This document shows positions 1-64,000 of a stretch of DNA of 64,000 nt, piece after piece. The number at the start of each line of letters is the position of its first letter. Positions within the stretch are counted from its first letter, which is position 1. Below the pieces are notes generated by a model. It was not told the origin of the DNA. It did not search any database and worked only from the letters and a program-made list of their open reading frames with translations. Made by a program: the position numbers and the translations under genes. The DNA lies in contig PDZV01000017.1 in the NCBI GenBank assembly GCA_002753135.1, forward strand, positions 1 through 64,000, given 5' to 3'. The DNA comes from Magnetococcales bacterium WMHbinv6 (GTDB taxonomy: Bacteria; Pseudomonadota; Magnetococcia; Magnetococcales; Magnetaquicoccaceae).

Positions 1-59
1 CTGCGCAAATCTGCTTACGGTGAAAAGCGCGCCAAAGGCAAAAGATTAAAGGCAAATTC

Positions 60-100
60 CCAGGGTTCCACCCTGGACCGGCCAGGGAGCCAGCCTCCCT
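60..100. repeat. Tandem pair of short GC-rich palindromes
   Basis: Two adjacent hairpins lie downstream of the pentapeptide-repeat gene. The first has a 7-bp stem (CCAGGGT/ACCCTGG, loop TCC, 60-76). The second has a 6-bp stem (AGGGAG/CTCCCT, 84-89 with 95-100). There is no T-run, so this is not a classical terminator. The paired, boilerplate-like palindromes resemble interspersed repetitive extragenic elements, but I see no second copy in this window, so that reading is an inference. Bases 1-59 and 101-141 show nothing else. Confidence 0.35.
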
Positions 101-141
101 GAACCCGCAATTGTTTTGGGTGCTGAATAGTTACAATGTGA

Positions 142-741
142 TCAGGGTTTGATGATACACTCCCCCACGGAACCTTCGGCACAACGATGGCCGTTGTTCC
201 AGAAAGCACCATCCAGCCGGGCCCCTTGCCATTGGGTCTCCTGCACATTGGCCCCGAACAGCGTCGCCCCGCGCAGATCGACGCCACGCAAATTGGCTCC
301 CCGCAAAAAAGCCCCTTCCAAATAGGCCCGTTGCATGTTGGCACCAGAAAAATCGGCATTGGCCAGATTGGCCTGTTTAAAATTGGTATGGGCCAAATGG
401 GCATCGACAAAACGGCTGCCGGCCAAATCGGCATCTTCCAGGGCAGCATCCTGCAAATCGGCGCGACTGAAATCGGCACCATGCGCTTTGACGCGATACA
501 ATTTGCTTTTCGAGGCCTGCACAGCGGTCAGATTGGCCTCCGCAAGCTGCGATCCAGAGAGAATAAACCCCTGCAAGGATAAACCGCTCAAATCGATGCC
601 GGTCAAGTCACAGCGAATGCACTTTTTCGCCTGCAGCAACTGCTCGACCTTTGCCGAGCGGGCCGCTGCCACCTCTTCGGCGGCAAAGGTCGGCACACTC
701 CAGCCCAAGAGAAAAACAGCAGAGAGGCACAAGATTTTCAT
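142..741 (-). CDS. Secreted pentapeptide-repeat protein
   Basis: This is a 199-aa protein with an N-terminal signal peptide (MKILCLSAVFLLGW..., likely cut after TFA). A CxxC pair (CIRC, about residues 41-44) follows. From about residue 45 to 180 there are pentapeptide repeats of A(D/N)LxG type, such as ADFSR, ADLQD, ANLRG and VDLRG, which normally fold as a right-handed quadrilateral beta-helix. Two Cys near the C-terminus (HRC and GEC) could form a disulfide in the periplasm. The ATG overlaps the stop of the upstream membrane gene by 4 bp (ATGA), so the two are probably translationally coupled. Molecular function is unknown. The CxxC-plus-pentapeptide layout occurs in other exported bacterial proteins. 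Confidence 0.85.
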   Translation of the reverse strand: MKILCLSAVFLLGWSVPTFAAEEVAAARSAKVEQLLQAKKCIRCDLTGIDLSGLSLQGFILSGSQLAEANLTAVQASKSKLYRVKAHGADFSRADLQDAALEDADLAGSRFVDAHLAHTNFKQANLANADFSGANMQRAYLEGAFLRGANLRGVDLRGATLFGANVQETQWQGARLDGAFWNNGHRCAEGSVGECIIKP

Positions 742-2015
742 ACCCCTGTCTCCCGGCGTTGCAGGGCAAAATAGAGCAAATACCAGATCAGACAGGCGGC
801 CACGATCAGAGAGAGTCCCGCCAAGCGCAGCAAAGGATCCCAGCCGCTCAACATGGCCGCAACCAACAGCACCAGGCCAACCCATTGATTCCACAACTGC
901 CACTGTCCTGACCGCCTGGGGGTTAAATCTTCCATCATCGGCACACCCGGCTGCCCGGCCTGACGGCTGTAACGGTGAAACCAGGTCAGAAAAGGGATGA
1001 TGCGATAGAGCATACCCAGCATGATGCTGCTGACAAAGCCGAACAAAAACAACACGGCAAACAGATAACGCAACCGTTCGGCACTCAGCACCGGCCACAG
1101 CCAAAAGGCGACAATCGACAAACTGCCTCCCAGATACCCCACTTGCCAAAGGCGCAGGGTCACATCCCACTTTTTGCGGCGTCGCTGGCGAAAAAGTTCC
1201 AGCATGGTCTTGCCATAGACCACCACAGCGGCCAAGGCCGGTATGGCCGTCAACCAGGCCAACCAATAGGGTAACGGATCGATGGTCAGCATGGCCGTTG
1301 GCAGCAGCACCCAGGTCAAGGCCAGACCGGTCAATATTTGATAGGCCTTCACACGCGGAAAGAGCGGCATCATGTAAAACATGGGCAACACATGAAAAGA
1401 GACCCCGATCATCAAGGTTGCCACCCAGCCAAACAGGCCCCAAATCAAATGGACGCCCAGCATGGCATGGCGATCAATCGCCAGAAAGCCGTGGGCATAC
1501 TCACCCAAAAAAATCAACCCCATGGTCATGACGGCAATCAGGCTGAGAATGGCCAACCGCATCGCCCACAAGGTGGGATGGACCACCGGCGCCCGCAACA
1601 GGGCGATGCCCACCGGAATGATGAACAGAGTCAACGCCGCCCCCAGGGCAAAGCTGGAAATCAACAACAGCCATCGATGCACCCCGACACCCACTTCCAG
1701 CACCAGGGTCACCACGCCGATGATCAATAACACATGCACCCAGCGACTGCCCTTGATCCAAGGCACCGGCCCACCCCCCAGGACGGGAATCATCTGGTAC
1801 ATGGCTCCGATCATCACGGTAGCGATCCAACCTAAAGTAATCAGATGTACAACCGCAACAGTTTCCGGCAGCAACGGAGCCAACAATAAAGTTGCCCCCT
1901 CCTTGATCAGGACAACACCACACAGCAATAAAAAAAACGGGGCGGTGGCAAAAAAGCGGAACGGAACACTCATCGGCGGGGCTTGATCAATATGTAAACC
2001 ACTTCCGGGCAACAT
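738..2015 (-). CDS. Multi-TM heme-copper-oxidase-like membrane protein
   Basis: This 425-aa, very hydrophobic protein has roughly a dozen membrane segments. Conserved-looking His sit in membrane contexts (HLITLGW, HLIWGLFGW, SFHVLPMFY), similar in style to proteins distantly related to heme-copper oxidase subunit I and NnrS-type proteins. I cannot place it in a characterised family. The start chosen is the ATG at 2015, because AAGGAGT lies 5-6 nt upstream (2021-2027). An in-frame start 30 nt further upstream would put that ribosome site inside the gene. It is coupled to the pentapeptide gene by a 4-bp overlap. Given the denitrification genes elsewhere in the window, a role in NO or heme handling is possible but not shown. 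Confidence 0.65.
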   Translation of the reverse strand: MLPGSGLHIDQAPPMSVPFRFFATAPFFLLLCGVVLIKEGATLLLAPLLPETVAVVHLITLGWIATVMIGAMYQMIPVLGGGPVPWIKGSRWVHVLLIIGVVTLVLEVGVGVHRWLLLISSFALGAALTLFIIPVGIALLRAPVVHPTLWAMRLAILSLIAVMTMGLIFLGEYAHGFLAIDRHAMLGVHLIWGLFGWVATLMIGVSFHVLPMFYMMPLFPRVKAYQILTGLALTWVLLPTAMLTIDPLPYWLAWLTAIPALAAVVVYGKTMLELFRQRRRKKWDVTLRLWQVGYLGGSLSIVAFWLWPVLSAERLRYLFAVLFLFGFVSSIMLGMLYRIIPFLTWFHRYSRQAGQPGVPMMEDLTPRRSGQWQLWNQWVGLVLLVAAMLSGWDPLLRLAGLSLIVAACLIWYLLYFALQRRETGV

Positions 2016-2310
2016 CGCACACTCCTTAATAAAAAGCCAAAACAACCAATATCTTACACAAATCGGCCACTGTTATAGTCTAGCCTGTTTCCACCCCGTT
2101 TAAAAGCCATTCCTGCCAGACATCCCCCATTTTCATCCGCAGCATACCCTGAAGCAGTCGATTTATTGCCTGTTTGCGCCTGGTATTTGGGCAATGATTT
2201 TCGTTGATTGATGGGAAGATAGTGTGCTATTTTGGAGGAGCTGCCTTAAGGGCAAAAAGGATGCAACACAAGTGGGCGTTCCGGAAAAAGTGTAGAGGAG
2301 ATCATTGATC

Positions 2311-5300
2311 ATGGCATATACAGACGGTCCTACTGTATTTGGGCAAGCCGACTTACTGACCGTAGAGTCTGGTTCGCCCATGACCTCCACGACCCTGTAC
2401 AGCTTGGCCGATACCATTCTCAATGGTTTGACCTCGGCACAACTGGCCTACTTGCTGAATACGCAGCTGGATGGTCTCACCTCGCTGCAACTGGTCGCCC
2501 TGGCCAACAGCCAGCTGGATGGTTTGGCCTCCCTGCAGTTGAAAGCGCTGGCCGACAGCCAACTGGATGGCTTGACCTCCGCGCAACTCTCCGCTCTGGC
2601 CAACAGCCAGCTGGATGGTGTGACCTCCCTGCAGTTGCAAACGCTGGCCGATAGCCAACTGGATGGCCTGCCCTCCACGCAACTCACCGCGCTGGCCAAC
2701 AGCCAACTGGATGGTGTGACCTCCCTGCAACTGAACGCGCTGGCCAACAGTCAGCTCAACGGCCTGACCTCCACCCAGGTAGCCAGCTTGGCCAACACAC
2801 AGTTCAACGGGCTCACCTCTGCCGAATTGGCCAATTTGGCCAACACCCAACTGGATGGTCTGACCTCTCTGCAGCTGAAAGCACTGGCCGATACGCAGCT
2901 CAACGGTTTGGCCTCTCTGCAGCTGAAAGCGCTGGCAGAGAGCCAACTGGATGGCTTGACCTCGCTGTCCATTCAAGCTTTGGCCAACAGCCAACTGGAT
3001 GGTTTGACCTCTGCCCAATTGAGCGCCTGGGAAGATACCCAGCTGGATGGTCTGACCTCAACCCAGCTTACCGCTTTGTCCGGCAGCCAGCTGGATGGGC
3101 TTACCTATTTGCAATTGATGGCACTGGCGGACTCGCAACTGGATGGCCTGGCATCCGGTCAGCTGCTCACCTTGGCCGACAGCCAACTGATGGAGATCAC
3201 CTCCGCGCAATTGGCCGCATTGGTCAACACGCAACTGGATGGTCTCTCCTCCGCCGTCATTACCCAGATGGCTGACACCCAGTTGGATGGTTTTTCTGCA
3301 ACCCAGCTGGCAGGCTTTGCCTCCACCCAGTGGGATGGCATGCAATCCAACCAGTTGAACAGCTTGGCAGAGAGCCAGCTCAACGGTCTGTCATCGGTTC
3401 ATCTGGCTGCTTTGGCCAATACACAACTCAATGGCCTGCTTGGCCTGCAACTGTTCAATCTGGCCGATTCGCAGCTCAACGGTCTCAACGATAGCCATCT
3501 CACCGCCTTTGCCGATACACAATTAAACGGCTTGACCTCCCTGCAATTGAGTGGTCTGGCCGCCACGCAACTGAATGGTTTGACCTCCACACAATTGTCC
3601 TCCCTGACCGACAGCCAGTTGGACGGTCTGACCGCCACACATTTGCCCGGCTTGGCCAACACCCAATTAAACGGCTTGCACAGCGCTCATCTGCAAGGGT
3701 TGGCAGAGAGTCAACTCAATGGCCTGACCTCTACCCAACTGGCGGCTCTGGCCGATACCCAGCTCAAGGGGTTGAGTTCGGTTCATTTGACCTCGCTGGT
3801 CAACACGCAACTGGACGGCTTGAGTTCAATCCACTTGAACAAATTGGTCAGCACACAACTGGATGGGCTCGATTCGGCCCAATTGAAGGCTCTGGCAGGC
3901 AGTCAACTGGACGGTCTGACCTCTGTTAATCTGCAAGCCTTGGCCGACACACAATGGAACGGGCTGACATCCGTCCAATTGACCACCTTGGCCGTCACCC
4001 AACTGAAGGGGGTATCATCGAGCCAGTTAACCGCTTTGGCCAATACACAGCTGGATGGTTTAAGCTCCTTGCAGGTGCAGAATCTGGTTGACACACAGAT
4101 GGATGGTGTGACCTCCCTGCAATTGAAGTCCCTGGCTGTCACACAGTTGAATGGCTTAACCTCCATTCAGCTCAAGGATTTGATAGACACCCAATTGGAT
4201 GGTTTGACCTCGACGCAAATCACCGATCTGGCTGGCAGCCAACTGGATGGCCTGACATCGACACAATTAGAGGATTTTGCCGAGACTCAACTCAATGGTC
4301 TGACCTCTGCGCTGCTGCAAACTCTGGCAAACAGCCAGCTCGACGGCCTGACTTCGCTGCAGCTGCAGTCGTTGGTCAATACACAGCTCAATGGTTTGTA
4401 CTCCTCTCACCTCGCGGCCCTGGTTGATACGCAGCTCGATGGTCTAACCTCCAGTCAACTGGCCTCCCTGGCTGGCAGCCAACTCGACGGCTTGGGTTCG
4501 CAGCTGGTGACAAGCCTGGCTGATACACAGCTCAACGGTCTGTCCAGCGTGCAGCTGGCGACCCTGGCCAACACGCAATGGGATGGTGTCAGTTCCAGTC
4601 AACTGTCCGCCTTGGCTGGCACACAATTGAATGGTCTGACATCGGTCCAATTGGCGGGTTTCGCCGACAGTCAACTCAACGGACTCGGCTCTTCCCAGTT
4701 GAAAGAGTTCAACAACACCCAACTGGACGGCCTGACTTCCGCGCAACTCAACCAACTGGCCGACAGCCAACTCAATGGCCTGACCTCTCTCCATCTGACC
4801 AATCTGGCAGCAAGCCAGTTGAATGGTTTGGGTTATGAACAGCTCACCGGCTTGGCCAACACACAACTGGATGGCTTGACTTCTGACCAACTGGCCACCT
4901 TGGCGAATACACAGCTGGATGGTTTGACCTCGGGGCAACTCACCGCCCTGGCGGCAACCCAACTCAACGGATTGACCTCCAGCCAGCTCTCCGCATTGGT
5001 CGACACCCAACTGGATGGCTTGGTTTCCACCGATCTGGCCTCGTTGGCGGCGACACAACTCAATGGCCTCTCTTCCGTGCAACTGGGCGATCTGGTGGCA
5101 ACACAGCTGGATGGTTTGACCTCAAGCCAAATCGGCACGCTGGCAGATACGCAGTGGGATGACCTTGCCTCCGTCGCCCTGACCAGTTTGGTCAATAGCC
5201 AATTGGATGGCCTGACCTCTACCGTATTGGGCAGCCTGGACAATACGCAGTTGGATGGTTTGAGTTCCCTGCAACTCAAGGCGTTGGCCGCCACACAACT

Positions 5301-8300
5301 CAACGGTCTTACCTCGACGCAGCTTGCCGGCCTGGCGAACAGTCAGTGGGATGGACTCACCTCAAGCCAGTTGCTCGGACTGGTTGATACACAACTCAAC
5401 GCCTTCACCTCCAGCATGTTGACCAGCCTTGTTGGCACCCAACTGGACGGGCTCTCTTCTGTTGCGCTTACCGGATTGGCAGATACCCAGCTAAATGGCC
5501 TGGCTTCCAGCCAGGCGGCCTCTTTGGCTAACACCCAACTCAATGGCTTGACCTCATCACAGCTGAACAACCTCTCCGACACGCAACTCAACGGTTTGCT
5601 TTCCGGCCAGTTGGCCAGCTTGGCGGGCACCCAGCTCAATGGTCTCTCTTCCTTGCAGTTGAATGGTCTGGTTAACACGCAACTGGATGGTTTGACCTTT
5701 CAACAGCTCAATCAATTTGCCAATACACAACTGGATGGCTTGAGTTCGGCACAATTGAGCGAGTTGACCACCGCCCAACTGAGTGGCCTTTTTTCCGCCC
5801 AGCTCAGCAACTTTGCCGATACCCAGCTCGATGGTTTGACCTCAACGCAGATTATTCGTCTCGCCACCTCCCAATTGGGCGGTCTGACCTCAACACAGCT
5901 GGAAAGCCTGACCATCACCCAGATTGACGGGGTGACAACCAGCCAGATTGCCGCGTTGACAACAACACAAATGGCGGGCCTGAACAGCACCTTGCTGACC
6001 TCCCTGGATACAACGCAGGTACGTAGCTTATCCACCACGCAAATCAGCGCCTTGACCACCACCCAGATGGTCGGACTGACCAGCACCCAGGTTCAGACGC
6101 TGACCACACAGCAACTGCGTGGCCTGACCGCAACACAAATCAATACCTGGACTACCACGCAGATTGCCGGTTTGACAGCGACGCAAATTGCCAATCTGAC
6201 GGCCACGCAGGTTTCCGGCTTTTCGGTCACCCATATGAGCAGCTTGACCAGTGGACAAGTCTCCATGCTGACCACATCCCAAGTCAGCGGCCTGACCACG
6301 ACGCAGATTGATGCGATGGATACAACCCAAATTCGTGGCCTGACCAGCAGCCAGATCGTAATGCTGACCACCACGCAAATAGCCGGCTTGGCCAGCACGG
6401 ATATTGGCACTCTGAACACGGTGCAACTCAAAGGGTTGACCAGCACCCTGCTGGCCGCTCTTTCCACCACCCAGGTTGACGGCCTGAATACGACGCAAAT
6501 CGGCTCTCTGAGCACCGATCTGGTTAAAGGGTTCACCACAACACAAATTGCCAGCCTGGACACCACGCAGCTGCATGGTTTGAACACCACGCAGATCACC
6601 AGCTTGAATACGACCCAGTTGGGTGCCTTCGACACCACCCAGCTGACCTCTTTGTCTGCACAACAGATCAAGGGGTTGAACTCCAGCCAGATGGCTGCCT
6701 TGACGACAACGCAACTGGATAATCTGACCACCACCCAGATCTATGCGCTGACCACGACACAGATCCACGGTTTGACCACCACCCAGCTGGCTTCGCTGAC
6801 CACCACGGAGATGGCGGGCATTACCAGTTCGCATATTGCCGCCTTGACCACCCGGCAAATCAGTGGTCTGGAGTCGACCGATATTACGGTTCTGAGTACC
6901 ACTCAGCTGCAAGGGTTGAGCAGCACCCTGCTTGCCGTGCTGGATGCAAACCAATTATCCGGCTTCACCAATACCCAGATCAGCAATTTGCATTCGTTAC
7001 AATTGAAAGGGTTGTCAAGCACCCAGCTGGCGACGTTGACCACTACCCAGTTGGCTGGGCTGGGCAGTCAGCAACTGCGTACCTTGAGTACCACACAGAT
7101 GGTGGGATTGACCACCACCCAGGTGCAGTCGATGACCACGACACAGCTGGCTGGTTTGTCCACTTCCCAGGCAGCGGCACTGACGGCGACCCAGATGGCT
7201 GCCATGGATTCGATCCAATTGGGGGCGCTCTCCTCGTCGCAGGTAAAAGGGTTTACCACCACCCAGATCGGCAGTTTGACCACGACACAGCTGGCCGGAT
7301 TGGAATCCAGTGACATCAACTCCTTGACCGTGCTGCAAATAACCGGCTTTACCACCACCCAGTTGGCGGCATTGAGTACCACCCAGATAGGCGGAGTGAC
7401 CAGTACGCAACTGCGCGCCCTGAGCACCACGCAGATGACCGGTCTGGAGTCGACCGATATTCAAGCCATGACCACACAACAACTCTCTGGCTTGTCGGCA
7501 GTGCAATTGGGAGTATTGGATGTAACCCAGATCTCTGGCATGACCACAACCCTGATTGCCGCCCTGAGTACGATGCAACTGCGTGGCATGGTTACGACAC
7601 AACTGGAAAGTTTGACCACGACACAAATCTCTGCCTTGAGCAGCACCCACATTCGTTATCTGTCATCCACCCAGTTCAGCAGCCTGACGGCAACCCAATT
7701 GAACTCGATGACCCTGACCCAGGTTGCCGGTATCAGCAGCGACAAAATCGCCAACTTGACCACAACCCAGTTGGTCGGCTTGAGTGCAACAGATATCAGC
7801 GCCTTTTCGACAACGCAGATGAAATATCTGTCCAGCACCAACCTGGCGGCCTTTACCACAACCCAGTTGCAGGCGATCACCGCCACGGACATCAAAGTCA
7901 TCACCGTTTCTCAGCTTTCCGGGTTGGCTGCAACCCATATCGAAGCGTTGACGACCACACAACTGGCCACTGTGACCACAACCCAGATTGCCGCGCTGAA
8001 TACCACGCAAATTTCCGGCTTGGAAACCACTGACATTAACGTGTTGAGCACAACCCAGCTCAAAGGGTTGAGTTCTTTGCAGTTGTCGCTCTTCACCACA
8101 ACACAGTTGACGGGCTTGAATACCACCTTGATTGCCGCGTTGAGTACGGCGCAACTCAGAGGGCTGGATACCACCCAGGTGGATGCCTTGAGTACCACCC
8201 AGGCCATGGCGTTGTCCAGCACCCAACTGCGCAGCATGACGACAACACAGCTCAGCAGCTTGAACGTCACGCAAATTGCCTTGTTGAACGATACACAGGT

Positions 8301-10206
8301 GCGCGGGTTGGATACGGCACAGGTTTTTTCGATGACGACAACCCAGTTTACCACCTTATCCGCCACACAAATTGCCGCCTTGACCACGGCCCAGGCCCGT
8401 GCGCTCAGCAGTACACAATTGACCCTGCTCACCACCACGCAACTGGCCGCCATGACCAGCAGCACGATCCGTATTTTGACCACCTCACAAATTGCCAACT
8501 TAAGCAGTACATTGGTGGAAACCTTGTCTGCAGTTCAGCTCTCCGGTTTCACTACGGCACATATTGCTGCTCTTTCTGCCACCCAGGTTGGCGGTCTTTC
8601 GACGGCGATTGGTTATCTCTCTTCCTCGCAAATGAAGGGGCTTAGCTCGGCCCAGGTATCCGGGTTGACGGTGACACAACTGCAAAGCATGACAACCACC
8701 GTGCTGATCTCCCTGACTTCGGCACAGTTGCGCGGTTTTACCAGCACTCTGATTGCCGCCTTGAGTACCGATCAGGCAGTGGCGTTGACCTCGTTGCAGG
8801 TCAAATCCCTGACCACCACGCAAATTTCTGGTCTGGAAACCACCGATATCGCAGCCATGACCACCACTCAGATCAAAGGGGTGATGTCAGCGCAAATTGC
8901 TGCCCTGTCCACCACACAACTGGTCAGCATGACGACGGAGCAGGTGGCCATTTTGACCACTTCGCAAATGGCAGGTTTGAGCCAGACACAAATCACCGCC
9001 ATGACCACCACCCAATTGTCGGCCTTCGCCAGTTGGCAAATTCGGGCATTTTCCACGGTACAAATGGCTGGTTTGGACGAAACGCAAGTCGCTTCACTCT
9101 CTACCACCCAGATCAGGGGCTGGCTGGCGGCACAAATTCAAGCCATCACCACCAGCCAACTGGCAGCATTCACTGACACGCAAATCAGTGCGCTGACCAC
9201 GTTGCAAATGAGTGGTATTACCAGTACCCAGGTTGCCGTACTGTCAACCAGCCAAATTGCTGCCTTGACCTACACTCAGGTCCGTCAACTCTCGGTGGTT
9301 CAGGTAAGAGGGTTGACCACCACGCAAATGGCAGCCTTCAGCACCAGCCAGGCTGTTGCCTTGAGCAGTACGCAACTGGGGGTATTGACCAGCGATCAGG
9401 TGAACGGTTTTGAATCAACCGATCTGCTTGCTTTGACGCAGACGCAAATCAAGGGATTGACCACCAGCCATCTTTCGTCGTTGACAACTGCCCTCTACAC
9501 CAGCTTAAGCAGTACGCAGATTTCCGCCCTGACCGGAGCCCAACTGCGGATATTGACCTCGGACCAGGTGGCTCTGCTGACCACCGATCAAGTGACCGGT
9601 TTGAGCAGCACCCAAATGGCCACGCTGACAGTCAGTCAATTCAGTGGTCTGGAAACAACCGATCTGGCGGCGCTGAACACCACGCAGATTCGTGGCTTGA
9701 CCAGCGCCCAAGTGGCCTCATTCACAACCGCGCAACTGGCCGCGCTCTCTGCCACAGCAATTACCGCCCTCTCTACCATTCAGAGCAAGGCCATTCTGCC
9801 AGATTTGTTGAGCGGCATCAGCACCACCCAATTTGCCGCGCTGACCGCCACCCAGATTCGCACCCTGACCGCTGCTCAGGAAGGGGCGTTGAAAACCTGG
9901 CAAATTGCAGCCTTGACCACAACCCAACTCACCGGCTTGACTTCGGCGCAAATTAAACTGTTGACCACAGAGCAGACCTTGGCCCTGTCCAGCGACCAGA
10001 TTACTGCCATGAGCAACGGACAGATTGTCGGCTTAAGCAGCAAGATTGCGTTGCTGACGACATCGCAAGTGATCGGTCTGGAGGTCAGTGACTTCAACCT
10101 GTTCAAGACCAACATCAGATCCTTCACAGAAACCCAGATTGGAGCGCTCTCCGCCGATCAAAAAGCGGCCTACGTCACGGCTGGCGGCACCCTGTCGACC
10201 TCATAA
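2311..10206 (+). CDS. Giant 8/16-residue-repeat protein, function unknown
   Basis: This 2631-aa protein is about 270 kDa by estimate. After about 36 unique residues, almost everything to residue ~2618 is an octad repeat, about 320 copies. Up to residue ~1204 it is organised as 16-mers (LDGLTSxQLxxLANTQ style); after that it is mainly (I/L/V)xxLTTTQ. I noticed no cysteine and no hydrophobic signal peptide or TM helix. The S/T-x-x-Q motif preceding each (I/L)xxL could act as a helix cap, so a repetitive solenoid is plausible but unproven. The start is ATG 2311 (GAGGAG at 2295-2300); an in-frame TTG at 2305 is an alternative. The gene stands alone, divergent from the 2015 gene and convergent with bioA. 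Adhesin, surface-layer or filament roles are guesses. Confidence 0.85.
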   Translation: MAYTDGPTVFGQADLLTVESGSPMTSTTLYSLADTILNGLTSAQLAYLLNTQLDGLTSLQLVALANSQLDGLASLQLKALADSQLDGLTSAQLSALANSQLDGVTSLQLQTLADSQLDGLPSTQLTALANSQLDGVTSLQLNALANSQLNGLTSTQVASLANTQFNGLTSAELANLANTQLDGLTSLQLKALADTQLNGLASLQLKALAESQLDGLTSLSIQALANSQLDGLTSAQLSAWEDTQLDGLTSTQLTALSGSQLDGLTYLQLMALADSQLDGLASGQLLTLADSQLMEITSAQLAALVNTQLDGLSSAVITQMADTQLDGFSATQLAGFASTQWDGMQSNQLNSLAESQLNGLSSVHLAALANTQLNGLLGLQLFNLADSQLNGLNDSHLTAFADTQLNGLTSLQLSGLAATQLNGLTSTQLSSLTDSQLDGLTATHLPGLANTQLNGLHSAHLQGLAESQLNGLTSTQLAALADTQLKGLSSVHLTSLVNTQLDGLSSIHLNKLVSTQLDGLDSAQLKALAGSQLDGLTSVNLQALADTQWNGLTSVQLTTLAVTQLKGVSSSQLTALANTQLDGLSSLQVQNLVDTQMDGVTSLQLKSLAVTQLNGLTSIQLKDLIDTQLDGLTSTQITDLAGSQLDGLTSTQLEDFAETQLNGLTSALLQTLANSQLDGLTSLQLQSLVNTQLNGLYSSHLAALVDTQLDGLTSSQLASLAGSQLDGLGSQLVTSLADTQLNGLSSVQLATLANTQWDGVSSSQLSALAGTQLNGLTSVQLAGFADSQLNGLGSSQLKEFNNTQLDGLTSAQLNQLADSQLNGLTSLHLTNLAASQLNGLGYEQLTGLANTQLDGLTSDQLATLANTQLDGLTSGQLTALAATQLNGLTSSQLSALVDTQLDGLVSTDLASLAATQLNGLSSVQLGDLVATQLDGLTSSQIGTLADTQWDDLASVALTSLVNSQLDGLTSTVLGSLDNTQLDGLSSLQLKALAATQLNGLTSTQLAGLANSQWDGLTSSQLLGLVDTQLNAFTSSMLTSLVGTQLDGLSSVALTGLADTQLNGLASSQAASLANTQLNGLTSSQLNNLSDTQLNGLLSGQLASLAGTQLNGLSSLQLNGLVNTQLDGLTFQQLNQFANTQLDGLSSAQLSELTTAQLSGLFSAQLSNFADTQLDGLTSTQIIRLATSQLGGLTSTQLESLTITQIDGVTTSQIAALTTTQMAGLNSTLLTSLDTTQVRSLSTTQISALTTTQMVGLTSTQVQTLTTQQLRGLTATQINTWTTTQIAGLTATQIANLTATQVSGFSVTHMSSLTSGQVSMLTTSQVSGLTTTQIDAMDTTQIRGLTSSQIVMLTTTQIAGLASTDIGTLNTVQLKGLTSTLLAALSTTQVDGLNTTQIGSLSTDLVKGFTTTQIASLDTTQLHGLNTTQITSLNTTQLGAFDTTQLTSLSAQQIKGLNSSQMAALTTTQLDNLTTTQIYALTTTQIHGLTTTQLASLTTTEMAGITSSHIAALTTRQISGLESTDITVLSTTQLQGLSSTLLAVLDANQLSGFTNTQISNLHSLQLKGLSSTQLATLTTTQLAGLGSQQLRTLSTTQMVGLTTTQVQSMTTTQLAGLSTSQAAALTATQMAAMDSIQLGALSSSQVKGFTTTQIGSLTTTQLAGLESSDINSLTVLQITGFTTTQLAALSTTQIGGVTSTQLRALSTTQMTGLESTDIQAMTTQQLSGLSAVQLGVLDVTQISGMTTTLIAALSTMQLRGMVTTQLESLTTTQISALSSTHIRYLSSTQFSSLTATQLNSMTLTQVAGISSDKIANLTTTQLVGLSATDISAFSTTQMKYLSSTNLAAFTTTQLQAITATDIKVITVSQLSGLAATHIEALTTTQLATVTTTQIAALNTTQISGLETTDINVLSTTQLKGLSSLQLSLFTTTQLTGLNTTLIAALSTAQLRGLDTTQVDALSTTQAMALSSTQLRSMTTTQLSSLNVTQIALLNDTQVRGLDTAQVFSMTTTQFTTLSATQIAALTTAQARALSSTQLTLLTTTQLAAMTSSTIRILTTSQIANLSSTLVETLSAVQLSGFTTAHIAALSATQVGGLSTAIGYLSSSQMKGLSSAQVSGLTVTQLQSMTTTVLISLTSAQLRGFTSTLIAALSTDQAVALTSLQVKSLTTTQISGLETTDIAAMTTTQIKGVMSAQIAALSTTQLVSMTTEQVAILTTSQMAGLSQTQITAMTTTQLSAFASWQIRAFSTVQMAGLDETQVASLSTTQIRGWLAAQIQAITTSQLAAFTDTQISALTTLQMSGITSTQVAVLSTSQIAALTYTQVRQLSVVQVRGLTTTQMAAFSTSQAVALSSTQLGVLTSDQVNGFESTDLLALTQTQIKGLTTSHLSSLTTALYTSLSSTQISALTGAQLRILTSDQVALLTTDQVTGLSSTQMATLTVSQFSGLETTDLAALNTTQIRGLTSAQVASFTTAQLAALSATAITALSTIQSKAILPDLLSGISTTQFAALTATQIRTLTAAQEGALKTWQIAALTTTQLTGLTSAQIKLLTTEQTLALSSDQITAMSNGQIVGLSSKIALLTTSQVIGLEVSDFNLFKTNIRSFTETQIGALSADQKAAYVTAGGTLSTS
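2419..5919 (+). repeat. Coding repeat array A: 48-bp unit (16 residues)
   Basis: Units of 48 bp encode L(D/N)GLTSxQ followed by LxxLA(N/D)(S/T)Q. The Gly occurs in every second octad, so the true period is 16 residues. Copies are diverged at nucleotide level with many synonymous changes, which points to old duplication or protein-level selection rather than fresh expansion. A few units deviate, for example one with MEIT in place of DGLT near 3190 and one with DDLA near 5161. Confidence 0.85.
5920..10164 (+). repeat. Coding repeat array B: 24-bp unit (8 residues)
   Basis: The consensus shifts to (I/L/V/M)xxLTTTQ with Thr replacing much of the Asp/Asn/Ala of array A. Gly still tends to occur in alternate octads (xxGL), but the phase slips locally. 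Variant octads of the form GLE(S/T)(T/S)D(I/L) recur irregularly along the array. Short deletions are visible near 8605 (LSTAIGYL) and near 10040 (SSKIALL). Confidence 0.8.
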
Positions 10207-10215
10207 TTGCCACGC

Positions 10216-10260
10216 GCAAAAAAACACACAGCCGATGCTTGCCCCGCATCGGCTGTGTGT
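10216..10260 (-). terminator. Intrinsic terminator for bioA, shared with the giant gene
   Basis: A perfect 15-bp inverted repeat (ACACACAGCCGATGC at 10224-10238 with its complement at 10246-10260) encloses a 7-nt loop. On the minus strand it is followed by a T-run (the A-run 10218-10224 on plus), so it is a classical rho-independent terminator for bioA. On the plus strand no T-run follows, so the giant gene would use it less efficiently. It sits in the convergent gap. Confidence 0.85.
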
Positions 10261-10300
10261 TGCTGATCAAACGCCACAAATTTCAATCAGAGAATTTCAA

Positions 10301-11674
10301 TCAGACGGGCTGCCCGTTCATCTCACTTGCCGTAACCGGTGGCAACTGGTGCAACGCTTCGGCCACACAGTCCCAGGCTTGGTGCAGTTCGCTGTCGGAG
10401 ATGCAATAGGGCGGCAACAAATAGAGGGCATTGCCGAGAGGGCGCAGCAGAAAGCCTCTTTCCAGAAAAAATTTTCTTAAGAACAGACCAATCCGCGAGG
10501 CATAGCCGGCATCGTCGGCCACAATATCCAAGGCGGCGATACTGCCCACAACACGGGGATAGCGCACGCGCGGGTGGTCTGCCAATGCCGTTACCCGCGC
10601 CTGGTGAATGGCTTCCAGTTGGGCAATGCGCGGCAAGGTGTTCTCTTCCTCAAACAGGGCCAGGGCAACCAAGGCGGCGGCACAACCCAGCGGGTTGGCG
10701 GTAAAAGAGTGACCATGGGCAAAGGCCCGATCAAAACTGTCGCCCACAAAAGCCTGATAAATTTCTTCCCGACAAACCGTCACCGACATGGGCAGAAAGC
10801 CGCCGGTCAACCCTTTTGACAAACAGATAATGTCCGGGGTAGTGGCGGCACGCTGGCAGGCAAACAGAGTGCCTGTACGACCAAATCCTGTCATTACCTC
10901 ATCAAAAATCAACAACACTCCTGCCGCACGCAACCGCTCGGCCACCTGCTGCACAAATTGGGGGCGACACATACGCATGCCTGCCGCCCCTTGCACCAAA
11001 GGTTCCATTAAACAGGCGGCACAGCTGCTGCCATGCTCGGATAAATAACGATCCAGGGCATGCAAGGCCTCCCGTTCCTTGCCGTCAACCTGCGCATCCC
11101 CTTGCCAGGTTGCGGGAAAGGGAACCCAGTCTACCGGAAACAACAAGGAACGAAACGGCTCAAAAAAACCACTGGAACCCCCGACCGACATGGCCCCGAC
11201 CGTATCACCATGGTATCCCCCCTGAAAAGCCAGAAAACGTTCCTTCCTTTTTCCCTGGTTGTACCAATACTGACGGGCCATTTTCAGGGCCACTTCCACA
11301 GCTGTCGAGCCGTTATCGGAAAAAAAGAGGCGGCTCAACCCTTCCGGCAACCGGGCAACCAGCTTGGCGGCGAGTTGTGCGGCAGGTGGATGGGTAAAAC
11401 CGGCAAAGACCACCTGCTCCAGGATCATCGCCTGCTGCGCAAGGGCCAGTGCAATGCGGGGGTGACCGTGTCCGTGCGTAATGACCCACCAGGATGAGAT
11501 CAAATCCAAATAACTTTGCCCCTCTGGACCATACAAACTGGCCCCCCGCGCCGCGACAATGGGTGTCACCGGCGGTGCGGTCCCGGCTTGCGTAAAGGGA
11601 TGCCAGACATGCCTCTCATCCCACTGCAACCACTCTTCTGTCGCGAATGCTGGCGATGGTTTCTCTTGTATCAT
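10301..11674 (-). CDS. bioA: Adenosylmethionine-8-amino-7-oxononanoate aminotransferase
   Basis: BioA is a class III PLP aminotransferase that makes 7,8-diaminopelargonate from KAPA with SAM as amino donor, in biotin synthesis. The protein is 457 aa, slightly longer than E. coli BioA. Diagnostic stretches are WHPFTQ near residue 25, SSWWVITHGHGHP near 65, YHGDTVGAMSVGG near 155, the IFDEVMTGFGRTG block that binds the PLP pyridine, and SKGLTGGFLPM carrying the Schiff-base lysine. No other biotin gene is adjacent, so it is a single-gene unit ending at the terminator at 10216-10260. Confidence 0.93.
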   Translation of the reverse strand: MIQEKPSPAFATEEWLQWDERHVWHPFTQAGTAPPVTPIVAARGASLYGPEGQSYLDLISSWWVITHGHGHPRIALALAQQAMILEQVVFAGFTHPPAAQLAAKLVARLPEGLSRLFFSDNGSTAVEVALKMARQYWYNQGKRKERFLAFQGGYHGDTVGAMSVGGSSGFFEPFRSLLFPVDWVPFPATWQGDAQVDGKEREALHALDRYLSEHGSSCAACLMEPLVQGAAGMRMCRPQFVQQVAERLRAAGVLLIFDEVMTGFGRTGTLFACQRAATTPDIICLSKGLTGGFLPMSVTVCREEIYQAFVGDSFDRAFAHGHSFTANPLGCAAALVALALFEEENTLPRIAQLEAIHQARVTALADHPRVRYPRVVGSIAALDIVADDAGYASRIGLFLRKFFLERGFLLRPLGNALYLLPPYCISDSELHQAWDCVAEALHQLPPVTASEMNGQPV

Positions 11675-11749
11675 CTCTTGCCCGTTGCTCTTTTGCCTGT
11701 CTTACCAGACTGTTACAATCCAGGAACCGCTTGCCGTACCCCTGCCATT

Positions 11750-12859
11750 TTACCGCCGGGGTAAAGTGATCACCACCAGCGTACCCAACTCGGCACTGCT
11801 CTGCATCTGCACATCTCCTCCCTGGGCCCGCGCCATCAACAAAGCGGAATAGGTACCCAAACCGGTCCCCTGTTCCTTGCCATACGTTTTATATTTTTCA
11901 AAAAAATGCTCCCTGATAGCCTCGGGAACGGTGCCCACGTTATGAATCCGGATTGACACCATTGCCTCTGTGCGAAAATCCAGCGTCACCGTCACCTGCG
12001 CCCCTGGAGGGGAGGCTTCGACCGCATTTTTGATCAAATTGGCCAACAAAAAGTAGCAAAGCGTTTGATCGGCTGCCAAGGTGCAGCCATCTTCCTCTTT
12101 GTCTCGGGCGATGTCGACCACCATCACCACATGATGGGCCCGCACCAGAGCCGATAAATCATGACAGACCCGATTGACCACCCGACACATATCAAACGAT
12201 CGCGGCTCATAATGATAACGACCGGTTTCAATCTTATACAAATCCATGGACCGGTTGATCATTTCCAACATGCGATTGGCGGCGTGAATGGCGCGATGCA
12301 AACAATCAGCATGGTATTCAGACAAACCCGCCTCTTCCAAAACCACCTCCGAAAAGCCGATCACCGCCGACAAGGGCCCTTTTAAATCGTGGCGGGTAAT
12401 TCTTTCAATGTCATCACGAAGGCGTACCACCTCCTCCAACATTTCGTTACGTTTGGCCAACTCTTGCCGACTGCGGGCCAATTCCAGATGAATCGCCAGG
12501 CGGGCCAAAACAGTTGGAACCGAAAGAGGCTTGCGGATATAGTCGACAGCACCGGAGTGCAAACCGTTGAGTTCACTCTCCTGATCGGGAACAGCCGTCA
12601 AAAAAATAATTGGAATCTCCCGTGTTGCCTCCTCCATTTTCAAGCGGCGCAACACCTCAAACCCATCCATATCCGGCATGAGAATATCCAGCAGAATAAT
12701 CTCTGGATGCGGCGGTTTGAGTGCTTTGCATAAGGCATTTTCGCCATTGCGAGCGGGGACCACAGCGTAAAGGTCAGAAAGCACGGTCGTCAGCACTTCC
12801 AAGGTCTCTGCCGAATCATCCACCACCAGCACCTTGGGTTTGGCCTGGTTACTGCTCAT
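11750..12859 (-). CDS. Receiver-histidine kinase (REC-HisKA-HATPase)
   Basis: This soluble 369-aa protein starts with a receiver domain (phospho-acceptor D58 in LLDILMPDMDG) followed by a short coiled linker. A HisKA region with H157 (RHDLKGPL) comes next, then an HATPase domain with N-box NLIKNAVEASPP and G-box GTGLGTYSALL. It would be phosphorylated by a partner and then autophosphorylate, a typical phosphorelay intermediate. The ATG overlaps the end of the upstream hybrid kinase by 11 bp, and GGAGAA lies 5 nt upstream of it, so the two are coupled. The stimulus is unknown. Confidence 0.85.
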   Translation of the reverse strand: MSSNQAKPKVLVVDDSAETLEVLTTVLSDLYAVVPARNGENALCKALKPPHPEIILLDILMPDMDGFEVLRRLKMEEATREIPIIFLTAVPDQESELNGLHSGAVDYIRKPLSVPTVLARLAIHLELARSRQELAKRNEMLEEVVRLRDDIERITRHDLKGPLSAVIGFSEVVLEEAGLSEYHADCLHRAIHAANRMLEMINRSMDLYKIETGRYHYEPRSFDMCRVVNRVCHDLSALVRAHHVVMVVDIARDKEEDGCTLAADQTLCYFLLANLIKNAVEASPPGAQVTVTLDFRTEAMVSIRIHNVGTVPEAIREHFFEKYKTYGKEQGTGLGTYSALLMARAQGGDVQMQSSAELGTLVVITLPRR

Positions 12860-15797
12860 CTGTTTTCTCCTGCTTCAACTGCGCCATGAGCCTGACAAGA
12901 ATCGTTTGTGCCTGGTCCGTCTCAAATTCGGCCATATGCCGCAGCAACTCACTGCATAAAGGGGCATACGCGCTTTGACGCTGCAGATAGGGCATGATCT
13001 GCTCCAAGCTCCGTCGCGCCTCATCAAAGTCACCGTCCAGGGCATTGTACATCTTTTGCAAAAGAGGTTGCACCTCCTTTACTGAATCGGCACGAACCGT
13101 TTGTTCGACCTGGGCGGCAGGCGACTCCTGTTTGTGGATAATTTCTTCCAACAGTAACAACAACTGTTCCAGCTCTTGCATGAACTGATTGACCAGAAGC
13201 GGCGTTTCCCGCTGTTCTACGAGTGCCTGTTCCAGCTCATTTGCCTGCATGGCAACCGAGTGTGCCCCGATACTGGCCGCCGCACCCCGCACGCTATGCA
13301 CCAAACGTCGCGCTTCTTGCCGATTGCCCTGGATAAACGCCGTGCGCAACTGCTGTATGGTCTCCTTTTGCCCACGGCTGAAACGGCGGACAATTTGCCA
13401 GTATACCTGCTCGTTGCCACCCACCCGGCGAATGGCGGCCACCCAATCAAGTGCGGCTTCCAACTCTTCTGCTGGCCGATTGTCAACACGCACAGGAAGA
13501 ACAGATTGACGCGGCAGCGACTGACCATTCTCGCTCTCCGTCGCCCCAGGCAACAGGCGCAACAACACCTGATAAAGCTGTTTCGGATCGATAGGTTTAA
13601 TGATATGGTCGTTCATACCGTGGGCAAAAGAACGTTCCCGATCCCCTTGCATGCCATGAGCTGTCATCGCGATAATGGGTAGATGTTCTCCTCCTGGACG
13701 CTGCCGAATCAAACGACAGGCTTCCAGGCCATCCATCACCGGCATTTGTATATCCATTAACACACAATCGTAGGCTTGCGCGGCAATTTTTTCGATGGCC
13801 TGCTGGCCATTCATCGCCACATCGGATTTGATCCCGACTTGATGCAAAATTTCTTGTGCAATCAGCAAATTAATTTCATGATCATCCACCAGCAGCACTT
13901 TTACTCCATGCAAACGAAACAGGGCCTGCCATGACGGTTCCTGCTGGTTAAGCGTGTTATGGCTAAACACGTTCTGGCGAAAAACGGAAGCATCTGTGCT
14001 GTTTGCCGACTCGGCAATCTGCATCGGCAGCAAAAAGGTAAAACAACTGCCCTTACCCAGGCTGCTGGTGGCATAAATGGTGCCTCCCATCAACTCGACC
14101 AAATGCCGACAGATCGTCAACCCCAAGCCCGTACCACCATAACGGCGGGTGATGGTCCCATCGGCCTGTTGAAAAGCCTGAAATATTTTTTCCAGCTGTT
14201 CTGGTTCCATGCCGACTCCGCTGTCCTGGACAGAAAAAGCCACAGCGACACGGTCACCATGACGGACCAATTCGCGGACCGCAACCACAATTTCCCCTTT
14301 TTCGGTAAATTTGATGGCATTGTTCAGTAAGTTGGTCAACACTTGTCCGAGTCGTAGCGGATCCCCCAACCAATAGCGCGGCAAGAGATCTGTTGCTTCG
14401 ATACGAATGGACAGCTCTTTCCCTTCCCGATACCAGGTGGCCATATCCAACAGATCCGTGATCACCTCATCCAGATTAAAGATCACCCGTTCCATGCTGA
14501 TCTTGCCGGCCTCAATTTTGGAAAAATCCAAAATATCATTCAAAATCGCCAACAACTTGCGCCCTGCTCGCACCACTTTTTCCATGTGGCTCCGTTGTTT
14601 GCGCTCCAACTTGCCCTGCATGACCAACTGGCTCAAGCCCAATATCGCATGCATCGGCGTACGAATTTCATGACTCATATTGGCCAAAAATTCACCCTTG
14701 GCCCGATTGGCCAGTTCCGCCTGGCGTTCGCTTTGTTGCAGTTGCAAATAGGTCTGTTTCAACGTCTCTTCAACTTGCTTGCGTTCAGAAATATCGCGCA
14801 ACACACCGACAGTGCCAATAAAACGACCCTGACGATCACGTACCGGCGCACTGTACATGCCAGCACTGCTGATTTCACCGGTACAGGGCAGATCATTTTT
14901 GCTGCTGTTGGTGGCACTGTTGGCGGGCAGATTCTGTTTCGGGCGCAAGCGCACCTCCAACCCGAGGGTCTGGCGTTTGCCGGTACGCCGTTCATCAAAC
15001 AACTTGGGCGGGGATTTGAGTTGAGATGATCCTTTCAATTGTTTGATCAAATTGGCAAAACTGATCCGTTCCACCTCGCCGGTTTCGATGATCGTACTGA
15101 AATGTTGTCCCAACAACTCCTCGGTACTGTAACCCAAACGCTCCATGGCATGATTGATAAAGGTAAAACGCCCTTTGGCATCCAATTGGTAAATCATATC
15201 TGGAACTGTTTGCACCAAAGTCTGATATTTTTCCTTGGCTGCCAACAAATCGGCATTCAAGCGATTCATCTTGTCGTGCAACAGGTTCAGTTCATTGTTC
15301 TTGCGCAGAATGCTCTCATAAATGGAGAGCAAAAAATTGAGTACCTGATCCCGGTTGGAGTCAATTTGGAAACGACGCCCACCCGGCATTTCAATGTAAC
15401 GGGTGGGAAACTCTGACTGCAACTTTGACAACGGCAGTCGCAACAACTCCCAGATTTTACGGATCAGATCGGCTTCTTCGTAGGGCTTGAGGATATAATT
15501 GTCCGCCTTGGCCTCCAGGCCGAACAAAATTTCCTCCATGGTGGAGAGTTCTGATAGCAGAATGACCGGTATGGCCTGCCAATGCCGATTCTGCTTGATG
15601 ATCCGACACATCTCATAACCGGTCATCACCGGCATGTTGATATCGCTGATGACAAGATCGGGGGAACGTTCGCTGATCAGTTGCAAGGCTTCCTGGCCAT
15701 TGGTCGCGGTCAGCACTTGAAATTGATTGTTTTTAAGGATTTTTTCCAGAAAAAACGATTGCACCAAACTGTCTTCGACAACCAGGATGAGCGGCAT
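12849..15797 (-). CDS. Hybrid sensor kinase REC-PAS-HisKA-HATPase-REC-HPt
   Basis: This 982-aa cytoplasmic protein has no TM segment. Domains in order are REC1 (D52 in ISDINMP), a coiled region, PAS (about 200-330), HisKA with H376 ([11 protein letters not shown]), HATPase (about 425-590), REC2 (D682 in LMDIQMP), and HPt with H834 (LVHSVRGAAASIGA). All phosphotransfer residues are present, so an internal His-Asp-His relay is possible. The final 120 residues after HPt are helical-looking with no recognised domain. It is the first gene of a pair with the receiver-kinase at 11750-12859. Its signal is unknown; the PAS region could bind a ligand or cofactor. Confidence 0.87.
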   Translation of the reverse strand: MPLILVVEDSLVQSFFLEKILKNNQFQVLTATNGQEALQLISERSPDLVISDINMPVMTGYEMCRIIKQNRHWQAIPVILLSELSTMEEILFGLEAKADNYILKPYEEADLIRKIWELLRLPLSKLQSEFPTRYIEMPGGRRFQIDSNRDQVLNFLLSIYESILRKNNELNLLHDKMNRLNADLLAAKEKYQTLVQTVPDMIYQLDAKGRFTFINHAMERLGYSTEELLGQHFSTIIETGEVERISFANLIKQLKGSSQLKSPPKLFDERRTGKRQTLGLEVRLRPKQNLPANSATNSSKNDLPCTGEISSAGMYSAPVRDRQGRFIGTVGVLRDISERKQVEETLKQTYLQLQQSERQAELANRAKGEFLANMSHEIRTPMHAILGLSQLVMQGKLERKQRSHMEKVVRAGRKLLAILNDILDFSKIEAGKISMERVIFNLDEVITDLLDMATWYREGKELSIRIEATDLLPRYWLGDPLRLGQVLTNLLNNAIKFTEKGEIVVAVRELVRHGDRVAVAFSVQDSGVGMEPEQLEKIFQAFQQADGTITRRYGGTGLGLTICRHLVELMGGTIYATSSLGKGSCFTFLLPMQIAESANSTDASVFRQNVFSHNTLNQQEPSWQALFRLHGVKVLLVDDHEINLLIAQEILHQVGIKSDVAMNGQQAIEKIAAQAYDCVLMDIQMPVMDGLEACRLIRQRPGGEHLPIIAMTAHGMQGDRERSFAHGMNDHIIKPIDPKQLYQVLLRLLPGATESENGQSLPRQSVLPVRVDNRPAEELEAALDWVAAIRRVGGNEQVYWQIVRRFSRGQKETIQQLRTAFIQGNRQEARRLVHSVRGAAASIGAHSVAMQANELEQALVEQRETPLLVNQFMQELEQLLLLLEEIIHKQESPAAQVEQTVRADSVKEVQPLLQKMYNALDGDFDEARRSLEQIMPYLQRQSAYAPLCSELLRHMAEFETDQAQTILVRLMAQLKQEKTDEQ

Positions 15798-15836
15798 ATG
15801 ATCGATTAAACCTCTCTTGCTCTCATCCTCGTTAGA

Positions 15837-16196
15837 CTAGCGAATTCTGGTGCGACATTTCGGACACAAGACTCTGGCAGGACGATCATCCTCGCCTTCT
15901 TCATGCCACTCGACATGCCATTGGGAACGAATGGCCTCTTCCAAACACCCCTCAAACCAGGCGTAACCATCACAAAACCGTCGACCACGAATCGGAGTAC
16001 GCCGATCCCATTGACCAGGAGGAGGAAGATCGATTTTGCGCCGATCCAAGGTTTGTCGACGATCCAACTGTAACCGACGTTTGTCAACAAACGGTAAAAC
16101 CCGCGCTTGCAAATTCAACTTGGCGGCACGCCGGTCTGGACGGTAAAAATCCTGAGGATTGCACTGTCCACAATACAAACGAATGACCTGCGCCAC
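15837..16196 (-). CDS. Small protein with split CxxC pairs, unknown function
   Basis: This 119-aa protein has CxxC near the N-terminus (CGQC, 9-12) and another at the C-terminus (CPKC), a layout that could hold one zinc ion. Between them it is basic, with repeated DRR/DKRR motifs, and has two extra Cys. The start is GTG at 16196, supported by AGGAGGAGAA about 9 nt upstream. It follows the 154-aa gene by 25 bp and probably shares its transcript, next to the hybrid kinase operon. No family recognised; a regulatory or nucleic-acid-binding role is only a guess from charge. Confidence 0.6.
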   Translation of the reverse strand: MAQVIRLYCGQCNPQDFYRPDRRAAKLNLQARVLPFVDKRRLQLDRRQTLDRRKIDLPPPGQWDRRTPIRGRRFCDGYAWFEGCLEEAIRSQWHVEWHEEGEDDRPARVLCPKCRTRIR

Positions 16197-16221
16197 AACC
16201 TTCTCCTCCTGAAGTCAATGA

Positions 16222-16686
16222 TCAGGCATTACCGACCGTTGTGATAAAAGCACCGTCATCCGATCCGGTAAAAAAATGGCCATCCGCATCGTTCGCCACT
16301 TCTTCATCAAAACGCCCCAGAAGCGTACTCAAACCATGAATGACCTGACCTTGCGCGGTCATGAAACGATCCACCTGCCGACTGAGCAGGGCATTTTCCT
16401 GTTCGACCAGATCGATATAATCGTCCCGATCAGCAAGTTGTTTGCGCAATTCAGCATTCTTGGCATGCAGGCCGGCGATGGTCTGCATTAAACCACTCAT
16501 GCGGGCTTCCAACATGACCAGCGCATTGCCCGCCAAAGCGGATTTGTTCGTTTGCACAGGGGCTGCAACTTCCAAAGTGGCCATCGAATGATCCGCAGGA
16601 AAAAGAGCTTCGCCTAACGCATATGCCGAAATGTTTGCATTACCCTGTTGAACTCCTGACAGTTGCTGATGTCCTGATACATTCAT
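16222..16686 (-). CDS. Coiled-coil protein of unknown function
   Basis: This 154-aa protein has an N-terminal third rich in Gly, Ala, Gln and Asn. A central heptad-like stretch (about residues 60-115, AKNAELRKQLADRDDYIDL) predicts a coiled coil, and the C-terminal tail is acidic and Gly/Asp-rich. It has no signal peptide and no known domain. The start at 16686 is chosen because AAGGAG sits 7 nt upstream (within 16694-16700), rather than an in-frame start 18 nt earlier. It lies directly upstream of the CxxC protein and between two sensor kinase operons, so it may be part of that signalling unit. Confidence 0.6.
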   Translation of the reverse strand: MNVSGHQQLSGVQQGNANISAYALGEALFPADHSMATLEVAAPVQTNKSALAGNALVMLEARMSGLMQTIAGLHAKNAELRKQLADRDDYIDLVEQENALLSRQVDRFMTAQGQVIHGLSTLLGRFDEEVANDADGHFFTGSDDGAFITTVGNA

Positions 16687-16864
16687 GCTGCGTCTCCTTA
16701 ACATTCTGTTTTATCTTCTTAAATTACCGATACACAGGATGTTGCACCGGCACTGCAGAATGTTAAAGCAAATTTGAGACCAAACATAAAACGTTTGAAT
16801 CATAAGGAAAATTTAATCAACCAGCCGCCAAAGTGTCGCTCCTGTGGCACCTGGTTGTGCAGAC

Positions 16865-18244
16865 TTATTTATACTGCATCGCAAAACAACCATTCCAATC
16901 CTCTGGTGGGGGTTCGCTACAGAACTGGATGCTTCTCTCCAGATAGATTTGTGACACGACATCACCGGGATCAATCTCCAGACAGTTCCGGAACAGCTCC
17001 CGTCCCCGCTGCCAACGACGGGCAAAAAAATGTTCTAAACCAAGCAGATACGGCTCTAACAACTCTTGTTTGCGCAAACGAAGCGGCTCTGGATCCGCCT
17101 CAAACAGCTCATGAATCAACACCGATTGCGTTTTCCCCTTGACGATCACTCGATCCAGAGGTCTGGTCAAAAAACGACCCGGTTCCAGCAGGGCAAAAAC
17201 ATCATCCGAAATCACAATCCGGGCATCGTAATATTTGGTCAAACCTTCCAGACGCGCGGCCAAATTGGCGGCATCGCCGATCACCGTTGAATCCATCCGG
17301 CTTTCATTACCCAAGGTACCCATCATCACCGGTCCGGTATGCAAACCAATACCAATAGCAATCGGATCACGCTGCGACAAAAGTCGTTCCTGGTTATAAG
17401 CGAGCAGACGCTGCTGCATACCGATCGCAGCCTGGGCTGCATTACTGGCTTGGGTTTTTTCATCGCCATCAAATAAAGCCATGATGGCATCACCGATAAA
17501 TTTATCGATAAACCCGTTATTATGATCGATGGCCCCCTGCATCCGTCCCAGATAACCATTCAACAACATAAAAATATCACTGGGGGACATGCTTTCGCAC
17601 AATTTGCTGAAGGAACGAATATCGCTGAACATGACCGTAATGGTACTCAATTCCACCGTACCCGGTTTGATATGTTCCAAACCTTCTTTGGCGATACGTT
17701 CCAAAAACTGTTTTGGCACAAATTTTTCGAATGCCTTCATGATCATGGCAACAGCCTGGGTCTCCGCCAGTTCAATCCGGGTGCGTCGCAGTTCTTCATA
17801 AGCCCGCCTCTGTTCTTCCAGAGAATGCGTCAACTCATTATTCAGGGCATGAATGCGGTTACGCGACAACACGTTTTCCAAGTGGGTCAAAACACGGGCA
17901 TGTACCACAGGAGGGCTGATCGGTTTGGTAATATAATCCACGGCCCCCAATTCAAACCCTTTGACTTCGTCCTCCACCCCATGCATGGCGGTAATGAAAA
18001 TAACGGGGATCGATCGGGTGGTTGCATCCTCTTTCAAACGACGACACACCTCATAACCATCCATACCCGGCATCATGATATCCAGAAGGATCAAATCCGG
18101 TGGCAGTGCCGAGTGTACGGCCCGCAAAGCCTGCTCACCACTCTTGGCCACCAATGTTTCGCAGTAGGAGGAGAGCAGATTGCTCAATACCGTAATATTA
18201 AAACGCTCATCGTCAACAATCAGGACTCTGCCCTTGCGTTCCAT
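16865..18244 (-). CDS. Response regulator with class III nucleotide cyclase
   Basis: This 459-aa protein has an N-terminal REC domain with D55 (LLDIMMPGMDGYEV), a helical linker, and a class III adenylate/guanylate cyclase domain (about 200-385). Metal-binding Asp are seen in MFSDIRSF and in FIDKFIGDAIMALF. The Lys of DKFIGD and the Asp-Thr block RMDSTVIGDAANLAARLE fit adenylate cyclase specificity better than guanylate. A C-terminal helical region resembles a TPR (GRELFRNCLEIDPGD). The ATG overlaps the stop of the upstream hybrid kinase (ATGA), with GAGGAGG ahead, so the kinase is its likely phosphodonor. The product is predicted to be cAMP. Confidence 0.87.
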   Translation of the reverse strand: MERKGRVLIVDDERFNITVLSNLLSSYCETLVAKSGEQALRAVHSALPPDLILLDIMMPGMDGYEVCRRLKEDATTRSIPVIFITAMHGVEDEVKGFELGAVDYITKPISPPVVHARVLTHLENVLSRNRIHALNNELTHSLEEQRRAYEELRRTRIELAETQAVAMIMKAFEKFVPKQFLERIAKEGLEHIKPGTVELSTITVMFSDIRSFSKLCESMSPSDIFMLLNGYLGRMQGAIDHNNGFIDKFIGDAIMALFDGDEKTQASNAAQAAIGMQQRLLAYNQERLLSQRDPIAIGIGLHTGPVMMGTLGNESRMDSTVIGDAANLAARLEGLTKYYDARIVISDDVFALLEPGRFLTRPLDRVIVKGKTQSVLIHELFEADPEPLRLRKQELLEPYLLGLEHFFARRWQRGRELFRNCLEIDPGDVVSQIYLERSIQFCSEPPPEDWNGCFAMQYK

Positions 18245-21200
18245 CACCGCCCCTCCTCGATGAGATTGACATTGCAACAGCGTGCGAGCGCATCCAGGGC
18301 GGTCAACGCTGTTTCAAACTCATATTCTTCAATGGCTTGTTCCAGACGCCGACACAGCGACTCACAGGAAGTGCCGACAAGGTGTACTTTTGTCTCCGTC
18401 AGCTTGTCAAGAGCGCGAGAATGCCCGGCAGACAAAAGCTGCTTTAATTCCAGCAACAACGATAACAATTTCTCCTGATTGATCTCGCCGCCAACAGAAA
18501 CTGTCACTGCCTGGGCTGCAGCATCAACCTCTGGATTGGCAATAACTGTCTGAACATCGGGCTGTAACGCTGCAATCCCGGCAATAATCCGTCCGATTTC
18601 GCCACTGAATTGTTCCAAAAAAACACCATACTCTGACTCTTCCTTCAAAGCATTTTCCAGATCGCGGGTAATACGGTGCAACGCATGCGCCCCCAATGAT
18701 CCGGCTATGCCCTTGACAGTATGGATCTGCCGCAGCACTTCCTGCCGCTTTCCCTGCTGCAAATGGCCGCGAATCACTGCAACAACATTTTGATAATCAT
18801 GATAAAATTCTCTCAACAGACGGTTGAATAATTCACGATTACCGGCCACCTGCCGCAACCCGGTCTTCACGTCAATGCCAGGCAATTCGTGTTGCGGCAC
18901 GGTAACCATTTTGTTTTCCGCTCTCAACTGAGCCGACTTGACGGCAGAACGGTCCGCAGGAGTGATCCATTGCACCAAGGTCTTGAACAATTTATCTGGA
19001 TCGATCGGTTTGGTAATATGGTCGTTCATGCCGGCGGCAATGGACTTTTCTTTATCACCAACCATGGCATGCGCCGTCAAGGCAATGATGGGCAGATTCT
19101 CTCCTCCCGGCATTTGCCGGATACGTTTGGTTGCCTGAAAACCATCCATTTCCGGCATTTGAATATCCATTAAAGCAATATCGAACGCTTGATTTCTGAC
19201 AGCCTCCACCGCCTCCAGACCATTACCAACCACCGTAACCTGTAAACCATGCCCCTCCAACAAGGCGGTGGAAACCTGTTGGTTGATTTTGTTGTCATCC
19301 GCCAACAAAACATGTGCCCCCATGATTTTTTGCGCCGCTTCCGTACTCTGTATCGGATCCAGCTTACGGTTTTTTCTTCCTTCTCGCACTGTGTGACCAA
19401 AAGCTGCCTGAATGGCAGCAAACAGCTGGGAAGGATTGACCGGTTTCGGCAAAAAGGCGTTGAGCAAATGTCGTTCAGAGGGTGGTATCACCTCCTGACG
19501 ATTGTATGGCGTCACCAAAATGATCCGAAGTTCTTGCCCAAACATAGAATGTTCACGAATACGTCGCGCCAGGTCCAGACCGTTCATGTGCAGCATTTTC
19601 CAGGTCAAGATAAGCAAACGATAGGGCTCCTGCTCCGGGTCGCGTACCGCCTCCTCCAACATCTGAAGCGCCTCTTCAGCGGATGTGGCGCAAAAAGGCA
19701 GGCAGGAATAAGCTCTCAGCATGTCGGTGCAAATCTCCTGAAAGCGTTGGTGATCATCAACAACCAACACCTTCATGCCCGTCATCTCTTCACCGAGAAT
19801 CAAACTGTGCGGATTGTTCTCCGCCTGCAAACCAAACCAGGCATTGAAATGAAATTGGCTCCCTTTGCCCAATTCACTGTTGACGCCAATGGTGCCGCCC
19901 ATCAATTCGACCAAATGCTTGCAAATCGACAAGCCCAACCCGGTACCACCATATTTGCGGGTCGTAGAGGCATCGGCTTGCGAAAAAGGACTGAACAAAC
20001 GCCCAATCTGTTCCTCGGTCAGGCCAATACCGGTATCCTCCACCTGAAACTGTAACTCGACCTTCTCTTCCCATTCGCGCAAAAAGCGAATACTGATCAC
20101 AATATCCCCCTGCGCGGTAAATTTAATCGCGTTGGCCGTCAGATTGGTCAAAACTTGTCCCAGTCGCAACGGATCGCCCATCAACTGCGTCGGCACATCT
20201 TCACTGCGGGAAAACAACAAAAACAGCCCCTTCTCCTCTGCCTTGACACAGACCATGTTGGCCAAATTTTCCATGGTTTCATCCAGATTGAAGCCTACCG
20301 ATTCCATGTGCATGCCACCGGCTTCAATCTTGGAAAAATCAAGAATATCATTGATAATGCCCAACAAAGCGTGCGCAGAAAAATGAATTTTGCTGATATA
20401 ATCGTGCTGGGTATCGGTCAGATGGGTACGCAGGGTCAAATAACTCATACCGATGACGGCATTGATCGGTGTGCGTATCTCATGGCTCATGTTGGCCAAA
20501 AATTGTGACTTGTATTCACTGGTGCGCTGCAACTGTTCAATCGTGTTGTTCAACTCTGTTTGGCTGAGGATTAATGCCTCTTTTTGCTCCATGGTCTGGC
20601 TCAACAGGGCACGATTGCGCAAAATGGACTGAATGCCAACAATCGCCACGGCAATCGCCCCGGCGACTCGACCGGCAAAATCCAGCGAAGAGGGAGGAAG
20701 CGGCTGGATCCGCCCCAAGGTAATCACCCCGAAAAGTTGATCATTATGCATGAGAGGCATGGCAATCAACGTGCTGGGTTGCAAATCCATCACCCCGGTG
20801 CGAATGACAAAACAATCGGATGGAATATCGGTCAACACCTTGATGGCACGTTCCTCAATCACCGAGCCCAGCCATCCCTCCCGACAATTCATTGTCTCTG
20901 GCAACAGTGCTGGCGCAATGGCATGACTGGAATAGAGCCGCAAACGGCCATCCTCTTCCAGCAGATAGAGACTGCCTACCTGGGCCTCCATGGCACGAAT
21001 CATAAAATGCAGACTGGCTTGACATAACGTCTCAACATTGTCCGCCTCGCGCATGGCCCGGTTCAGTTGCACCAGGCTGCGCTCCTGGTTCAAACGCAGT
21101 TGCACCTGTTCATGTTCTTTGCTGCGCAGAGTAACCAGATCCCGCCCCATTTGCCGCATGGCCTGGACCAGACGGTTGATTTCAACGATCGGTGAGGTGG

Positions 21201-22422
21201 CAACAATCTCCTCCTGCCATTCGCTGCCTTGACCAATGCGGGTGACCAGATCGGTGGTCGCCGTCAAAGGTCGCACCAAAAAGGCACGAATCCAGGCCAG
21301 GACCAAAGCACTCATCAAAATCACCGCACAACTGACCACCAACAGCAAACGGTTTTGGATCGAATCCACCTCAGAGACAAACTCCTTGGAAGGAATCACC
21401 GTGCCAATCAACCAATCGTTGTGAATCGAGGGTGCCAAAGTGACCAGATACTCTTCTCCATCCACCTCGGCCACATGGTTGCCCACATTCTGTACACCAG
21501 TCAAATCCCACTGGTCCAAGGCTTTGGCGGCAACACGCAGCATCGGTGCTTTGGCGTTGGCCAAACGTCCCAGGCGCAATTTTTCCCCGACATTATCAGT
21601 GACCACCACCTCGCCGGCATCCTGGTAGGCAATCAATTCAGCACGCCGGTTGATGATAAAACTGATACCGCTCTTGCCGACCTCAATGGTACTCAAATAT
21701 TTAGAAATTTGATCGAGTTCGATCCCGATGGCAATCACACCAACCAATTGCCCCTCCTTTTCCAGCGGCATGGCCACATCGATGCCCGGCTTTTGACTGG
21801 AAGCATAGATATAAACATCGGTCCAAACCCGCCGTCCGGCGCGGACAGCATCCCGATACCAGGCCCGGTCCGGGGCATAATATTTTTGATCGCTGGCAAT
21901 GGTATTGAGCAAATGCAGCATTTCACCATCACGCTGAAAAAAACGATCTGTGCTTTTGGCCAATTTGCTCTCTGGATTCCAAATCCGGTTGACAGAACGG
22001 TAACGATCACTGTTCTGGCGTTGGGTACCAAAAAAGTCGCCATTGGGAAAACCAAAGGTTACCCAGGAAAAGGTGGGATTGGTTTGCAGCGCAGCGAGAA
22101 AAAAAGTCTCTCTGGCAGCAGAGTCATGCAAATCGACAACATCTTCAGCCAGCAACTTGTGCAGCAATTTGACTTCTGCGCTGGCACCACCCAATAACAG
22201 ACTGATTTCGTAGGCAATTTCACTGGTGATACGATTGCCCAAACGGTGAGCCAACTCAAAAATGCTTTGATGAAACACGGTGCGCCAGGAGAGATGAAAC
22301 ACCGTTGCCGTCGCCAATACGGCTACCATCATGATGATGGCGGGAATCTTGCCCAGAGCGATTTGCCAACGGCGAGTTCGAGAGGAAACCTGGAGAGAAT
22401 CACTCTCTCTTTGCTGCGACAT
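18244..22422 (-). CDS. Membrane hybrid kinase dCache-HAMP-GAF-HK-REC-REC-HPt
   Basis: This 1392-aa protein has TM1 (about 27-46), a large periplasmic Cache-like sensor (about 50-345), TM2 (about 350-373), HAMP, GAF (about 464-594), HisKA with H647 ([11 protein letters not shown]), HATPase, and two receivers. REC1 keeps the DD pair (VVDDHQRF), but the phospho-acceptor position is Thr (T940 in [12 protein letters not shown]), so it is probably a dead receiver. REC2 is intact (D1086, [11 protein letters not shown]). The HPt carries H1234 ([14 protein letters not shown]). The start at 22422 uses GGGGTG upstream. It is coupled by a 4-bp overlap to the receiver-cyclase. Cache domains usually sense small organic ligands; the ligand here is unknown. 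Confidence 0.88.
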
Positions 22423-22456
22423 CGGAACACCCCTTAATGCAAACTGTGGAGGGGTA

Positions 22457-22477
22457 GGGGGGCCATCCTGGCCCCCC
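22457..22477. repeat. 9-bp GC hairpin upstream of the hybrid kinase
   Basis: The stem GGGGGGCCA/TGGCCCCCC encloses the loop TCC in the gap between the SPOR gene and the kinase start. There is no T-run on either strand, so a strong rho-independent terminator is unlikely. It would sit about 35 nt upstream of the kinase start codon and could act as an mRNA stability or leader element. Confidence 0.4.
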
Positions 22478-22548
22478 ATGCGACCGCAGCGATCATACAC
22501 GAAGACCGTTCAAGAATAAAGCAGCTTGCTTAAAATTTGCAATATTTG

Positions 22549-23106
22549 CTATTTGCTGCTTGAACGTTGTTGCGCACCATGCACCAGAATCACACCTTGC
22601 AAGCCCAAATTGTCCCGAATATGGTCAGAAGCGGTAAAAGCCTGATCTTGAATTTGGAACGGACCGGCATGCACCTGGGTATAGGTTACCCCGTTGCTGA
22701 CTGCCGGAGCCAAGAAAAAGGGAAGCCCCAATTTTTGCAGGCCGCTTTCCATCTCTTCCGCCTCTTCCGGTTTCAAGAAACTGCCGATATGCACCGAATA
22801 ACCGGACAACATCACCCGGGAAACTTCTGCCTGACCAGGCCGCGTTGCCGCCACGGCGGGTACCGGCAACCCGGCAGGGGATTCAACCACCCGCGCCGGT
22901 TGGAGCGGGACAACCTGCGCTTCCGGTTGCACCTCCTGCTTGGGCAGAGCATAGACAAAACTGCCGTCCCCATAGGGATAGTAGGCCAAATAACCAGGAT
23001 AATAGATGGTTTCCGCCATCACATCGGAAGGGATCGCAAGCGCCAGACCCCATGCCGCCGCCACTGCGGCGATGGTTGCTTTGCCCCAGAAGTGACGATT
23101 GCTCAT
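22549..23106 (-). CDS. Exported SPOR-domain protein
   Basis: This 185-aa protein has an N-terminal signal peptide or anchor (KATIAAVAAAWGLALAI, likely processed near VMA-E), then a Tyr/Pro-rich linker. Its C-terminal SPOR-like domain (about 105-180) has GYSVHIGSF at the first beta strand and YTQVHAGPF at the later strand. SPOR domains bind peptidoglycan denuded of stem peptides, often at the division site. The ATG overlaps the stop of the upstream 120-aa gene by 4 bp, so the two are co-translated. Confidence 0.72.
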   Translation of the reverse strand: MSNRHFWGKATIAAVAAAWGLALAIPSDVMAETIYYPGYLAYYPYGDGSFVYALPKQEVQPEAQVVPLQPARVVESPAGLPVPAVAATRPGQAEVSRVMLSGYSVHIGSFLKPEEAEEMESGLQKLGLPFFLAPAVSNGVTYTQVHAGPFQIQDQAFTASDHIRDNLGLQGVILVHGAQQRSSSK

Positions 23107-23465
23107 TGATCTCCTCCTCCATAGACATCATGTGGACGGGATTGCACAACAACAGGCCGCACCGGAACCGTATGAACCGGCATACCGGTCAATGCCTGCT
23201 GCCCCTGCACCGGATAACGCCCCTCCACCGTCGGTACGGAAGCGTAGACAATGGCTGGCAAATGGGCCCAGGAGCGGGGGGCATGATCATAGAGTGCCAA
23301 ACCATTGCCGGGACGCACGACTGGCGGCGGACCGGCAGGACGGAACCACTCTTCCCAGAACCACTCTGCCTGAGCCAGGCCCGGCAGTGCCAGCAGCAAC
23401 CAGGCCAGCAACAAACCAGCCATTCGGACAACCCTTTTTTCCGATCCTTGCACTTCTCTTCTCAC
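23103..23465 (-). CDS. Small exported protein of unknown function
   Basis: This 120-aa protein has a clear signal peptide (KRVVRMAGLLLAWLLLALPG, cut near AQA-E) and a mature part rich in Pro, Val, Trp and Tyr with no known domain. The start GTG 23465 is favoured by AGGAGG 5 nt upstream (23471-23476). A later Met inside the signal peptide would lose the basic n-region. The stop overlaps the ATG of the SPOR gene, suggesting a joint envelope role. Confidence 0.6.
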   Translation of the reverse strand: MRREVQGSEKRVVRMAGLLLAWLLLALPGLAQAEWFWEEWFRPAGPPPVVRPGNGLALYDHAPRSWAHLPAIVYASVPTVEGRYPVQGQQALTGMPVHTVPVRPVVVQSRPHDVYGGGDQ

Positions 23466-23607
23466 AGCAGCCTCCTGTTGTATAAGTCAGCATTGAGCAA
23501 AAATGCAGCATGTCCCATTGCCAAGGTCAACGTCATACGGCAGTTGATCAATGATTTCGACGGTAATCGTTTGTTCTCTGCAGTTACTGGTACTGCTGCC
23601 ACTTGCT

Positions 23608-24126
23608 CTATTTTGCGGGTGCCGGGACACAGGGAGCAGCAGCCCGTTTGCTTGTCTTGCGCTTCTTGACAAGCGGTTTTTTCTTTTTGCTCACCGCTTT
23701 TTTCTTGACGGTACTCTTTTTCTTGGCCACCGCCGCCTTGCTGCCACCACTCACCGGTGCATAAACTGCAGGTGAGGCTGCCGGATCTCGTGCCGGAATG
23801 CCAAACTCTTTGACAGTTCCCGGCGGTGGCATTGCCGATGGAATGGCATGCCGTTCCGTGCGCAAACTGCCCAATGGCGGCGGTTCGGTCTGTACCAACT
23901 GTGGCGGACGGCTTTTGCTGGGCGAAGAAGGTTCCAGCGGCAGGTCCAAGGTCAGATCAGAACGGGGGACAGGTACCGGTTCCGTGACACGAGGTGCGCA
24001 CCCCGTTACCAGCAGCATGGTCAGCAACAGGGCACCGACCCGCAGCACTGCCGCAGTTCCATCCCCTTCCCTCTCCCTGCCACTCCCTTGCGGGGCAATA
24101 AAATGTGTCATTCTACTTGACTTCAT
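23608..24126 (-). CDS. Putative lipoprotein with Lys-rich tail
   Basis: This 172-aa protein has a hydrophobic segment ending in a lipobox (LLVTGC). The mature part is Pro/Ser-rich and carries a strongly basic stretch of KKK/KKKK blocks near the C-terminus, which could bind anionic cell-wall polymers or nucleic acid. Start choice is uncertain. ATG 24126 has AAAGGA about 6 nt upstream; ATG 24141 and a GTG at 24174 are in frame. The N-region before the lipobox is unusually long with any of them. It is divergent from the DUF420 gene. Bases 23466-23607 hold no gene. Confidence 0.55.
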   Translation of the reverse strand: MKSSRMTHFIAPQGSGREREGDGTAAVLRVGALLLTMLLVTGCAPRVTEPVPVPRSDLTLDLPLEPSSPSKSRPPQLVQTEPPPLGSLRTERHAIPSAMPPPGTVKEFGIPARDPAASPAVYAPVSGGSKAAVAKKKSTVKKKAVSKKKKPLVKKRKTSKRAAAPCVPAPAK

Positions 24127-24330
24127 AGCCCATCCTTTCATTTGCCCTCTCTCCCTTGACACAAACCGGTACACTCACGCATCCTCTCACGCTTCGATAC
24201 TGCCTGATCCGATGCCAGTCTCTGAGGAGTGTATCGGAAAATCGGGGAGGTTGTTAAGGAAATTTCAACATAACGGTAACATCTCAAGCCGCTTTTTAAC
24301 CTTCGCTGTACGGAATTCGTCCAGAACGCC

Positions 24331-24747
24331 ATGATCACTCTGATGCCACATTGGAACACCTTCCTAAACCTGCTCTCACTGAATCTGGCACTGATGGCCT
24401 ATTTTGCCATCCGCAACGAACAGGAAAGACGCCACAAACAGCTGATGATAGCGGCACTTGTAACCGCGACACTCTTTCTGATCTCCTATCTGATCTATCA
24501 CGCCCAACAAGGGATCACCCCATTCCCCGGGCAGGGAGCCATTCGGACTTTCTATTTCAGCTTATTGATCGTCCACGGTCTGACCGCAGTCATCACCGCC
24601 GCCATCATACCTTTCACCCTTTATTATGCTCTCCGTCAACGACGGGAAACGCATCGCCAACTGGCCAGATGGACGCTGCTGCTCTGGGTGCTTGCCTCCC
24701 TGAGTGGCCTGATTGTCTACCTGATGGTCTATCATTGGCAAGCCTGA
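24331..24747 (+). CDS. DUF420 family membrane protein
   Basis: This 138-aa protein has four TM segments and the DUF420 signature: RRHKQLMIAAL, LIYH near residue 55, FYFSLLIVHG near 80, then THRQLARWTLLLW and LIVYLMVYH at the end. His residues at membrane edges may bind heme or copper. DUF420 proteins are commonly encoded beside cytochrome oxidase genes and are linked to oxidase assembly. Here the gene precedes the heme-copper complex by 237 bp, with an FNR-like site in between, so it may have its own promoter. Confidence 0.75.
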   Translation: MITLMPHWNTFLNLLSLNLALMAYFAIRNEQERRHKQLMIAALVTATLFLISYLIYHAQQGITPFPGQGAIRTFYFSLLIVHGLTAVITAAIIPFTLYYALRQRRETHRQLARWTLLLWVLASLSGLIVYLMVYHWQA

Positions 24748-24771
24748 ACTCACCAAAATTTTTTTCACGAG

Positions 24772-24785
24772 TTAACACAGATCAA
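24772..24785 (+). promoter_or_regulatory. FNR/NNR-like operator upstream of the heme-copper operon
   Basis: TTAACACAGATCAA matches the FNR/DNR/NNR consensus TTGAT-N4-ATCAA at 8 of 10 positions, with a perfect right half. The same sequence with one change occurs at 35077-35090 in front of the nir genes. It lies 199 nt before the 49-aa ORF, consistent with activation of the heme-copper operon under low O2 or NO. No further feature is evident in the rest of 24748-24984. Confidence 0.6.
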
Positions 24786-24984
24786 TTCTTTTTTTTCGCC
24801 TGAATGCCACACTTACACAGTTCGATAAGAAGTGGCAGAACCTCTTCTCGCTGTACTTCTTTGTTTTTACTTTGTTAATAGCTAACGGGCACCGCCATCC
24901 GGCGCTTGACCCGTCGCGACATCGTGTGCTGGCCTGTTCCAGAACTTGTTTTAACCATCTTCTGACGAGAGGGAAAGAAAATTC

Positions 24985-25134
24985 ATGGAAGTTTCTCGTA
25001 ACGAGCCGGTTCCCGGCATGCAAAAACTGCTGGACAATCCCTTTGCCCTGCTGGCCATTGGTGTGGGAATGCCGACGGCCCTGTATCTTTTGTGGGGGCT
25101 CATCGAAATCATCAATATCCCTATGGCCAAATAA
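24985..25134 (+). CDS. 49-aa single-TM subunit-like peptide
   Basis: The ATG at 24985 opens a 49-aa ORF with a short polar N-terminus (MEVSRNEPVPGMQK) and one hydrophobic helix (FALLAIGVGMPTALYLLWG), ending in IPMAK. A purine-rich GAGGGAAAG lies upstream. It sits 30 bp before subunit II on the same strand. Heme-copper complexes often have a tiny one-helix subunit (for example CcoQ or subunit IIa), so an accessory subunit is likely. No named family recognised. Confidence 0.6.
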   Translation: MEVSRNEPVPGMQKLLDNPFALLAIGVGMPTALYLLWGLIEIINIPMAK

Positions 25135-25164
25135 CGGCAAAGAATTTAAGAAGGAGCGTTATCT

Positions 25165-25701
25165 ATGAGTCTTACCCCTCCCAGCCAGATCCTTTGGTGG
25201 AAAGAGCCGATTCACAGAATCGAAATTACCTGGATTATTATTGCCCTCGCCTGGTGTTTGGTCCTGTTCCTTTGGATGCCCTATTGGCACGTTTTCGGTA
25301 ACCAGAACCTCTCCAACGAAGCCTATCGCATCAAACCGGAGGCCTTTGAAGCCAAAGCCAAAGCCATGGCCGATAAGTATACCGTGCGCAAAGAGACAAA
25401 AATGGACATTCCCGTGGTCAAACCACCCGCAGGTAGCGATGTCTACCTGGTGTCCCGCATGTGGCAATGGTGGCCGATTCTGGAACTGGAAAAAGATAAA
25501 AGCTATCGCTTGCATATCTCTTCCCTGGACTGGCAGCACGGCCTCTCCATCCAACCGGTCAATATCAATGCCCAGATTATTCCCGGCTATGAATTGGTCA
25601 TGAATGTTACCCCGAATCAGACAGGTGAGTATGGCGTGGTCTGCAACGAATTCTGCGGCGTCGGCCACCACACCATGCTGGGCAAAATTTACGTGAAATA
25701 A
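25165..25701 (+). CDS. Heme-copper oxidoreductase subunit II with CuA site
   Basis: This 178-aa protein has one N-terminal TM helix (about 20-42) and a periplasmic cupredoxin domain. The CuA ligands are all visible: H125 (DWQHGLS), C160, C164, H168 and M171 (in CNEFCGVGHHTM). It accepts electrons from a soluble cytochrome c or cupredoxin and passes them to subunit I. The short one-TM form is typical of B-type (ba3-like) enzymes and of CuA-containing NO reductases. It is 19 bp upstream of subunit I. Confidence 0.88.
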   Translation: MSLTPPSQILWWKEPIHRIEITWIIIALAWCLVLFLWMPYWHVFGNQNLSNEAYRIKPEAFEAKAKAMADKYTVRKETKMDIPVVKPPAGSDVYLVSRMWQWWPILELEKDKSYRLHISSLDWQHGLSIQPVNINAQIIPGYELVMNVTPNQTGEYGVVCNEFCGVGHHTMLGKIYVK

Positions 25702-25720
25702 GAGAGGATAGAGGTTAATC

Positions 25721-27457
25721 ATGGCCGTAAAAATGTTTCGCAAATGTCCGGATTCTGGGCTCTATTTCCATAAATCTGCCGAATCCCTGATGAAAGCCCA
25801 TGCCGTTTTGGGCGTTGTCTACCTGCTGATTGGTGGTGTCTTGGGCCTGTTGGTGGCCGCAACCCGTGCCCCCAGCATTCACCTGTTGAGCGCCGAGGCC
25901 TTCTATACCGCCTTGACGGCACACGGTACTGCCATCCTGATCTACTGGATCATCTTCTTCGAAATTGCCGTACTCTATTTTGCCTCCTCAACGCTGCTGC
26001 GCTGCCGACCGGCAACGCCGGGCTTGGGTTGGCTCGGCTTTCTGCTTATGCTGATCGGTTCGGTCATGACCATGGTTGCCTTTGCTCGCGGCAACTCCAG
26101 CGTCATGTTTACCTCCTATGTGCCGATGCCTGCAGAACCGATCTTCTACCTTGGCCTGATTCTTTTCGCCGTCGGGGCCTTGATCGGCTGTTTTATCTTC
26201 CTCGGCACCCTGGTGATTGCCAAACGGGAAAAAACCTATGACGGTTCCGTACCGCTGGTAACCTTCGGTGCGGTCACCGCCTGCATCATTGCCATCTTCA
26301 CCATCGCCAGTGGTGCCGCCATTCTGCTGCCCACCCTGTTGTGGTCGGTTGGTTTGATCAGCAACATTGATCCCGCCATCTATCGCCTCTTCTGGTGGGG
26401 TATGGGTCACTCTTCGCAACAGATCAACGTTTCGGCCCATGTCGCTGTCTGGTATGCCATCGCCGCCATCCTGTTTGGTGCCCGGCCCATGTCGGAAAAA
26501 GTCAGCCGTGGTGCCTTCCTGCTCTACATTCTCTTCCTGCAACTGGCCAGCGCCCATCACCTGTTGGTGGATGCCGGTATCAGCTCAACCTGGAAAGTGT
26601 TCAACACCAGCTATGCCATGTATCTGGCGGTTCTGGCCAGCATGATCCATGGTTTGACCGTGCCGGGTGCCATCGAAGTGGCGCAACGGAAAAAAGGGTA
26701 CACCAACGGCCTCTTTGAATGGCTGCGTAAAGCTCCCTGGGGCAATCCGGTCTTCTCCGGCATGTTCATGTCCCTGATCGTGTTCGGCTTCATCGGCGGT
26801 ATCACCGGTGTGGTCATGGGAACCGAGCAGATCAACCTGATCATCCACAACACCATCTTTGTCCCCGGTCACTTCCACGCCACGGTTGCTGTCGGTACCA
26901 CCCTGGCCTTCATGGCGATCACCTACTTCCTGATCCCCGTGCTGTTCCGTCGTGAACTGATCATGCCCGGTATGGCCAAATGGCAACCCTATATCTTCAC
27001 CGCCGGCATGCTGCTGTTGATCCTCTTCATGTTGGGTGCCGGTACGCTGGGTGTGCCCCGTCGTCACTGGGACATCAACTTTGCCGACGCCGCCATGCAG
27101 TATCAGTTTGCCGGTAGCGCTGTGGCGATGATGGGTGTCGCGGGGATGGGTGGTATTCTCGCCGCTGTCGGTGGTGGCATGTTCTGCCTGATCGCCGTGG
27201 GTTCGCTGGTCTTCGGCAGACGGTTGGATCCGGGCGCTTCGCTCTTCTCCAGCTTCGGTTTGCCGATGGCCGACTCCTGCTACAATGTGGAAACGCCGGA
27301 TCGTCTGGAACGGACCCCGATCGAAAGCACCGGTTCTTCCGGTCATGCCGTCGAAGCCAAAGGTACCTTTGTTCTGGCGCTGGTCTTCCTGGCGAGCTTT
27401 GTGGTCTACTTCTTTATCAATGCCAAGTATCTCTCCTCGCTCTGGAAACTTGGCTAG
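25721..27457 (+). CDS. Heme-copper subunit I, probable CuA-type NO reductase
   Basis: This 578-aa protein has 12 or more TM helices. Ligands visible are H68 (AHGTAILIYW) and H386 for the low-spin heme, H384 (PGHFHATVAVG) for the high-spin heme, and H230, H279 and H280 for CuB. In O2 reductases H230 is followed four residues later by the cross-linked Tyr (HPEVY or HPIVY). Here the run is GHSSQQIN with Gln at that place, so no cross-linked Tyr can form. Together with the following SCO1/SenC gene and adjacent nir genes this fits the sNOR/eNOR-like NO reductases better than cytochrome oxidase. The reaction would be 2 NO to N2O. Automated annotation would call it cytochrome c oxidase subunit I. 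Confidence 0.8.
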   Translation: MAVKMFRKCPDSGLYFHKSAESLMKAHAVLGVVYLLIGGVLGLLVAATRAPSIHLLSAEAFYTALTAHGTAILIYWIIFFEIAVLYFASSTLLRCRPATPGLGWLGFLLMLIGSVMTMVAFARGNSSVMFTSYVPMPAEPIFYLGLILFAVGALIGCFIFLGTLVIAKREKTYDGSVPLVTFGAVTACIIAIFTIASGAAILLPTLLWSVGLISNIDPAIYRLFWWGMGHSSQQINVSAHVAVWYAIAAILFGARPMSEKVSRGAFLLYILFLQLASAHHLLVDAGISSTWKVFNTSYAMYLAVLASMIHGLTVPGAIEVAQRKKGYTNGLFEWLRKAPWGNPVFSGMFMSLIVFGFIGGITGVVMGTEQINLIIHNTIFVPGHFHATVAVGTTLAFMAITYFLIPVLFRRELIMPGMAKWQPYIFTAGMLLLILFMLGAGTLGVPRRHWDINFADAAMQYQFAGSAVAMMGVAGMGGILAAVGGGMFCLIAVGSLVFGRRLDPGASLFSSFGLPMADSCYNVETPDRLERTPIESTGSSGHAVEAKGTFVLALVFLASFVVYFFINAKYLSSLWKLG

Positions 27458-27483
27458 GCACGCTGTCAGTCAATTCGGTTGTC

Positions 27484-27517
27484 AAAAAAGGGAGGCCATG
27501 TGCCTCCCTTTTTTATT
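27484..27517 (+). terminator. Strong intrinsic terminator after subunit I
   Basis: The stem AAAAAAGGGAGGC/GCCTCCCTTTTTT (27484-27496 with 27502-27514) has a 5-nt loop and continues into ATTTG. This is a classical rho-independent terminator on the plus strand. It separates the heme-copper genes from the SCO1 gene, which therefore needs read-through or its own promoter. Confidence 0.88.
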
Positions 27518-27657
27518 TGCTACTGTTCAACGCGCTCTCCCCCCTTTATACTTGCTGGCCATTCTCTTTTCCATGCCATCGCGCGGCAAACGGGGAAACA
27601 GGGAGTGGGCGACGATTGCCGGAAAAAAAAACGCCCCCATGCAAAGGGAATCAACAC

Positions 27658-28485
27658 ATGCCGTATTCAGCCAACCGTCCGATTTTTTTCTTCAGGGTGC
27701 TGCTCATCTGGCTGCTGGGCCTCTCTGCCGTCCAGGGCGAAGAACTCTCTTCGCCTGCCGAGCAGGAACGACTGCTGCGTCTGAGTCAAGCGGCCATCGG
27801 ACGTACTCTGCCCGACTTGACCTTGCTCAATCAACACAATGAAGCGGTCTCCCTGACACAATTGCGTGGCAAACCGATGTTGATCCATCTGGTCTATACC
27901 AGCTGTTATCACACCTGTTCCGTCTCGACCCGCTCTTTGGCAACCACCGTTGCCAAAGCCAAAGAGATTTTTGCTGCCGACGCTTTCCATGTGTTGACCA
28001 TCGGCTTTGATACCCCCAACGATACACCCAAGGCGATGGAGAGCTACTCCCGCCAGCAAAAAGTCAACGACCCTCGTTGGCTCTTTTTAAGCGGTGATGC
28101 CGCGGCAGTTGCCTCGTTGATGGAGACGATCGGCTTTGCCGCCTTTCCATCACCGCGTGGCTTTGATCATCTGGCACAAGTGACGGTGGTGGATCGGGAT
28201 GGCAAAATTTATCGACAAGCTTACGGTGAGACGATTCCCACCCCGCAACTGGTGGAACCGTTAAAAGAGTTGATTCTTGGCCTGCCGGCCAAGGAGGAGT
28301 CTGCTGTTGATCTGCTGGTCAGGCGCGTGCGCCTGTTTTGCACCACCTATGACCCCCGTGATGATACCTATCGCTATGATTATTCACTCTTCGTCGGCAT
28401 GTTTATCGGCGGGCTCTGTATTCTCTCGGTGGTGATTTTTCTGCTCCGGGAAATTCGGCGCAACAAAACTTTTGCCAAACGCTGA
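27658..28485 (+). CDS. SCO1/SenC copper chaperone
   Basis: This 275-aa protein has an N-terminal hydrophobic export segment (PIFFFRVLLIWLLGL) and a thioredoxin-like SCO domain. The copper site is C-x3-C (TSCYHTCS, about residues 82-90) plus a distal His in GFDHLAQV. A C-terminal TM anchor is present (FVGMFIGGLCILSVVIFLL). It would deliver copper to CuA of subunit II. SenC-type genes accompany both cytochrome oxidases and sNOR-type NO reductases. The start ATG 27658 has AAAGGGA upstream. It is convergent with nirN, with only 5 bp between stops. Confidence 0.85.
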   Translation: MPYSANRPIFFFRVLLIWLLGLSAVQGEELSSPAEQERLLRLSQAAIGRTLPDLTLLNQHNEAVSLTQLRGKPMLIHLVYTSCYHTCSVSTRSLATTVAKAKEIFAADAFHVLTIGFDTPNDTPKAMESYSRQQKVNDPRWLFLSGDAAAVASLMETIGFAAFPSPRGFDHLAQVTVVDRDGKIYRQAYGETIPTPQLVEPLKELILGLPAKEESAVDLLVRRVRLFCTTYDPRDDTYRYDYSLFVGMFIGGLCILSVVIFLLREIRRNKTFAKR

Positions 28486-28490
28486 CCCCC

Positions 28491-30050
28491 TTAATGGCTG
28501 GTTCCTGATGAGCGGGTGATTTTGTTGTAGACATTATATTTGCCCGATGGTTTGCGCATCGGCAACCGTTTCACCTCTTCCAGCGTCTGGCTGTCATATA
28601 TCACCAGCGCGCCATCGTTCTCCCAAATACTCAGCAAAGCATAGCGGCCATCGCGGGTAAATTCGACGTGACCAGAGGTTTTGCCTGGGGCCGGGTTGAG
28701 GGTTTTGACAATCTCCAGGCTCTGTTTATCGATGACATGCACCAGATCTTTGTGCGCTCCGGTAAAGACATCGACCCAGGCATATGGGGTGTTTTCATGG
28801 CTGCGCATAAAAAACCCCGGACCTTGGGTGGCAATGCGTTTGACCACCTGCCAGGATTGCAGATCAATGACCGTTACCATCCCCTCCTTCAAATTGGGGG
28901 TGGCCATCACCTGGCCTCCCTGGTAATCCCAGAGAATACCAGAAGAGAGATGGGGCATGCCTGGTATGGCAATCTCTTTGATTTTTTTCCCCATATCCAG
29001 TTGCACCACCTGACCGCTGCCGCCATTGCGGGAAGTGCCAATCAGATGTCGATAGGGAAGATCAAAAAAGAAATCATCCAGATAATCGTCCACCTGAATG
29101 CGGCGCACCGGAAAGGGCGATACATCCACCGGCACGCCTTTTCCAGACTCCGCACGCTCCTCATCTGCCTTGGCCAGAATTTTGGAGGGGGCTTGATCGT
29201 TATAGGGAATTTCCCATACTTCGGTAAAATCTTTCATGGCGGCAATAAAACTGTTGCGCGGCGGCGCAGAAAAAACGGCACTGACCCGTGAACTTGCCGC
29301 CCCCTCTTTTGCGACCGCCGCAATCACCTGCAACGGCTGCAACCGCTCGGCATCCAAAGCGACCAGAGAGTGGGGCAGATAGTTGGCCACCATGACCGTC
29401 TTGCCGTCGCCTGATACCGCCAGATTGCGGGTATTCAAGCCGGCGCGCACTTCGGCGACCAACTGCAACGAATAGAGATCATATTTGCTGATCCAGCCAT
29501 CCCGGGACGAGAGATAGACAAAACGACCATCCGGGGAAAATTTCAGACCACCATGCAGGGCAAAGCGGGTTGGAAAACGCACCAAGGGTTGTAACCGTCC
29601 GCCATCGAGGACGGTGACATGGTGATCCGCCAACTCCACCACCATGGTCAGGTTGAGCAGGTCGGCATCATGGATCGGTTTGCTCGGCAATTGGGCGGGA
29701 TCCTGGTGCTGAATATGGCTGGCTCGAATCTGCTCCATGCCCCAGGCCGGTATGCTGGCCAGTGGGGATTGAATAAATTGCACCAGGGCATCAATCTCTT
29801 CCTGCGCCAGTTGTTCCGCAAAGCCAGGCATTTGGGTTGCCTCTCTTCCTTTGGCGATCACCTCAGAGGCTTCATTTTTCTGCAACCGTTTCAGATTATC
29901 TGGCAAGAGCGCAGGACCGATGCCGCCTAAACGTTCCGCATGATGGCACTCCGCGCAATAGCGGCCATACAACTCGGCAACTGGCCGATTGTCCGCCAAA
30001 GCCACCTGACTGCCCAGACACGACAGCAGCACCACCCAGCGTTTCATCAT
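28491..30050 (-). CDS. nirN: NirN: cytochrome c-d1 protein for heme d1 maturation
   Basis: This 519-aa periplasmic protein has a signal peptide (cut near ALA-D), an N-terminal cytochrome c domain with CAECH (residues 32-36), and an eight-bladed propeller of the cd1 type (repeats such as FSPDGRFVYLSSRDG). NirN oxidises dihydro-heme d1 to heme d1 and hands it to NirS. It differs from NirS in lacking the NirS-type FLHDGG and PHPGRGAN blocks. It is the last gene of the heme d1 operon, 15 bp after nirJ, with AGGAG 6 nt before the ATG. Confidence 0.82.
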   Translation of the reverse strand: MMKRWVVLLSCLGSQVALADNRPVAELYGRYCAECHHAERLGGIGPALLPDNLKRLQKNEASEVIAKGREATQMPGFAEQLAQEEIDALVQFIQSPLASIPAWGMEQIRASHIQHQDPAQLPSKPIHDADLLNLTMVVELADHHVTVLDGGRLQPLVRFPTRFALHGGLKFSPDGRFVYLSSRDGWISKYDLYSLQLVAEVRAGLNTRNLAVSGDGKTVMVANYLPHSLVALDAERLQPLQVIAAVAKEGAASSRVSAVFSAPPRNSFIAAMKDFTEVWEIPYNDQAPSKILAKADEERAESGKGVPVDVSPFPVRRIQVDDYLDDFFFDLPYRHLIGTSRNGGSGQVVQLDMGKKIKEIAIPGMPHLSSGILWDYQGGQVMATPNLKEGMVTVIDLQSWQVVKRIATQGPGFFMRSHENTPYAWVDVFTGAHKDLVHVIDKQSLEIVKTLNPAPGKTSGHVEFTRDGRYALLSIWENDGALVIYDSQTLEEVKRLPMRKPSGKYNVYNKITRSSGTSH

Positions 30051-30065
30051 CTGCTTCTCCTCCGT

Positions 30066-31220
30066 TTAAAGCAAAATTTCATCATCCTGCAAATAACAGC
30101 CCGGATCTTCGGCCCAAGGATTGCCGGTCAGCTGCCATGCCCGGACACGGGTATTGCCGCCACAAATCGACAGATAACGGCATTGCCCGCAACGTCCCTG
30201 CACAGGTCGGGGTTTTTGCCGCAAACCCAGCAACAGTGGCTCCTGCGGATTGTTCCAGATGGTGGCAAACGACTGCTCACGCACTGACCCGAGTATATGG
30301 TCCCACCAGAAAATATCGGGATGGACCAAGCCTCGATTGTCAATGTTGGCAATACCCACACCCGAGGCGTTGCCTCCCCAGCGTTGCAGCAGGGTGTTGG
30401 CCCGTTCTGCCTGTTCCGGCAGATGGCGTTGGACCCACATCAGAAAAAAGGGACCGTCGCTGTCATTATTGCCGGTGACAATTTCACGGTTGCTGCCCTG
30501 TTGCCAATCGCTGTAGGCTTGGGCAAACAACCATTCCACCAACTGCCGAGTGGTACGGCGCGCCGCATCGTCGCCGCGATTACCCTTACCCCGACCGGCA
30601 TAATTCCAGTGCGACAGATAAAAACGATCAATCCCCTCCGCATCCATCAAAGCGAACAGTCCCGGCAAATCCTGGCTGTTTTCCTTGGTCGGGGTAAAAC
30701 GGATGCCTGCTTTTACCCCATTTTGTCGGCAGGCACGGATGCCAGCCAAAGCCTGTTGAAACGCCCCTTCCTGCATGCGGTTGCGGTCGTGGTGTGCCTC
30801 CAGACCATCCAGGCTGACCCCAACATAATCAAAACCCACAGCTTGAATGCGCGCCGCCTGTTCGGCATCCATCAGCGTGCCGTTGCTGGATAGACCCAGA
30901 TAAAATCCCAGCGCTTTTGCTCGCTTGGCAATCACAAACAGATCGGGATGCAACAAAGGTTCGCCCCCCGACAGGATGATGGCCGGAACACCGAAGGCGT
31001 GCAGATCATCCAACACCCGAAAAATTTCTTCCGTACTCAATTCGCCCTGAAAATCCCGATCGGCGGAGACCGAATAACAGTGGCGGCAGCTTAAGTTGCA
31101 CCGCCGCAACAGATTCCAGACCACCACCGGCCCCTGCCAACGCCCGGCAGCACGGCTCTGTTCCCGCCCCGTCGGTTGCTCGTGCAGGAGCTGTCGTAAC
31201 AGTTGGCTAAGCCGAAACAT
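30066..31220 (-). CDS. nirJ: Heme d1 biosynthesis radical SAM protein NirJ
   Basis: This 384-aa protein has the radical SAM cluster motif CNLSCRHC (Cys-x3-Cys-x2-Cys) near residue 40, the SAM-binding GGEP (ILSGGEPLLHPD), and a C-terminal Cys cluster (CGQCRYLSICGG and a final Cys) for a second Fe-S centre. NirJ replaces propionate side chains of didecarboxysiroheme with keto groups. ATG 31220 gives a normal N-terminus; an in-frame ATG at 31253 would add 11 residues encoded across a (CT)8 tract. It lies between nirDL and nirN in the same operon. Confidence 0.9.
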   Translation of the reverse strand: MFRLSQLLRQLLHEQPTGREQSRAAGRWQGPVVVWNLLRRCNLSCRHCYSVSADRDFQGELSTEEIFRVLDDLHAFGVPAIILSGGEPLLHPDLFVIAKRAKALGFYLGLSSNGTLMDAEQAARIQAVGFDYVGVSLDGLEAHHDRNRMQEGAFQQALAGIRACRQNGVKAGIRFTPTKENSQDLPGLFALMDAEGIDRFYLSHWNYAGRGKGNRGDDAARRTTRQLVEWLFAQAYSDWQQGSNREIVTGNNDSDGPFFLMWVQRHLPEQAERANTLLQRWGGNASGVGIANIDNRGLVHPDIFWWDHILGSVREQSFATIWNNPQEPLLLGLRQKPRPVQGRCGQCRYLSICGGNTRVRAWQLTGNPWAEDPGCYLQDDEILL

Positions 31221-31230
31221 GATGCACCGT

Positions 31231-31246
31231 CTCTCTCTCTCTCTCT
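31231..31246. repeat. (CT)8 dinucleotide tract at the nirJ start
   Basis: Eight CT dinucleotides (GA on the coding strand) lie 10 nt upstream of the chosen nirJ ATG and downstream of an alternative in-frame ATG. On the mRNA it is a GAGAGA tract that may serve as an unusual purine-rich ribosome site. Length changes would shift the frame from the upstream ATG. Confidence 0.6.
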
Positions 31247-31317
31247 TCATCACCGATCAGAGCGTGTAAAAAAAATCTGCTACCGGACTTGCCCTCAACG
31301 ATGGCTGCACAACCTAC

Positions 31318-32313
31318 TCAGTGCGCCAGACGCAATCCGGTTTTTTTTAAGATCCGGGTACTGTGCAGCAGGGTATGCCCGCGCAGCGCATCGGCCAGCA
31401 ATTGTTCGATCCGCGCACTTTTCGCCAGCACACTGGCCCGATCCGGGCCATGGACCATGGCAAACAGATTGTAGGGCCACTCGGGCAACAAACGGGGCCG
31501 ACGATAGCAATGGCTGACAAAATCCTGCCCACCAACCAACATTCCCAAGGTTTCAATCTGTTCATCCGGCACATCCCAAACCGTCATGCCATTGCCACGC
31601 AGGCCTAAGGCATAATGGTTGGGCACAACCCCAAGACGGCGGATCCAACCCCAGGCCAGCATACGTTCGATCCGCATCATCAGCTCTTCGGCAGCCACCC
31701 CTATCTGTTCAGCCACCACCTGATAGGGCCGCAACTGTAACGGCAGGCCCCCCTGGGTTGCCGCAACGATGGCCCGATCGACCGCGTCTGGATAGTCCGG
31801 TGCCGGCGGAAAACGACTCCACGCCTCCGGCACATCCGGAACAGCCATAGCCACCGTATCGACAGAATCTGCCGTCAGTCGCATGTGAAACCCCAAACGA
31901 TACTCGGCCAATTTCGGTAAATTGAATACTGGCAGGCCGCTTTCTGCTTCGAGGCGGGCCAAAACCGACTGGATCTCTTCGCGCCGTTCGGTTGCCACCA
32001 CAAACCACATGTTCAAGCGGTGATCGCGGGCATAATTGTGTGCCACTTCCGGAAAAGCGTTGACCAGTGCGGTTATTTCCGCAAACCGCTCCTCCGGCAC
32101 CGCCAAAGCGGCCAAAGTCAGGCCTCCTCCCATCAGCTCGGCATTGAACAGCGGTCCGAATCGGCTTAAAGTTCCTGCCGCCAACAATGATTGAATCGCT
32201 TCGATCAGCGCCTGTTCCGACATCTGCAGGCGGTCAGCCATGACTGCAAAGGGACGCTCCAGCACGGGAAAGCCGCTTTGCATCTGATTGATCAGGGCAA
32301 AATGGGCCATCAT
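31318..32313 (-). CDS. nirDL: NirDL-type fused siroheme decarboxylase subunit
   Basis: This 331-aa protein has two Lrp/AsnC-like halves. The first (1-150) is NirD/NirG-like with FPEVAHNYARDHRLNMWFVV. The second (about 175-331) is NirL/NirH-like with GNGMTVWDVPDEQ and CYRRPRLLPEWPYNLF. Together with the NirG and NirH homologues it would decarboxylate siroheme to 12,18-didecarboxysiroheme, the precursor of heme d1. The fusion mirrors known NirDL proteins. The ATG overlaps the stop of the upstream gene by 4 bp. Confidence 0.85.
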   Translation of the reverse strand: MMAHFALINQMQSGFPVLERPFAVMADRLQMSEQALIEAIQSLLAAGTLSRFGPLFNAELMGGGLTLAALAVPEERFAEITALVNAFPEVAHNYARDHRLNMWFVVATERREEIQSVLARLEAESGLPVFNLPKLAEYRLGFHMRLTADSVDTVAMAVPDVPEAWSRFPPAPDYPDAVDRAIVAATQGGLPLQLRPYQVVAEQIGVAAEELMMRIERMLAWGWIRRLGVVPNHYALGLRGNGMTVWDVPDEQIETLGMLVGGQDFVSHCYRRPRLLPEWPYNLFAMVHGPDRASVLAKSARIEQLLADALRGHTLLHSTRILKKTGLRLAH

Positions 32314-32852
32314 GGTGAGACGATTCTTTGTTCAGCAGCGCCATTTTGCCACTCTGGCAGCGCTTCGCTAAAATAGTAGGCACCCCGTTGTTTGAAACGA
32401 CGCAGACTGAACAGCACCTGGTGCGGAAAGCGATCAATGGCGCAGCAATGGATCACCGCATGCACCATTTGCAGCACCTCCTGCCGTGCTTTACCATGAA
32501 TCATGCAATAGAGATTGTATGGCCAGTGGGGCAATACTCTTGCCCTTTGATAGCACAGGGTGATCATGCCGTGGCGAATCAGTTTGTGGCCGTACTCTTC
32601 CACCAACTCATCCGGCATATCCCAGACCACCATGGCATTGGCGCGGTAGCCCAATTCATGATGGCGGACAATCACGCCCATGCGTTTGATTACCCCGCGC
32701 TGCTGCAGATCACCGAGCAGCAGCAACACATCCTCTTCTGTCAGGCCAATACGCGCACCGATTTGCTGAAAGGGGCGGGAAACCAGGGGCAATCCGCCTT
32801 GGATTTCCGTCAACAGACGTTCTTCGCGTGGGTTGATCAATAAGGAGGACAT
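32310..32852 (-). CDS. nirH: NirH/NirL-like siroheme decarboxylase subunit
   Basis: This 180-aa Lrp/AsnC-like protein has an N-terminal HTH-like part (GLTEEDVLLLLGDLQQRGVI) and a ligand-binding part with NAMVVWDMPDELVEEYG and CYQRARVLPHWPYNLY, the NirH/NirL signature. It pairs with the NirG-like protein encoded just upstream. H or L cannot be decided without alignment; since the fused gene already supplies D and L, H is the simplest reading. A 20-residue extension at the C-terminus is unremarkable. Confidence 0.78.
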   Translation of the reverse strand: MSSLLINPREERLLTEIQGGLPLVSRPFQQIGARIGLTEEDVLLLLGDLQQRGVIKRMGVIVRHHELGYRANAMVVWDMPDELVEEYGHKLIRHGMITLCYQRARVLPHWPYNLYCMIHGKARQEVLQMVHAVIHCCAIDRFPHQVLFSLRRFKQRGAYYFSEALPEWQNGAAEQRIVSP

Positions 32853-32873
32853 GGAGACCCTTTTTTTTCGCAG

Positions 32874-33326
32874 TCAGTGCAAGGGAAAGCCCAAATCGAT
32901 ATGAAACGGTTTGATCATCGGCATCATGAAGACGGCAAAACCGCTTTCGCTTTCAATCTGCTCGATGACAGCGTGCAGGCGCCGCTGCGATTCAGCCGTC
33001 AACACAAACCACAAATTGATGGCGTTGTCCCGCTCATAATTGTGATTGACCTCGGGAAAACGGTTGACCAGAGCGGCAACCTGCTCCAGCGCCTCGTGCG
33101 GCACCTGCATGGCGGCCAGAGTGCTGACGCCCACTTGACCGGTACGCAACACGGCCCCGACACGACTGATGATGCCTTTATTCTGCAGACTCTGCAAGCG
33201 GTTGAGCAACTCTTCCTCGGCAACACCCAACCGCTCAGCCATGGCTCGATAAGGTTCCGGAACCAACGGAAAATGGTGTTGAAACTCATTGAGCAAGCGC
33301 AAATCCAACGGCGACAGATTTTTCAT
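32874..33326 (-). CDS. nirG: NirG/NirD-like siroheme decarboxylase subunit
   Basis: This 150-aa Lrp/AsnC-like protein has RVGAVLRTGQVGVSTLAAM and the heme d1-pathway signature FPEVNHNYERDNAINLWFV, in which the His is placed to act in decarboxylation. It forms the partner of the NirH-like protein. The ATG overlaps the nirF stop by 4 bp. As for its neighbour, G versus D is assigned by elimination because a NirDL fusion is also present. Confidence 0.78.
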   Translation of the reverse strand: MKNLSPLDLRLLNEFQHHFPLVPEPYRAMAERLGVAEEELLNRLQSLQNKGIISRVGAVLRTGQVGVSTLAAMQVPHEALEQVAALVNRFPEVNHNYERDNAINLWFVLTAESQRRLHAVIEQIESESGFAVFMMPMIKPFHIDLGFPLH

Positions 33327-34516
33327 AGGCCAATCTTGTGCGCCCTGGAGGTAAAAAAGATACCGCTGGGGGCGTTGGCTGGCAGCGTACTCACCCGTTC
33401 AAAGGTATCGGTACGGTAGACTTCGATGCGGTTTTCATCACGCAGCGACAACCAAACCTCTTCTCCCTTCGGCGTAAACTCCATGTGCATGATCCCTTTG
33501 CCCGGTCGCAACTGCTTGACCACTTTGAGCGTGGGCACATCGATCACCTGAATGGTATCATTGTCTGGAAAGGCAAAATTGACCCATACCTGTCGTTTAT
33601 CCGGTCGCACCATGGCAAAGACCGGTTGGCTGTGTACCGGAATGTGGGCAACCTCTTTCCAGGAGTTGACATCGGCAACCAGTACCTCGTGGTGTCCGAT
33701 GGACGGCAGAAAGATGCGTTGATCCGCCATGGCCCAACCGCGCAGGTGCGGCATTTTGTAGACCGGCAATTTTTCATTGCCACGTCCATAGCCTTGCAGA
33801 ATACGGCGTGGCCCCTGCTCCGGGTGCCACAAATCGATCAGCACAATGCCATCCTCACCGAACAGACCGGCCAGATAATAGCGACCATCCGGGGTGATCA
33901 GGGCATCATAGGGTTGCGCACCCACTTGCCGCCATTTTTGAATCTGCGGTTCTTTTTGCTCGTTGACCTCCAGCAACCAGATTTCTCCGGCATCAAACAG
34001 ACTGAAGATAAACGATTTACCGGGCACATCGGCCAGGCCGACCACCTTGGAAAGTTTGCCATCTGCCCCCATGGCCGGAATATCCCATTTCATCTCCAAT
34101 GTTTCGCTGTCAAAGATGCGCACCCCACCTGGGCTGTAGTTGGCAACCGCCAACAAGCGCCCATCCTGTGAAATGGCACCGCCGATGCTGTTGCCGGATT
34201 GCATGACCCGCTTGACCACCTGTCGGGTCAGCAGATCCACCTTGCTCAAGCCGCCATCACGTCCGCAAATGAAGGCGTAGCGGCCATCGCGGGAAAAGAC
34301 AGCGGCGGCGTGCGACAGGTCACCCAAACCCGTCACCCCTCCCAGAGAGACATTGTTGCTGTTTTCCACCACCTGCAAGGAACCACTGGCCCGTTCGATC
34401 ACCAACCCCAGGTCACCGGTACCACGCGGGTTGGCACACCCCATGGCAATCAGCAGCGTCAACAAAAGCAGACCGGTTGCCGATTTTGTTAACCACCTGC
34501 CAAACGACGGTTTCAT
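33323..34516 (-). CDS. nirF: NirF, heme d1 biosynthesis propeller lipoprotein
   Basis: This 397-aa protein has an N-terminal hydrophobic segment ending in a lipobox (LIAMGC, Cys27), so it is probably an outer-face lipoprotein. The rest is a cd1-like beta propeller (FSRDGRYAFICGRDGGLSK) with no cytochrome c domain, which distinguishes NirF from NirN and NirS. NirF acts in the last periplasmic steps of heme d1 formation. ATG 34516 has GGAGTGG 6-8 nt upstream and overlaps the stop of the cytochrome gene (ATGA). In-frame codons further upstream are out of context. Confidence 0.88.
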   Translation of the reverse strand: MKPSFGRWLTKSATGLLLLTLLIAMGCANPRGTGDLGLVIERASGSLQVVENSNNVSLGGVTGLGDLSHAAAVFSRDGRYAFICGRDGGLSKVDLLTRQVVKRVMQSGNSIGGAISQDGRLLAVANYSPGGVRIFDSETLEMKWDIPAMGADGKLSKVVGLADVPGKSFIFSLFDAGEIWLLEVNEQKEPQIQKWRQVGAQPYDALITPDGRYYLAGLFGEDGIVLIDLWHPEQGPRRILQGYGRGNEKLPVYKMPHLRGWAMADQRIFLPSIGHHEVLVADVNSWKEVAHIPVHSQPVFAMVRPDKRQVWVNFAFPDNDTIQVIDVPTLKVVKQLRPGKGIMHMEFTPKGEEVWLSLRDENRIEVYRTDTFERVSTLPANAPSGIFFTSRAHKIGL

Positions 34517-34845
34517 TCTGCCACTCCTTCCAGTAGACGATCGACCAACCAACTGACATCTTCCGGTGACAATATCCCCTTCCAGGGCGGCATGGCCTGT
34601 TCCGGCATACCATGCATGATGATGCTTTCGAGATAGGCTTTTGGCTTGCCCTGCAAGGCGGTGGCAGTCAGTGGTGGACCAAGCCCTCCCAACAAACGCA
34701 AACCATGGCAAGAGCCACAATCCTGCCGCAGCAGGTGCAGCAACTCCTGCTGGTGCCGCTCCTCCATGGCCGACACCGTCCACGGTGCCAAAGACACGCC
34801 ACAGACCACCAATGCCCTGACGAGCAGGCGGTGCCGTGGCAACAT
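34513..34845 (-). CDS. nirC: NirC-like periplasmic cytochrome c
   Basis: This small monoheme cytochrome has a signal peptide (HRLLVRALVVCGVSLAPWTV), CGSCH heme site and likely distal Met (MPEQAMPPW). NirC homologues in nir operons shuttle electrons to NirS or NirN. The start is uncertain: ATG 34845 gives 110 aa with a normal basic n-region, while in-frame starts at 34869 and 34893 would lengthen it. No good ribosome site is seen for any of them. It is the first gene of the heme d1 operon and overlaps nirF by 4 bp. Confidence 0.75.
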   Translation of the reverse strand: MLPRHRLLVRALVVCGVSLAPWTVSAMEERHQQELLHLLRQDCGSCHGLRLLGGLGPPLTATALQGKPKAYLESIIMHGMPEQAMPPWKGILSPEDVSWLVDRLLEGVAE

Positions 34846-35476
34846 ACGGATAACAGGCGATGCGATCATGGCGAAAAACCCAAAAAAAACCACAACGTTT
34901 TCATCAATTCAAACAATTTGCTCATCCAGTGCGGAGACTAGTACCAGCCTGAATAAAAGTCCAGTGAAAATTGATAGTGCCCTCCCCTACAGGCAGTGGC
35001 TTTTCAGGACAGGTATGGTAAAATTTAATCCAATATGCAAGAGAGGAATGTGTATCGCAAAAAAAGCGCATAACGATTAACATAGATCAATTCATCGCAA
35101 GTGTGGTCCGGTTAGTATCGCCGACCGTGGATGGGCTGTACGGGGGGTGATTCAGGCAGCTCAATTCTACAGTACAGCAAAAAACCGGCTCAGGTGTGTT
35201 GCCAATATTAAATAAATTAAGCAGGCACCCTGCTGTTGGCCAGCGATTGAAATCAACGGTTTGCCAGGTTTGGAAAATCCGTCGGGTCAATCACGTTGTG
35301 CCGCTGTCATTGTGAAGGCTTTGTGCAAGAAATTTCGGTTGGCAACGCCCGATATTTCTTTGTTTTGTTGTCCATAAACGGGCATCCTGTTTGAAAAGGC
35401 CGGTGGGTGGTACACGCCGGGTGTTGTTTTACTGCTTAGGCTATCGTTTCCAGCATTGCGAGAGAAGATTCCCGAC
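34846..35476. promoter_or_regulatory. Divergent regulatory gap between the two respiratory operons
   Basis: About 630 bp separate the nirC-like gene (minus) and the Fe-S subunit gene (plus). The stretch holds no convincing ORF. It is AT-richer than the flanks and contains the FNR-like site at 35077-35090. It probably carries both promoters, but I could not assign -35/-10 boxes with confidence. Confidence 0.55.
35077..35090. promoter_or_regulatory. FNR/NNR-like operator between divergent operons
   Basis: TTAACATAGATCAA matches TTGAT-N4-ATCAA at 8 of 10 positions. It and the following bases are nearly identical to 24772-24785 (shared TTAACA[C/T]AGATCAATTC). It could activate either divergent operon: a site centred at -41.5 would place starts near 35042 (minus) or 35125 (plus). 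Confidence 0.6.
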
Positions 35477-36346
35477 ATGGGAGACCAAGAACCTCAACCC
35501 AAGCAACACCGTTCCTACGGTATCCAGACCCCTGGCACCAAGGGTGTGCGCGGCAAAAAGCGTTATGCCATGGTGGTCGATCTCAGGAAGTGTATTGGTT
35601 GCATGTCCTGCTCGATTGCCTGCAAGACAGAGTACGGCCTGCCTCTTGGCGTCTGGCGTACCTGGGTGAAGGTAATGGAGAAGGGATCCTATCCCAACAC
35701 CAAGCGGATTTTTATGCCGCGCCTGTGTAACCATTGCGATTACCCTGTCTGTGTGCGCAACTGTCCGACGCAAGCCACCTACAAGCATGAAGAGGGCTTC
35801 GTTTTGCAACGGTATAACCGCTGCATCGGTTGCCGTACCTGCATGGTGGCCTGCCCGTACAATGCCCGTCACCTGCTGCCGGAAAAACGGACGGACGGCA
35901 ATCTGCCGCGCATGGTGGTGGATAAATGCACCTTTTGTATTCATCGGGTCAAAAAGGGGGTGCTTCCCTCCTGTGTTCAGGCCTGTGTGGGCGGGGCTCG
36001 CATTTTTGGCGACATGAACGATCCAGAGAGTGAGGTCTCCAGGCTGCTCTCCACAGAGACGGTGGCGGTACTCAAACCGGAGTTGGGTACCAGCCCGGCA
36101 GTCTACTATATCGGGGCAGACTGGGAGATCATGGATGAACCGCACAGCTATACCAACCGCAGCGTGCAGAATCGTGAGGAGTTCAACGATTTCAAACGCA
36201 ACCACAAGGGTGATGCTTTTGCCGACATTGTGGAAGGGGAATCCTTGATGGCCGAAGTGGGCAAAAACTGGATAGGCTACCTGAAAACGATTCCCCACAA
36301 GGCGAAAGAAACTTTGGCCGCCTTTAAGATTTTTCTCTTCGACTAA
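35477..36346 (+). CDS. Four-cluster Fe-S subunit (NrfC/PsrB/TtrB type)
   Basis: This 289-aa protein has 16 Cys in four groups for four [4Fe-4S] clusters: CIGCMSCSIAC, CNHCDYPVCVRNC, CIGCRTCMVAC, and CTFC with a later SCVQAC. It relays electrons between the NrfD-type membrane subunit and the catalytic subunit encoded downstream. ATG 35477 is used; an in-frame TTG 21 nt earlier is less likely. No twin-arginine signal is visible, so it presumably travels with the TAT-exported catalytic subunit. The C-terminal 80 residues are a family-specific extension. It is the first gene of a four-gene operon. Confidence 0.85.
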   Translation: MGDQEPQPKQHRSYGIQTPGTKGVRGKKRYAMVVDLRKCIGCMSCSIACKTEYGLPLGVWRTWVKVMEKGSYPNTKRIFMPRLCNHCDYPVCVRNCPTQATYKHEEGFVLQRYNRCIGCRTCMVACPYNARHLLPEKRTDGNLPRMVVDKCTFCIHRVKKGVLPSCVQACVGGARIFGDMNDPESEVSRLLSTETVAVLKPELGTSPAVYYIGADWEIMDEPHSYTNRSVQNREEFNDFKRNHKGDAFADIVEGESLMAEVGKNWIGYLKTIPHKAKETLAAFKIFLFD

Positions 36347-36361
36347 GGATAACGGAAAACG

Positions 36362-37270
36362 ATGGAAGAGAGCATCGTCACCTACAATGCCTTCCACCAT
36401 GTGGCGTGGGGAACGACCATTTCGGTCTATTTTTGGCTCGTGGGGGCCAGTGCAGGATCGTTCGTCATTTCCAGCTTTGGTTGGGTGTTTGGGATCAAAC
36501 GCTACAAACCGCTCACCATGACGGCCTCCGTAACGGCCATCATCATGTTGCTGCTGGTTCCCTTTTTGCTGACCTGGGACTTGGGCAAACCGGTTCGCTT
36601 TATCTATCTGCTCATCCCTGGCTATTGGCACAGTACGGGACCGATGGCCTGGGGTACCCTGTTGATTTGTCTGTATCCCATGTCCATGATGGTGTACAGC
36701 TATTTTGTCATCAAAAGCAATCAGACCTTTGCCAAAGTATTCGGGATTGTCGCCATTGTGCTGGCCCTTTCCACCCACTGGTACACCGGCGTGGTCATGG
36801 AGTTGAATCCCGGCCGCTTTTTGAATCATACGGCTTTGGCTCCGCTGCTGTTTCTGACGGGAGCATTCATCTCCGGTATCGGCTTGATGAATGTGATTGT
36901 CTGGATTCGCAATATGCTGCTGCCGGAAGAGAAACGGTTTGACTGGACTCTGGTGTATGAGATGGCCCAGTTTATGATGTACGGAATTGTCTTTGATATT
37001 TTCCTGCTGTTTCTTGACTTTATGCAGACCATTTACGGCAGTCAGAATGAGGTCATCGGGCATGGAGTGGTACTGATGCAGGTGTTTCGCTTTCCGTACC
37101 TCTGGCTTGAAATGGTGATCGGCCTGTTCATTCCGCTGATCATTCTCGTCACCCCCCTGAAAAGAACCAAAGCTGGTGCCATTGTGGCCTCATTGCTGGT
37201 GGCAGTCGGCGTGTACGGCATGCGCATCTGGTGGGTGATGGGCGGTCAGTATCTCCAGTCGTTTTATTGA
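36362..37270 (+). CDS. NrfD/PsrC-type membrane subunit
   Basis: This 302-aa integral membrane protein has eight or so TM helices and the NrfD-type start (WGTTISVYFWLVGASAGSF). It belongs to the polysulfide reductase NrfD family, which exchanges electrons with the quinone pool and anchors the Fe-S and molybdopterin subunits on the periplasmic side. It begins 15 bp after the Fe-S gene and is followed 17 bp later by the molybdopterin subunit. Confidence 0.88.
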   Translation: MEESIVTYNAFHHVAWGTTISVYFWLVGASAGSFVISSFGWVFGIKRYKPLTMTASVTAIIMLLLVPFLLTWDLGKPVRFIYLLIPGYWHSTGPMAWGTLLICLYPMSMMVYSYFVIKSNQTFAKVFGIVAIVLALSTHWYTGVVMELNPGRFLNHTALAPLLFLTGAFISGIGLMNVIVWIRNMLLPEEKRFDWTLVYEMAQFMMYGIVFDIFLLFLDFMQTIYGSQNEVIGHGVVLMQVFRFPYLWLEMVIGLFIPLIILVTPLKRTKAGAIVASLLVAVGVYGMRIWWVMGGQYLQSFY

Positions 37271-37287
37271 TTGAGGAATGGAACAGC

Positions 37288-39636
37288 ATGACTGATCTCT
37301 GCAGACGTCAGTTTCTGACCATCAGTGGCAAGGTGCTGGCTGCATCGGCCTTGGTCACTCCGGCTCACGCCATGGAACTGGAACTGGGCGGTAAAAATTT
37401 TCACCAACTCCGCACCTATCATCCGCGTACACGCAGTCATTATACCTGCACCTTGTGTCCCTACTTTGACGGGGGATTCTCCTATGAGGAGGGTGGGCGC
37501 ATTCAAAAAACCGAAGGCAATCCGGACCATGTTGCCAGTCGGGGCAAGTTTTGCGCCAAAGGGCTGGCCTCTTTTCTGGGTGCCTATGATCCAGAGCGCA
37601 TCACGACCCCGTTGAAACGGGTCGGCCCCCGTGGCTCAGGCAAATGGCAGGCCATCGAGTGGGATGCGGCCATTGCTGAGGTGGCTGCCCGCGTCAAGGA
37701 GGCGTTGCCAGAGCCCGACACCATTGTGGTCAACGAGGGTGGGCATCGGGATGGCATGTCCCGCTTCATGAACACGCTGGGATCCCGCTCTCTGCTGCGC
37801 AGCAGTGCGCCCGGATTGGGAGGGGTGGCAAAACAGACCGCGCTGCAACAGATGTTTGGGGTCTCTTATCTGTTGCCCGACCTGGAGCATAGCAAATATG
37901 TGCTCAATTTTGGTGGCAACATTATGGAAACGGCCTTGCCTCTGGCGCAGCGGTTGACGGATGGCCTGGTCAATAATCGCCTGAAGCTGGTCACCTTTGA
38001 TGTGCGCATGTCCAATACGGCGGGGCGCAGTCATGAGTGGATTCCGGTTTTTCCGGGAAGTGACGGTTTCATCGCCCTGGCCATGTGTCAGCATATTTTG
38101 CAAAAGGGATTGGCAGACAACGAGTTCATTCGCACCTGGACCAACACCACCGCCGAGGAGTTGCTGGTGGCGTTGCAACCATACACGCCGCAAAAAGCTG
38201 CCGAGATCAGTGGCGTTGCCGAAAAGACCATCAAGCGTATCGCGTTCGAGTTTGCCAAAAACCAGCCCGCCTCCATATTCAGCATGAACGGTGTCAGCCG
38301 TCGGGAACAGGGGGTGGATGTGGAGCAGGCCTGTCTGCTGCTGGCGGTTATCACCGGCAACATTGACAATGAAGGGGGTTGTTGTCTGCCCAGACAGTTT
38401 CATATCGCCGCCCCCCAACCGGCCCCCAAGCCGGTTGACGGTGCCGCTTTGCGCTTGAATTATCTCTTTCCTTTCCAGGTGATGGCAGGAAAACACCCGG
38501 TCAAGGTACTGTTCAACCATATGAGCAACCCGGTCTATTCGGCACCGGCGGCCAGCATGTGGCGCGAAATATTGAAGGATGAAAAACGGATTCCGTTTTT
38601 GGTGGATTTTTCCCCGTTCATGAGCGAAACGGCGGAGCTGGCGGATTTGATTCTGCCGGATGTGGTGGCGGTGGAGCGGCATGATCTGGTGAGTGCGCCT
38701 ACGGCGTTGTGGCCATGGGCGAGTATCAGCACCCCTGCCGTTCGTCCTCAGTTCAAGGCACAGGATGTGCGGGAAACATTGAAAAAAATTGTCGAGGCCA
38801 TTGACCCGGACGGGCAGAAGGGAATGAAACAGTACTGGGCCTTTGCCAATGCCAAGAAGTGGGTGGAACAGTCGTGCGCAGCCACTCCGGGAATGGAAAC
38901 TGCCTATAAAAAAATGGTTGCCAAGGGCTATTGGCCTGACTATGGCAAAGTGGACCCGGCAGATCGCAAAGTGGTCAAGGATGGTGAGCCTCTGGCAGTT
39001 CAGTACGGGTTATACAAACAAACGGGATTTGCAACCGCTTCCGGGCGGATTCAGGTCAAGGTTCCGACACTGAAAAGCAATCCACAGCATGAAAAGCTGC
39101 AGGCAGGGCAGTTTGTCATGACCACCTACAAGGTGGCGTATCATGTTTTGTCCATGACCTCGAACCTGAAATATCTCTCCGAGATCTGGCACAGCAATCC
39201 GTTGTTGATCAACAAGGAGTCTGCTCTCTCTTTGGGTATTCGGGATGGTTCTCTGGTCCGTGTGACCACTCCGGCAGGCTATATGGTGACCCGCGCCATG
39301 GTCACGCAAGGCATTCATCCTCGCGTGGTCGCTCTTTCTACTTCGGTAGGACGGGCAGCTTACGGACGGGTAGCCCAAGCCAAACCGGATCAGCCTCTGC
39401 CTGCATTTGCGCAGCCAGAACTGAAGGATGACGACATTGATGACAATGTCTGGTGGCGGGATGGGGGAGTCAGCCCCAATGAGATCCTGCCAATAGCCAT
39501 TTCGGCACAAAACGGCGAGCAGGCATGGAATGATACTGTCGTCTCTATTGCCCCAGCCGAAAGAGGTGATGTCTACGGCACCGTACATGCGGATAATGCC
39601 AAACATATTGCCATTTTTAAACAAATGACGGCTTAG
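37288..39636 (+). CDS. Molybdopterin-family oxidoreductase, unusual ligands
   Basis: This 782-aa protein has a TAT-like signal (CRRQFLTISG, cut near AHA), so it is periplasmic. Its Fe-S motif is C54-x2-C57-x3-D61 with C89: the usual third Cys is Asp (CTLCPYFDGG). Near residues 165-180, where related PsrA/PhsA-type enzymes have the Mo-ligating Cys, the run is SRSLLRSSAPGLGG without Cys. The remaining DMSO-reductase-family layout is normal, including the C-terminal dinucleotide-binding domain. Substrate unknown; the nir context suggests an N-oxide, while PsrABC-like partners suggest sulfur compounds. ATG 37288 is preceded by GAGGAA. Confidence 0.8.
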   Translation: MTDLCRRQFLTISGKVLAASALVTPAHAMELELGGKNFHQLRTYHPRTRSHYTCTLCPYFDGGFSYEEGGRIQKTEGNPDHVASRGKFCAKGLASFLGAYDPERITTPLKRVGPRGSGKWQAIEWDAAIAEVAARVKEALPEPDTIVVNEGGHRDGMSRFMNTLGSRSLLRSSAPGLGGVAKQTALQQMFGVSYLLPDLEHSKYVLNFGGNIMETALPLAQRLTDGLVNNRLKLVTFDVRMSNTAGRSHEWIPVFPGSDGFIALAMCQHILQKGLADNEFIRTWTNTTAEELLVALQPYTPQKAAEISGVAEKTIKRIAFEFAKNQPASIFSMNGVSRREQGVDVEQACLLLAVITGNIDNEGGCCLPRQFHIAAPQPAPKPVDGAALRLNYLFPFQVMAGKHPVKVLFNHMSNPVYSAPAASMWREILKDEKRIPFLVDFSPFMSETAELADLILPDVVAVERHDLVSAPTALWPWASISTPAVRPQFKAQDVRETLKKIVEAIDPDGQKGMKQYWAFANAKKWVEQSCAATPGMETAYKKMVAKGYWPDYGKVDPADRKVVKDGEPLAVQYGLYKQTGFATASGRIQVKVPTLKSNPQHEKLQAGQFVMTTYKVAYHVLSMTSNLKYLSEIWHSNPLLINKESALSLGIRDGSLVRVTTPAGYMVTRAMVTQGIHPRVVALSTSVGRAAYGRVAQAKPDQPLPAFAQPELKDDDIDDNVWWRDGGVSPNEILPIAISAQNGEQAWNDTVVSIAPAERGDVYGTVHADNAKHIAIFKQMTA

Positions 39637-39673
39637 GCTCCCACTGGATACCGACGTGCATGGAGAGGTTGGG

Positions 39674-40339
39674 GTGAACTTTCTCAAAAACAAGTTAGGC
39701 TTGGCTTTGGCGTTGGCGGTGATTCTGGTAGTGCTGGCTGGACTGGGTTGGAGCAGCCATCGGTTCAATCGGATCAGTCTCTGCACATCTTGCCATGAAA
39801 TTTTTGTCAACTATGACGAATATAAACCGGTGGGCGAGACCAGCAAGTCCAAGGAGGATTTTAATCCTGTCCGGCAGCCGGACCCGGGGCTTTTCAATGT
39901 TACTGTAGGGTGCGCCGAGTGCCATGCCTATCCGTATGAAGAGTATCGCAAATCGCCCCATTTCGATAATGAGAGAGGGGTAAAGCCTGGATGTGTTGGC
40001 TGTCATGCGCCGCATTCGGTCTACCAGTTCCTTAACTGGAAATTTTTCTATCTCAATAAGGGGGGATATGGCGAAAGCCCGTTCCATGAGATATCCAGCG
40101 GCTTGCGGGATATTCCAGAGTGGGAACGGCTGCGCGTTGAATTGGCAAAACAGGCCCGCGTACAGATGGTTGCGGAAAATTCTGCCCGCTGCAAAAACTG
40201 TCACAAACCGGATGGAGAGTGGTTCAAAAAACTTGAGCCGCACACAAAGACGGAAAAAACCTGCGTAGAGTGTCACTACAGCATCGTCCACAAAGCGGTG
40301 GAGTGGGACGCAAAACAGGCGGGAAATTCCGCGAAATAA
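39674..40339 (+). CDS. Pentaheme NapC/NrfH-type cytochrome c
   Basis: This 221-aa protein has one N-terminal TM anchor (LGLALALAVILVVLAGLGW) and five CxxCH motifs: CTSCH, CAECH, CVGCH, CKNCH and CVECH. NapC/NirT/NrfH proteins oxidise quinol and feed periplasmic reductases. The GTG at 39674 is preceded by GGAGAGG, favouring it over an in-frame GTG at 39656. It is the last gene of the molybdopterin operon and lies just upstream of the nirS promoter, so it may serve either the molybdopterin enzyme or NirS. Confidence 0.82.
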   Translation: MNFLKNKLGLALALAVILVVLAGLGWSSHRFNRISLCTSCHEIFVNYDEYKPVGETSKSKEDFNPVRQPDPGLFNVTVGCAECHAYPYEEYRKSPHFDNERGVKPGCVGCHAPHSVYQFLNWKFFYLNKGGYGESPFHEISSGLRDIPEWERLRVELAKQARVQMVAENSARCKNCHKPDGEWFKKLEPHTKTEKTCVECHYSIVHKAVEWDAKQAGNSAK

Positions 40340-40360
40340 ATGTAAAAAATAAAGAATCGA

Positions 40361-40390
40361 CATAGGACTTGATCTTGATCAAGTCCTATG
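40361..40390 (+). promoter_or_regulatory. FNR/NNR box within a 30-bp palindrome before nirS
   Basis: The core TTGATCTTGATCAA (40369-40382) is a perfect match to the FNR/DNR consensus. It lies inside a perfect 14-bp inverted repeat (CATAGGACTTGATC, central TT). A start site 41.5 bp downstream would be near 40417, with TACAGT (40405-40410) as a fair -10. It is the clearest anaerobic or NO-responsive promoter in the window. Confidence 0.82.
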
Positions 40391-40472
40391 TCTGTGTGTC
40401 GCTTTACAGTCGCCTGCGATTATGTTGCAATCAGTTGACCTCAAATTTATCTTTGCCGTAAGGAGCCCGATT

Positions 40473-42083
40473 ATGCAGAAAAAAAGCAAAACTCTGTTGT
40501 GGCAGTCCGCGATGGTTGGTGCCGCTCTTGCCTTTGGCCTGGCAGGTACCACCTTTGCTGCGGAAGCACCCGCGTTGCAACCGGAACCCAAATTGACAAA
40601 GGAAGAGTTCCAACAGGGACAACAGATCTACTTTGACCGTTGTTCTGGCTGCCATGGCGCGTTGCGTAAGGGTGCCACCGGTCCAGACATCACCCCGGCG
40701 AAAACCCGTCTCAAGACGTTGGCAGCCCTGGATAAAATTCTCTTTGACGGCACGGATGGTGGTATGCCCGGTTGGGGTAAAAGCGGCTTCATGACCAAGG
40801 AAGAGACCGCTTTGATGGCCAAGTATGTGCAAATTGATGCCCCCATGCCCCCGGAATGGGGTATGAAGGAGATGAAAAACACCTGGAAAATTCATGTTCC
40901 GGTGGACAAACGTCCCAAGGCCCCCCCGGCTGGCAAAAACTGGCAGAACTATTTCGGTGTCGTAGAGCGTGACAAAGGGCAGATTGCCATCATCGATGGT
41001 GACACCAAAAAAGTTATCGTCACCATTCCTTCCGGCTTTGCTACCCATATTCTGCGTACCTCCGCCAGTGGTCGCTACATGTATGCCATTGGTCGCGATG
41101 GCAAAGCAACCATGATGGATATGTGGGCTGATCCGCCGAATCTGGTGGCCGAAGTGCGCACCGGTCTGGATGCCCGCTCCATCGACACATCCAAATACAA
41201 AGGCTTTGAAGACAAATATGCGGTGGTTGGCGATTATTGGCCGCCCCACTATGTGGTGCTGGAAGGGGATACGCTGGAACCCCTCAAAATTGTCGGCACC
41301 CGTGGTTACACCTATGACACCAACGAATATCACCCTGAGCCTCGCGTGGCCTCCATCGTCGCCTCGCATCATGCACCGGAGTGGGTACTCAACCTGAAAG
41401 AGACTGGTGTTGTCCTGTTGGTGGACTACAGCAAATTGGCCTCTGGCACCGTGACCGAGACCAAAATCAACGCCGAGCGCTTTTTGCATGACGGCGGTTG
41501 GGATGCCAGCAAGCGCTATTTCCTGGTGGCGGCCAACGCTCGTGACACCATCTCCGTGATCGATACTGTGGATCGCAAGCTGGTCAAAAACATCAAGACC
41601 GGCGTCAAACCGCATCCGGGTCGTGGTGCAAACTGGGTCGATCCGGAATTCGGACCGGTCTGGGCAACCGTACATCTGGGTGAAGGGTTGGTCTCCATGA
41701 TCAGCACCGATCCGAAAAATCCGAAAGCCTGGACGGTGGTGCGTGAATGGAAACTGGGCGGCAACTCCCTGTTCGTCAAAACCCATCCGAAGAGCAAAAA
41801 TGTCTATTGTGACAACACGATCAACCCCAACAAGTCCAATGTGTTGACCGTCTTCAATATTGACAAGCCCAACGATCCGCCGAAAGAGATCACCTTTGCC
41901 AAGAAGGTGGTGCATATGGAATACGACAAGTCAGGGGATGAAGTGTGGATCTCCCTGTGGGACAAAGAGGGCGAAATCGTTGTCCTGGATGACAAGACTC
42001 TGAAAGAAAAAGCACGCATCACCGGCTTGAACACTCCGACCGGCAAGTTCAACGTCTACAACACCCAGATGGATGTCTATTAG
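40473..42083 (+). CDS. nirS: Cytochrome cd1 nitrite reductase NirS (copy 1)
   Basis: This 536-aa periplasmic enzyme reduces nitrite to NO. It has a signal peptide (cut near TFA-A), an N-terminal cytochrome c domain (CSGCH), and an eight-bladed propeller for heme d1. The two active-site His blocks are present: RFLHDGG and [16 protein letters not shown]. The C-terminus [12 protein letters not shown] is typical of NirS. AAGGAG lies 8 nt before ATG 40473. Transcription is probably driven by the FNR box at 40361-40390. Downstream are a cytochrome c, a NirV-like gene and a second nirS. Confidence 0.94.
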   Translation: MQKKSKTLLWQSAMVGAALAFGLAGTTFAAEAPALQPEPKLTKEEFQQGQQIYFDRCSGCHGALRKGATGPDITPAKTRLKTLAALDKILFDGTDGGMPGWGKSGFMTKEETALMAKYVQIDAPMPPEWGMKEMKNTWKIHVPVDKRPKAPPAGKNWQNYFGVVERDKGQIAIIDGDTKKVIVTIPSGFATHILRTSASGRYMYAIGRDGKATMMDMWADPPNLVAEVRTGLDARSIDTSKYKGFEDKYAVVGDYWPPHYVVLEGDTLEPLKIVGTRGYTYDTNEYHPEPRVASIVASHHAPEWVLNLKETGVVLLVDYSKLASGTVTETKINAERFLHDGGWDASKRYFLVAANARDTISVIDTVDRKLVKNIKTGVKPHPGRGANWVDPEFGPVWATVHLGEGLVSMISTDPKNPKAWTVVREWKLGGNSLFVKTHPKSKNVYCDNTINPNKSNVLTVFNIDKPNDPPKEITFAKKVVHMEYDKSGDEVWISLWDKEGEIVVLDDKTLKEKARITGLNTPTGKFNVYNTQMDVY

Positions 42084-42101
42084 TCCACGCGGCAATCACT
42101 T

Positions 42102-42131
42102 CCCCCGGTAGCAAATTTTTGTTACCGGGGG
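42102..42131 (+). other. Intercistronic hairpin between nirS and cytochrome c
   Basis: CCCCCGGTAGC pairs with GTTACCGGGGG (one G-T wobble), with an A/T-rich loop containing TTTTT. No T-run follows the stem, so full termination is unlikely. The hairpin probably stabilises the 3' end of nirS mRNA or gives partial attenuation, leaving nirS more abundant than downstream products. Confidence 0.6.
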
Positions 42132-42155
42132 TAACATGGGAAGGAGAGTTCATTG

Positions 42156-42587
42156 ATGAAGGCTCGCGTTGTTCTGTCTCTGTTGGGTGTGGCGCTGTTG
42201 CTCTCCACCCAGGTGGGTGCTGCCGAACACAAAACGCCAACCGCTCCGGCTGATTTTTTGAGCAAGGTCAGCCCCATCAAAGCGGATGAAGCGGATGAGG
42301 CCACGCTGAAGGCTGGTGCAAAGATTTACACCAAAAAATGCGCCAAATGTCACGGCGAAACCGGTGATGGTAAAGGTTCTGCTGCAGGTGAGTTGACCAT
42401 CAAGCCCGCCAACATGTCGGCTCCTGGTTATATGGCTGGCCGCAAGGATGGCCAACTGTATTGGATTCTGCTCAACGGCAGCCCCAATACAGACATGAAG
42501 GGATTTGGTCCCGGTTCCGAGCAGAATTTTTCGGAAGACGAAATGTGGAAAGTGATCACCTACATGCGTGCCACTTTCACCAAATAA
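42156..42587 (+). CDS. Periplasmic cytochrome c (NirC/c551-like electron donor)
   Basis: This 143-aa monoheme protein has a signal peptide (VVLSLLGVALLLSTQV, cut near GAA) and a class I cytochrome c fold. The heme motif is CAKCHGETGDGKG and the likely distal Met is in NMSAPGYM or NTDMKGFGP. It is placed to donate electrons to NirS. AAGGAG is 9 nt upstream of ATG 42156; an in-frame TTG sits 3 nt earlier. The nirM/nirC naming cannot be decided from sequence alone. Confidence 0.8.
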   Translation: MKARVVLSLLGVALLLSTQVGAAEHKTPTAPADFLSKVSPIKADEADEATLKAGAKIYTKKCAKCHGETGDGKGSAAGELTIKPANMSAPGYMAGRKDGQLYWILLNGSPNTDMKGFGPGSEQNFSEDEMWKVITYMRATFTK

Positions 42588-42669
42588 TTCTGCTGTCGAA
42601 GCAATGTCTGCAAACTGGCGGCTGCGATGTTCTATTGCAGCCGCTCTTTTTTTTTGGAACGAAAGATAT

Positions 42670-43521
42670 ATGATGTTTTATGGACCACGAAAACCTCTCC
42701 TGCTGATCACTCTGTTGCTGGGCCTGCAAGCCACGCTCTTTGCCGAAGAGAGTCACCATTCCCCTCAGGAGTGGCGAGAGCCACTGACGGGCATGCGCTT
42801 TGTGCAGCTTTCTGGCGGTTGTTATCAGATGGGGTCAGAAGAACCGGCACTGGGAGCCAGGCCGGTACATCAGGTCTGCCTTGAGCCATTCTGGTTGAGC
42901 CGATATGAAACCAGCAATGCCGAGTATAATCTCTGTGTCGCAGCCGGAGCCTGCTCTGCGCCAGAACGACGGGATTCCGGGATCAATGAACATTTCCGTA
43001 CGGGCAAGGAAGACCATTATGAAACCATGGGTGAGGCATTGACTGCGGCAAACCATCCTGTGGTTGGTATCTCCTGGCAGGATGCCCAGCAGTTTGCACG
43101 CTGGATCTCTGAGCGCAGCGGCGAACGTTTCCGTCTGCCCACCGAGGCGGAGTGGGAATATGCCTGCCGGGCAGGCGCAACAGAGCCTCTCTCTGCTCAG
43201 CCGGCAGGGTGGTACGGCGAAAACAGCCTCGGCAAGACCCATGCCGGAGGGGAACAAGCGGCCAATGCCTTTGGTCTGCACGACATGAACGGCAACGTAT
43301 GGGAGTGGGTCCAGGACCATCATGATGCACAGGGGTACACGCAGCACGCCCTGCACTCCCCTGTGTTCACCAAGGAGGGAATGTTCCACGTCACCCGAGG
43401 CGGTTCCTGGTCCAGCGCGCTCATCTACCTGCATTGCGCCTATCGAGGCGTGGGCGAAGAGAGAGACCGGGATGACAATCTGGGCTTCCGCCTGGTGCGA
43501 GAGCATAATAAATCAAAATGA
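42670..43521 (+). CDS. nirV: NirV-like SUMF1/formylglycine-enzyme family protein
   Basis: This 283-aa protein has an N-terminal signal peptide (PLLLITLLLGLQATLF) and a formylglycine-generating-enzyme (SUMF1) fold: GGCYQMGS, VCLEPFWLSRYETSNAEYN, FRLPTEAEWEYACRAG, GLHDMNGNVWEWVQD, and a final GGSWSS...NLGFRLVRE. NirV proteins of this family accompany nitrite reductase genes but lack a defined role. Whether the catalytic Cys pair of true formylglycine enzymes is kept is not clear to me. No strong ribosome site precedes ATG 42670; ATG 42673 is also possible. Confidence 0.72.
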   Translation: MMFYGPRKPLLLITLLLGLQATLFAEESHHSPQEWREPLTGMRFVQLSGGCYQMGSEEPALGARPVHQVCLEPFWLSRYETSNAEYNLCVAAGACSAPERRDSGINEHFRTGKEDHYETMGEALTAANHPVVGISWQDAQQFARWISERSGERFRLPTEAEWEYACRAGATEPLSAQPAGWYGENSLGKTHAGGEQAANAFGLHDMNGNVWEWVQDHHDAQGYTQHALHSPVFTKEGMFHVTRGGSWSSALIYLHCAYRGVGEERDRDDNLGFRLVREHNKSK

Positions 43522-45558
<2,037 letters not shown>

Positions 45559-45598
45559 TTCTCTTTATTGATCTGCTTTTGGCCTATAGGATTCAGCG

Positions 45599-45850
45599 AT
45601 GGAAATGATCTATTACACCGCAGCCGGTATTTTGCTCTACTTTATCTCTGACTGGCTGCTGGAGCGGTTGGAACAGGCTCGTGGCAGCCGTTTTGCCCAA
45701 CGCAGCGTGGTTTTTTTTCTCATCATTCTGGGTTTGAGCATGGCCAGCTTTCACTTGATTCAAGCCTATCTGCTGCCACCCTCGGAACCTGCCCCCACGC
45801 AGGAACAGAGTCCGGAACCTCTGCCGGTCAAACCCCCTGGTGCCGGTTGA
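45599..45850 (+). CDS. Small two-TM membrane protein, unknown
   Basis: This 83-aa protein has two hydrophobic segments (YYTAAGILLYFISDWLL and SVVFFLIILGLSMASFHLI), a basic connecting loop and a Pro/Glu-rich tail (PPSEPAPTQEQSPEP). It follows nirS copy 2 by 40 bp on the same strand and is probably co-transcribed. No family recognised; an assembly or anchoring role for the periplasmic nitrite reductases is conceivable. Confidence 0.6.
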   Translation: MEMIYYTAAGILLYFISDWLLERLEQARGSRFAQRSVVFFLIILGLSMASFHLIQAYLLPPSEPAPTQEQSPEPLPVKPPGAG

Positions 45851-45907
45851 CAGAGAGAGCCACAAGACCGATCAAGGGAATAGGCAAAAAAAACGACGCC
45901 TGCGCAT

Positions 45908-45939
45908 AAAAAAAGGTCGGGAAAACAGCTCCCGACCCT
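45908..45939 (-). terminator. Intrinsic terminator for the cytochrome b operon
   Basis: The stem GGTCGGGA/TCCCGACC (45915-45922 with 45930-45937) is followed on the minus strand by a T-run (A7 at 45908-45914 on plus). This ends the minus-strand cytochrome b operon and lies in the convergent gap with the nirS operon. Confidence 0.8.
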
Positions 45940-45967
45940 TGCCGTCTGCGATTGCCGGACAGATCCG

Positions 45968-46471
45968 CTACTTCAAGGTAAACTTGTCGGTATTTTCATC
46001 GAAACTGACCAGCAGCATTTGCCCTGGTTTAAAGGTGATCGGTTGCTCAAGGGTAAAATCATACCCTTCCTGTACCGAATCCCGCATCTCTACCTTGAAA
46101 CGGTGTTCGCCCGCCGGGATAAAAAATTTGGCATAGACGAAGACCGATCCATCGCGATGGATACCGGGAGAGACAAAACTCTTATTGGCAACCTCTTTGC
46201 CATCCAGGGAGAAGCGGATGGAGAGGTCGGCCCGTTCACGGGGGCAATCCTGCGGGCGTCGCATGTTGGGCGGCAGTTTCTGCAACTCTTCCGCCGTTCT
46301 TTCGTGACACACCTCTTTGCGTTTGGTCGGGTGTTTAAAAGCCACCATAATCTCCGACTTGTCCGCATCCAGATATTGGTAGCGCGGTGAGGTGGAAAAA
46401 TAATAGACCACTCCACAAAACGCTGCGTAAAAAACCCCCTGCATCAGATATCGAAAAGCACTATTCATCAT
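45968..46471 (-). CDS. Membrane-anchored partner of the cytochrome b fusion
   Basis: This 167-aa protein has one N-terminal TM helix (YLMQGVFYAAFCGVVYYF) and a periplasmic beta-rich domain (AKFFIPAGEHRFKVEM) with two Cys (EVCHE and DCPRE) that may form a disulfide. It follows the cytochrome b fusion by 15 bp and ends at the 45908 terminator, so it is a dedicated partner. No family recognised. The start could be ATG 46471 or 46468; GAGG lies just upstream. An in-frame GTG at 46486 is less likely. Confidence 0.6.
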   Translation of the reverse strand: MMNSAFRYLMQGVFYAAFCGVVYYFSTSPRYQYLDADKSEIMVAFKHPTKRKEVCHERTAEELQKLPPNMRRPQDCPRERADLSIRFSLDGKEVANKSFVSPGIHRDGSVFVYAKFFIPAGEHRFKVEMRDSVQEGYDFTLEQPITFKPGQMLLVSFDENTDKFTLK

Positions 46472-46486
46472 TCGCCTCGCGCCCAC

Positions 46487-48001
46487 TTAACCCAGTTTTT
46501 CCTGACGAAAGGCTGCAACCTTTCCTTTCAACAACGCCTCGTCCCCGGACCCTGCCCACACCACCAGAATCCGTTCACGATCCACCCGTTTGTGCATGTG
46601 TGGTTCTCGTGTCCCGTCCATGCGCTCCTCGATCAACCGGTTACCCAGACGGAAATAACAGTCGCCCTCCCGACAACCGGTCACCACCACCCCTTTTGCC
46701 CCTTTGCGCAGGGCATAATCCAAAAAGGAGGGGTGGATCATGCCGGCACAGGGCAAACGGACAACCGCTGTATCACTGGCCCGCAACTGTTCCAGGTCGG
46801 CACCGCGTTGACAACCAAAGACCAGCAAGGAGCGTTCCCCCGTCAACCCCTGCAACGCCCGGTCGGTCTCCTGACGCATGTGATCCAGGGTATATTCCGG
46901 CATGTCGATCCCTACGGTGAGGGTTTCGCCAGTGCGCCGGAACGGATTGGAGGTGGTGCAGGCCCCCAGGCAGATGCCACAAGCGGTACAAAGCGATGGA
47001 TCGATCACCGACTGAAACGGTGTATTGCGCCGACCATCACTGCGCGGTTGCATTGAGGCCGCACCAAAGGGACAATCGCGGGCACAACCACCGCAACCGG
47101 TGCAATCGGGCAATACGACGACAGCCGGGGGGGGATCTTTGCGCGGTGGTAGCCAGGGAAAAAGCATGAACAACAGGGTGACCCCCCCGGAAAAGGCCCA
47201 AGCCCATCCCGGTCCAAAACGGTCGATGAAAGGATAAATGTTCAGATAAAACCAGTCGATATGCAGGGTCATCGGCGCTTTGGTCAAATCTGCCGCCTCA
47301 TGGCTGATCGCCGGCTTCAACAGAGAGAGCAGCAACAGGGCCACAAAAGAACCGATGGCCAAAATGCGGGGTGGCATGATGTTGACGTGGCTGATACGAC
47401 TAACATGGGTCCAGGTCATGAAGACCAAAGCCACCGGAATGCCCAACAGGTGCAGAAAAGCCATCAAAGTGAAAAAACGGTCCGAGACCTGACCATCGAG
47501 AAAGTTGAGAATCATCGAACTGGGAATCACCGGCAACCAGTCCACCAGTTCGGCGGTTCCCAAAGCCACATACTGGGCCAACATATCCCACACCAGCCAA
47601 TATCCGGAAACCCCCAACAACACAACCAGCCACAGTGTCGGGATACCGGTAAACCAGGAAAACCAGCGCACACCCCGGTAACGATCCCGGGCAAACTCCC
47701 GCACCAGGTGCAGAAAGATGGTGATCACCACCGCATCGGAAGCATAACGATGCAGGCTGCGCATGATGCCCGCCAACCACCATTGCTGATGGGTCATGTA
47801 CTCGACCGACTGGTAGGCATTGGCCACACTGGTTTCAAAAGGAATAAAGATGTAGATTCCGGAAACCAGGATCACCCAAAAGAAAAAGAAGGACAATGAC
47901 CCCAAATGGTAAAGCGGATTATTTTTATTGCCAAATATCAAATTCAGCTGTTTCTCCAGCAGCAGAAACAGCCGATTGCATGTGCTACGAAGTATTTCCA
48001 C
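46487..48001 (-). CDS. Cytochrome b6-ferredoxin-MvhD fusion protein
   Basis: This 504-aa fusion has an N-terminal cytochrome b domain (about 30-280) with two heme-ligand pairs, H84/H98 and H184/H199; the 14 and 15 spacing matches b6-type cytochromes. Then come two [4Fe-4S] ferredoxin motifs (C299-C309, CTGCGGCARDC; C337-C347, CTACGICLGAC). The C-terminal MvhD-like domain has Cys at 396, 417, 442 and 447 (FGCQRG, LPCAGM, GCREGDC), the pattern of the [2Fe-2S] delta subunit of methyl-viologen hydrogenase/heterodisulfide reductase complexes. It likely moves electrons between quinol/cytochrome b and a cytoplasmic iron-sulfur or flavin partner. Start GTG 48001. Confidence 0.82.
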   Translation of the reverse strand: MEILRSTCNRLFLLLEKQLNLIFGNKNNPLYHLGSLSFFFFWVILVSGIYIFIPFETSVANAYQSVEYMTHQQWWLAGIMRSLHRYASDAVVITIFLHLVREFARDRYRGVRWFSWFTGIPTLWLVVLLGVSGYWLVWDMLAQYVALGTAELVDWLPVIPSSMILNFLDGQVSDRFFTLMAFLHLLGIPVALVFMTWTHVSRISHVNIMPPRILAIGSFVALLLLSLLKPAISHEAADLTKAPMTLHIDWFYLNIYPFIDRFGPGWAWAFSGGVTLLFMLFPWLPPRKDPPPAVVVLPDCTGCGGCARDCPFGAASMQPRSDGRRNTPFQSVIDPSLCTACGICLGACTTSNPFRRTGETLTVGIDMPEYTLDHMRQETDRALQGLTGERSLLVFGCQRGADLEQLRASDTAVVRLPCAGMIHPSFLDYALRKGAKGVVVTGCREGDCYFRLGNRLIEERMDGTREPHMHKRVDRERILVVWAGSGDEALLKGKVAAFRQEKLG

Positions 48002-48283
48002 GAGAAAAACGCTCCCTGCAAAAGTTAGAAAGCTCTATTTTAATATATAACCTCAGCGCCATGGAAGGACCATTATACGCCAACAAAAAAAATTTTCCAT
48101 AGGGCACGCAAAAAAATGCCCATTGATTATATATCGTTACAGATAATTTAACCGGGTGACAAAAAGGGGTTATATTGCAATTTGTCAAATAAATTTCACA
48201 AAAAACGCGAAATGACACCTCTGACATAAGAAAAAAATGTCATAGCGCAAAAAGAACCCAAACAGGCTGTGCAGCACTCAATT

Positions 48284-49075
48284 TCAGGGGATGGCAACAA
48301 CCCGGTTGCGCCACTCATACAGGGCAACGCCAGCGGCAACGGCCACATTCAACGAACCCACCTGGCCGCTCATGGGAATCGACAACAGATGATCACAGCG
48401 ATCACGGGTCAACCGGCGCAACCCTTTGCCTTCGCTGCCCAACACCAGGGCCACTTTGTCGGCAAAGGCAAACGTGCGAATCGATTGCTGGCCCTCTGCT
48501 GCCAGACCGGTCACCTGCACGCCCACCTCCTGCAGCGCCTCGATGGCTCTGGCCAAATTGACCACACGCACCACATCCACCCGTTCGGCAGCCCCGGCAG
48601 CCGCCTTGATGGCCAGCGACGACAACGGCGCGCTCCGGTCACGCGGCAGCAGCACCGCCGAGGCGGCAAAGGCCTCGGCACACCGCAACACGGCACCCAG
48701 ATTGCGCGGATCTTCCACCCCATCCAGCAACAACAAAACCGCCTGTGGCAGCGTCGACAAGCGTTGCAACAGGCTCTCAAAGGAGGGTTGTGGCCGTAAA
48801 CCGACGCGGGCGGCCACCCCTTGATGGACCCCACGCTGAGTCAAGCGGTCCAAAACCAGACGCTCGACAAAATGGGGGCGCAGCCCCCGTTGACGGGCCA
48901 GATCAACCACCTCTTGCAGGCGGGGTCCATGGCCGCCCTTGAGAATGGTTACCGACTCCACCACCCGACTGCCATCGGCCAACAAGGCCAATACCGGATT
49001 GAGACCGTAGACGATCTCCCCCCCCTCCTCGCTGCTGCCCGCTGCAGCCGCCATGGAATCAACCTGAGCGCGCAT
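48284..49075 (-). CDS. rlmB: 23S rRNA (guanosine-2'-O)-methyltransferase RlmB
   Basis: This 263-aa SpoU/TrmH-family SAM methyltransferase has an N-terminal substrate-binding domain (YGLNPVLALL) and a knotted SPOUT domain with motif 1 LLDGVEDPRNLGAVLRCAEA, motif 2 LVLGSEGKGLRRLTRDRC and motif 3 IPMSGQVGSLNVAVAAGVAL. RlmB methylates G2251 (E. coli numbering) in the peptidyl-transferase region. ATG 49075 overlaps the cysS stop (ATGA). The 282-bp gap 48002-48283 before it shows no gene and no clear operator. Confidence 0.9.
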   Translation of the reverse strand: MRAQVDSMAAAAGSSEEGGEIVYGLNPVLALLADGSRVVESVTILKGGHGPRLQEVVDLARQRGLRPHFVERLVLDRLTQRGVHQGVAARVGLRPQPSFESLLQRLSTLPQAVLLLLDGVEDPRNLGAVLRCAEAFAASAVLLPRDRSAPLSSLAIKAAAGAAERVDVVRVVNLARAIEALQEVGVQVTGLAAEGQQSIRTFAFADKVALVLGSEGKGLRRLTRDRCDHLLSIPMSGQVGSLNVAVAAGVALYEWRNRVVAIP

Positions 49076-50553
49076 CAAGAACGCCTCCAGGTGGTCCCCT
49101 CTTTGCTGTCCTGCAGGGTTATCCCCTCCTCGGCCAGTTGTTGACGAATACGGTCGGCCTCGGCAAAATTGCGTGCCTGGCGGGCGGCCAAACGTTGCTG
49201 GATCAACGTTTCAATGCGGGCATCTTCTCCCCCATCACTGTTCTGGCGATGGAAATAGTGTTCCGGCTCCTCCAGCAACAGACCCAGAACCGCCGCCAAC
49301 TGGCGCAAGAGATTGACCCGGTTGCGCAAATCGCTCTGCTCCACGGCACCTCCCTGGGCCAGCAGCGTCACACTGCGATTGATGGTTCTGGCCAGTTCAA
49401 ACAGCACGGCAATCGCCTGCGGGGTGTTAAAATCATCATCCATGGCCAGACAAAAGGGCTCTGCCACCTCTTGCCAGAGCGGCGCATCGGGCTCGGCAGA
49501 GAGAGCGGCCAGGGAAATCGGCTCCGGCAGCGCACCCAACTGTTTTTTGGCAGCGGCCAGGGCGGTATAGAGGCGATCCATACCATGGCGGGCCGCCTCC
49601 AGCAGTTCGCCGGAAAAATCCAACGGCGAACGATAATGGCTGTTGAGGATAAACAGACGCAGCACCTCCCCCGGATAGTGGGCCAACAGATCGGCAATGG
49701 TGGAAAAATTGCCCAAACTTTTCGACATTTTTTCCCGTTCGCCACTGTCGCTGATCACGTTGACAAAGCCGTTGTGCAACCAGTAGCGCACCCAGGGGTG
49801 TCCGGTGCTGCCCTCTGTTTGGGCAATTTCGTTTTCGTGGTGGGGAAAGAGCAGATCCATGCCGCCGCCGTGAATATCAAAAGATTCCCCCAAATATTTG
49901 CAGCTCATGGCCGAACATTCGATATGCCAGCCCGGGCGTCCCTCGCCCCACGGGGAGGGCCAGCTTGGTTCGCCTGCTTTGGCCCCCTTCCAGAGGACAA
50001 AATCGAGGGGGTTTTCTTTGCAGCCATCCACCTCCACCCGCGAACCGGCCTGCAGTTCGTTGAGCTGCTTGCCGGACAGCTGCCCGTAGGTGGCAAAACG
50101 ATCGACCGCATAATAGACATCGCCGCCACCGGTATAGGCCAACCCTTTGGCCAGCAGACGGTCGATCATCGCCACCATCTCCGGCAAATGTTCGGTGGCT
50201 TTTGGTTCCACATCGGCTTTGGCCACCCCCAAACCGGCCATATCCTGGTGAAAGGCGGCAATATAGCGTTCGGTCAACGCAGCGATTGCAATGCCCAAGC
50301 CATTGGCACGCTGGATGATTTTATCATCAATATCCGTAAAATTACGCACATAGGTCACCTGCAAACCACAAGCTCGCAGATAACGGACAACGACATCAAA
50401 GACCACCATCACCCGTGCATGACCGATATGGCAGTGGTCGTAGACCGTCACCCCGCAGACGTAGAGGCCGACCCGCCCCGGCTCACGCAGGCGCAACGGC
50501 TCCTTTTGCCTCCCCTTGGAATTGAAGAGTTGTATCTGCAAAGCTCTTTTCAC
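49075..50553 (-). CDS. cysS: Cysteinyl-tRNA synthetase
   Basis: This 492-aa class I synthetase charges tRNA-Cys. It has the HIGH-type motif HIGHARVMVVFD, zinc ligands (YVCG, GWHIECSAM and the downstream HHENE block), and the KMSKS motif EKMSKSLGNF. The start is GTG 50553 with AGGAGG about 9 nt upstream. It is coupled to rlmB by a 4-bp overlap, an arrangement seen in other bacteria. Confidence 0.95.
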   Translation of the reverse strand: MKRALQIQLFNSKGRQKEPLRLREPGRVGLYVCGVTVYDHCHIGHARVMVVFDVVVRYLRACGLQVTYVRNFTDIDDKIIQRANGLGIAIAALTERYIAAFHQDMAGLGVAKADVEPKATEHLPEMVAMIDRLLAKGLAYTGGGDVYYAVDRFATYGQLSGKQLNELQAGSRVEVDGCKENPLDFVLWKGAKAGEPSWPSPWGEGRPGWHIECSAMSCKYLGESFDIHGGGMDLLFPHHENEIAQTEGSTGHPWVRYWLHNGFVNVISDSGEREKMSKSLGNFSTIADLLAHYPGEVLRLFILNSHYRSPLDFSGELLEAARHGMDRLYTALAAAKKQLGALPEPISLAALSAEPDAPLWQEVAEPFCLAMDDDFNTPQAIAVLFELARTINRSVTLLAQGGAVEQSDLRNRVNLLRQLAAVLGLLLEEPEHYFHRQNSDGGEDARIETLIQQRLAARQARNFAEADRIRQQLAEEGITLQDSKEGTTWRRS

Positions 50554-50650
50554 AAACTTGTCCTCCTAAGTGTAACGTGCTATTTTTGCTGGGTAGGGAG
50601 ATTCACCCCATTATGGCATGATCTGCAACAAGCACGGGAAACAAAATATC

Positions 50651-51856
50651 ATGGCTCTTTTATCGAACCGCATCCAAAAGGTAAAGCCCTCACCCACATT
50701 GGCCATCGCCGCCAAAGCAAAAGAGTTGCAGGCGAAAGGGATCGATGTGATCGACCTGGGTTCTGGCGAACCCGATTTTGACACCCCGAAACATATCAAA
50801 AAGGCCGCCATCCGGGCCATCAAAGAGGGGTTTACCAAATATACGGCGGTGGATGGCATACCGGAACTGAAAAAAGCCATTATCGGCAAATTTGCCCGCG
50901 ACAACCAACTCACCTTTGAGCTCAACCAGGTGGTGGTGACCGTTGGTGGCAAACAGGCCTTTTATAACCTGGCGCAAGCCATGCTCAATCCGGGCGATGA
51001 AGTGATCATTCCGGTCCCCTACTGGGTCTCTTACCCGGACATGGTGTTGCTGGCTGATGGTGTACCGGTGTTTGTCAACTCGCAAGAGGAGACCGGCTTC
51101 AAAATCACCCCGCAAGCGCTGGAAGCCGCCATCACCCCGAAAACCCGCTTTGTGGTCATCAACTCGCCGAGCAACCCTTCCGGAGCCGGTTATACCGCTG
51201 CCGAACTGCAACAACTGGGTGCGGTGATTGAACGCCATCCCCATGTGTGGGCGGTGGTGGACGATATTTACGATAAACTGGTCTATGACGGTTTTGAGGC
51301 GGTCACCTTGACCCAGGTTGTCCCCTCGCTGCAAAATCGCACCGTCATCGTGCATGGGGTATCAAAAACCTATTCGATGACCGGTTGGCGAATCGGCTAT
51401 GCGGCAGGACCCACGGAAATCATTAAAGCCATGGGCAAAATGCAGTCGCAAAGCACCTCCAACGCCACCTCCATTGCCCAAATGGCGGCTGTTGCCGCCT
51501 TGAACGGGCCGCAGAAGGTGATCAAACCGATGTTGCAAGCCTTTACCGAACGCCGCAATTTTGTGGTCAACACCTTGAACGAAATTCCCGGTTTTCGCTG
51601 TCGGGCTCCGGAAGGCTCTTTTTATGTCTTTCCCCATGTCGGTGGTCTGATCGGCAGCAAAAGCCCGGATGGCACCGTGATGCAAAGCAGTATGGAACTG
51701 GCGGCCTTTATGCTCGATGCGCACCAGATTGCCCTGGTGCCGGGCGTGGCCTTCGGCATGGATCCTTATCTACGCATCTCTTTTGCCACCTCCATGGAAA
51801 ATCTGCAAAAAGCCATGGCAAGGATGCGTCTGGTCTCCAAAGATCTGTTGGGATAA
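50651..51856 (+). CDS. aspC: Class I PLP aminotransferase (aspartate aminotransferase)
   Basis: This 401-aa fold-type I aminotransferase has GSGEPDFDTP near the N-terminus, NSPSNPSG (PLP-stabilising Asn/Pro block), VVDDIYDKLVYDG, and VSKTYSMTGWRIGYAAG with the Schiff-base Lys. It resembles the Igamma aspartate (prephenate) aminotransferases, which make aspartate or glutamate/arogenate. ATG 50651 gives the usual N-terminus. Its stop overlaps the acylphosphatase start by one base. Confidence 0.88.
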   Translation: MALLSNRIQKVKPSPTLAIAAKAKELQAKGIDVIDLGSGEPDFDTPKHIKKAAIRAIKEGFTKYTAVDGIPELKKAIIGKFARDNQLTFELNQVVVTVGGKQAFYNLAQAMLNPGDEVIIPVPYWVSYPDMVLLADGVPVFVNSQEETGFKITPQALEAAITPKTRFVVINSPSNPSGAGYTAAELQQLGAVIERHPHVWAVVDDIYDKLVYDGFEAVTLTQVVPSLQNRTVIVHGVSKTYSMTGWRIGYAAGPTEIIKAMGKMQSQSTSNATSIAQMAAVAALNGPQKVIKPMLQAFTERRNFVVNTLNEIPGFRCRAPEGSFYVFPHVGGLIGSKSPDGTVMQSSMELAAFMLDAHQIALVPGVAFGMDPYLRISFATSMENLQKAMARMRLVSKDLLG

Positions 51857-52149
51857 TGCAGATGGATGCAGATCTCCTGCTCCATAAACGGCTGCTGATT
51901 TTTGGCCGCGTGCAGGGGGTCTATTATCGTGTCTCCACCCAAGAGGAGGCAGAAAAACTGGGCGTGCGGGGCTGGGTGAAAAATCGGGCGGATGGCTCGG
52001 TCGAGGCAGAAGTGCATGGTTCACCCGGTGCCGTCGCTGCCCTGATCGCCTGGTGCCAGCATGGTCCACCAGGGGCGCGGGTCGAGCGGGTGGAAACGTC
52101 AGAGTGTCCCGCCGTCGATCTGTCGGGGTTTCACATTATCCGTCCCTGA
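51856..52149 (+). CDS. acyP: Acylphosphatase
   Basis: This 97-aa protein has the acylphosphatase fold: RLLIFGRVQGVYYRVSTQEEA contains the phosphate loop with catalytic Arg, and GWVKNRADGSVEAEV carries the Asn. It hydrolyses acyl phosphates. ATG 51856 shares the final A of the aminotransferase TAA stop. Position 22 of the loop is Tyr-Tyr where many homologues have Phe-Arg, a minor variant. Confidence 0.85.
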   Translation: MQMDADLLLHKRLLIFGRVQGVYYRVSTQEEAEKLGVRGWVKNRADGSVEAEVHGSPGAVAALIAWCQHGPPGARVERVETSECPAVDLSGFHIIRP

Positions 52150-52221
52150 TCTGTCACCCCATACCAGCGACCGATCGTTTTCGTTGCACATTGTTCTCTT
52201 TCCTGGCACCAAGGAGGGCCC

Positions 52222-53853
52222 ATGAAAGCCGCTGAGTTGTTCGTGAAATGTCTCGAACAGGAAGGGATTCAGTATATCTTCGGCATTCCGGGCGAAGAAA
52301 ATCTGGATCTGATGGATGCTCTGTTGGAGAGTCCCATTCAGTTTATCACCGTCCGTCATGAACAAGGGGCCGCCTTCATGGCCGATGTTTACGGACGCCT
52401 GACCGGCAAGGCCGGTGTCTGTCTGGCCACCCTGGGACCGGGGGCAACCAATCTGGTCACCGGTGTCGCCGATGCCAATATGGACCGCGCCCCGGTGGTG
52501 GCCATCGCCGGTCAGGCCGCCACCACCCGTCTGCACAAAGAGAGCCACCAGGCGCTGGATCTGGTCAATCTGTTTCGACCGATCAGCAAATACAGCATCC
52601 AGGTGCTGGATCCCAACAATATTCCAGAGATTGTCCGCAAGGCTTTCAAGCTGTCGCAAACCGAAAAGCCGGGCTGCAGTTTTATCGATTTTCCGGAAAA
52701 TATTGCCGAAATGTCGGTGGACAAACAGCCGCTCAAAGTCCAGCAGCACAGCATTCCCCACCCGCCGCTGGAAAAAATCAAACAGGCGGCCCAGGTTATC
52801 GCCGAGGCCAATTTTCCCATCGTCATGGCAGGCAACGGGGTGATTCGGGCCAATGCCAGCGCCATGCTGGTCGATTTTGCCGAAAAATTGAACATTCCCG
52901 TGGCCACCACCTTTATGGCCAAAGGGGTGATTCCCTTTTCCCACGATCTTGCCCTGGGTGCGGTGGGGCTGCAGGCGCATGATTATGTCTCCTGCGGTTT
53001 TGACCGCGCCGATGTGATCATTTGTGTCGGCTTCGACATTGTGGAGTATCACCCCCATCTGTGGCACGCCGGCAGGGATCGCAAAATTATCCATATCGAC
53101 GCCTCACCCGCCGAAGTGGATGAACACTATATGCTGGAGGTGGGGGTGGTCGGCGATATCGGCATGGCACTCAAGGGGATTGCCGCCGAAAGCCGCTTTC
53201 ACAAAAGCCGTGTCGCCCATACCCTGCGCGAAACCATCGTCCAGGAGTTGAACGCCTGGGCGCATGATGAGGAGTTTCCGATCAAACCGCAGAAAATTCT
53301 CTGGGATCTGCGCGAGGTTTTGGCAGCACAGGATATTGTCATCTCCGACGTGGGGGCCCACAAAATGTGGATTGCCCGCATGTTCAAGGCAGAACATCCC
53401 AATACCTGCATCATCTCCAACGGCTTTGCCGCCATGGGCATCGCCGTGCCCGGTGCCATCGCCGCCAAACTGGTTTATCCGGAACGAACCATCGTCGCCG
53501 TCACCGGCGATGCCGGGTTTTTGATGAACTCGCAAGAGATCGAAACCGCTATGCGTATCGGCACACCGATCATCATTCTGATCTGGAACGACGCTGCCTA
53601 TGGTTTGATCCAATGGAAACAGTTGAAACATTTTGGCCGGGAGAGCCATATTCAATTCAACAATCCGGATTTTGTCCAGTATGCCCAGAGTTTCGGTGCC
53701 AAAGGCTACCGGGTGGAACGGACGGAAGATTTGATCCCCACCCTGCGCCAGGCGATTGCCGACCAAACGGTGGTGATCATCGACTGCCCGGTGGATTATC
53801 GGGAAAACTTGAAATTGACCCAAAAATTGGGAGAACTGGTATGCCCCATCTGA
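52222..53853 (+). CDS. alsS: Acetolactate synthase, catabolic-like ThDP enzyme
   Basis: This 543-aa ThDP enzyme has the N-terminal catalytic Glu (VRHEQGAAFMADVYGR), a central domain, and the ThDP motif GDAGFLMNSQEIETAMRIG...WNDAAYG. It joins two pyruvates to acetolactate. No IlvN-type regulatory subunit gene lies nearby and the length fits the catabolic AlsS form, though an anabolic role is possible. It is flanked by acylphosphatase and murA on the same strand. Confidence 0.82.
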   Translation: MKAAELFVKCLEQEGIQYIFGIPGEENLDLMDALLESPIQFITVRHEQGAAFMADVYGRLTGKAGVCLATLGPGATNLVTGVADANMDRAPVVAIAGQAATTRLHKESHQALDLVNLFRPISKYSIQVLDPNNIPEIVRKAFKLSQTEKPGCSFIDFPENIAEMSVDKQPLKVQQHSIPHPPLEKIKQAAQVIAEANFPIVMAGNGVIRANASAMLVDFAEKLNIPVATTFMAKGVIPFSHDLALGAVGLQAHDYVSCGFDRADVIICVGFDIVEYHPHLWHAGRDRKIIHIDASPAEVDEHYMLEVGVVGDIGMALKGIAAESRFHKSRVAHTLRETIVQELNAWAHDEEFPIKPQKILWDLREVLAAQDIVISDVGAHKMWIARMFKAEHPNTCIISNGFAAMGIAVPGAIAAKLVYPERTIVAVTGDAGFLMNSQEIETAMRIGTPIIILIWNDAAYGLIQWKQLKHFGRESHIQFNNPDFVQYAQSFGAKGYRVERTEDLIPTLRQAIADQTVVIIDCPVDYRENLKLTQKLGELVCPI

Positions 53854-53925
53854 GCGGCTTGCCGGCGCTCGACCGACCGTGGCAAAGAGGTCACTTTCTC
53901 TCCCTGAGGCAGCTTTTGCGGGTAA

Positions 53926-55230
<1,305 letters not shown>

Positions 55231-55375
55231 CAGATTTTTCCGCACGCCTGCCGGAAAGCGGTTTGCGTCGTCTGAAAGGGGCGATGTATTGCTTGTTACT
55301 TGATTTTGCACAACAATCGCAGCCAATAGCGTTACCTGTTTGCAGTGGCATAGTGTACAAACAATGGAAGCAACG

Positions 55376-56692
55376 ATGAACAGCAACCTGATCACCCGCC
55401 TGGACAGTCGCCAGGACGATTTTCAAGAACGTTATACCCGCCTGCTGCAATGGGACAGCGAACGCCTGCTGGATGTGGAGCAGCGGGTCGCCGGAATTAT
55501 CCAACAGGTACGCCTGGAAGGCGATGCGGCCCTGCTCCGCTTTACCCGGCAGTTTGATCGCATTGACCTCTCTGCCGAACAGCTGGCCTTTAGCGAACAG
55601 GAGATTGATGCCGCCTGCCAGCAGTTGCCGGAGGACGACATGGCGGCGTTACAGGCGGCAGCGGAGCGGATTCGTGCCTACCATCTTTGGCAAATGCCAA
55701 CCATGGGCATCCAGAGCTATCAGGATGCCACCGGCATGCAGTTGGGACAACGGCTGACCCCGATTGCCAAAGCGGGTCTCTATGTGCCGGGTGGTTTGGC
55801 CAGTTATCCCTCTTCGGTGTTGATGAATGCCATTCCGGCGCAGGTGGCCGGAGTGCGCGAACTGGTCATGGTGGTGCCAACCCCGGATGGGGTGGTCAAT
55901 CCGCTGGTGTTGGCTGCCGCACGGGTTGCCGGGGTGCAGCGCATCTTTCGTCTGGGTGGAGCCCAGGCGGTTGCCGCCTTGGCGTATGGCACCCATACCG
56001 TGCCCCAGGTCGATAAAATTGTAGGTCCAGGCAATATTTATGTCGCCACCGCCAAACGTCAGGTTTTTGGTCAGGTGGGCATTGATATGATTGCCGGACC
56101 CTCGGAAATTTTGGTCATCGCCGATCAGGAGAGCAACCCGGAATGGATTGCCGCCGATCTGCTCTCGCAGGCAGAACATGATGAGGCGGCGCAATCGATT
56201 TTGCTTACCGATTCTCCTGCCTTGGCCGATGCGGTGGAACAGGCCTTGGACGCTCTGCTGCAGCGGTTGAGCCGTCACGCCATCTGCCGTGTCGCCTTGG
56301 CCAGCCGGGGGGCCTTGATCACCGTGCCGGATCTGGCAACCGCCTGCCGACTGGCCTCGCAAGCCGCACCGGAACATCTGGAACTCTCTCTGGCCGACCC
56401 TGAAGCGGCGTTGCCGATGATCGACAACGCCGGAGCCATCTTCCTGGGCCGTTACACCCCGGAGGCCATTGGTGATTATGTGGCTGGTCCCAATCATGTG
56501 CTGCCCACCGGGGGTACGGCCCGTTTTTCCAGCCCGCTGGGGGTATACGATTTCATTAAACGGTCAAGCCTGTTGGGTGGCCCGTTGACCGCTTTGCGTC
56601 AAATCGGCCCGATCGCCTCCCGCCTTGCCGAGCGGGAGGGGCTGACGGCGCACCAATACAGTGTCGATTGCCGTCTGGGGGGCGCATCGTGA
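55376..56692 (+). CDS. hisD: Histidinol dehydrogenase
   Basis: This 438-aa zinc enzyme oxidises histidinol to histidine with two NAD+. Signature stretches are [46 protein letters not shown] and [11 protein letters not shown], with zinc-ligand Gln/His in the last. ATG 55376 (GGAAG upstream) is preferred over an in-frame ATG at 55364. Its stop overlaps hisB by 4 bp. Confidence 0.95.
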
Positions 56693-57288
56693 TCCGTACC
56701 GCCCACGTCGAACGCAAAACACAGGAGACCGAAGTGCGCGCCACCATCAATCTGGATGGTACCGGCGTTGCCAGGATCGAAACCGGTTGCCCGTTTCTCG
56801 ACCACATGCTGCAACAGTTGGCCCGCCATGGTCTGTTCGATATTGAACTCTACGCCCGTGGCGACACCCATATCGACGATCATCACACCGTCGAGGATGT
56901 CGGCATTGCCCTCGGGGAGGCCTTCCGTCAGGCGTTGGGTGACAAACGGGGCATCGCCCGTTTTGGTTCTGCCACCCTGCCCCTGGATGAATCGCTGTCG
57001 CGGGTGGTGGTGGATCTCTCCAACCGGGCTACGCTGGTCTGGCATGTCACCTTCAGCAACAGCAAAATCGGTCAGTTCGATACGGAACTGTTCCGCGAAT
57101 GGTTTACGGCCTTCGCCAATCACAGCCGCTCCACCATTCACGTGGAAAATCTCTATGGCAGCAACGACCATCACAAAATTGAATCCTGCTTCAAAGCGCT
57201 GGCCTTGGCGCTGCGACGGGCCTGCGTCCTGGATCCCCGTCGCGGGGAGCTGGTACCCAGCACCAAAGGGGTGCTTTCCGACCAATAA
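56689..57288 (+). CDS. hisB: Imidazoleglycerol-phosphate dehydratase
   Basis: This 199-aa monofunctional HisB has two His-rich metal motifs: [13 protein letters not shown] with [11 protein letters not shown], and the later [20 protein letters not shown]. It dehydrates imidazoleglycerol phosphate. The start is GTG 56689 overlapping hisD (GTGA). The normal family length of about 195 aa supports this over a longer in-frame start. Confidence 0.94.
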
Positions 57289-57309
57289 CCCTTTTAGCGG
57301 AATCGGGCT

Positions 57310-57945
57310 ATGATCATCGTCATCGATTACGGATCCGGCAATTTGCGTTCCGTGGCCAAAGCCTTGGAGTCGGTGGGTGCCCGCGTGCGTATCAGCCAAC
57401 AGGCGGAGGAGATCAAACAGGCCTCGCATCTGGTTTTGCCTGGTGTCGGGGCCTTTGCCGATTGCCATCGCAATCTGACGGCGAGTGGTCTGTTGCCTGC
57501 GCTTTGGCAACACGTTGAGGCGGGCAAACCGTTTCTCGGCATTTGTGTCGGCATGCAACTGCTCTTCAGCGAAGGACACGAGTTTGGCATCCATCCCGGA
57601 TTGAACCTGTTTGCCGGTCCGGTCATCCGTTTTGCCACCGATATGGCCGATCCGGAAGATGGCACCCGCCACCTGAAAGTGCCGCACATGGGCTGGAATC
57701 AGGTGCAACAAACACAATCCCACCCCCTGTGGCGGGATATTCCGGACGGGGCCCACTTCTATTTTGTCCACTCCTATCACGGTTGCCCGCAAGATCCCCA
57801 GGTCGTTGCCGGACGCGCCGATTATGGAATCCCTTTCACGGCAGCCATCGCCCGCGACAATCTGTTTGCCACCCAGTTTCACCCGGAAAAAAGCCAGCGC
57901 CATGGCTTGCGCCTGCTGCACCACTTCACCGAATGGAGACCTTGA
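57310..57945 (+). CDS. hisH: Imidazole glycerol phosphate synthase, HisH glutaminase
   Basis: This 211-aa class I glutamine amidotransferase has the nucleophile Cys in LGICVGMQLLF and the catalytic His/Glu in FHPEKSQ. It provides ammonia to HisF. It follows hisB by 21 bp and precedes hisA by 3 bp. HisF is not in the window. Confidence 0.94.
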   Translation: MIIVIDYGSGNLRSVAKALESVGARVRISQQAEEIKQASHLVLPGVGAFADCHRNLTASGLLPALWQHVEAGKPFLGICVGMQLLFSEGHEFGIHPGLNLFAGPVIRFATDMADPEDGTRHLKVPHMGWNQVQQTQSHPLWRDIPDGAHFYFVHSYHGCPQDPQVVAGRADYGIPFTAAIARDNLFATQFHPEKSQRHGLRLLHHFTEWRP

Positions 57946-57948
57946 CCC

Positions 57949-58692
57949 GTGTTGATCATTCCGGCAATTGATCTGAAAGATGGCCAATGTGTACGCCTGT
58001 TTCAGGGCGACATGAGCCAACACACCGTCTACTCCGACGATCCGGCTGCCATGGCCCGCCATTGGCAAGATGCCGGGGCCCAACGGCTGCATGTGGTCGA
58101 TCTGAATGGGGCCTTTGCCGGGCAACCGGTCAACGATGCCGCCATTGCCGCCATTCTTGCTGCCCTGACCATTCCCGTTCAACTGGGTGGCGGTATCCGC
58201 ACGCTGGCGACCATGGAGCGCTATCTGAGCCTGGGCATTCATAGCATCATCCTGGGAACCATCGCCTGCCGCGACCCGCAATTGGTGCAAGAGGCCTGCC
58301 GGCTCTTTCCGGGACGTGTGCTGGTGGGTATCGACGCCCGCGACGGTTGGGTCGCCGTACAAGGTTGGGCAGAAGTGACCAATATCCGCGCCGTTGAACT
58401 GGCCCAGCGTTTTACACAGGCGGGCGTGGCCGAAATCATCTTTACCGACATTGCCCGTGACGGTGCCCTGCAAGGACCCAATATTGCGGCCACCCGCGCC
58501 CTGGCCGAAGCCGTGACCACCCCGATTATTCTTTCCGGTGGCATCTCCTCCCTGGCCGATGTGCAGCAGGTGATGGACAATTCCGGCCCTTATGCCAACG
58601 GGGGACACATTTCCGGGATTATTACCGGCAAAGCGCTCTATGACGGTCGCCTGGATTTTGCCGCTGCGGTTGCCGCCTGCAGGGTTTGTTGA
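57949..58692 (+). CDS. hisA: ProFAR isomerase HisA
   Basis: This 247-aa (beta/alpha)8 isomerase has the N-terminal catalytic Asp ([15 protein letters not shown]) and the second Asp ([14 protein letters not shown]). Phosphate-binding loops GGGIRT and SGGISSL are present. The start is GTG 57949, 3 bp after the hisH stop. The his genes end here without an obvious terminator before the diguanylate cyclase. Confidence 0.95.
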
Positions 58693-58803
58693 CCGCTGGG
58701 ACTTGCGGCACACCTGAATTTACAGTATCATTTTGCAAAAATTTGGTCTCTGTTCGTTGCGTTTGGCATCTTCTCCAAACGGAGTCCCAGGAAGGAACAT
58801 CAA

Positions 58804-60750
58804 ATGCGCCGTACCGGTTTGTTGCAACAGGCAATCCTGCGTGTGTTGGCTGCATTGCTGGCGATGGTTCTGATTGTCGCTTTTTTTGCTGTTATTTTAC
58901 AACATGCCGCCGTCGCTCCTTGGTGCAACGCCTGCCCGACCGACCCGGTTGCCCAGGATTCGCGGCAGAGCCGTCAACCCGGAGAGCAAGGGTTGCCAGA
59001 AGCCGCCGAGAGAGCCCCGGCTCACCTGAACACACAACAGCCCGGACATCCTCTCTTCAGCAATACGGAAATTTTTTTCGCCGCCGCTGCTGCTCTGCTG
59101 CTTTTTGCCCTGTTGTTTCAGGCAACCTTGGGGCGGTGGATCATGGCGTTGACACGGCACGTGCGGCAGTTGCAAACGGTCGCGCAGGCCTTTATCAAGC
59201 AGCGGCACCTCTCCCAAGAGATGCGGCAGAGCCTGGAAACCGTTATTACCGGTCGTCAGGATGAAATTGGTGCCCTGACCGACTCTTTGCTGCAGTTGAC
59301 CCAGGATGTTGTCACCCACACCGCCAATTGGCAACACCATGCCCGACAGTTGGAAGAGAGCGAAGCCCGTATGCGGGCCATGACCCATTCGCTGCGCGAT
59401 GCTTTGCTGGTTTTCAACGCCGAGGGGGATATTCTCTTTTGCAGCCACGTTTGTGCCACCATGTTTGCCTGTCAGGAACGGGATCTGCTGGAGCGCTCCA
59501 TTGCACATCTGTTTTCACCCAATTGGCTCGACCCGGAGTGGCAAAAAAAATGGATATTGTCTGATCTGACCGAACAGGCAACCCACACGCGCGCCCCCAT
59601 GCGTGGCCTGGCCGTGCGCATGGATGGCAATGAATTTCCCATTGAACTGACCATTTCGCAATGGCAACGACAGGGCAAAATTTTTTGTACGGCCATTATT
59701 CGTGACATTACCAATCTGAAAATTCTTGAAGAACGGGATCTGCGGGCCTATGTCAACCGCATTGCCATCAGCGCCTTGCTGGAGATCGGCATTGAACCGC
59801 TGCCGTTGCACCGCAAGCTGGAAGTGGCCCTGGAAATTATTTTGACCGTGCCCTGGCTGGCCATGCAGTACAAAGGTTCCATCTTTCTGGTCACCGAAGA
59901 CGAACATCTGGAGATGGTCGCGCAAAAAAATCTCCATAACGCCCTGTTGAGCGAATGTCGCCGCATTCCTTACGGGTATTGTTTATGTGGCAAGGCAGCA
60001 CAAGCGCGCAAAATGGTTTTTGCCGATGCGTTGGATCAGCGGCATGATGTCACCTTTGATGGCATTCGAGAACATGGGCACTATTGTCTGCCGATCATGT
60101 TGCAGGATAGACTGTTGGGTGTTCTCAACCTTTATGTCGATCACTTGCACCGCTACGACCCGGAGGAGGAGGCCTTCCTGACCACGATCACCAACACCTT
60201 GGCCGGGGTGATTGACCGGGGATTGGCCGACGATCGGGCGCGGCATATGGCCACTCATGATGCCCTGACCGGGCTGCCCAACCGGTTGCTGTTTCATGAA
60301 CTGCTGACCCAGGAGCTGAAACGAACCACCCGCACCCGACAGGTGATGGCGGTCGGCTTTCTGGATTTGGACCATTTCAAGGCGGTCAATGATACCATGG
60401 GGCACGACATCGGCGATTTATTACTGAAAGCTGTCAGCGACCGCACCCGGGAGCAGTTGCGCAACTCCGACACCCTGGCCCGCATGGGCGGTGATGAATT
60501 CGCCCTGATTTTGCCTGCCGTCGGGGATCGAGAACATGCGCTTGCCGTCTGCAATAAAATTGTCCGCGCCCTCAGTGAACCCTTTGTTTTGCACGGCCAT
60601 ACCTGTCAAATTGGTGCCAGCATCGGTTTGAGTCTGTTTCCTGATCATGGCGAATCGGTGGAACTGCTCTTGCATGCCGCCGATCAGGCCATGTATCTGG
60701 TCAAAAAGGCCGGACGCAACGGGGTCACGCTCTACCGTGGTCACGATTGA
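58804..60750 (+). CDS. Membrane PAS-GAF diguanylate cyclase
   Basis: This 648-aa protein has two TM segments (about 10-33 and 90-110) around a short periplasmic loop, a cytoplasmic linker, a PAS domain (about 185-310), a GAF domain (about 320-470), and a GGDEF domain (about 485-648). The active site GGDEF is intact (about 562-566), and an RxxD (RNSD) sits upstream as an inhibitory I-site. It is predicted to make c-di-GMP under feedback control. No EAL domain is present. Confidence 0.9.
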   Translation: MRRTGLLQQAILRVLAALLAMVLIVAFFAVILQHAAVAPWCNACPTDPVAQDSRQSRQPGEQGLPEAAERAPAHLNTQQPGHPLFSNTEIFFAAAAALLLFALLFQATLGRWIMALTRHVRQLQTVAQAFIKQRHLSQEMRQSLETVITGRQDEIGALTDSLLQLTQDVVTHTANWQHHARQLEESEARMRAMTHSLRDALLVFNAEGDILFCSHVCATMFACQERDLLERSIAHLFSPNWLDPEWQKKWILSDLTEQATHTRAPMRGLAVRMDGNEFPIELTISQWQRQGKIFCTAIIRDITNLKILEERDLRAYVNRIAISALLEIGIEPLPLHRKLEVALEIILTVPWLAMQYKGSIFLVTEDEHLEMVAQKNLHNALLSECRRIPYGYCLCGKAAQARKMVFADALDQRHDVTFDGIREHGHYCLPIMLQDRLLGVLNLYVDHLHRYDPEEEAFLTTITNTLAGVIDRGLADDRARHMATHDALTGLPNRLLFHELLTQELKRTTRTRQVMAVGFLDLDHFKAVNDTMGHDIGDLLLKAVSDRTREQLRNSDTLARMGGDEFALILPAVGDREHALAVCNKIVRALSEPFVLHGHTCQIGASIGLSLFPDHGESVELLLHAADQAMYLVKKAGRNGVTLYRGHD

Positions 60751-60791
60751 CGGCAACCGCTCTTTTGCCTAAAAACTGCCGGGGTATCCTG

Positions 60792-61862
60792 TTGGCCAAC
60801 GCTTTTTCTCCCTCTTCAACTGCTTGGCGATTAAGCCATTTTGATTACCACTTGCCGCCGGAGCGGATTGCCCAGCGTCCGGCCAGCAGGCGAGATCGCT
60901 CCCGTCTGTTGGTCAGTTTACCGCATTGCCGCCATGATCAGGTTTTTGCTCGTTTGCCGGAGTGGTTGCAGCCCGGCGACCTGTTGGTCATGAACGATAC
61001 CCGTGTCATTCCCGCCCGCCTGCTGGCCCACAAACCCTCCGGGGGACGGATCGAAATTTTGCTCCTGCAGCCTTTGGCAAATCCGGGCGAATGGCTGGCC
61101 ATGGCAACGGGCAGCAAACGGCTGCAGCCCGGTCTGCCCATCACCATTGCCCCCGGCTTCAGCGTCACTTTTTTGCAACGGCAGAGCAACGGCTTCCGTG
61201 TCCGGGTGGAAAGTACATCCGAACCGTTGTCACAGGCCCTGCAACGCCATGGGCAACTGCCGCTGCCCCCCTATATCACCGACTCGGATCGAGAACAGGA
61301 TCCGCACCGTTATCAGACCGTCTATGCCGACAAGCCGGGTGCCGTCGCCGCCCCCACTGCCGGCCTGCATTTTACCCCCTCGCTGCTGGCCCGACTGCGG
61401 GCGCAGGGCATTCAAACCACCACGGTCACCCTGCATGTGGGGCCAGGCACCTTTCAACCGGTGCGCGAAGAGGAACTCCACCGCCATGTGATGCACCGGG
61501 AACGGGCCATTCTCACCCCGCAGGCGGCCCGTTTGATCAATGATACCCATGCCCGCCGGGGACGGGTGATTGCCGTCGGCACCACCTCGCTGCGGGTATT
61601 GGAGAGTGCCGCCCTGCCCAGTGGGCGGGTCAAACCCTGGAACGGAGAGACCGGATTGTTTATTCTGCCGGGATACCGTTTTCGCACCGTGGATGGCCTG
61701 ATTACCAACTTTCATCTGCCCCGCTCCACGCTGTTGATGCTGGTGGCCGCCTTTATCGGCAAACGGCGTCTGGATCGGGATTATGCCCACGCCATCCAGA
61801 GAGGGTATCGATTCTACTCCTATGGCGATGCCATGCTGCTTTTTCCAGGAAGAGAGCGTTGA
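60792..61862 (+). CDS. queA: tRNA preQ1 ribosyltransferase-isomerase QueA
   Basis: This enzyme of about 356 aa transfers the ribose of SAM to preQ1-tRNA in queuosine synthesis. Family blocks include RLSHFDYHLPPERIAQ, MNDTRVIPARL, YQTVYADKPGAVAAPTAGLHFT, HVGPGTFQPVR and FILPGYRF. The start is uncertain: TTG 60792 with GGGG upstream is chosen, but TTG 60747 is also in frame and no ATG fits the homologous N-terminus. It overlaps tgt by 4 bp (TTGA). Confidence 0.93.
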   Translation: MANAFSPSSTAWRLSHFDYHLPPERIAQRPASRRDRSRLLVSLPHCRHDQVFARLPEWLQPGDLLVMNDTRVIPARLLAHKPSGGRIEILLLQPLANPGEWLAMATGSKRLQPGLPITIAPGFSVTFLQRQSNGFRVRVESTSEPLSQALQRHGQLPLPPYITDSDREQDPHRYQTVYADKPGAVAAPTAGLHFTPSLLARLRAQGIQTTTVTLHVGPGTFQPVREEELHRHVMHRERAILTPQAARLINDTHARRGRVIAVGTTSLRVLESAALPSGRVKPWNGETGLFILPGYRFRTVDGLITNFHLPRSTLLMLVAAFIGKRRLDRDYAHAIQRGYRFYSYGDAMLLFPGRER

Positions 61863-62986
61863 CTGCACAACCTTTTTTTGAACTGCTGCACACCGATCCC
61901 AGCGGAGCCAGACGGGGACGTTTTCACACCCGGCACGGTACGGTGCAGACGCCGATTTTTATGCCGGTGGGCACGGCGGCCAGCGTCAAAACTCTCTCTT
62001 CTGCCGATCTGGAGACAATCGATGCGCAAATCATTCTGGGCAACACCTATCATCTCTATCTGCGCCCCGGCCACCAGCTGATTGCCCAATTGGGTGGACT
62101 GCACCGTTTCATGAACTGGTCCGGTCCCATTCTGACCGATTCCGGCGGCTACCAGGTATTCAGCCTGGGGGCAATCCGCCGCATCCGTGAGGAGGGGGTC
62201 ACCTTTCGTTCCCACCTGGATGGCAGCGCCCATCTGCTCAGCCCGGAGCTGGCGGTGCGCATTCAGGAAGATTTGGGCTCGGATATCATGATGCAGCTGG
62301 ATGAATGCCCGCCCTATCCGGCCAGCCGCGACTATCTGGCCAAATCGCTGCAACTTTCCCTGCGCTGGGGCCTCCGCTGTTTGGCCGCCCGCCGACCGGA
62401 GAGCGGACAGGCCCTGTTCGCCATCGTGCAGGGAGGCATGGAGGCCGATTTGCGCCGTGAATCAGCGGCTGCCCTGATCGAAGCGCCATTCGACGGCTAC
62501 GCCCTGGGCGGTTTGTCGGTGGGCGAACCGAAAGAAAAAATGGCCGAAGTTCTCTCCTATGCCCCCGCCCTGCTGCCGCAACGACAACCCCGTTATCTGA
62601 TGGGGGTCGGCAAGCCGGAAGATCTGGTCGAGGCGGTGGCCGCCGGGATGGATATGTTCGATTGCGTGCTGCCAACCCGCAACGCCCGCAACGGTCAGCT
62701 GTTGACCCGTTTTGGACCGATGAATATCAAACAGGCCCGTTTTCGCACCGATCCGGGTGCTGTTGACGAACAGTGCCACTGTCCCTGTTGCCGCCACTAC
62801 AGCCGCGCCTACCTGCACCACCTGTTCCGCAACAAAGAGATCAGCGGCTTACGCTTGATGACTCTGCATAACTTGCACTATTATCTGCAACTGATGGCAC
62901 AAATGCGCTCGGCGATCGAGGAGAACCGCTTCGCCGCCTTTCGCACTGCTTTTCACGCCCAGCGTGTCGGTGGTGTCGAATTGTAA
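61859..62986 (+). CDS. tgt: tRNA-guanine transglycosylase
   Basis: This 375-aa enzyme swaps guanine 34 for preQ1. It has the nucleophilic Asp in DSGGYQVFSL, the substrate loop GGLSVGEPK, the catalytic block DCVLPTRNARNG, and the C-terminal zinc site CHCPCCRHYSRAYLHHL. The start is TTG 61859 overlapping queA, with AGGAAGAGAG upstream. Confidence 0.95.
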   Translation: MTAQPFFELLHTDPSGARRGRFHTRHGTVQTPIFMPVGTAASVKTLSSADLETIDAQIILGNTYHLYLRPGHQLIAQLGGLHRFMNWSGPILTDSGGYQVFSLGAIRRIREEGVTFRSHLDGSAHLLSPELAVRIQEDLGSDIMMQLDECPPYPASRDYLAKSLQLSLRWGLRCLAARRPESGQALFAIVQGGMEADLRRESAAALIEAPFDGYALGGLSVGEPKEKMAEVLSYAPALLPQRQPRYLMGVGKPEDLVEAVAAGMDMFDCVLPTRNARNGQLLTRFGPMNIKQARFRTDPGAVDEQCHCPCCRHYSRAYLHHLFRNKEISGLRLMTLHNLHYYLQLMAQMRSAIEENRFAAFRTAFHAQRVGGVEL

Positions 62987-63131
62987 CCGGTTGCTCAGCA
63001 AATCGACCCGGTATGACTGAAAATCCTTTACAACCGGGTTGCACTGTCCTAGCGTCACCGTTCGGCAAACTTCTGCCTCCGGCGGATCCGTTGCCATTGT
63101 TTCGACTTGTTTCCTGTGGAGTATACTTATC

Positions 63132-63518
63132 ATGTTCGATCTGATCCGTTCCGCCCATGCTGCCGCCGCCTCCAACACGGAAGCCGTGCTGAGTCAAATC
63201 ATCTTTATGGCGGCCCTGTTCGCCATCTTTTATTTTTTCCTGATTCGTCCCCAGCAAAAGCAGGCCAAAGCCCATAAGGATATGGTTGCCAATCTGGCAC
63301 GCGGTGACAACGTGGTGACAGGCGGTGGTCTGATTGGCCGCATTCATCGGGTCGAAGACGATGTCATCGTTCTGGAAGTGGGTGATGTCGAGATCGGCAA
63401 CAAAATGTTTCGTCCGGTGCGTATCCGTGTCCGCCGGGTCAGCGTTGCCGAAGTGAGCGCCAAAGGTACCTTCTCCCCGGAAAACAAACCCGCCTCAACG
63501 GAAGAGAGTCAAGGCTGA
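63132..63518 (+). CDS. yajC: Sec translocase auxiliary protein YajC
   Basis: This 128-aa protein has one TM helix (IIFMAALFAIFYFFLIRP) followed by QQKQAKAHKDMV and a small beta domain (GDNVVTGGGLIG). It associates with SecDF. The position between tgt and secD is the conserved order. The start ATG 63132 is used, with a longer-spaced TGTGGAG upstream. Confidence 0.93.
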   Translation: MFDLIRSAHAAAASNTEAVLSQIIFMAALFAIFYFFLIRPQQKQAKAHKDMVANLARGDNVVTGGGLIGRIHRVEDDVIVLEVGDVEIGNKMFRPVRIRVRRVSVAEVSAKGTFSPENKPASTEESQG

Positions 63519-63523
63519 TACCC

Positions 63524-64000
63524 ATGCGACAAGTACCTCTGTGGAAACCGGCACTGCTGCTGTTTACGGTGATCATCTCGCTGCTCTACGTCTTCCCCAG
63601 CATTCATCGTGGCACCCCCTCCTGGTGGCCCTCCTGGCTGCCAAATCGGGTGATCGCCCAAGGTCTGGATCTGCAAGGCGGTCTTTACCTGCTGCTGAAT
63701 GTGGAGGCCGACAAAGCGGTGGAACAGACTGCAGAAAATCTGGTCGATGAAGTGCGTGCCATTCTGCGCAAAGAGCAGTTGCGTTATCAAAGTGTCGAGC
63801 GGGATGGCCTCGATGCCATACTCATCCAGTTGACCGACAGTGCCGATTCACCCAAATTCCGTCAAGTGCTGGAAAAAGAGATTCCCACCACCCTGTTCAG
63901 TGAAGACAGCAACAGCAAAAAGTTGCGTCTGGCGATCAAGCCTCAGGAACAAAAGGAGATCCGCCGTTTTGCCCTGGAACAGTCGATCCAGACCATTCGC
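63524..64000 (+). CDS. secD: SecD, truncated at the window edge
   Basis: The first 159 codons are present and open to the end. The N-terminal TM (KPALLLFTVIISLLYVF) and the SecD motif GLDLQGGLYLLLNVE are clear. SecD with SecF uses the proton gradient to assist protein export. The gene begins 5 bp after yajC. No statement about the C-terminal domains is possible from this window. Confidence 0.93.
   Translation, partial: MRQVPLWKPALLLFTVIISLLYVFPSIHRGTPSWWPSWLPNRVIAQGLDLQGGLYLLLNVEADKAVEQTAENLVDEVRAILRKEQLRYQSVERDGLDAILIQLTDSADSPKFRQVLEKEIPTTLFSEDSNSKKLRLAIKPQEQKEIRRFALEQSIQTIR

Follow-up and report, generated by a model that had tools for sequence, protein, structure and literature searches.

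A giant octad-repeat protein of a Magnetococcales bacterium belongs to the ALTTAQ family, whose genes are associated with type I exporters and GT41 glycosyltransferases

The 64,000-nucleotide stretch of Magnetococcales DNA analysed here (the window) encodes a 2631-residue protein of the Pfam ALTTAQ repeat family, and members of this family are linked to, and co-occur with, genes for GT41 glycosyltransferases and type I exporters. These observations are best explained jointly, and probably correctly, by a protein that is O-glycosylated in the cytoplasm, secreted by a type I secretion system (T1SS) and displayed at the cell surface as a rod or helical screw. The repeat family was already known, without any role that we found described; its association with a type I exporter and a GT41 enzyme is new.

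Results

The gene reads as one intact frame from an ATG at position 2311 (Table 1) and, as an earlier note on this DNA had held, its product is built almost entirely of octads: a dynamic-programming parse, trained on the protein itself and thus slightly generous, counts 323 octads over 2584 residues. The note had called these units near-perfect, which is true of their spacing, with only three register slips (near residues 2097, 2576 and 2599), but not of their sequence, as the commonest exact octad occurs only five times. By the parse, position 1 is S, T or A, positions 2 and 3 are mostly S or T, position 4 is Q (83%), position 5 is L, I or V, and position 8 is L (80%). Self-identity at lag 8 is 0.33 versus 0.114 ± 0.006 in shuffles (maximum 0.133), about 37 standard deviations above. 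Across residues 41-1340 two octads alternate, which makes the true period 16 (0.55 at lag 16, 0.36 at lag 8), and the rest of the protein after this zone consists of a simpler T-T-T-Q octad. Serine and threonine make up 772 residues (29%). The note had reported neither cysteine nor signal peptide: the 2631 residues indeed contain no cysteine, and a visual reading of the N-terminus likewise finds no signal peptide. The short N-termini of ALTTAQ proteins are alike across taxa. N-X-S/T sequons are depleted (17 versus 28.4 ± 4.6 in shuffles), which argues against N-glycosylation and led us to reject modification of the HMW1C type.

The octad gene is real and no artefact. Misassembly, which the note had named as a possible refutation, was rejected because the gene lies inside its contig, the frame is intact and exact repetition in the DNA extends to 24 bp at most; with copies this diverged, repeat collapse is unlikely. 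Identity between repeat copies at codon positions 1, 2 and 3 is 0.57, 0.71 and 0.43, and this excess of third-position divergence, together with the short exact repeats, shows that the copies are old and have been maintained at the protein level.

Table 1. Features of the octad-repeat gene and its immediate surroundings (window coordinates)
Feature	Position	Strand	Remarks
Divergent neighbour, 435 aa	738..2045	-	no Pfam match
Shine-Dalgarno-like AGAGGAG	2294..2300	+	10 bases before ATG; from sequence
ALTTAQ octad-repeat gene, 2631 aa	2311..10206	+	ORF, Pfam scan, octad parse
Short N-terminal stretch, residues 1-24	2311..2382	+	mostly non-octad; no signal peptide by eye
Zone 1, residues 41-1336	2431..6318	+	16-residue units, alternating octads LDGLTSxQ / LxxLADTQ
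Zone 2, residues 1337-2575	6319..10035	+	T-rich octads LTTTQIxx
Predicted solenoid, residues 2392-2631	9484..10203	+	one 5-6 residue helix per octad; AF2 pLDDT 89
Divergent C-terminus, residues 2576-2631	10036..10203	+	ends QKAAYVTAGGTLSTS; candidate export signal
Terminator-like 16-pair stem with T-run	10223..10261	-	for convergent gene, perhaps both
Convergent neighbour, class-III aminotransferase	10301..11674	-	PF00202

The note had recognised no domain and could not name the fold. The protein matches PF20080 (ALTTAQ repeat, ALTTAQ_rpt) over 59 stretches, far above the gathering cut-off (E 1.3e-202; 655.6 bits against 26.4), and a solved protein, PDB 9ZEM, carries the same octad. This family, defined by sequence, occurs in Pseudomonadota, Geobacteraceae, Holophagaceae and Spartobacteria; the window copy differs in being long, in the 16-residue alternation of its first half and in its membership of a large in-genome family. 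PDB 9ZEM ('HeliScrew4') is the nearest solved chain by sequence (E 3.9e-13; profile E 1.8e-20) and itself matches PF20080 (E 1.2e-28). Compared by sequence only, it shares the octad, the S/T N-cap and the L/I core positions, but it has 120 residues and its polar positions are mostly E, D, K or P where the window protein has T or Q. In the literature searched, we found no mention of the ALTTAQ repeat and no paper describing HeliScrew.

Structure prediction of consecutive octads, called for beforehand, gave a helical solenoid for the last 240 residues: AlphaFold2, supplied with an alignment made from other parts of this protein, predicted 28 short helices in residues 2392-2631, roughly one for each octad (pLDDT 89, pTM 0.78). 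With one short helix per octad, the S/T-x-x-Q motif would be the helix N-cap box. These predicted helices and the match to 9ZEM support the long solenoid that the note had suggested. The N-terminal 296 residues yielded no confident fold (pLDDT 40). Pfam matches to LRR, CAAP1 and DUF6432 were rejected as composition-driven, no single stretch passing by itself, and the scan contained no RTX family (GGxGxDxUx nonapeptides) up to E 0.1. We also rejected a phage tail fibre: tblastn with the N-terminal part matched none of 50,697 phage records. Phage-protein structures (BFVD) gave only three weak fold matches to the octad protein.

The gene is monocistronic, isolated between divergent and convergent genes as the note described. 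Its view that the surroundings give no hint of function stands for the window locus, where no exporter or GT41 gene lies nearby, but not for relatives, whose gene neighbourhoods are informative. Within its genus the window copy has been gained or lost: the site is empty in one congeneric genome (G001), where the aminotransferase gene is immediately followed by a homologue of the 435-aa neighbour (74% identity), without an ALTTAQ gene in the interval; in another relative (G002) an ALTTAQ gene precedes the aminotransferase gene, with an N-filled gap between them. A perfect 14-bp tandem repeat, AATTTCAATCAGAG, lies at 10279-10305 over the aminotransferase stop region. A pentapeptide-repeat gene (PF00805, PF13599; 142-741, minus strand) adjoins the divergent neighbour. 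Further along the minus strand lie a dense signalling block (11750-22500), with a response-regulator kinase, a 982-aa hybrid kinase with Hpt, a response-regulator adenylate/guanylate cyclase and a 1418-aa BarA-like hybrid kinase, and genes for cytochrome-c/beta-propeller proteins (28491-34783) that weakly resemble lactonase-type nitrous-oxide reductase and hydrazine synthase beta, at scores well below cut-offs.

About nine further ALTTAQ loci occur in the same genome (contigs C29, C40, C28, C42, C23, C37, C71, C76 and C70), some with frames of more than 5000 and up to about 6000 residues and four cut by contig ends; several breaks of the assembly fall inside these paralogues. Together the ALTTAQ genes encode about 25,000 residues, about 2% of the assembly, with lengths that are partly minimal. 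Three paralogues end much like the window protein, so that four share the C-terminus Q[KR].AY..AGG, a likeness in sequence that is only suggestive of a secretion signal. Among 61 genomes, ALTTAQ genes were present in 16 of the 18 from the same family and in none of the others. On contig C29, a paralogue of about 6000 residues is divergent to rmlA, rmlC, rmlD and a gene (L010:10425-17807) whose 2460-aa product has three TPR-GT41 modules. Another giant fused glycosyltransferase, a 3767-aa relative with at least four GT41 matches, is encoded in G001 (L057:250-11553).

In a sister-genus genome (G007), the ALTTAQ gene stands in a row with genes for HlyD and an HlyB-type ABC exporter and with a divergent gene for a 1263-aa TPR-GT41 protein, and ALTTAQ, HlyD, HlyB and TPR-GT41 are likewise together, by coordinates, in G008, G009, G010 and G011; G014 has the ABC exporter and GT41 beside ALTTAQ, with HlyD not detected. 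The genome of the window encodes an orthologue of the exporter ABC protein (C29:94656; 65% identity; TIGR01846, E 6.7e-176) on the same contig as the paralogue of about 6000 residues, and an HlyD orthologue on contig C2 (51% identity). With exporter orthologues counted at 64% identity or more, exporter and ALTTAQ are concordant in 38 of 41 relatives (15 with both, 23 with neither, one with ALTTAQ only and two with the exporter only; Fisher P 3e-8). The exceptions are G013, which has ALTTAQ without such an exporter, G026, an 8%-contaminated assembly, and G012, where exporter and GT41 lie at a contig end and the ALTTAQ gene may thus simply be unassembled. The C39-like domains of the exporters appear, by eye, to lack the catalytic Cys, as in HlyB, which suggests that no leader is cut. 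No known T1SS signal was matched in the window protein, and ALTTAQ C-termini differ between taxa. A related Pseudomonas member has a D/N-rich terminal domain that looks calcium-binding and is named by no Pfam or NCBIfam model, and an EF-hand was matched only weakly, in one Burkholderiales member.

Similar neighbours recur further afield. At 78 named ALTTAQ loci from other taxa, a sample gathered with a single Pseudomonas protein as query and biased towards Pseudomonas-like members, T1SS genes were present at 19. GT41 lay in the flanks of 25 of these loci, not all mutually independent, where 0.24 would be expected in 605 kb of flank at the density seen in 30 such genomes (roughly 68 GT41 genes in 176 Mb). 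Neither was in the flank of 42 loci, in many cases because the ALTTAQ gene takes up the whole of the retrieved sequence. Annotated neighbours include T1SS and OGT in Cereibacter and Pseudoroseomonas, and T1SS and a glycosyltransferase in Pseudomonas. GT41 is encoded by every one of the 30 ALTTAQ genomes examined. Across 149 genomes of the genus Pseudomonas, GT41 occurs in 14 and ALTTAQ in eight, all within those 14 (hypergeometric P 6e-10), and in six of the eight the ALTTAQ and GT41 genes share a contig, no more than about 6 kb apart. In the wider group of the window's genome, GT41 is also encoded by 34 of 45 relatives without ALTTAQ; it must therefore have other substrates, and its mere presence there is uninformative, so that linkage is what counts.

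Discussion

Under the proposed mechanism, the ALTTAQ protein would be synthesised in the cytoplasm with no signal peptide, and some of its serines and threonines would be decorated there by a TPR-GT41 (OGT/SPINDLY-type) glycosyltransferase. An HlyB/HlyD-type I secretion system that recognises a putative C-terminal signal would then carry it out of the cell in a single step, while it is still unfolded. Outside, every octad would fold into a single short, N-capped helix, and the stacked octads would build a long helical screw, a sugar-coated rod that may act at the surface as an adhesin, a sheath or a component of the matrix. The window copy, unlinked to either partner gene, would share the export route of its family and presumably use the orthologous exporter and GT41 encoded elsewhere in its genome. 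In the literature searched we found no paper describing an ALTTAQ-GT41-exporter system, nor one combining OGT with T1SS.

Parts of this proposal have precedents. Serine-rich repeat glycoproteins and HMW1/HMW1C are systems in which a giant adhesin is glycosylated in the cytoplasm by a dedicated, linked glycosyltransferase before export, and HMW1C is a GT41 enzyme too. The ALTTAQ system would differ from them in its T1SS export, as opposed to accessory Sec or two-partner secretion, in its TPR-type GT41, and in having no cell-wall anchor and depleted N-sequons. Paracoccus BapA, a type I-secreted protein of 2211 aa with 891 Asp-Ala repeats, is required for biofilm (PMC5588039); ALTTAQ proteins resemble BapA and RTX adhesins in being giant and of low-complexity repeat, with exporter genes adjoining in relatives, but consist of helical octads rather than Asp-Ala or Ig/RTX units, and have a GT41 partner and no RTX match. 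The adhesin, sheath or matrix role is suggested by this likeness to BapA and is the weakest step of the proposal.

Alternatively, the octad protein may be exported by the T1SS yet remain unglycosylated, with the neighbouring GT41 modifying another surface component. This would fit the wide occurrence of GT41 without ALTTAQ in the order and the clustering of rml and other sugar genes at surface-polysaccharide loci. We consider it unlikely, as GT41 is rare in Pseudomonas yet present in every ALTTAQ genome of that genus and mostly in tight linkage, and as TPR-type GT41 enzymes modify proteins and 29% of the octad protein is Ser/Thr.

Somewhat less likely again is a superhelical, lectin-like matrix protein that binds the cell's own glycans instead of bearing them. 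Like stereocilin, mesothelin is an extracellular superhelix of short helices, and it gave the best Foldseek PDB match (E 3.9e-5); it has been proposed as a superhelical lectin (PMC2628672), a role that is itself a prediction. The TM-scores of only about 0.3 suggest that the likeness is one of local helix packing only. A cytoplasmic helical scaffold that is never exported would suit the apparent lack of a signal peptide, the absence of an exporter at the window locus and the often intracellular location of helical solenoids, but seems improbable because ALTTAQ genes are linked to T1SS genes in the sister genus and in several other taxa, and because the exporter tracks ALTTAQ across relatives. 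Several records, including ones in Cereibacter, carry annotations of ice nucleation or heme utilisation; either role is very improbable, since the Pfam scan matched no ice-nucleation or haemagglutinin family and the predicted fold is helical, not beta.

The glycosylated, type I-secreted rod thus remains our preferred reading of the window protein. Its extension to a widespread system, in which TPR-GT41 enzymes densely O-glycosylate giant ALTTAQ screws and dedicated T1SSs thread them out as mucin-like surface rods, is one to which we give slightly less than even credence.

TPR-GT41 enzymes are relatives of eukaryotic OGT and SPINDLY, and to our knowledge the targets of the bacterial OGT-like members are mostly unknown; the ALTTAQ protein is a candidate substrate for them. 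For a Pfam repeat family that spans Pseudomonadota, Geobacteraceae, Holophagaceae and Spartobacteria, our analysis offers a hypothesis at the level of mechanism. If true, it would bring a helical-screw solenoid together with glycosylation of the OGT type and with type I secretion in one testable system, for which laboratory Pseudomonas and Cereibacter sphaeroides 2.4.1 are tractable hosts.
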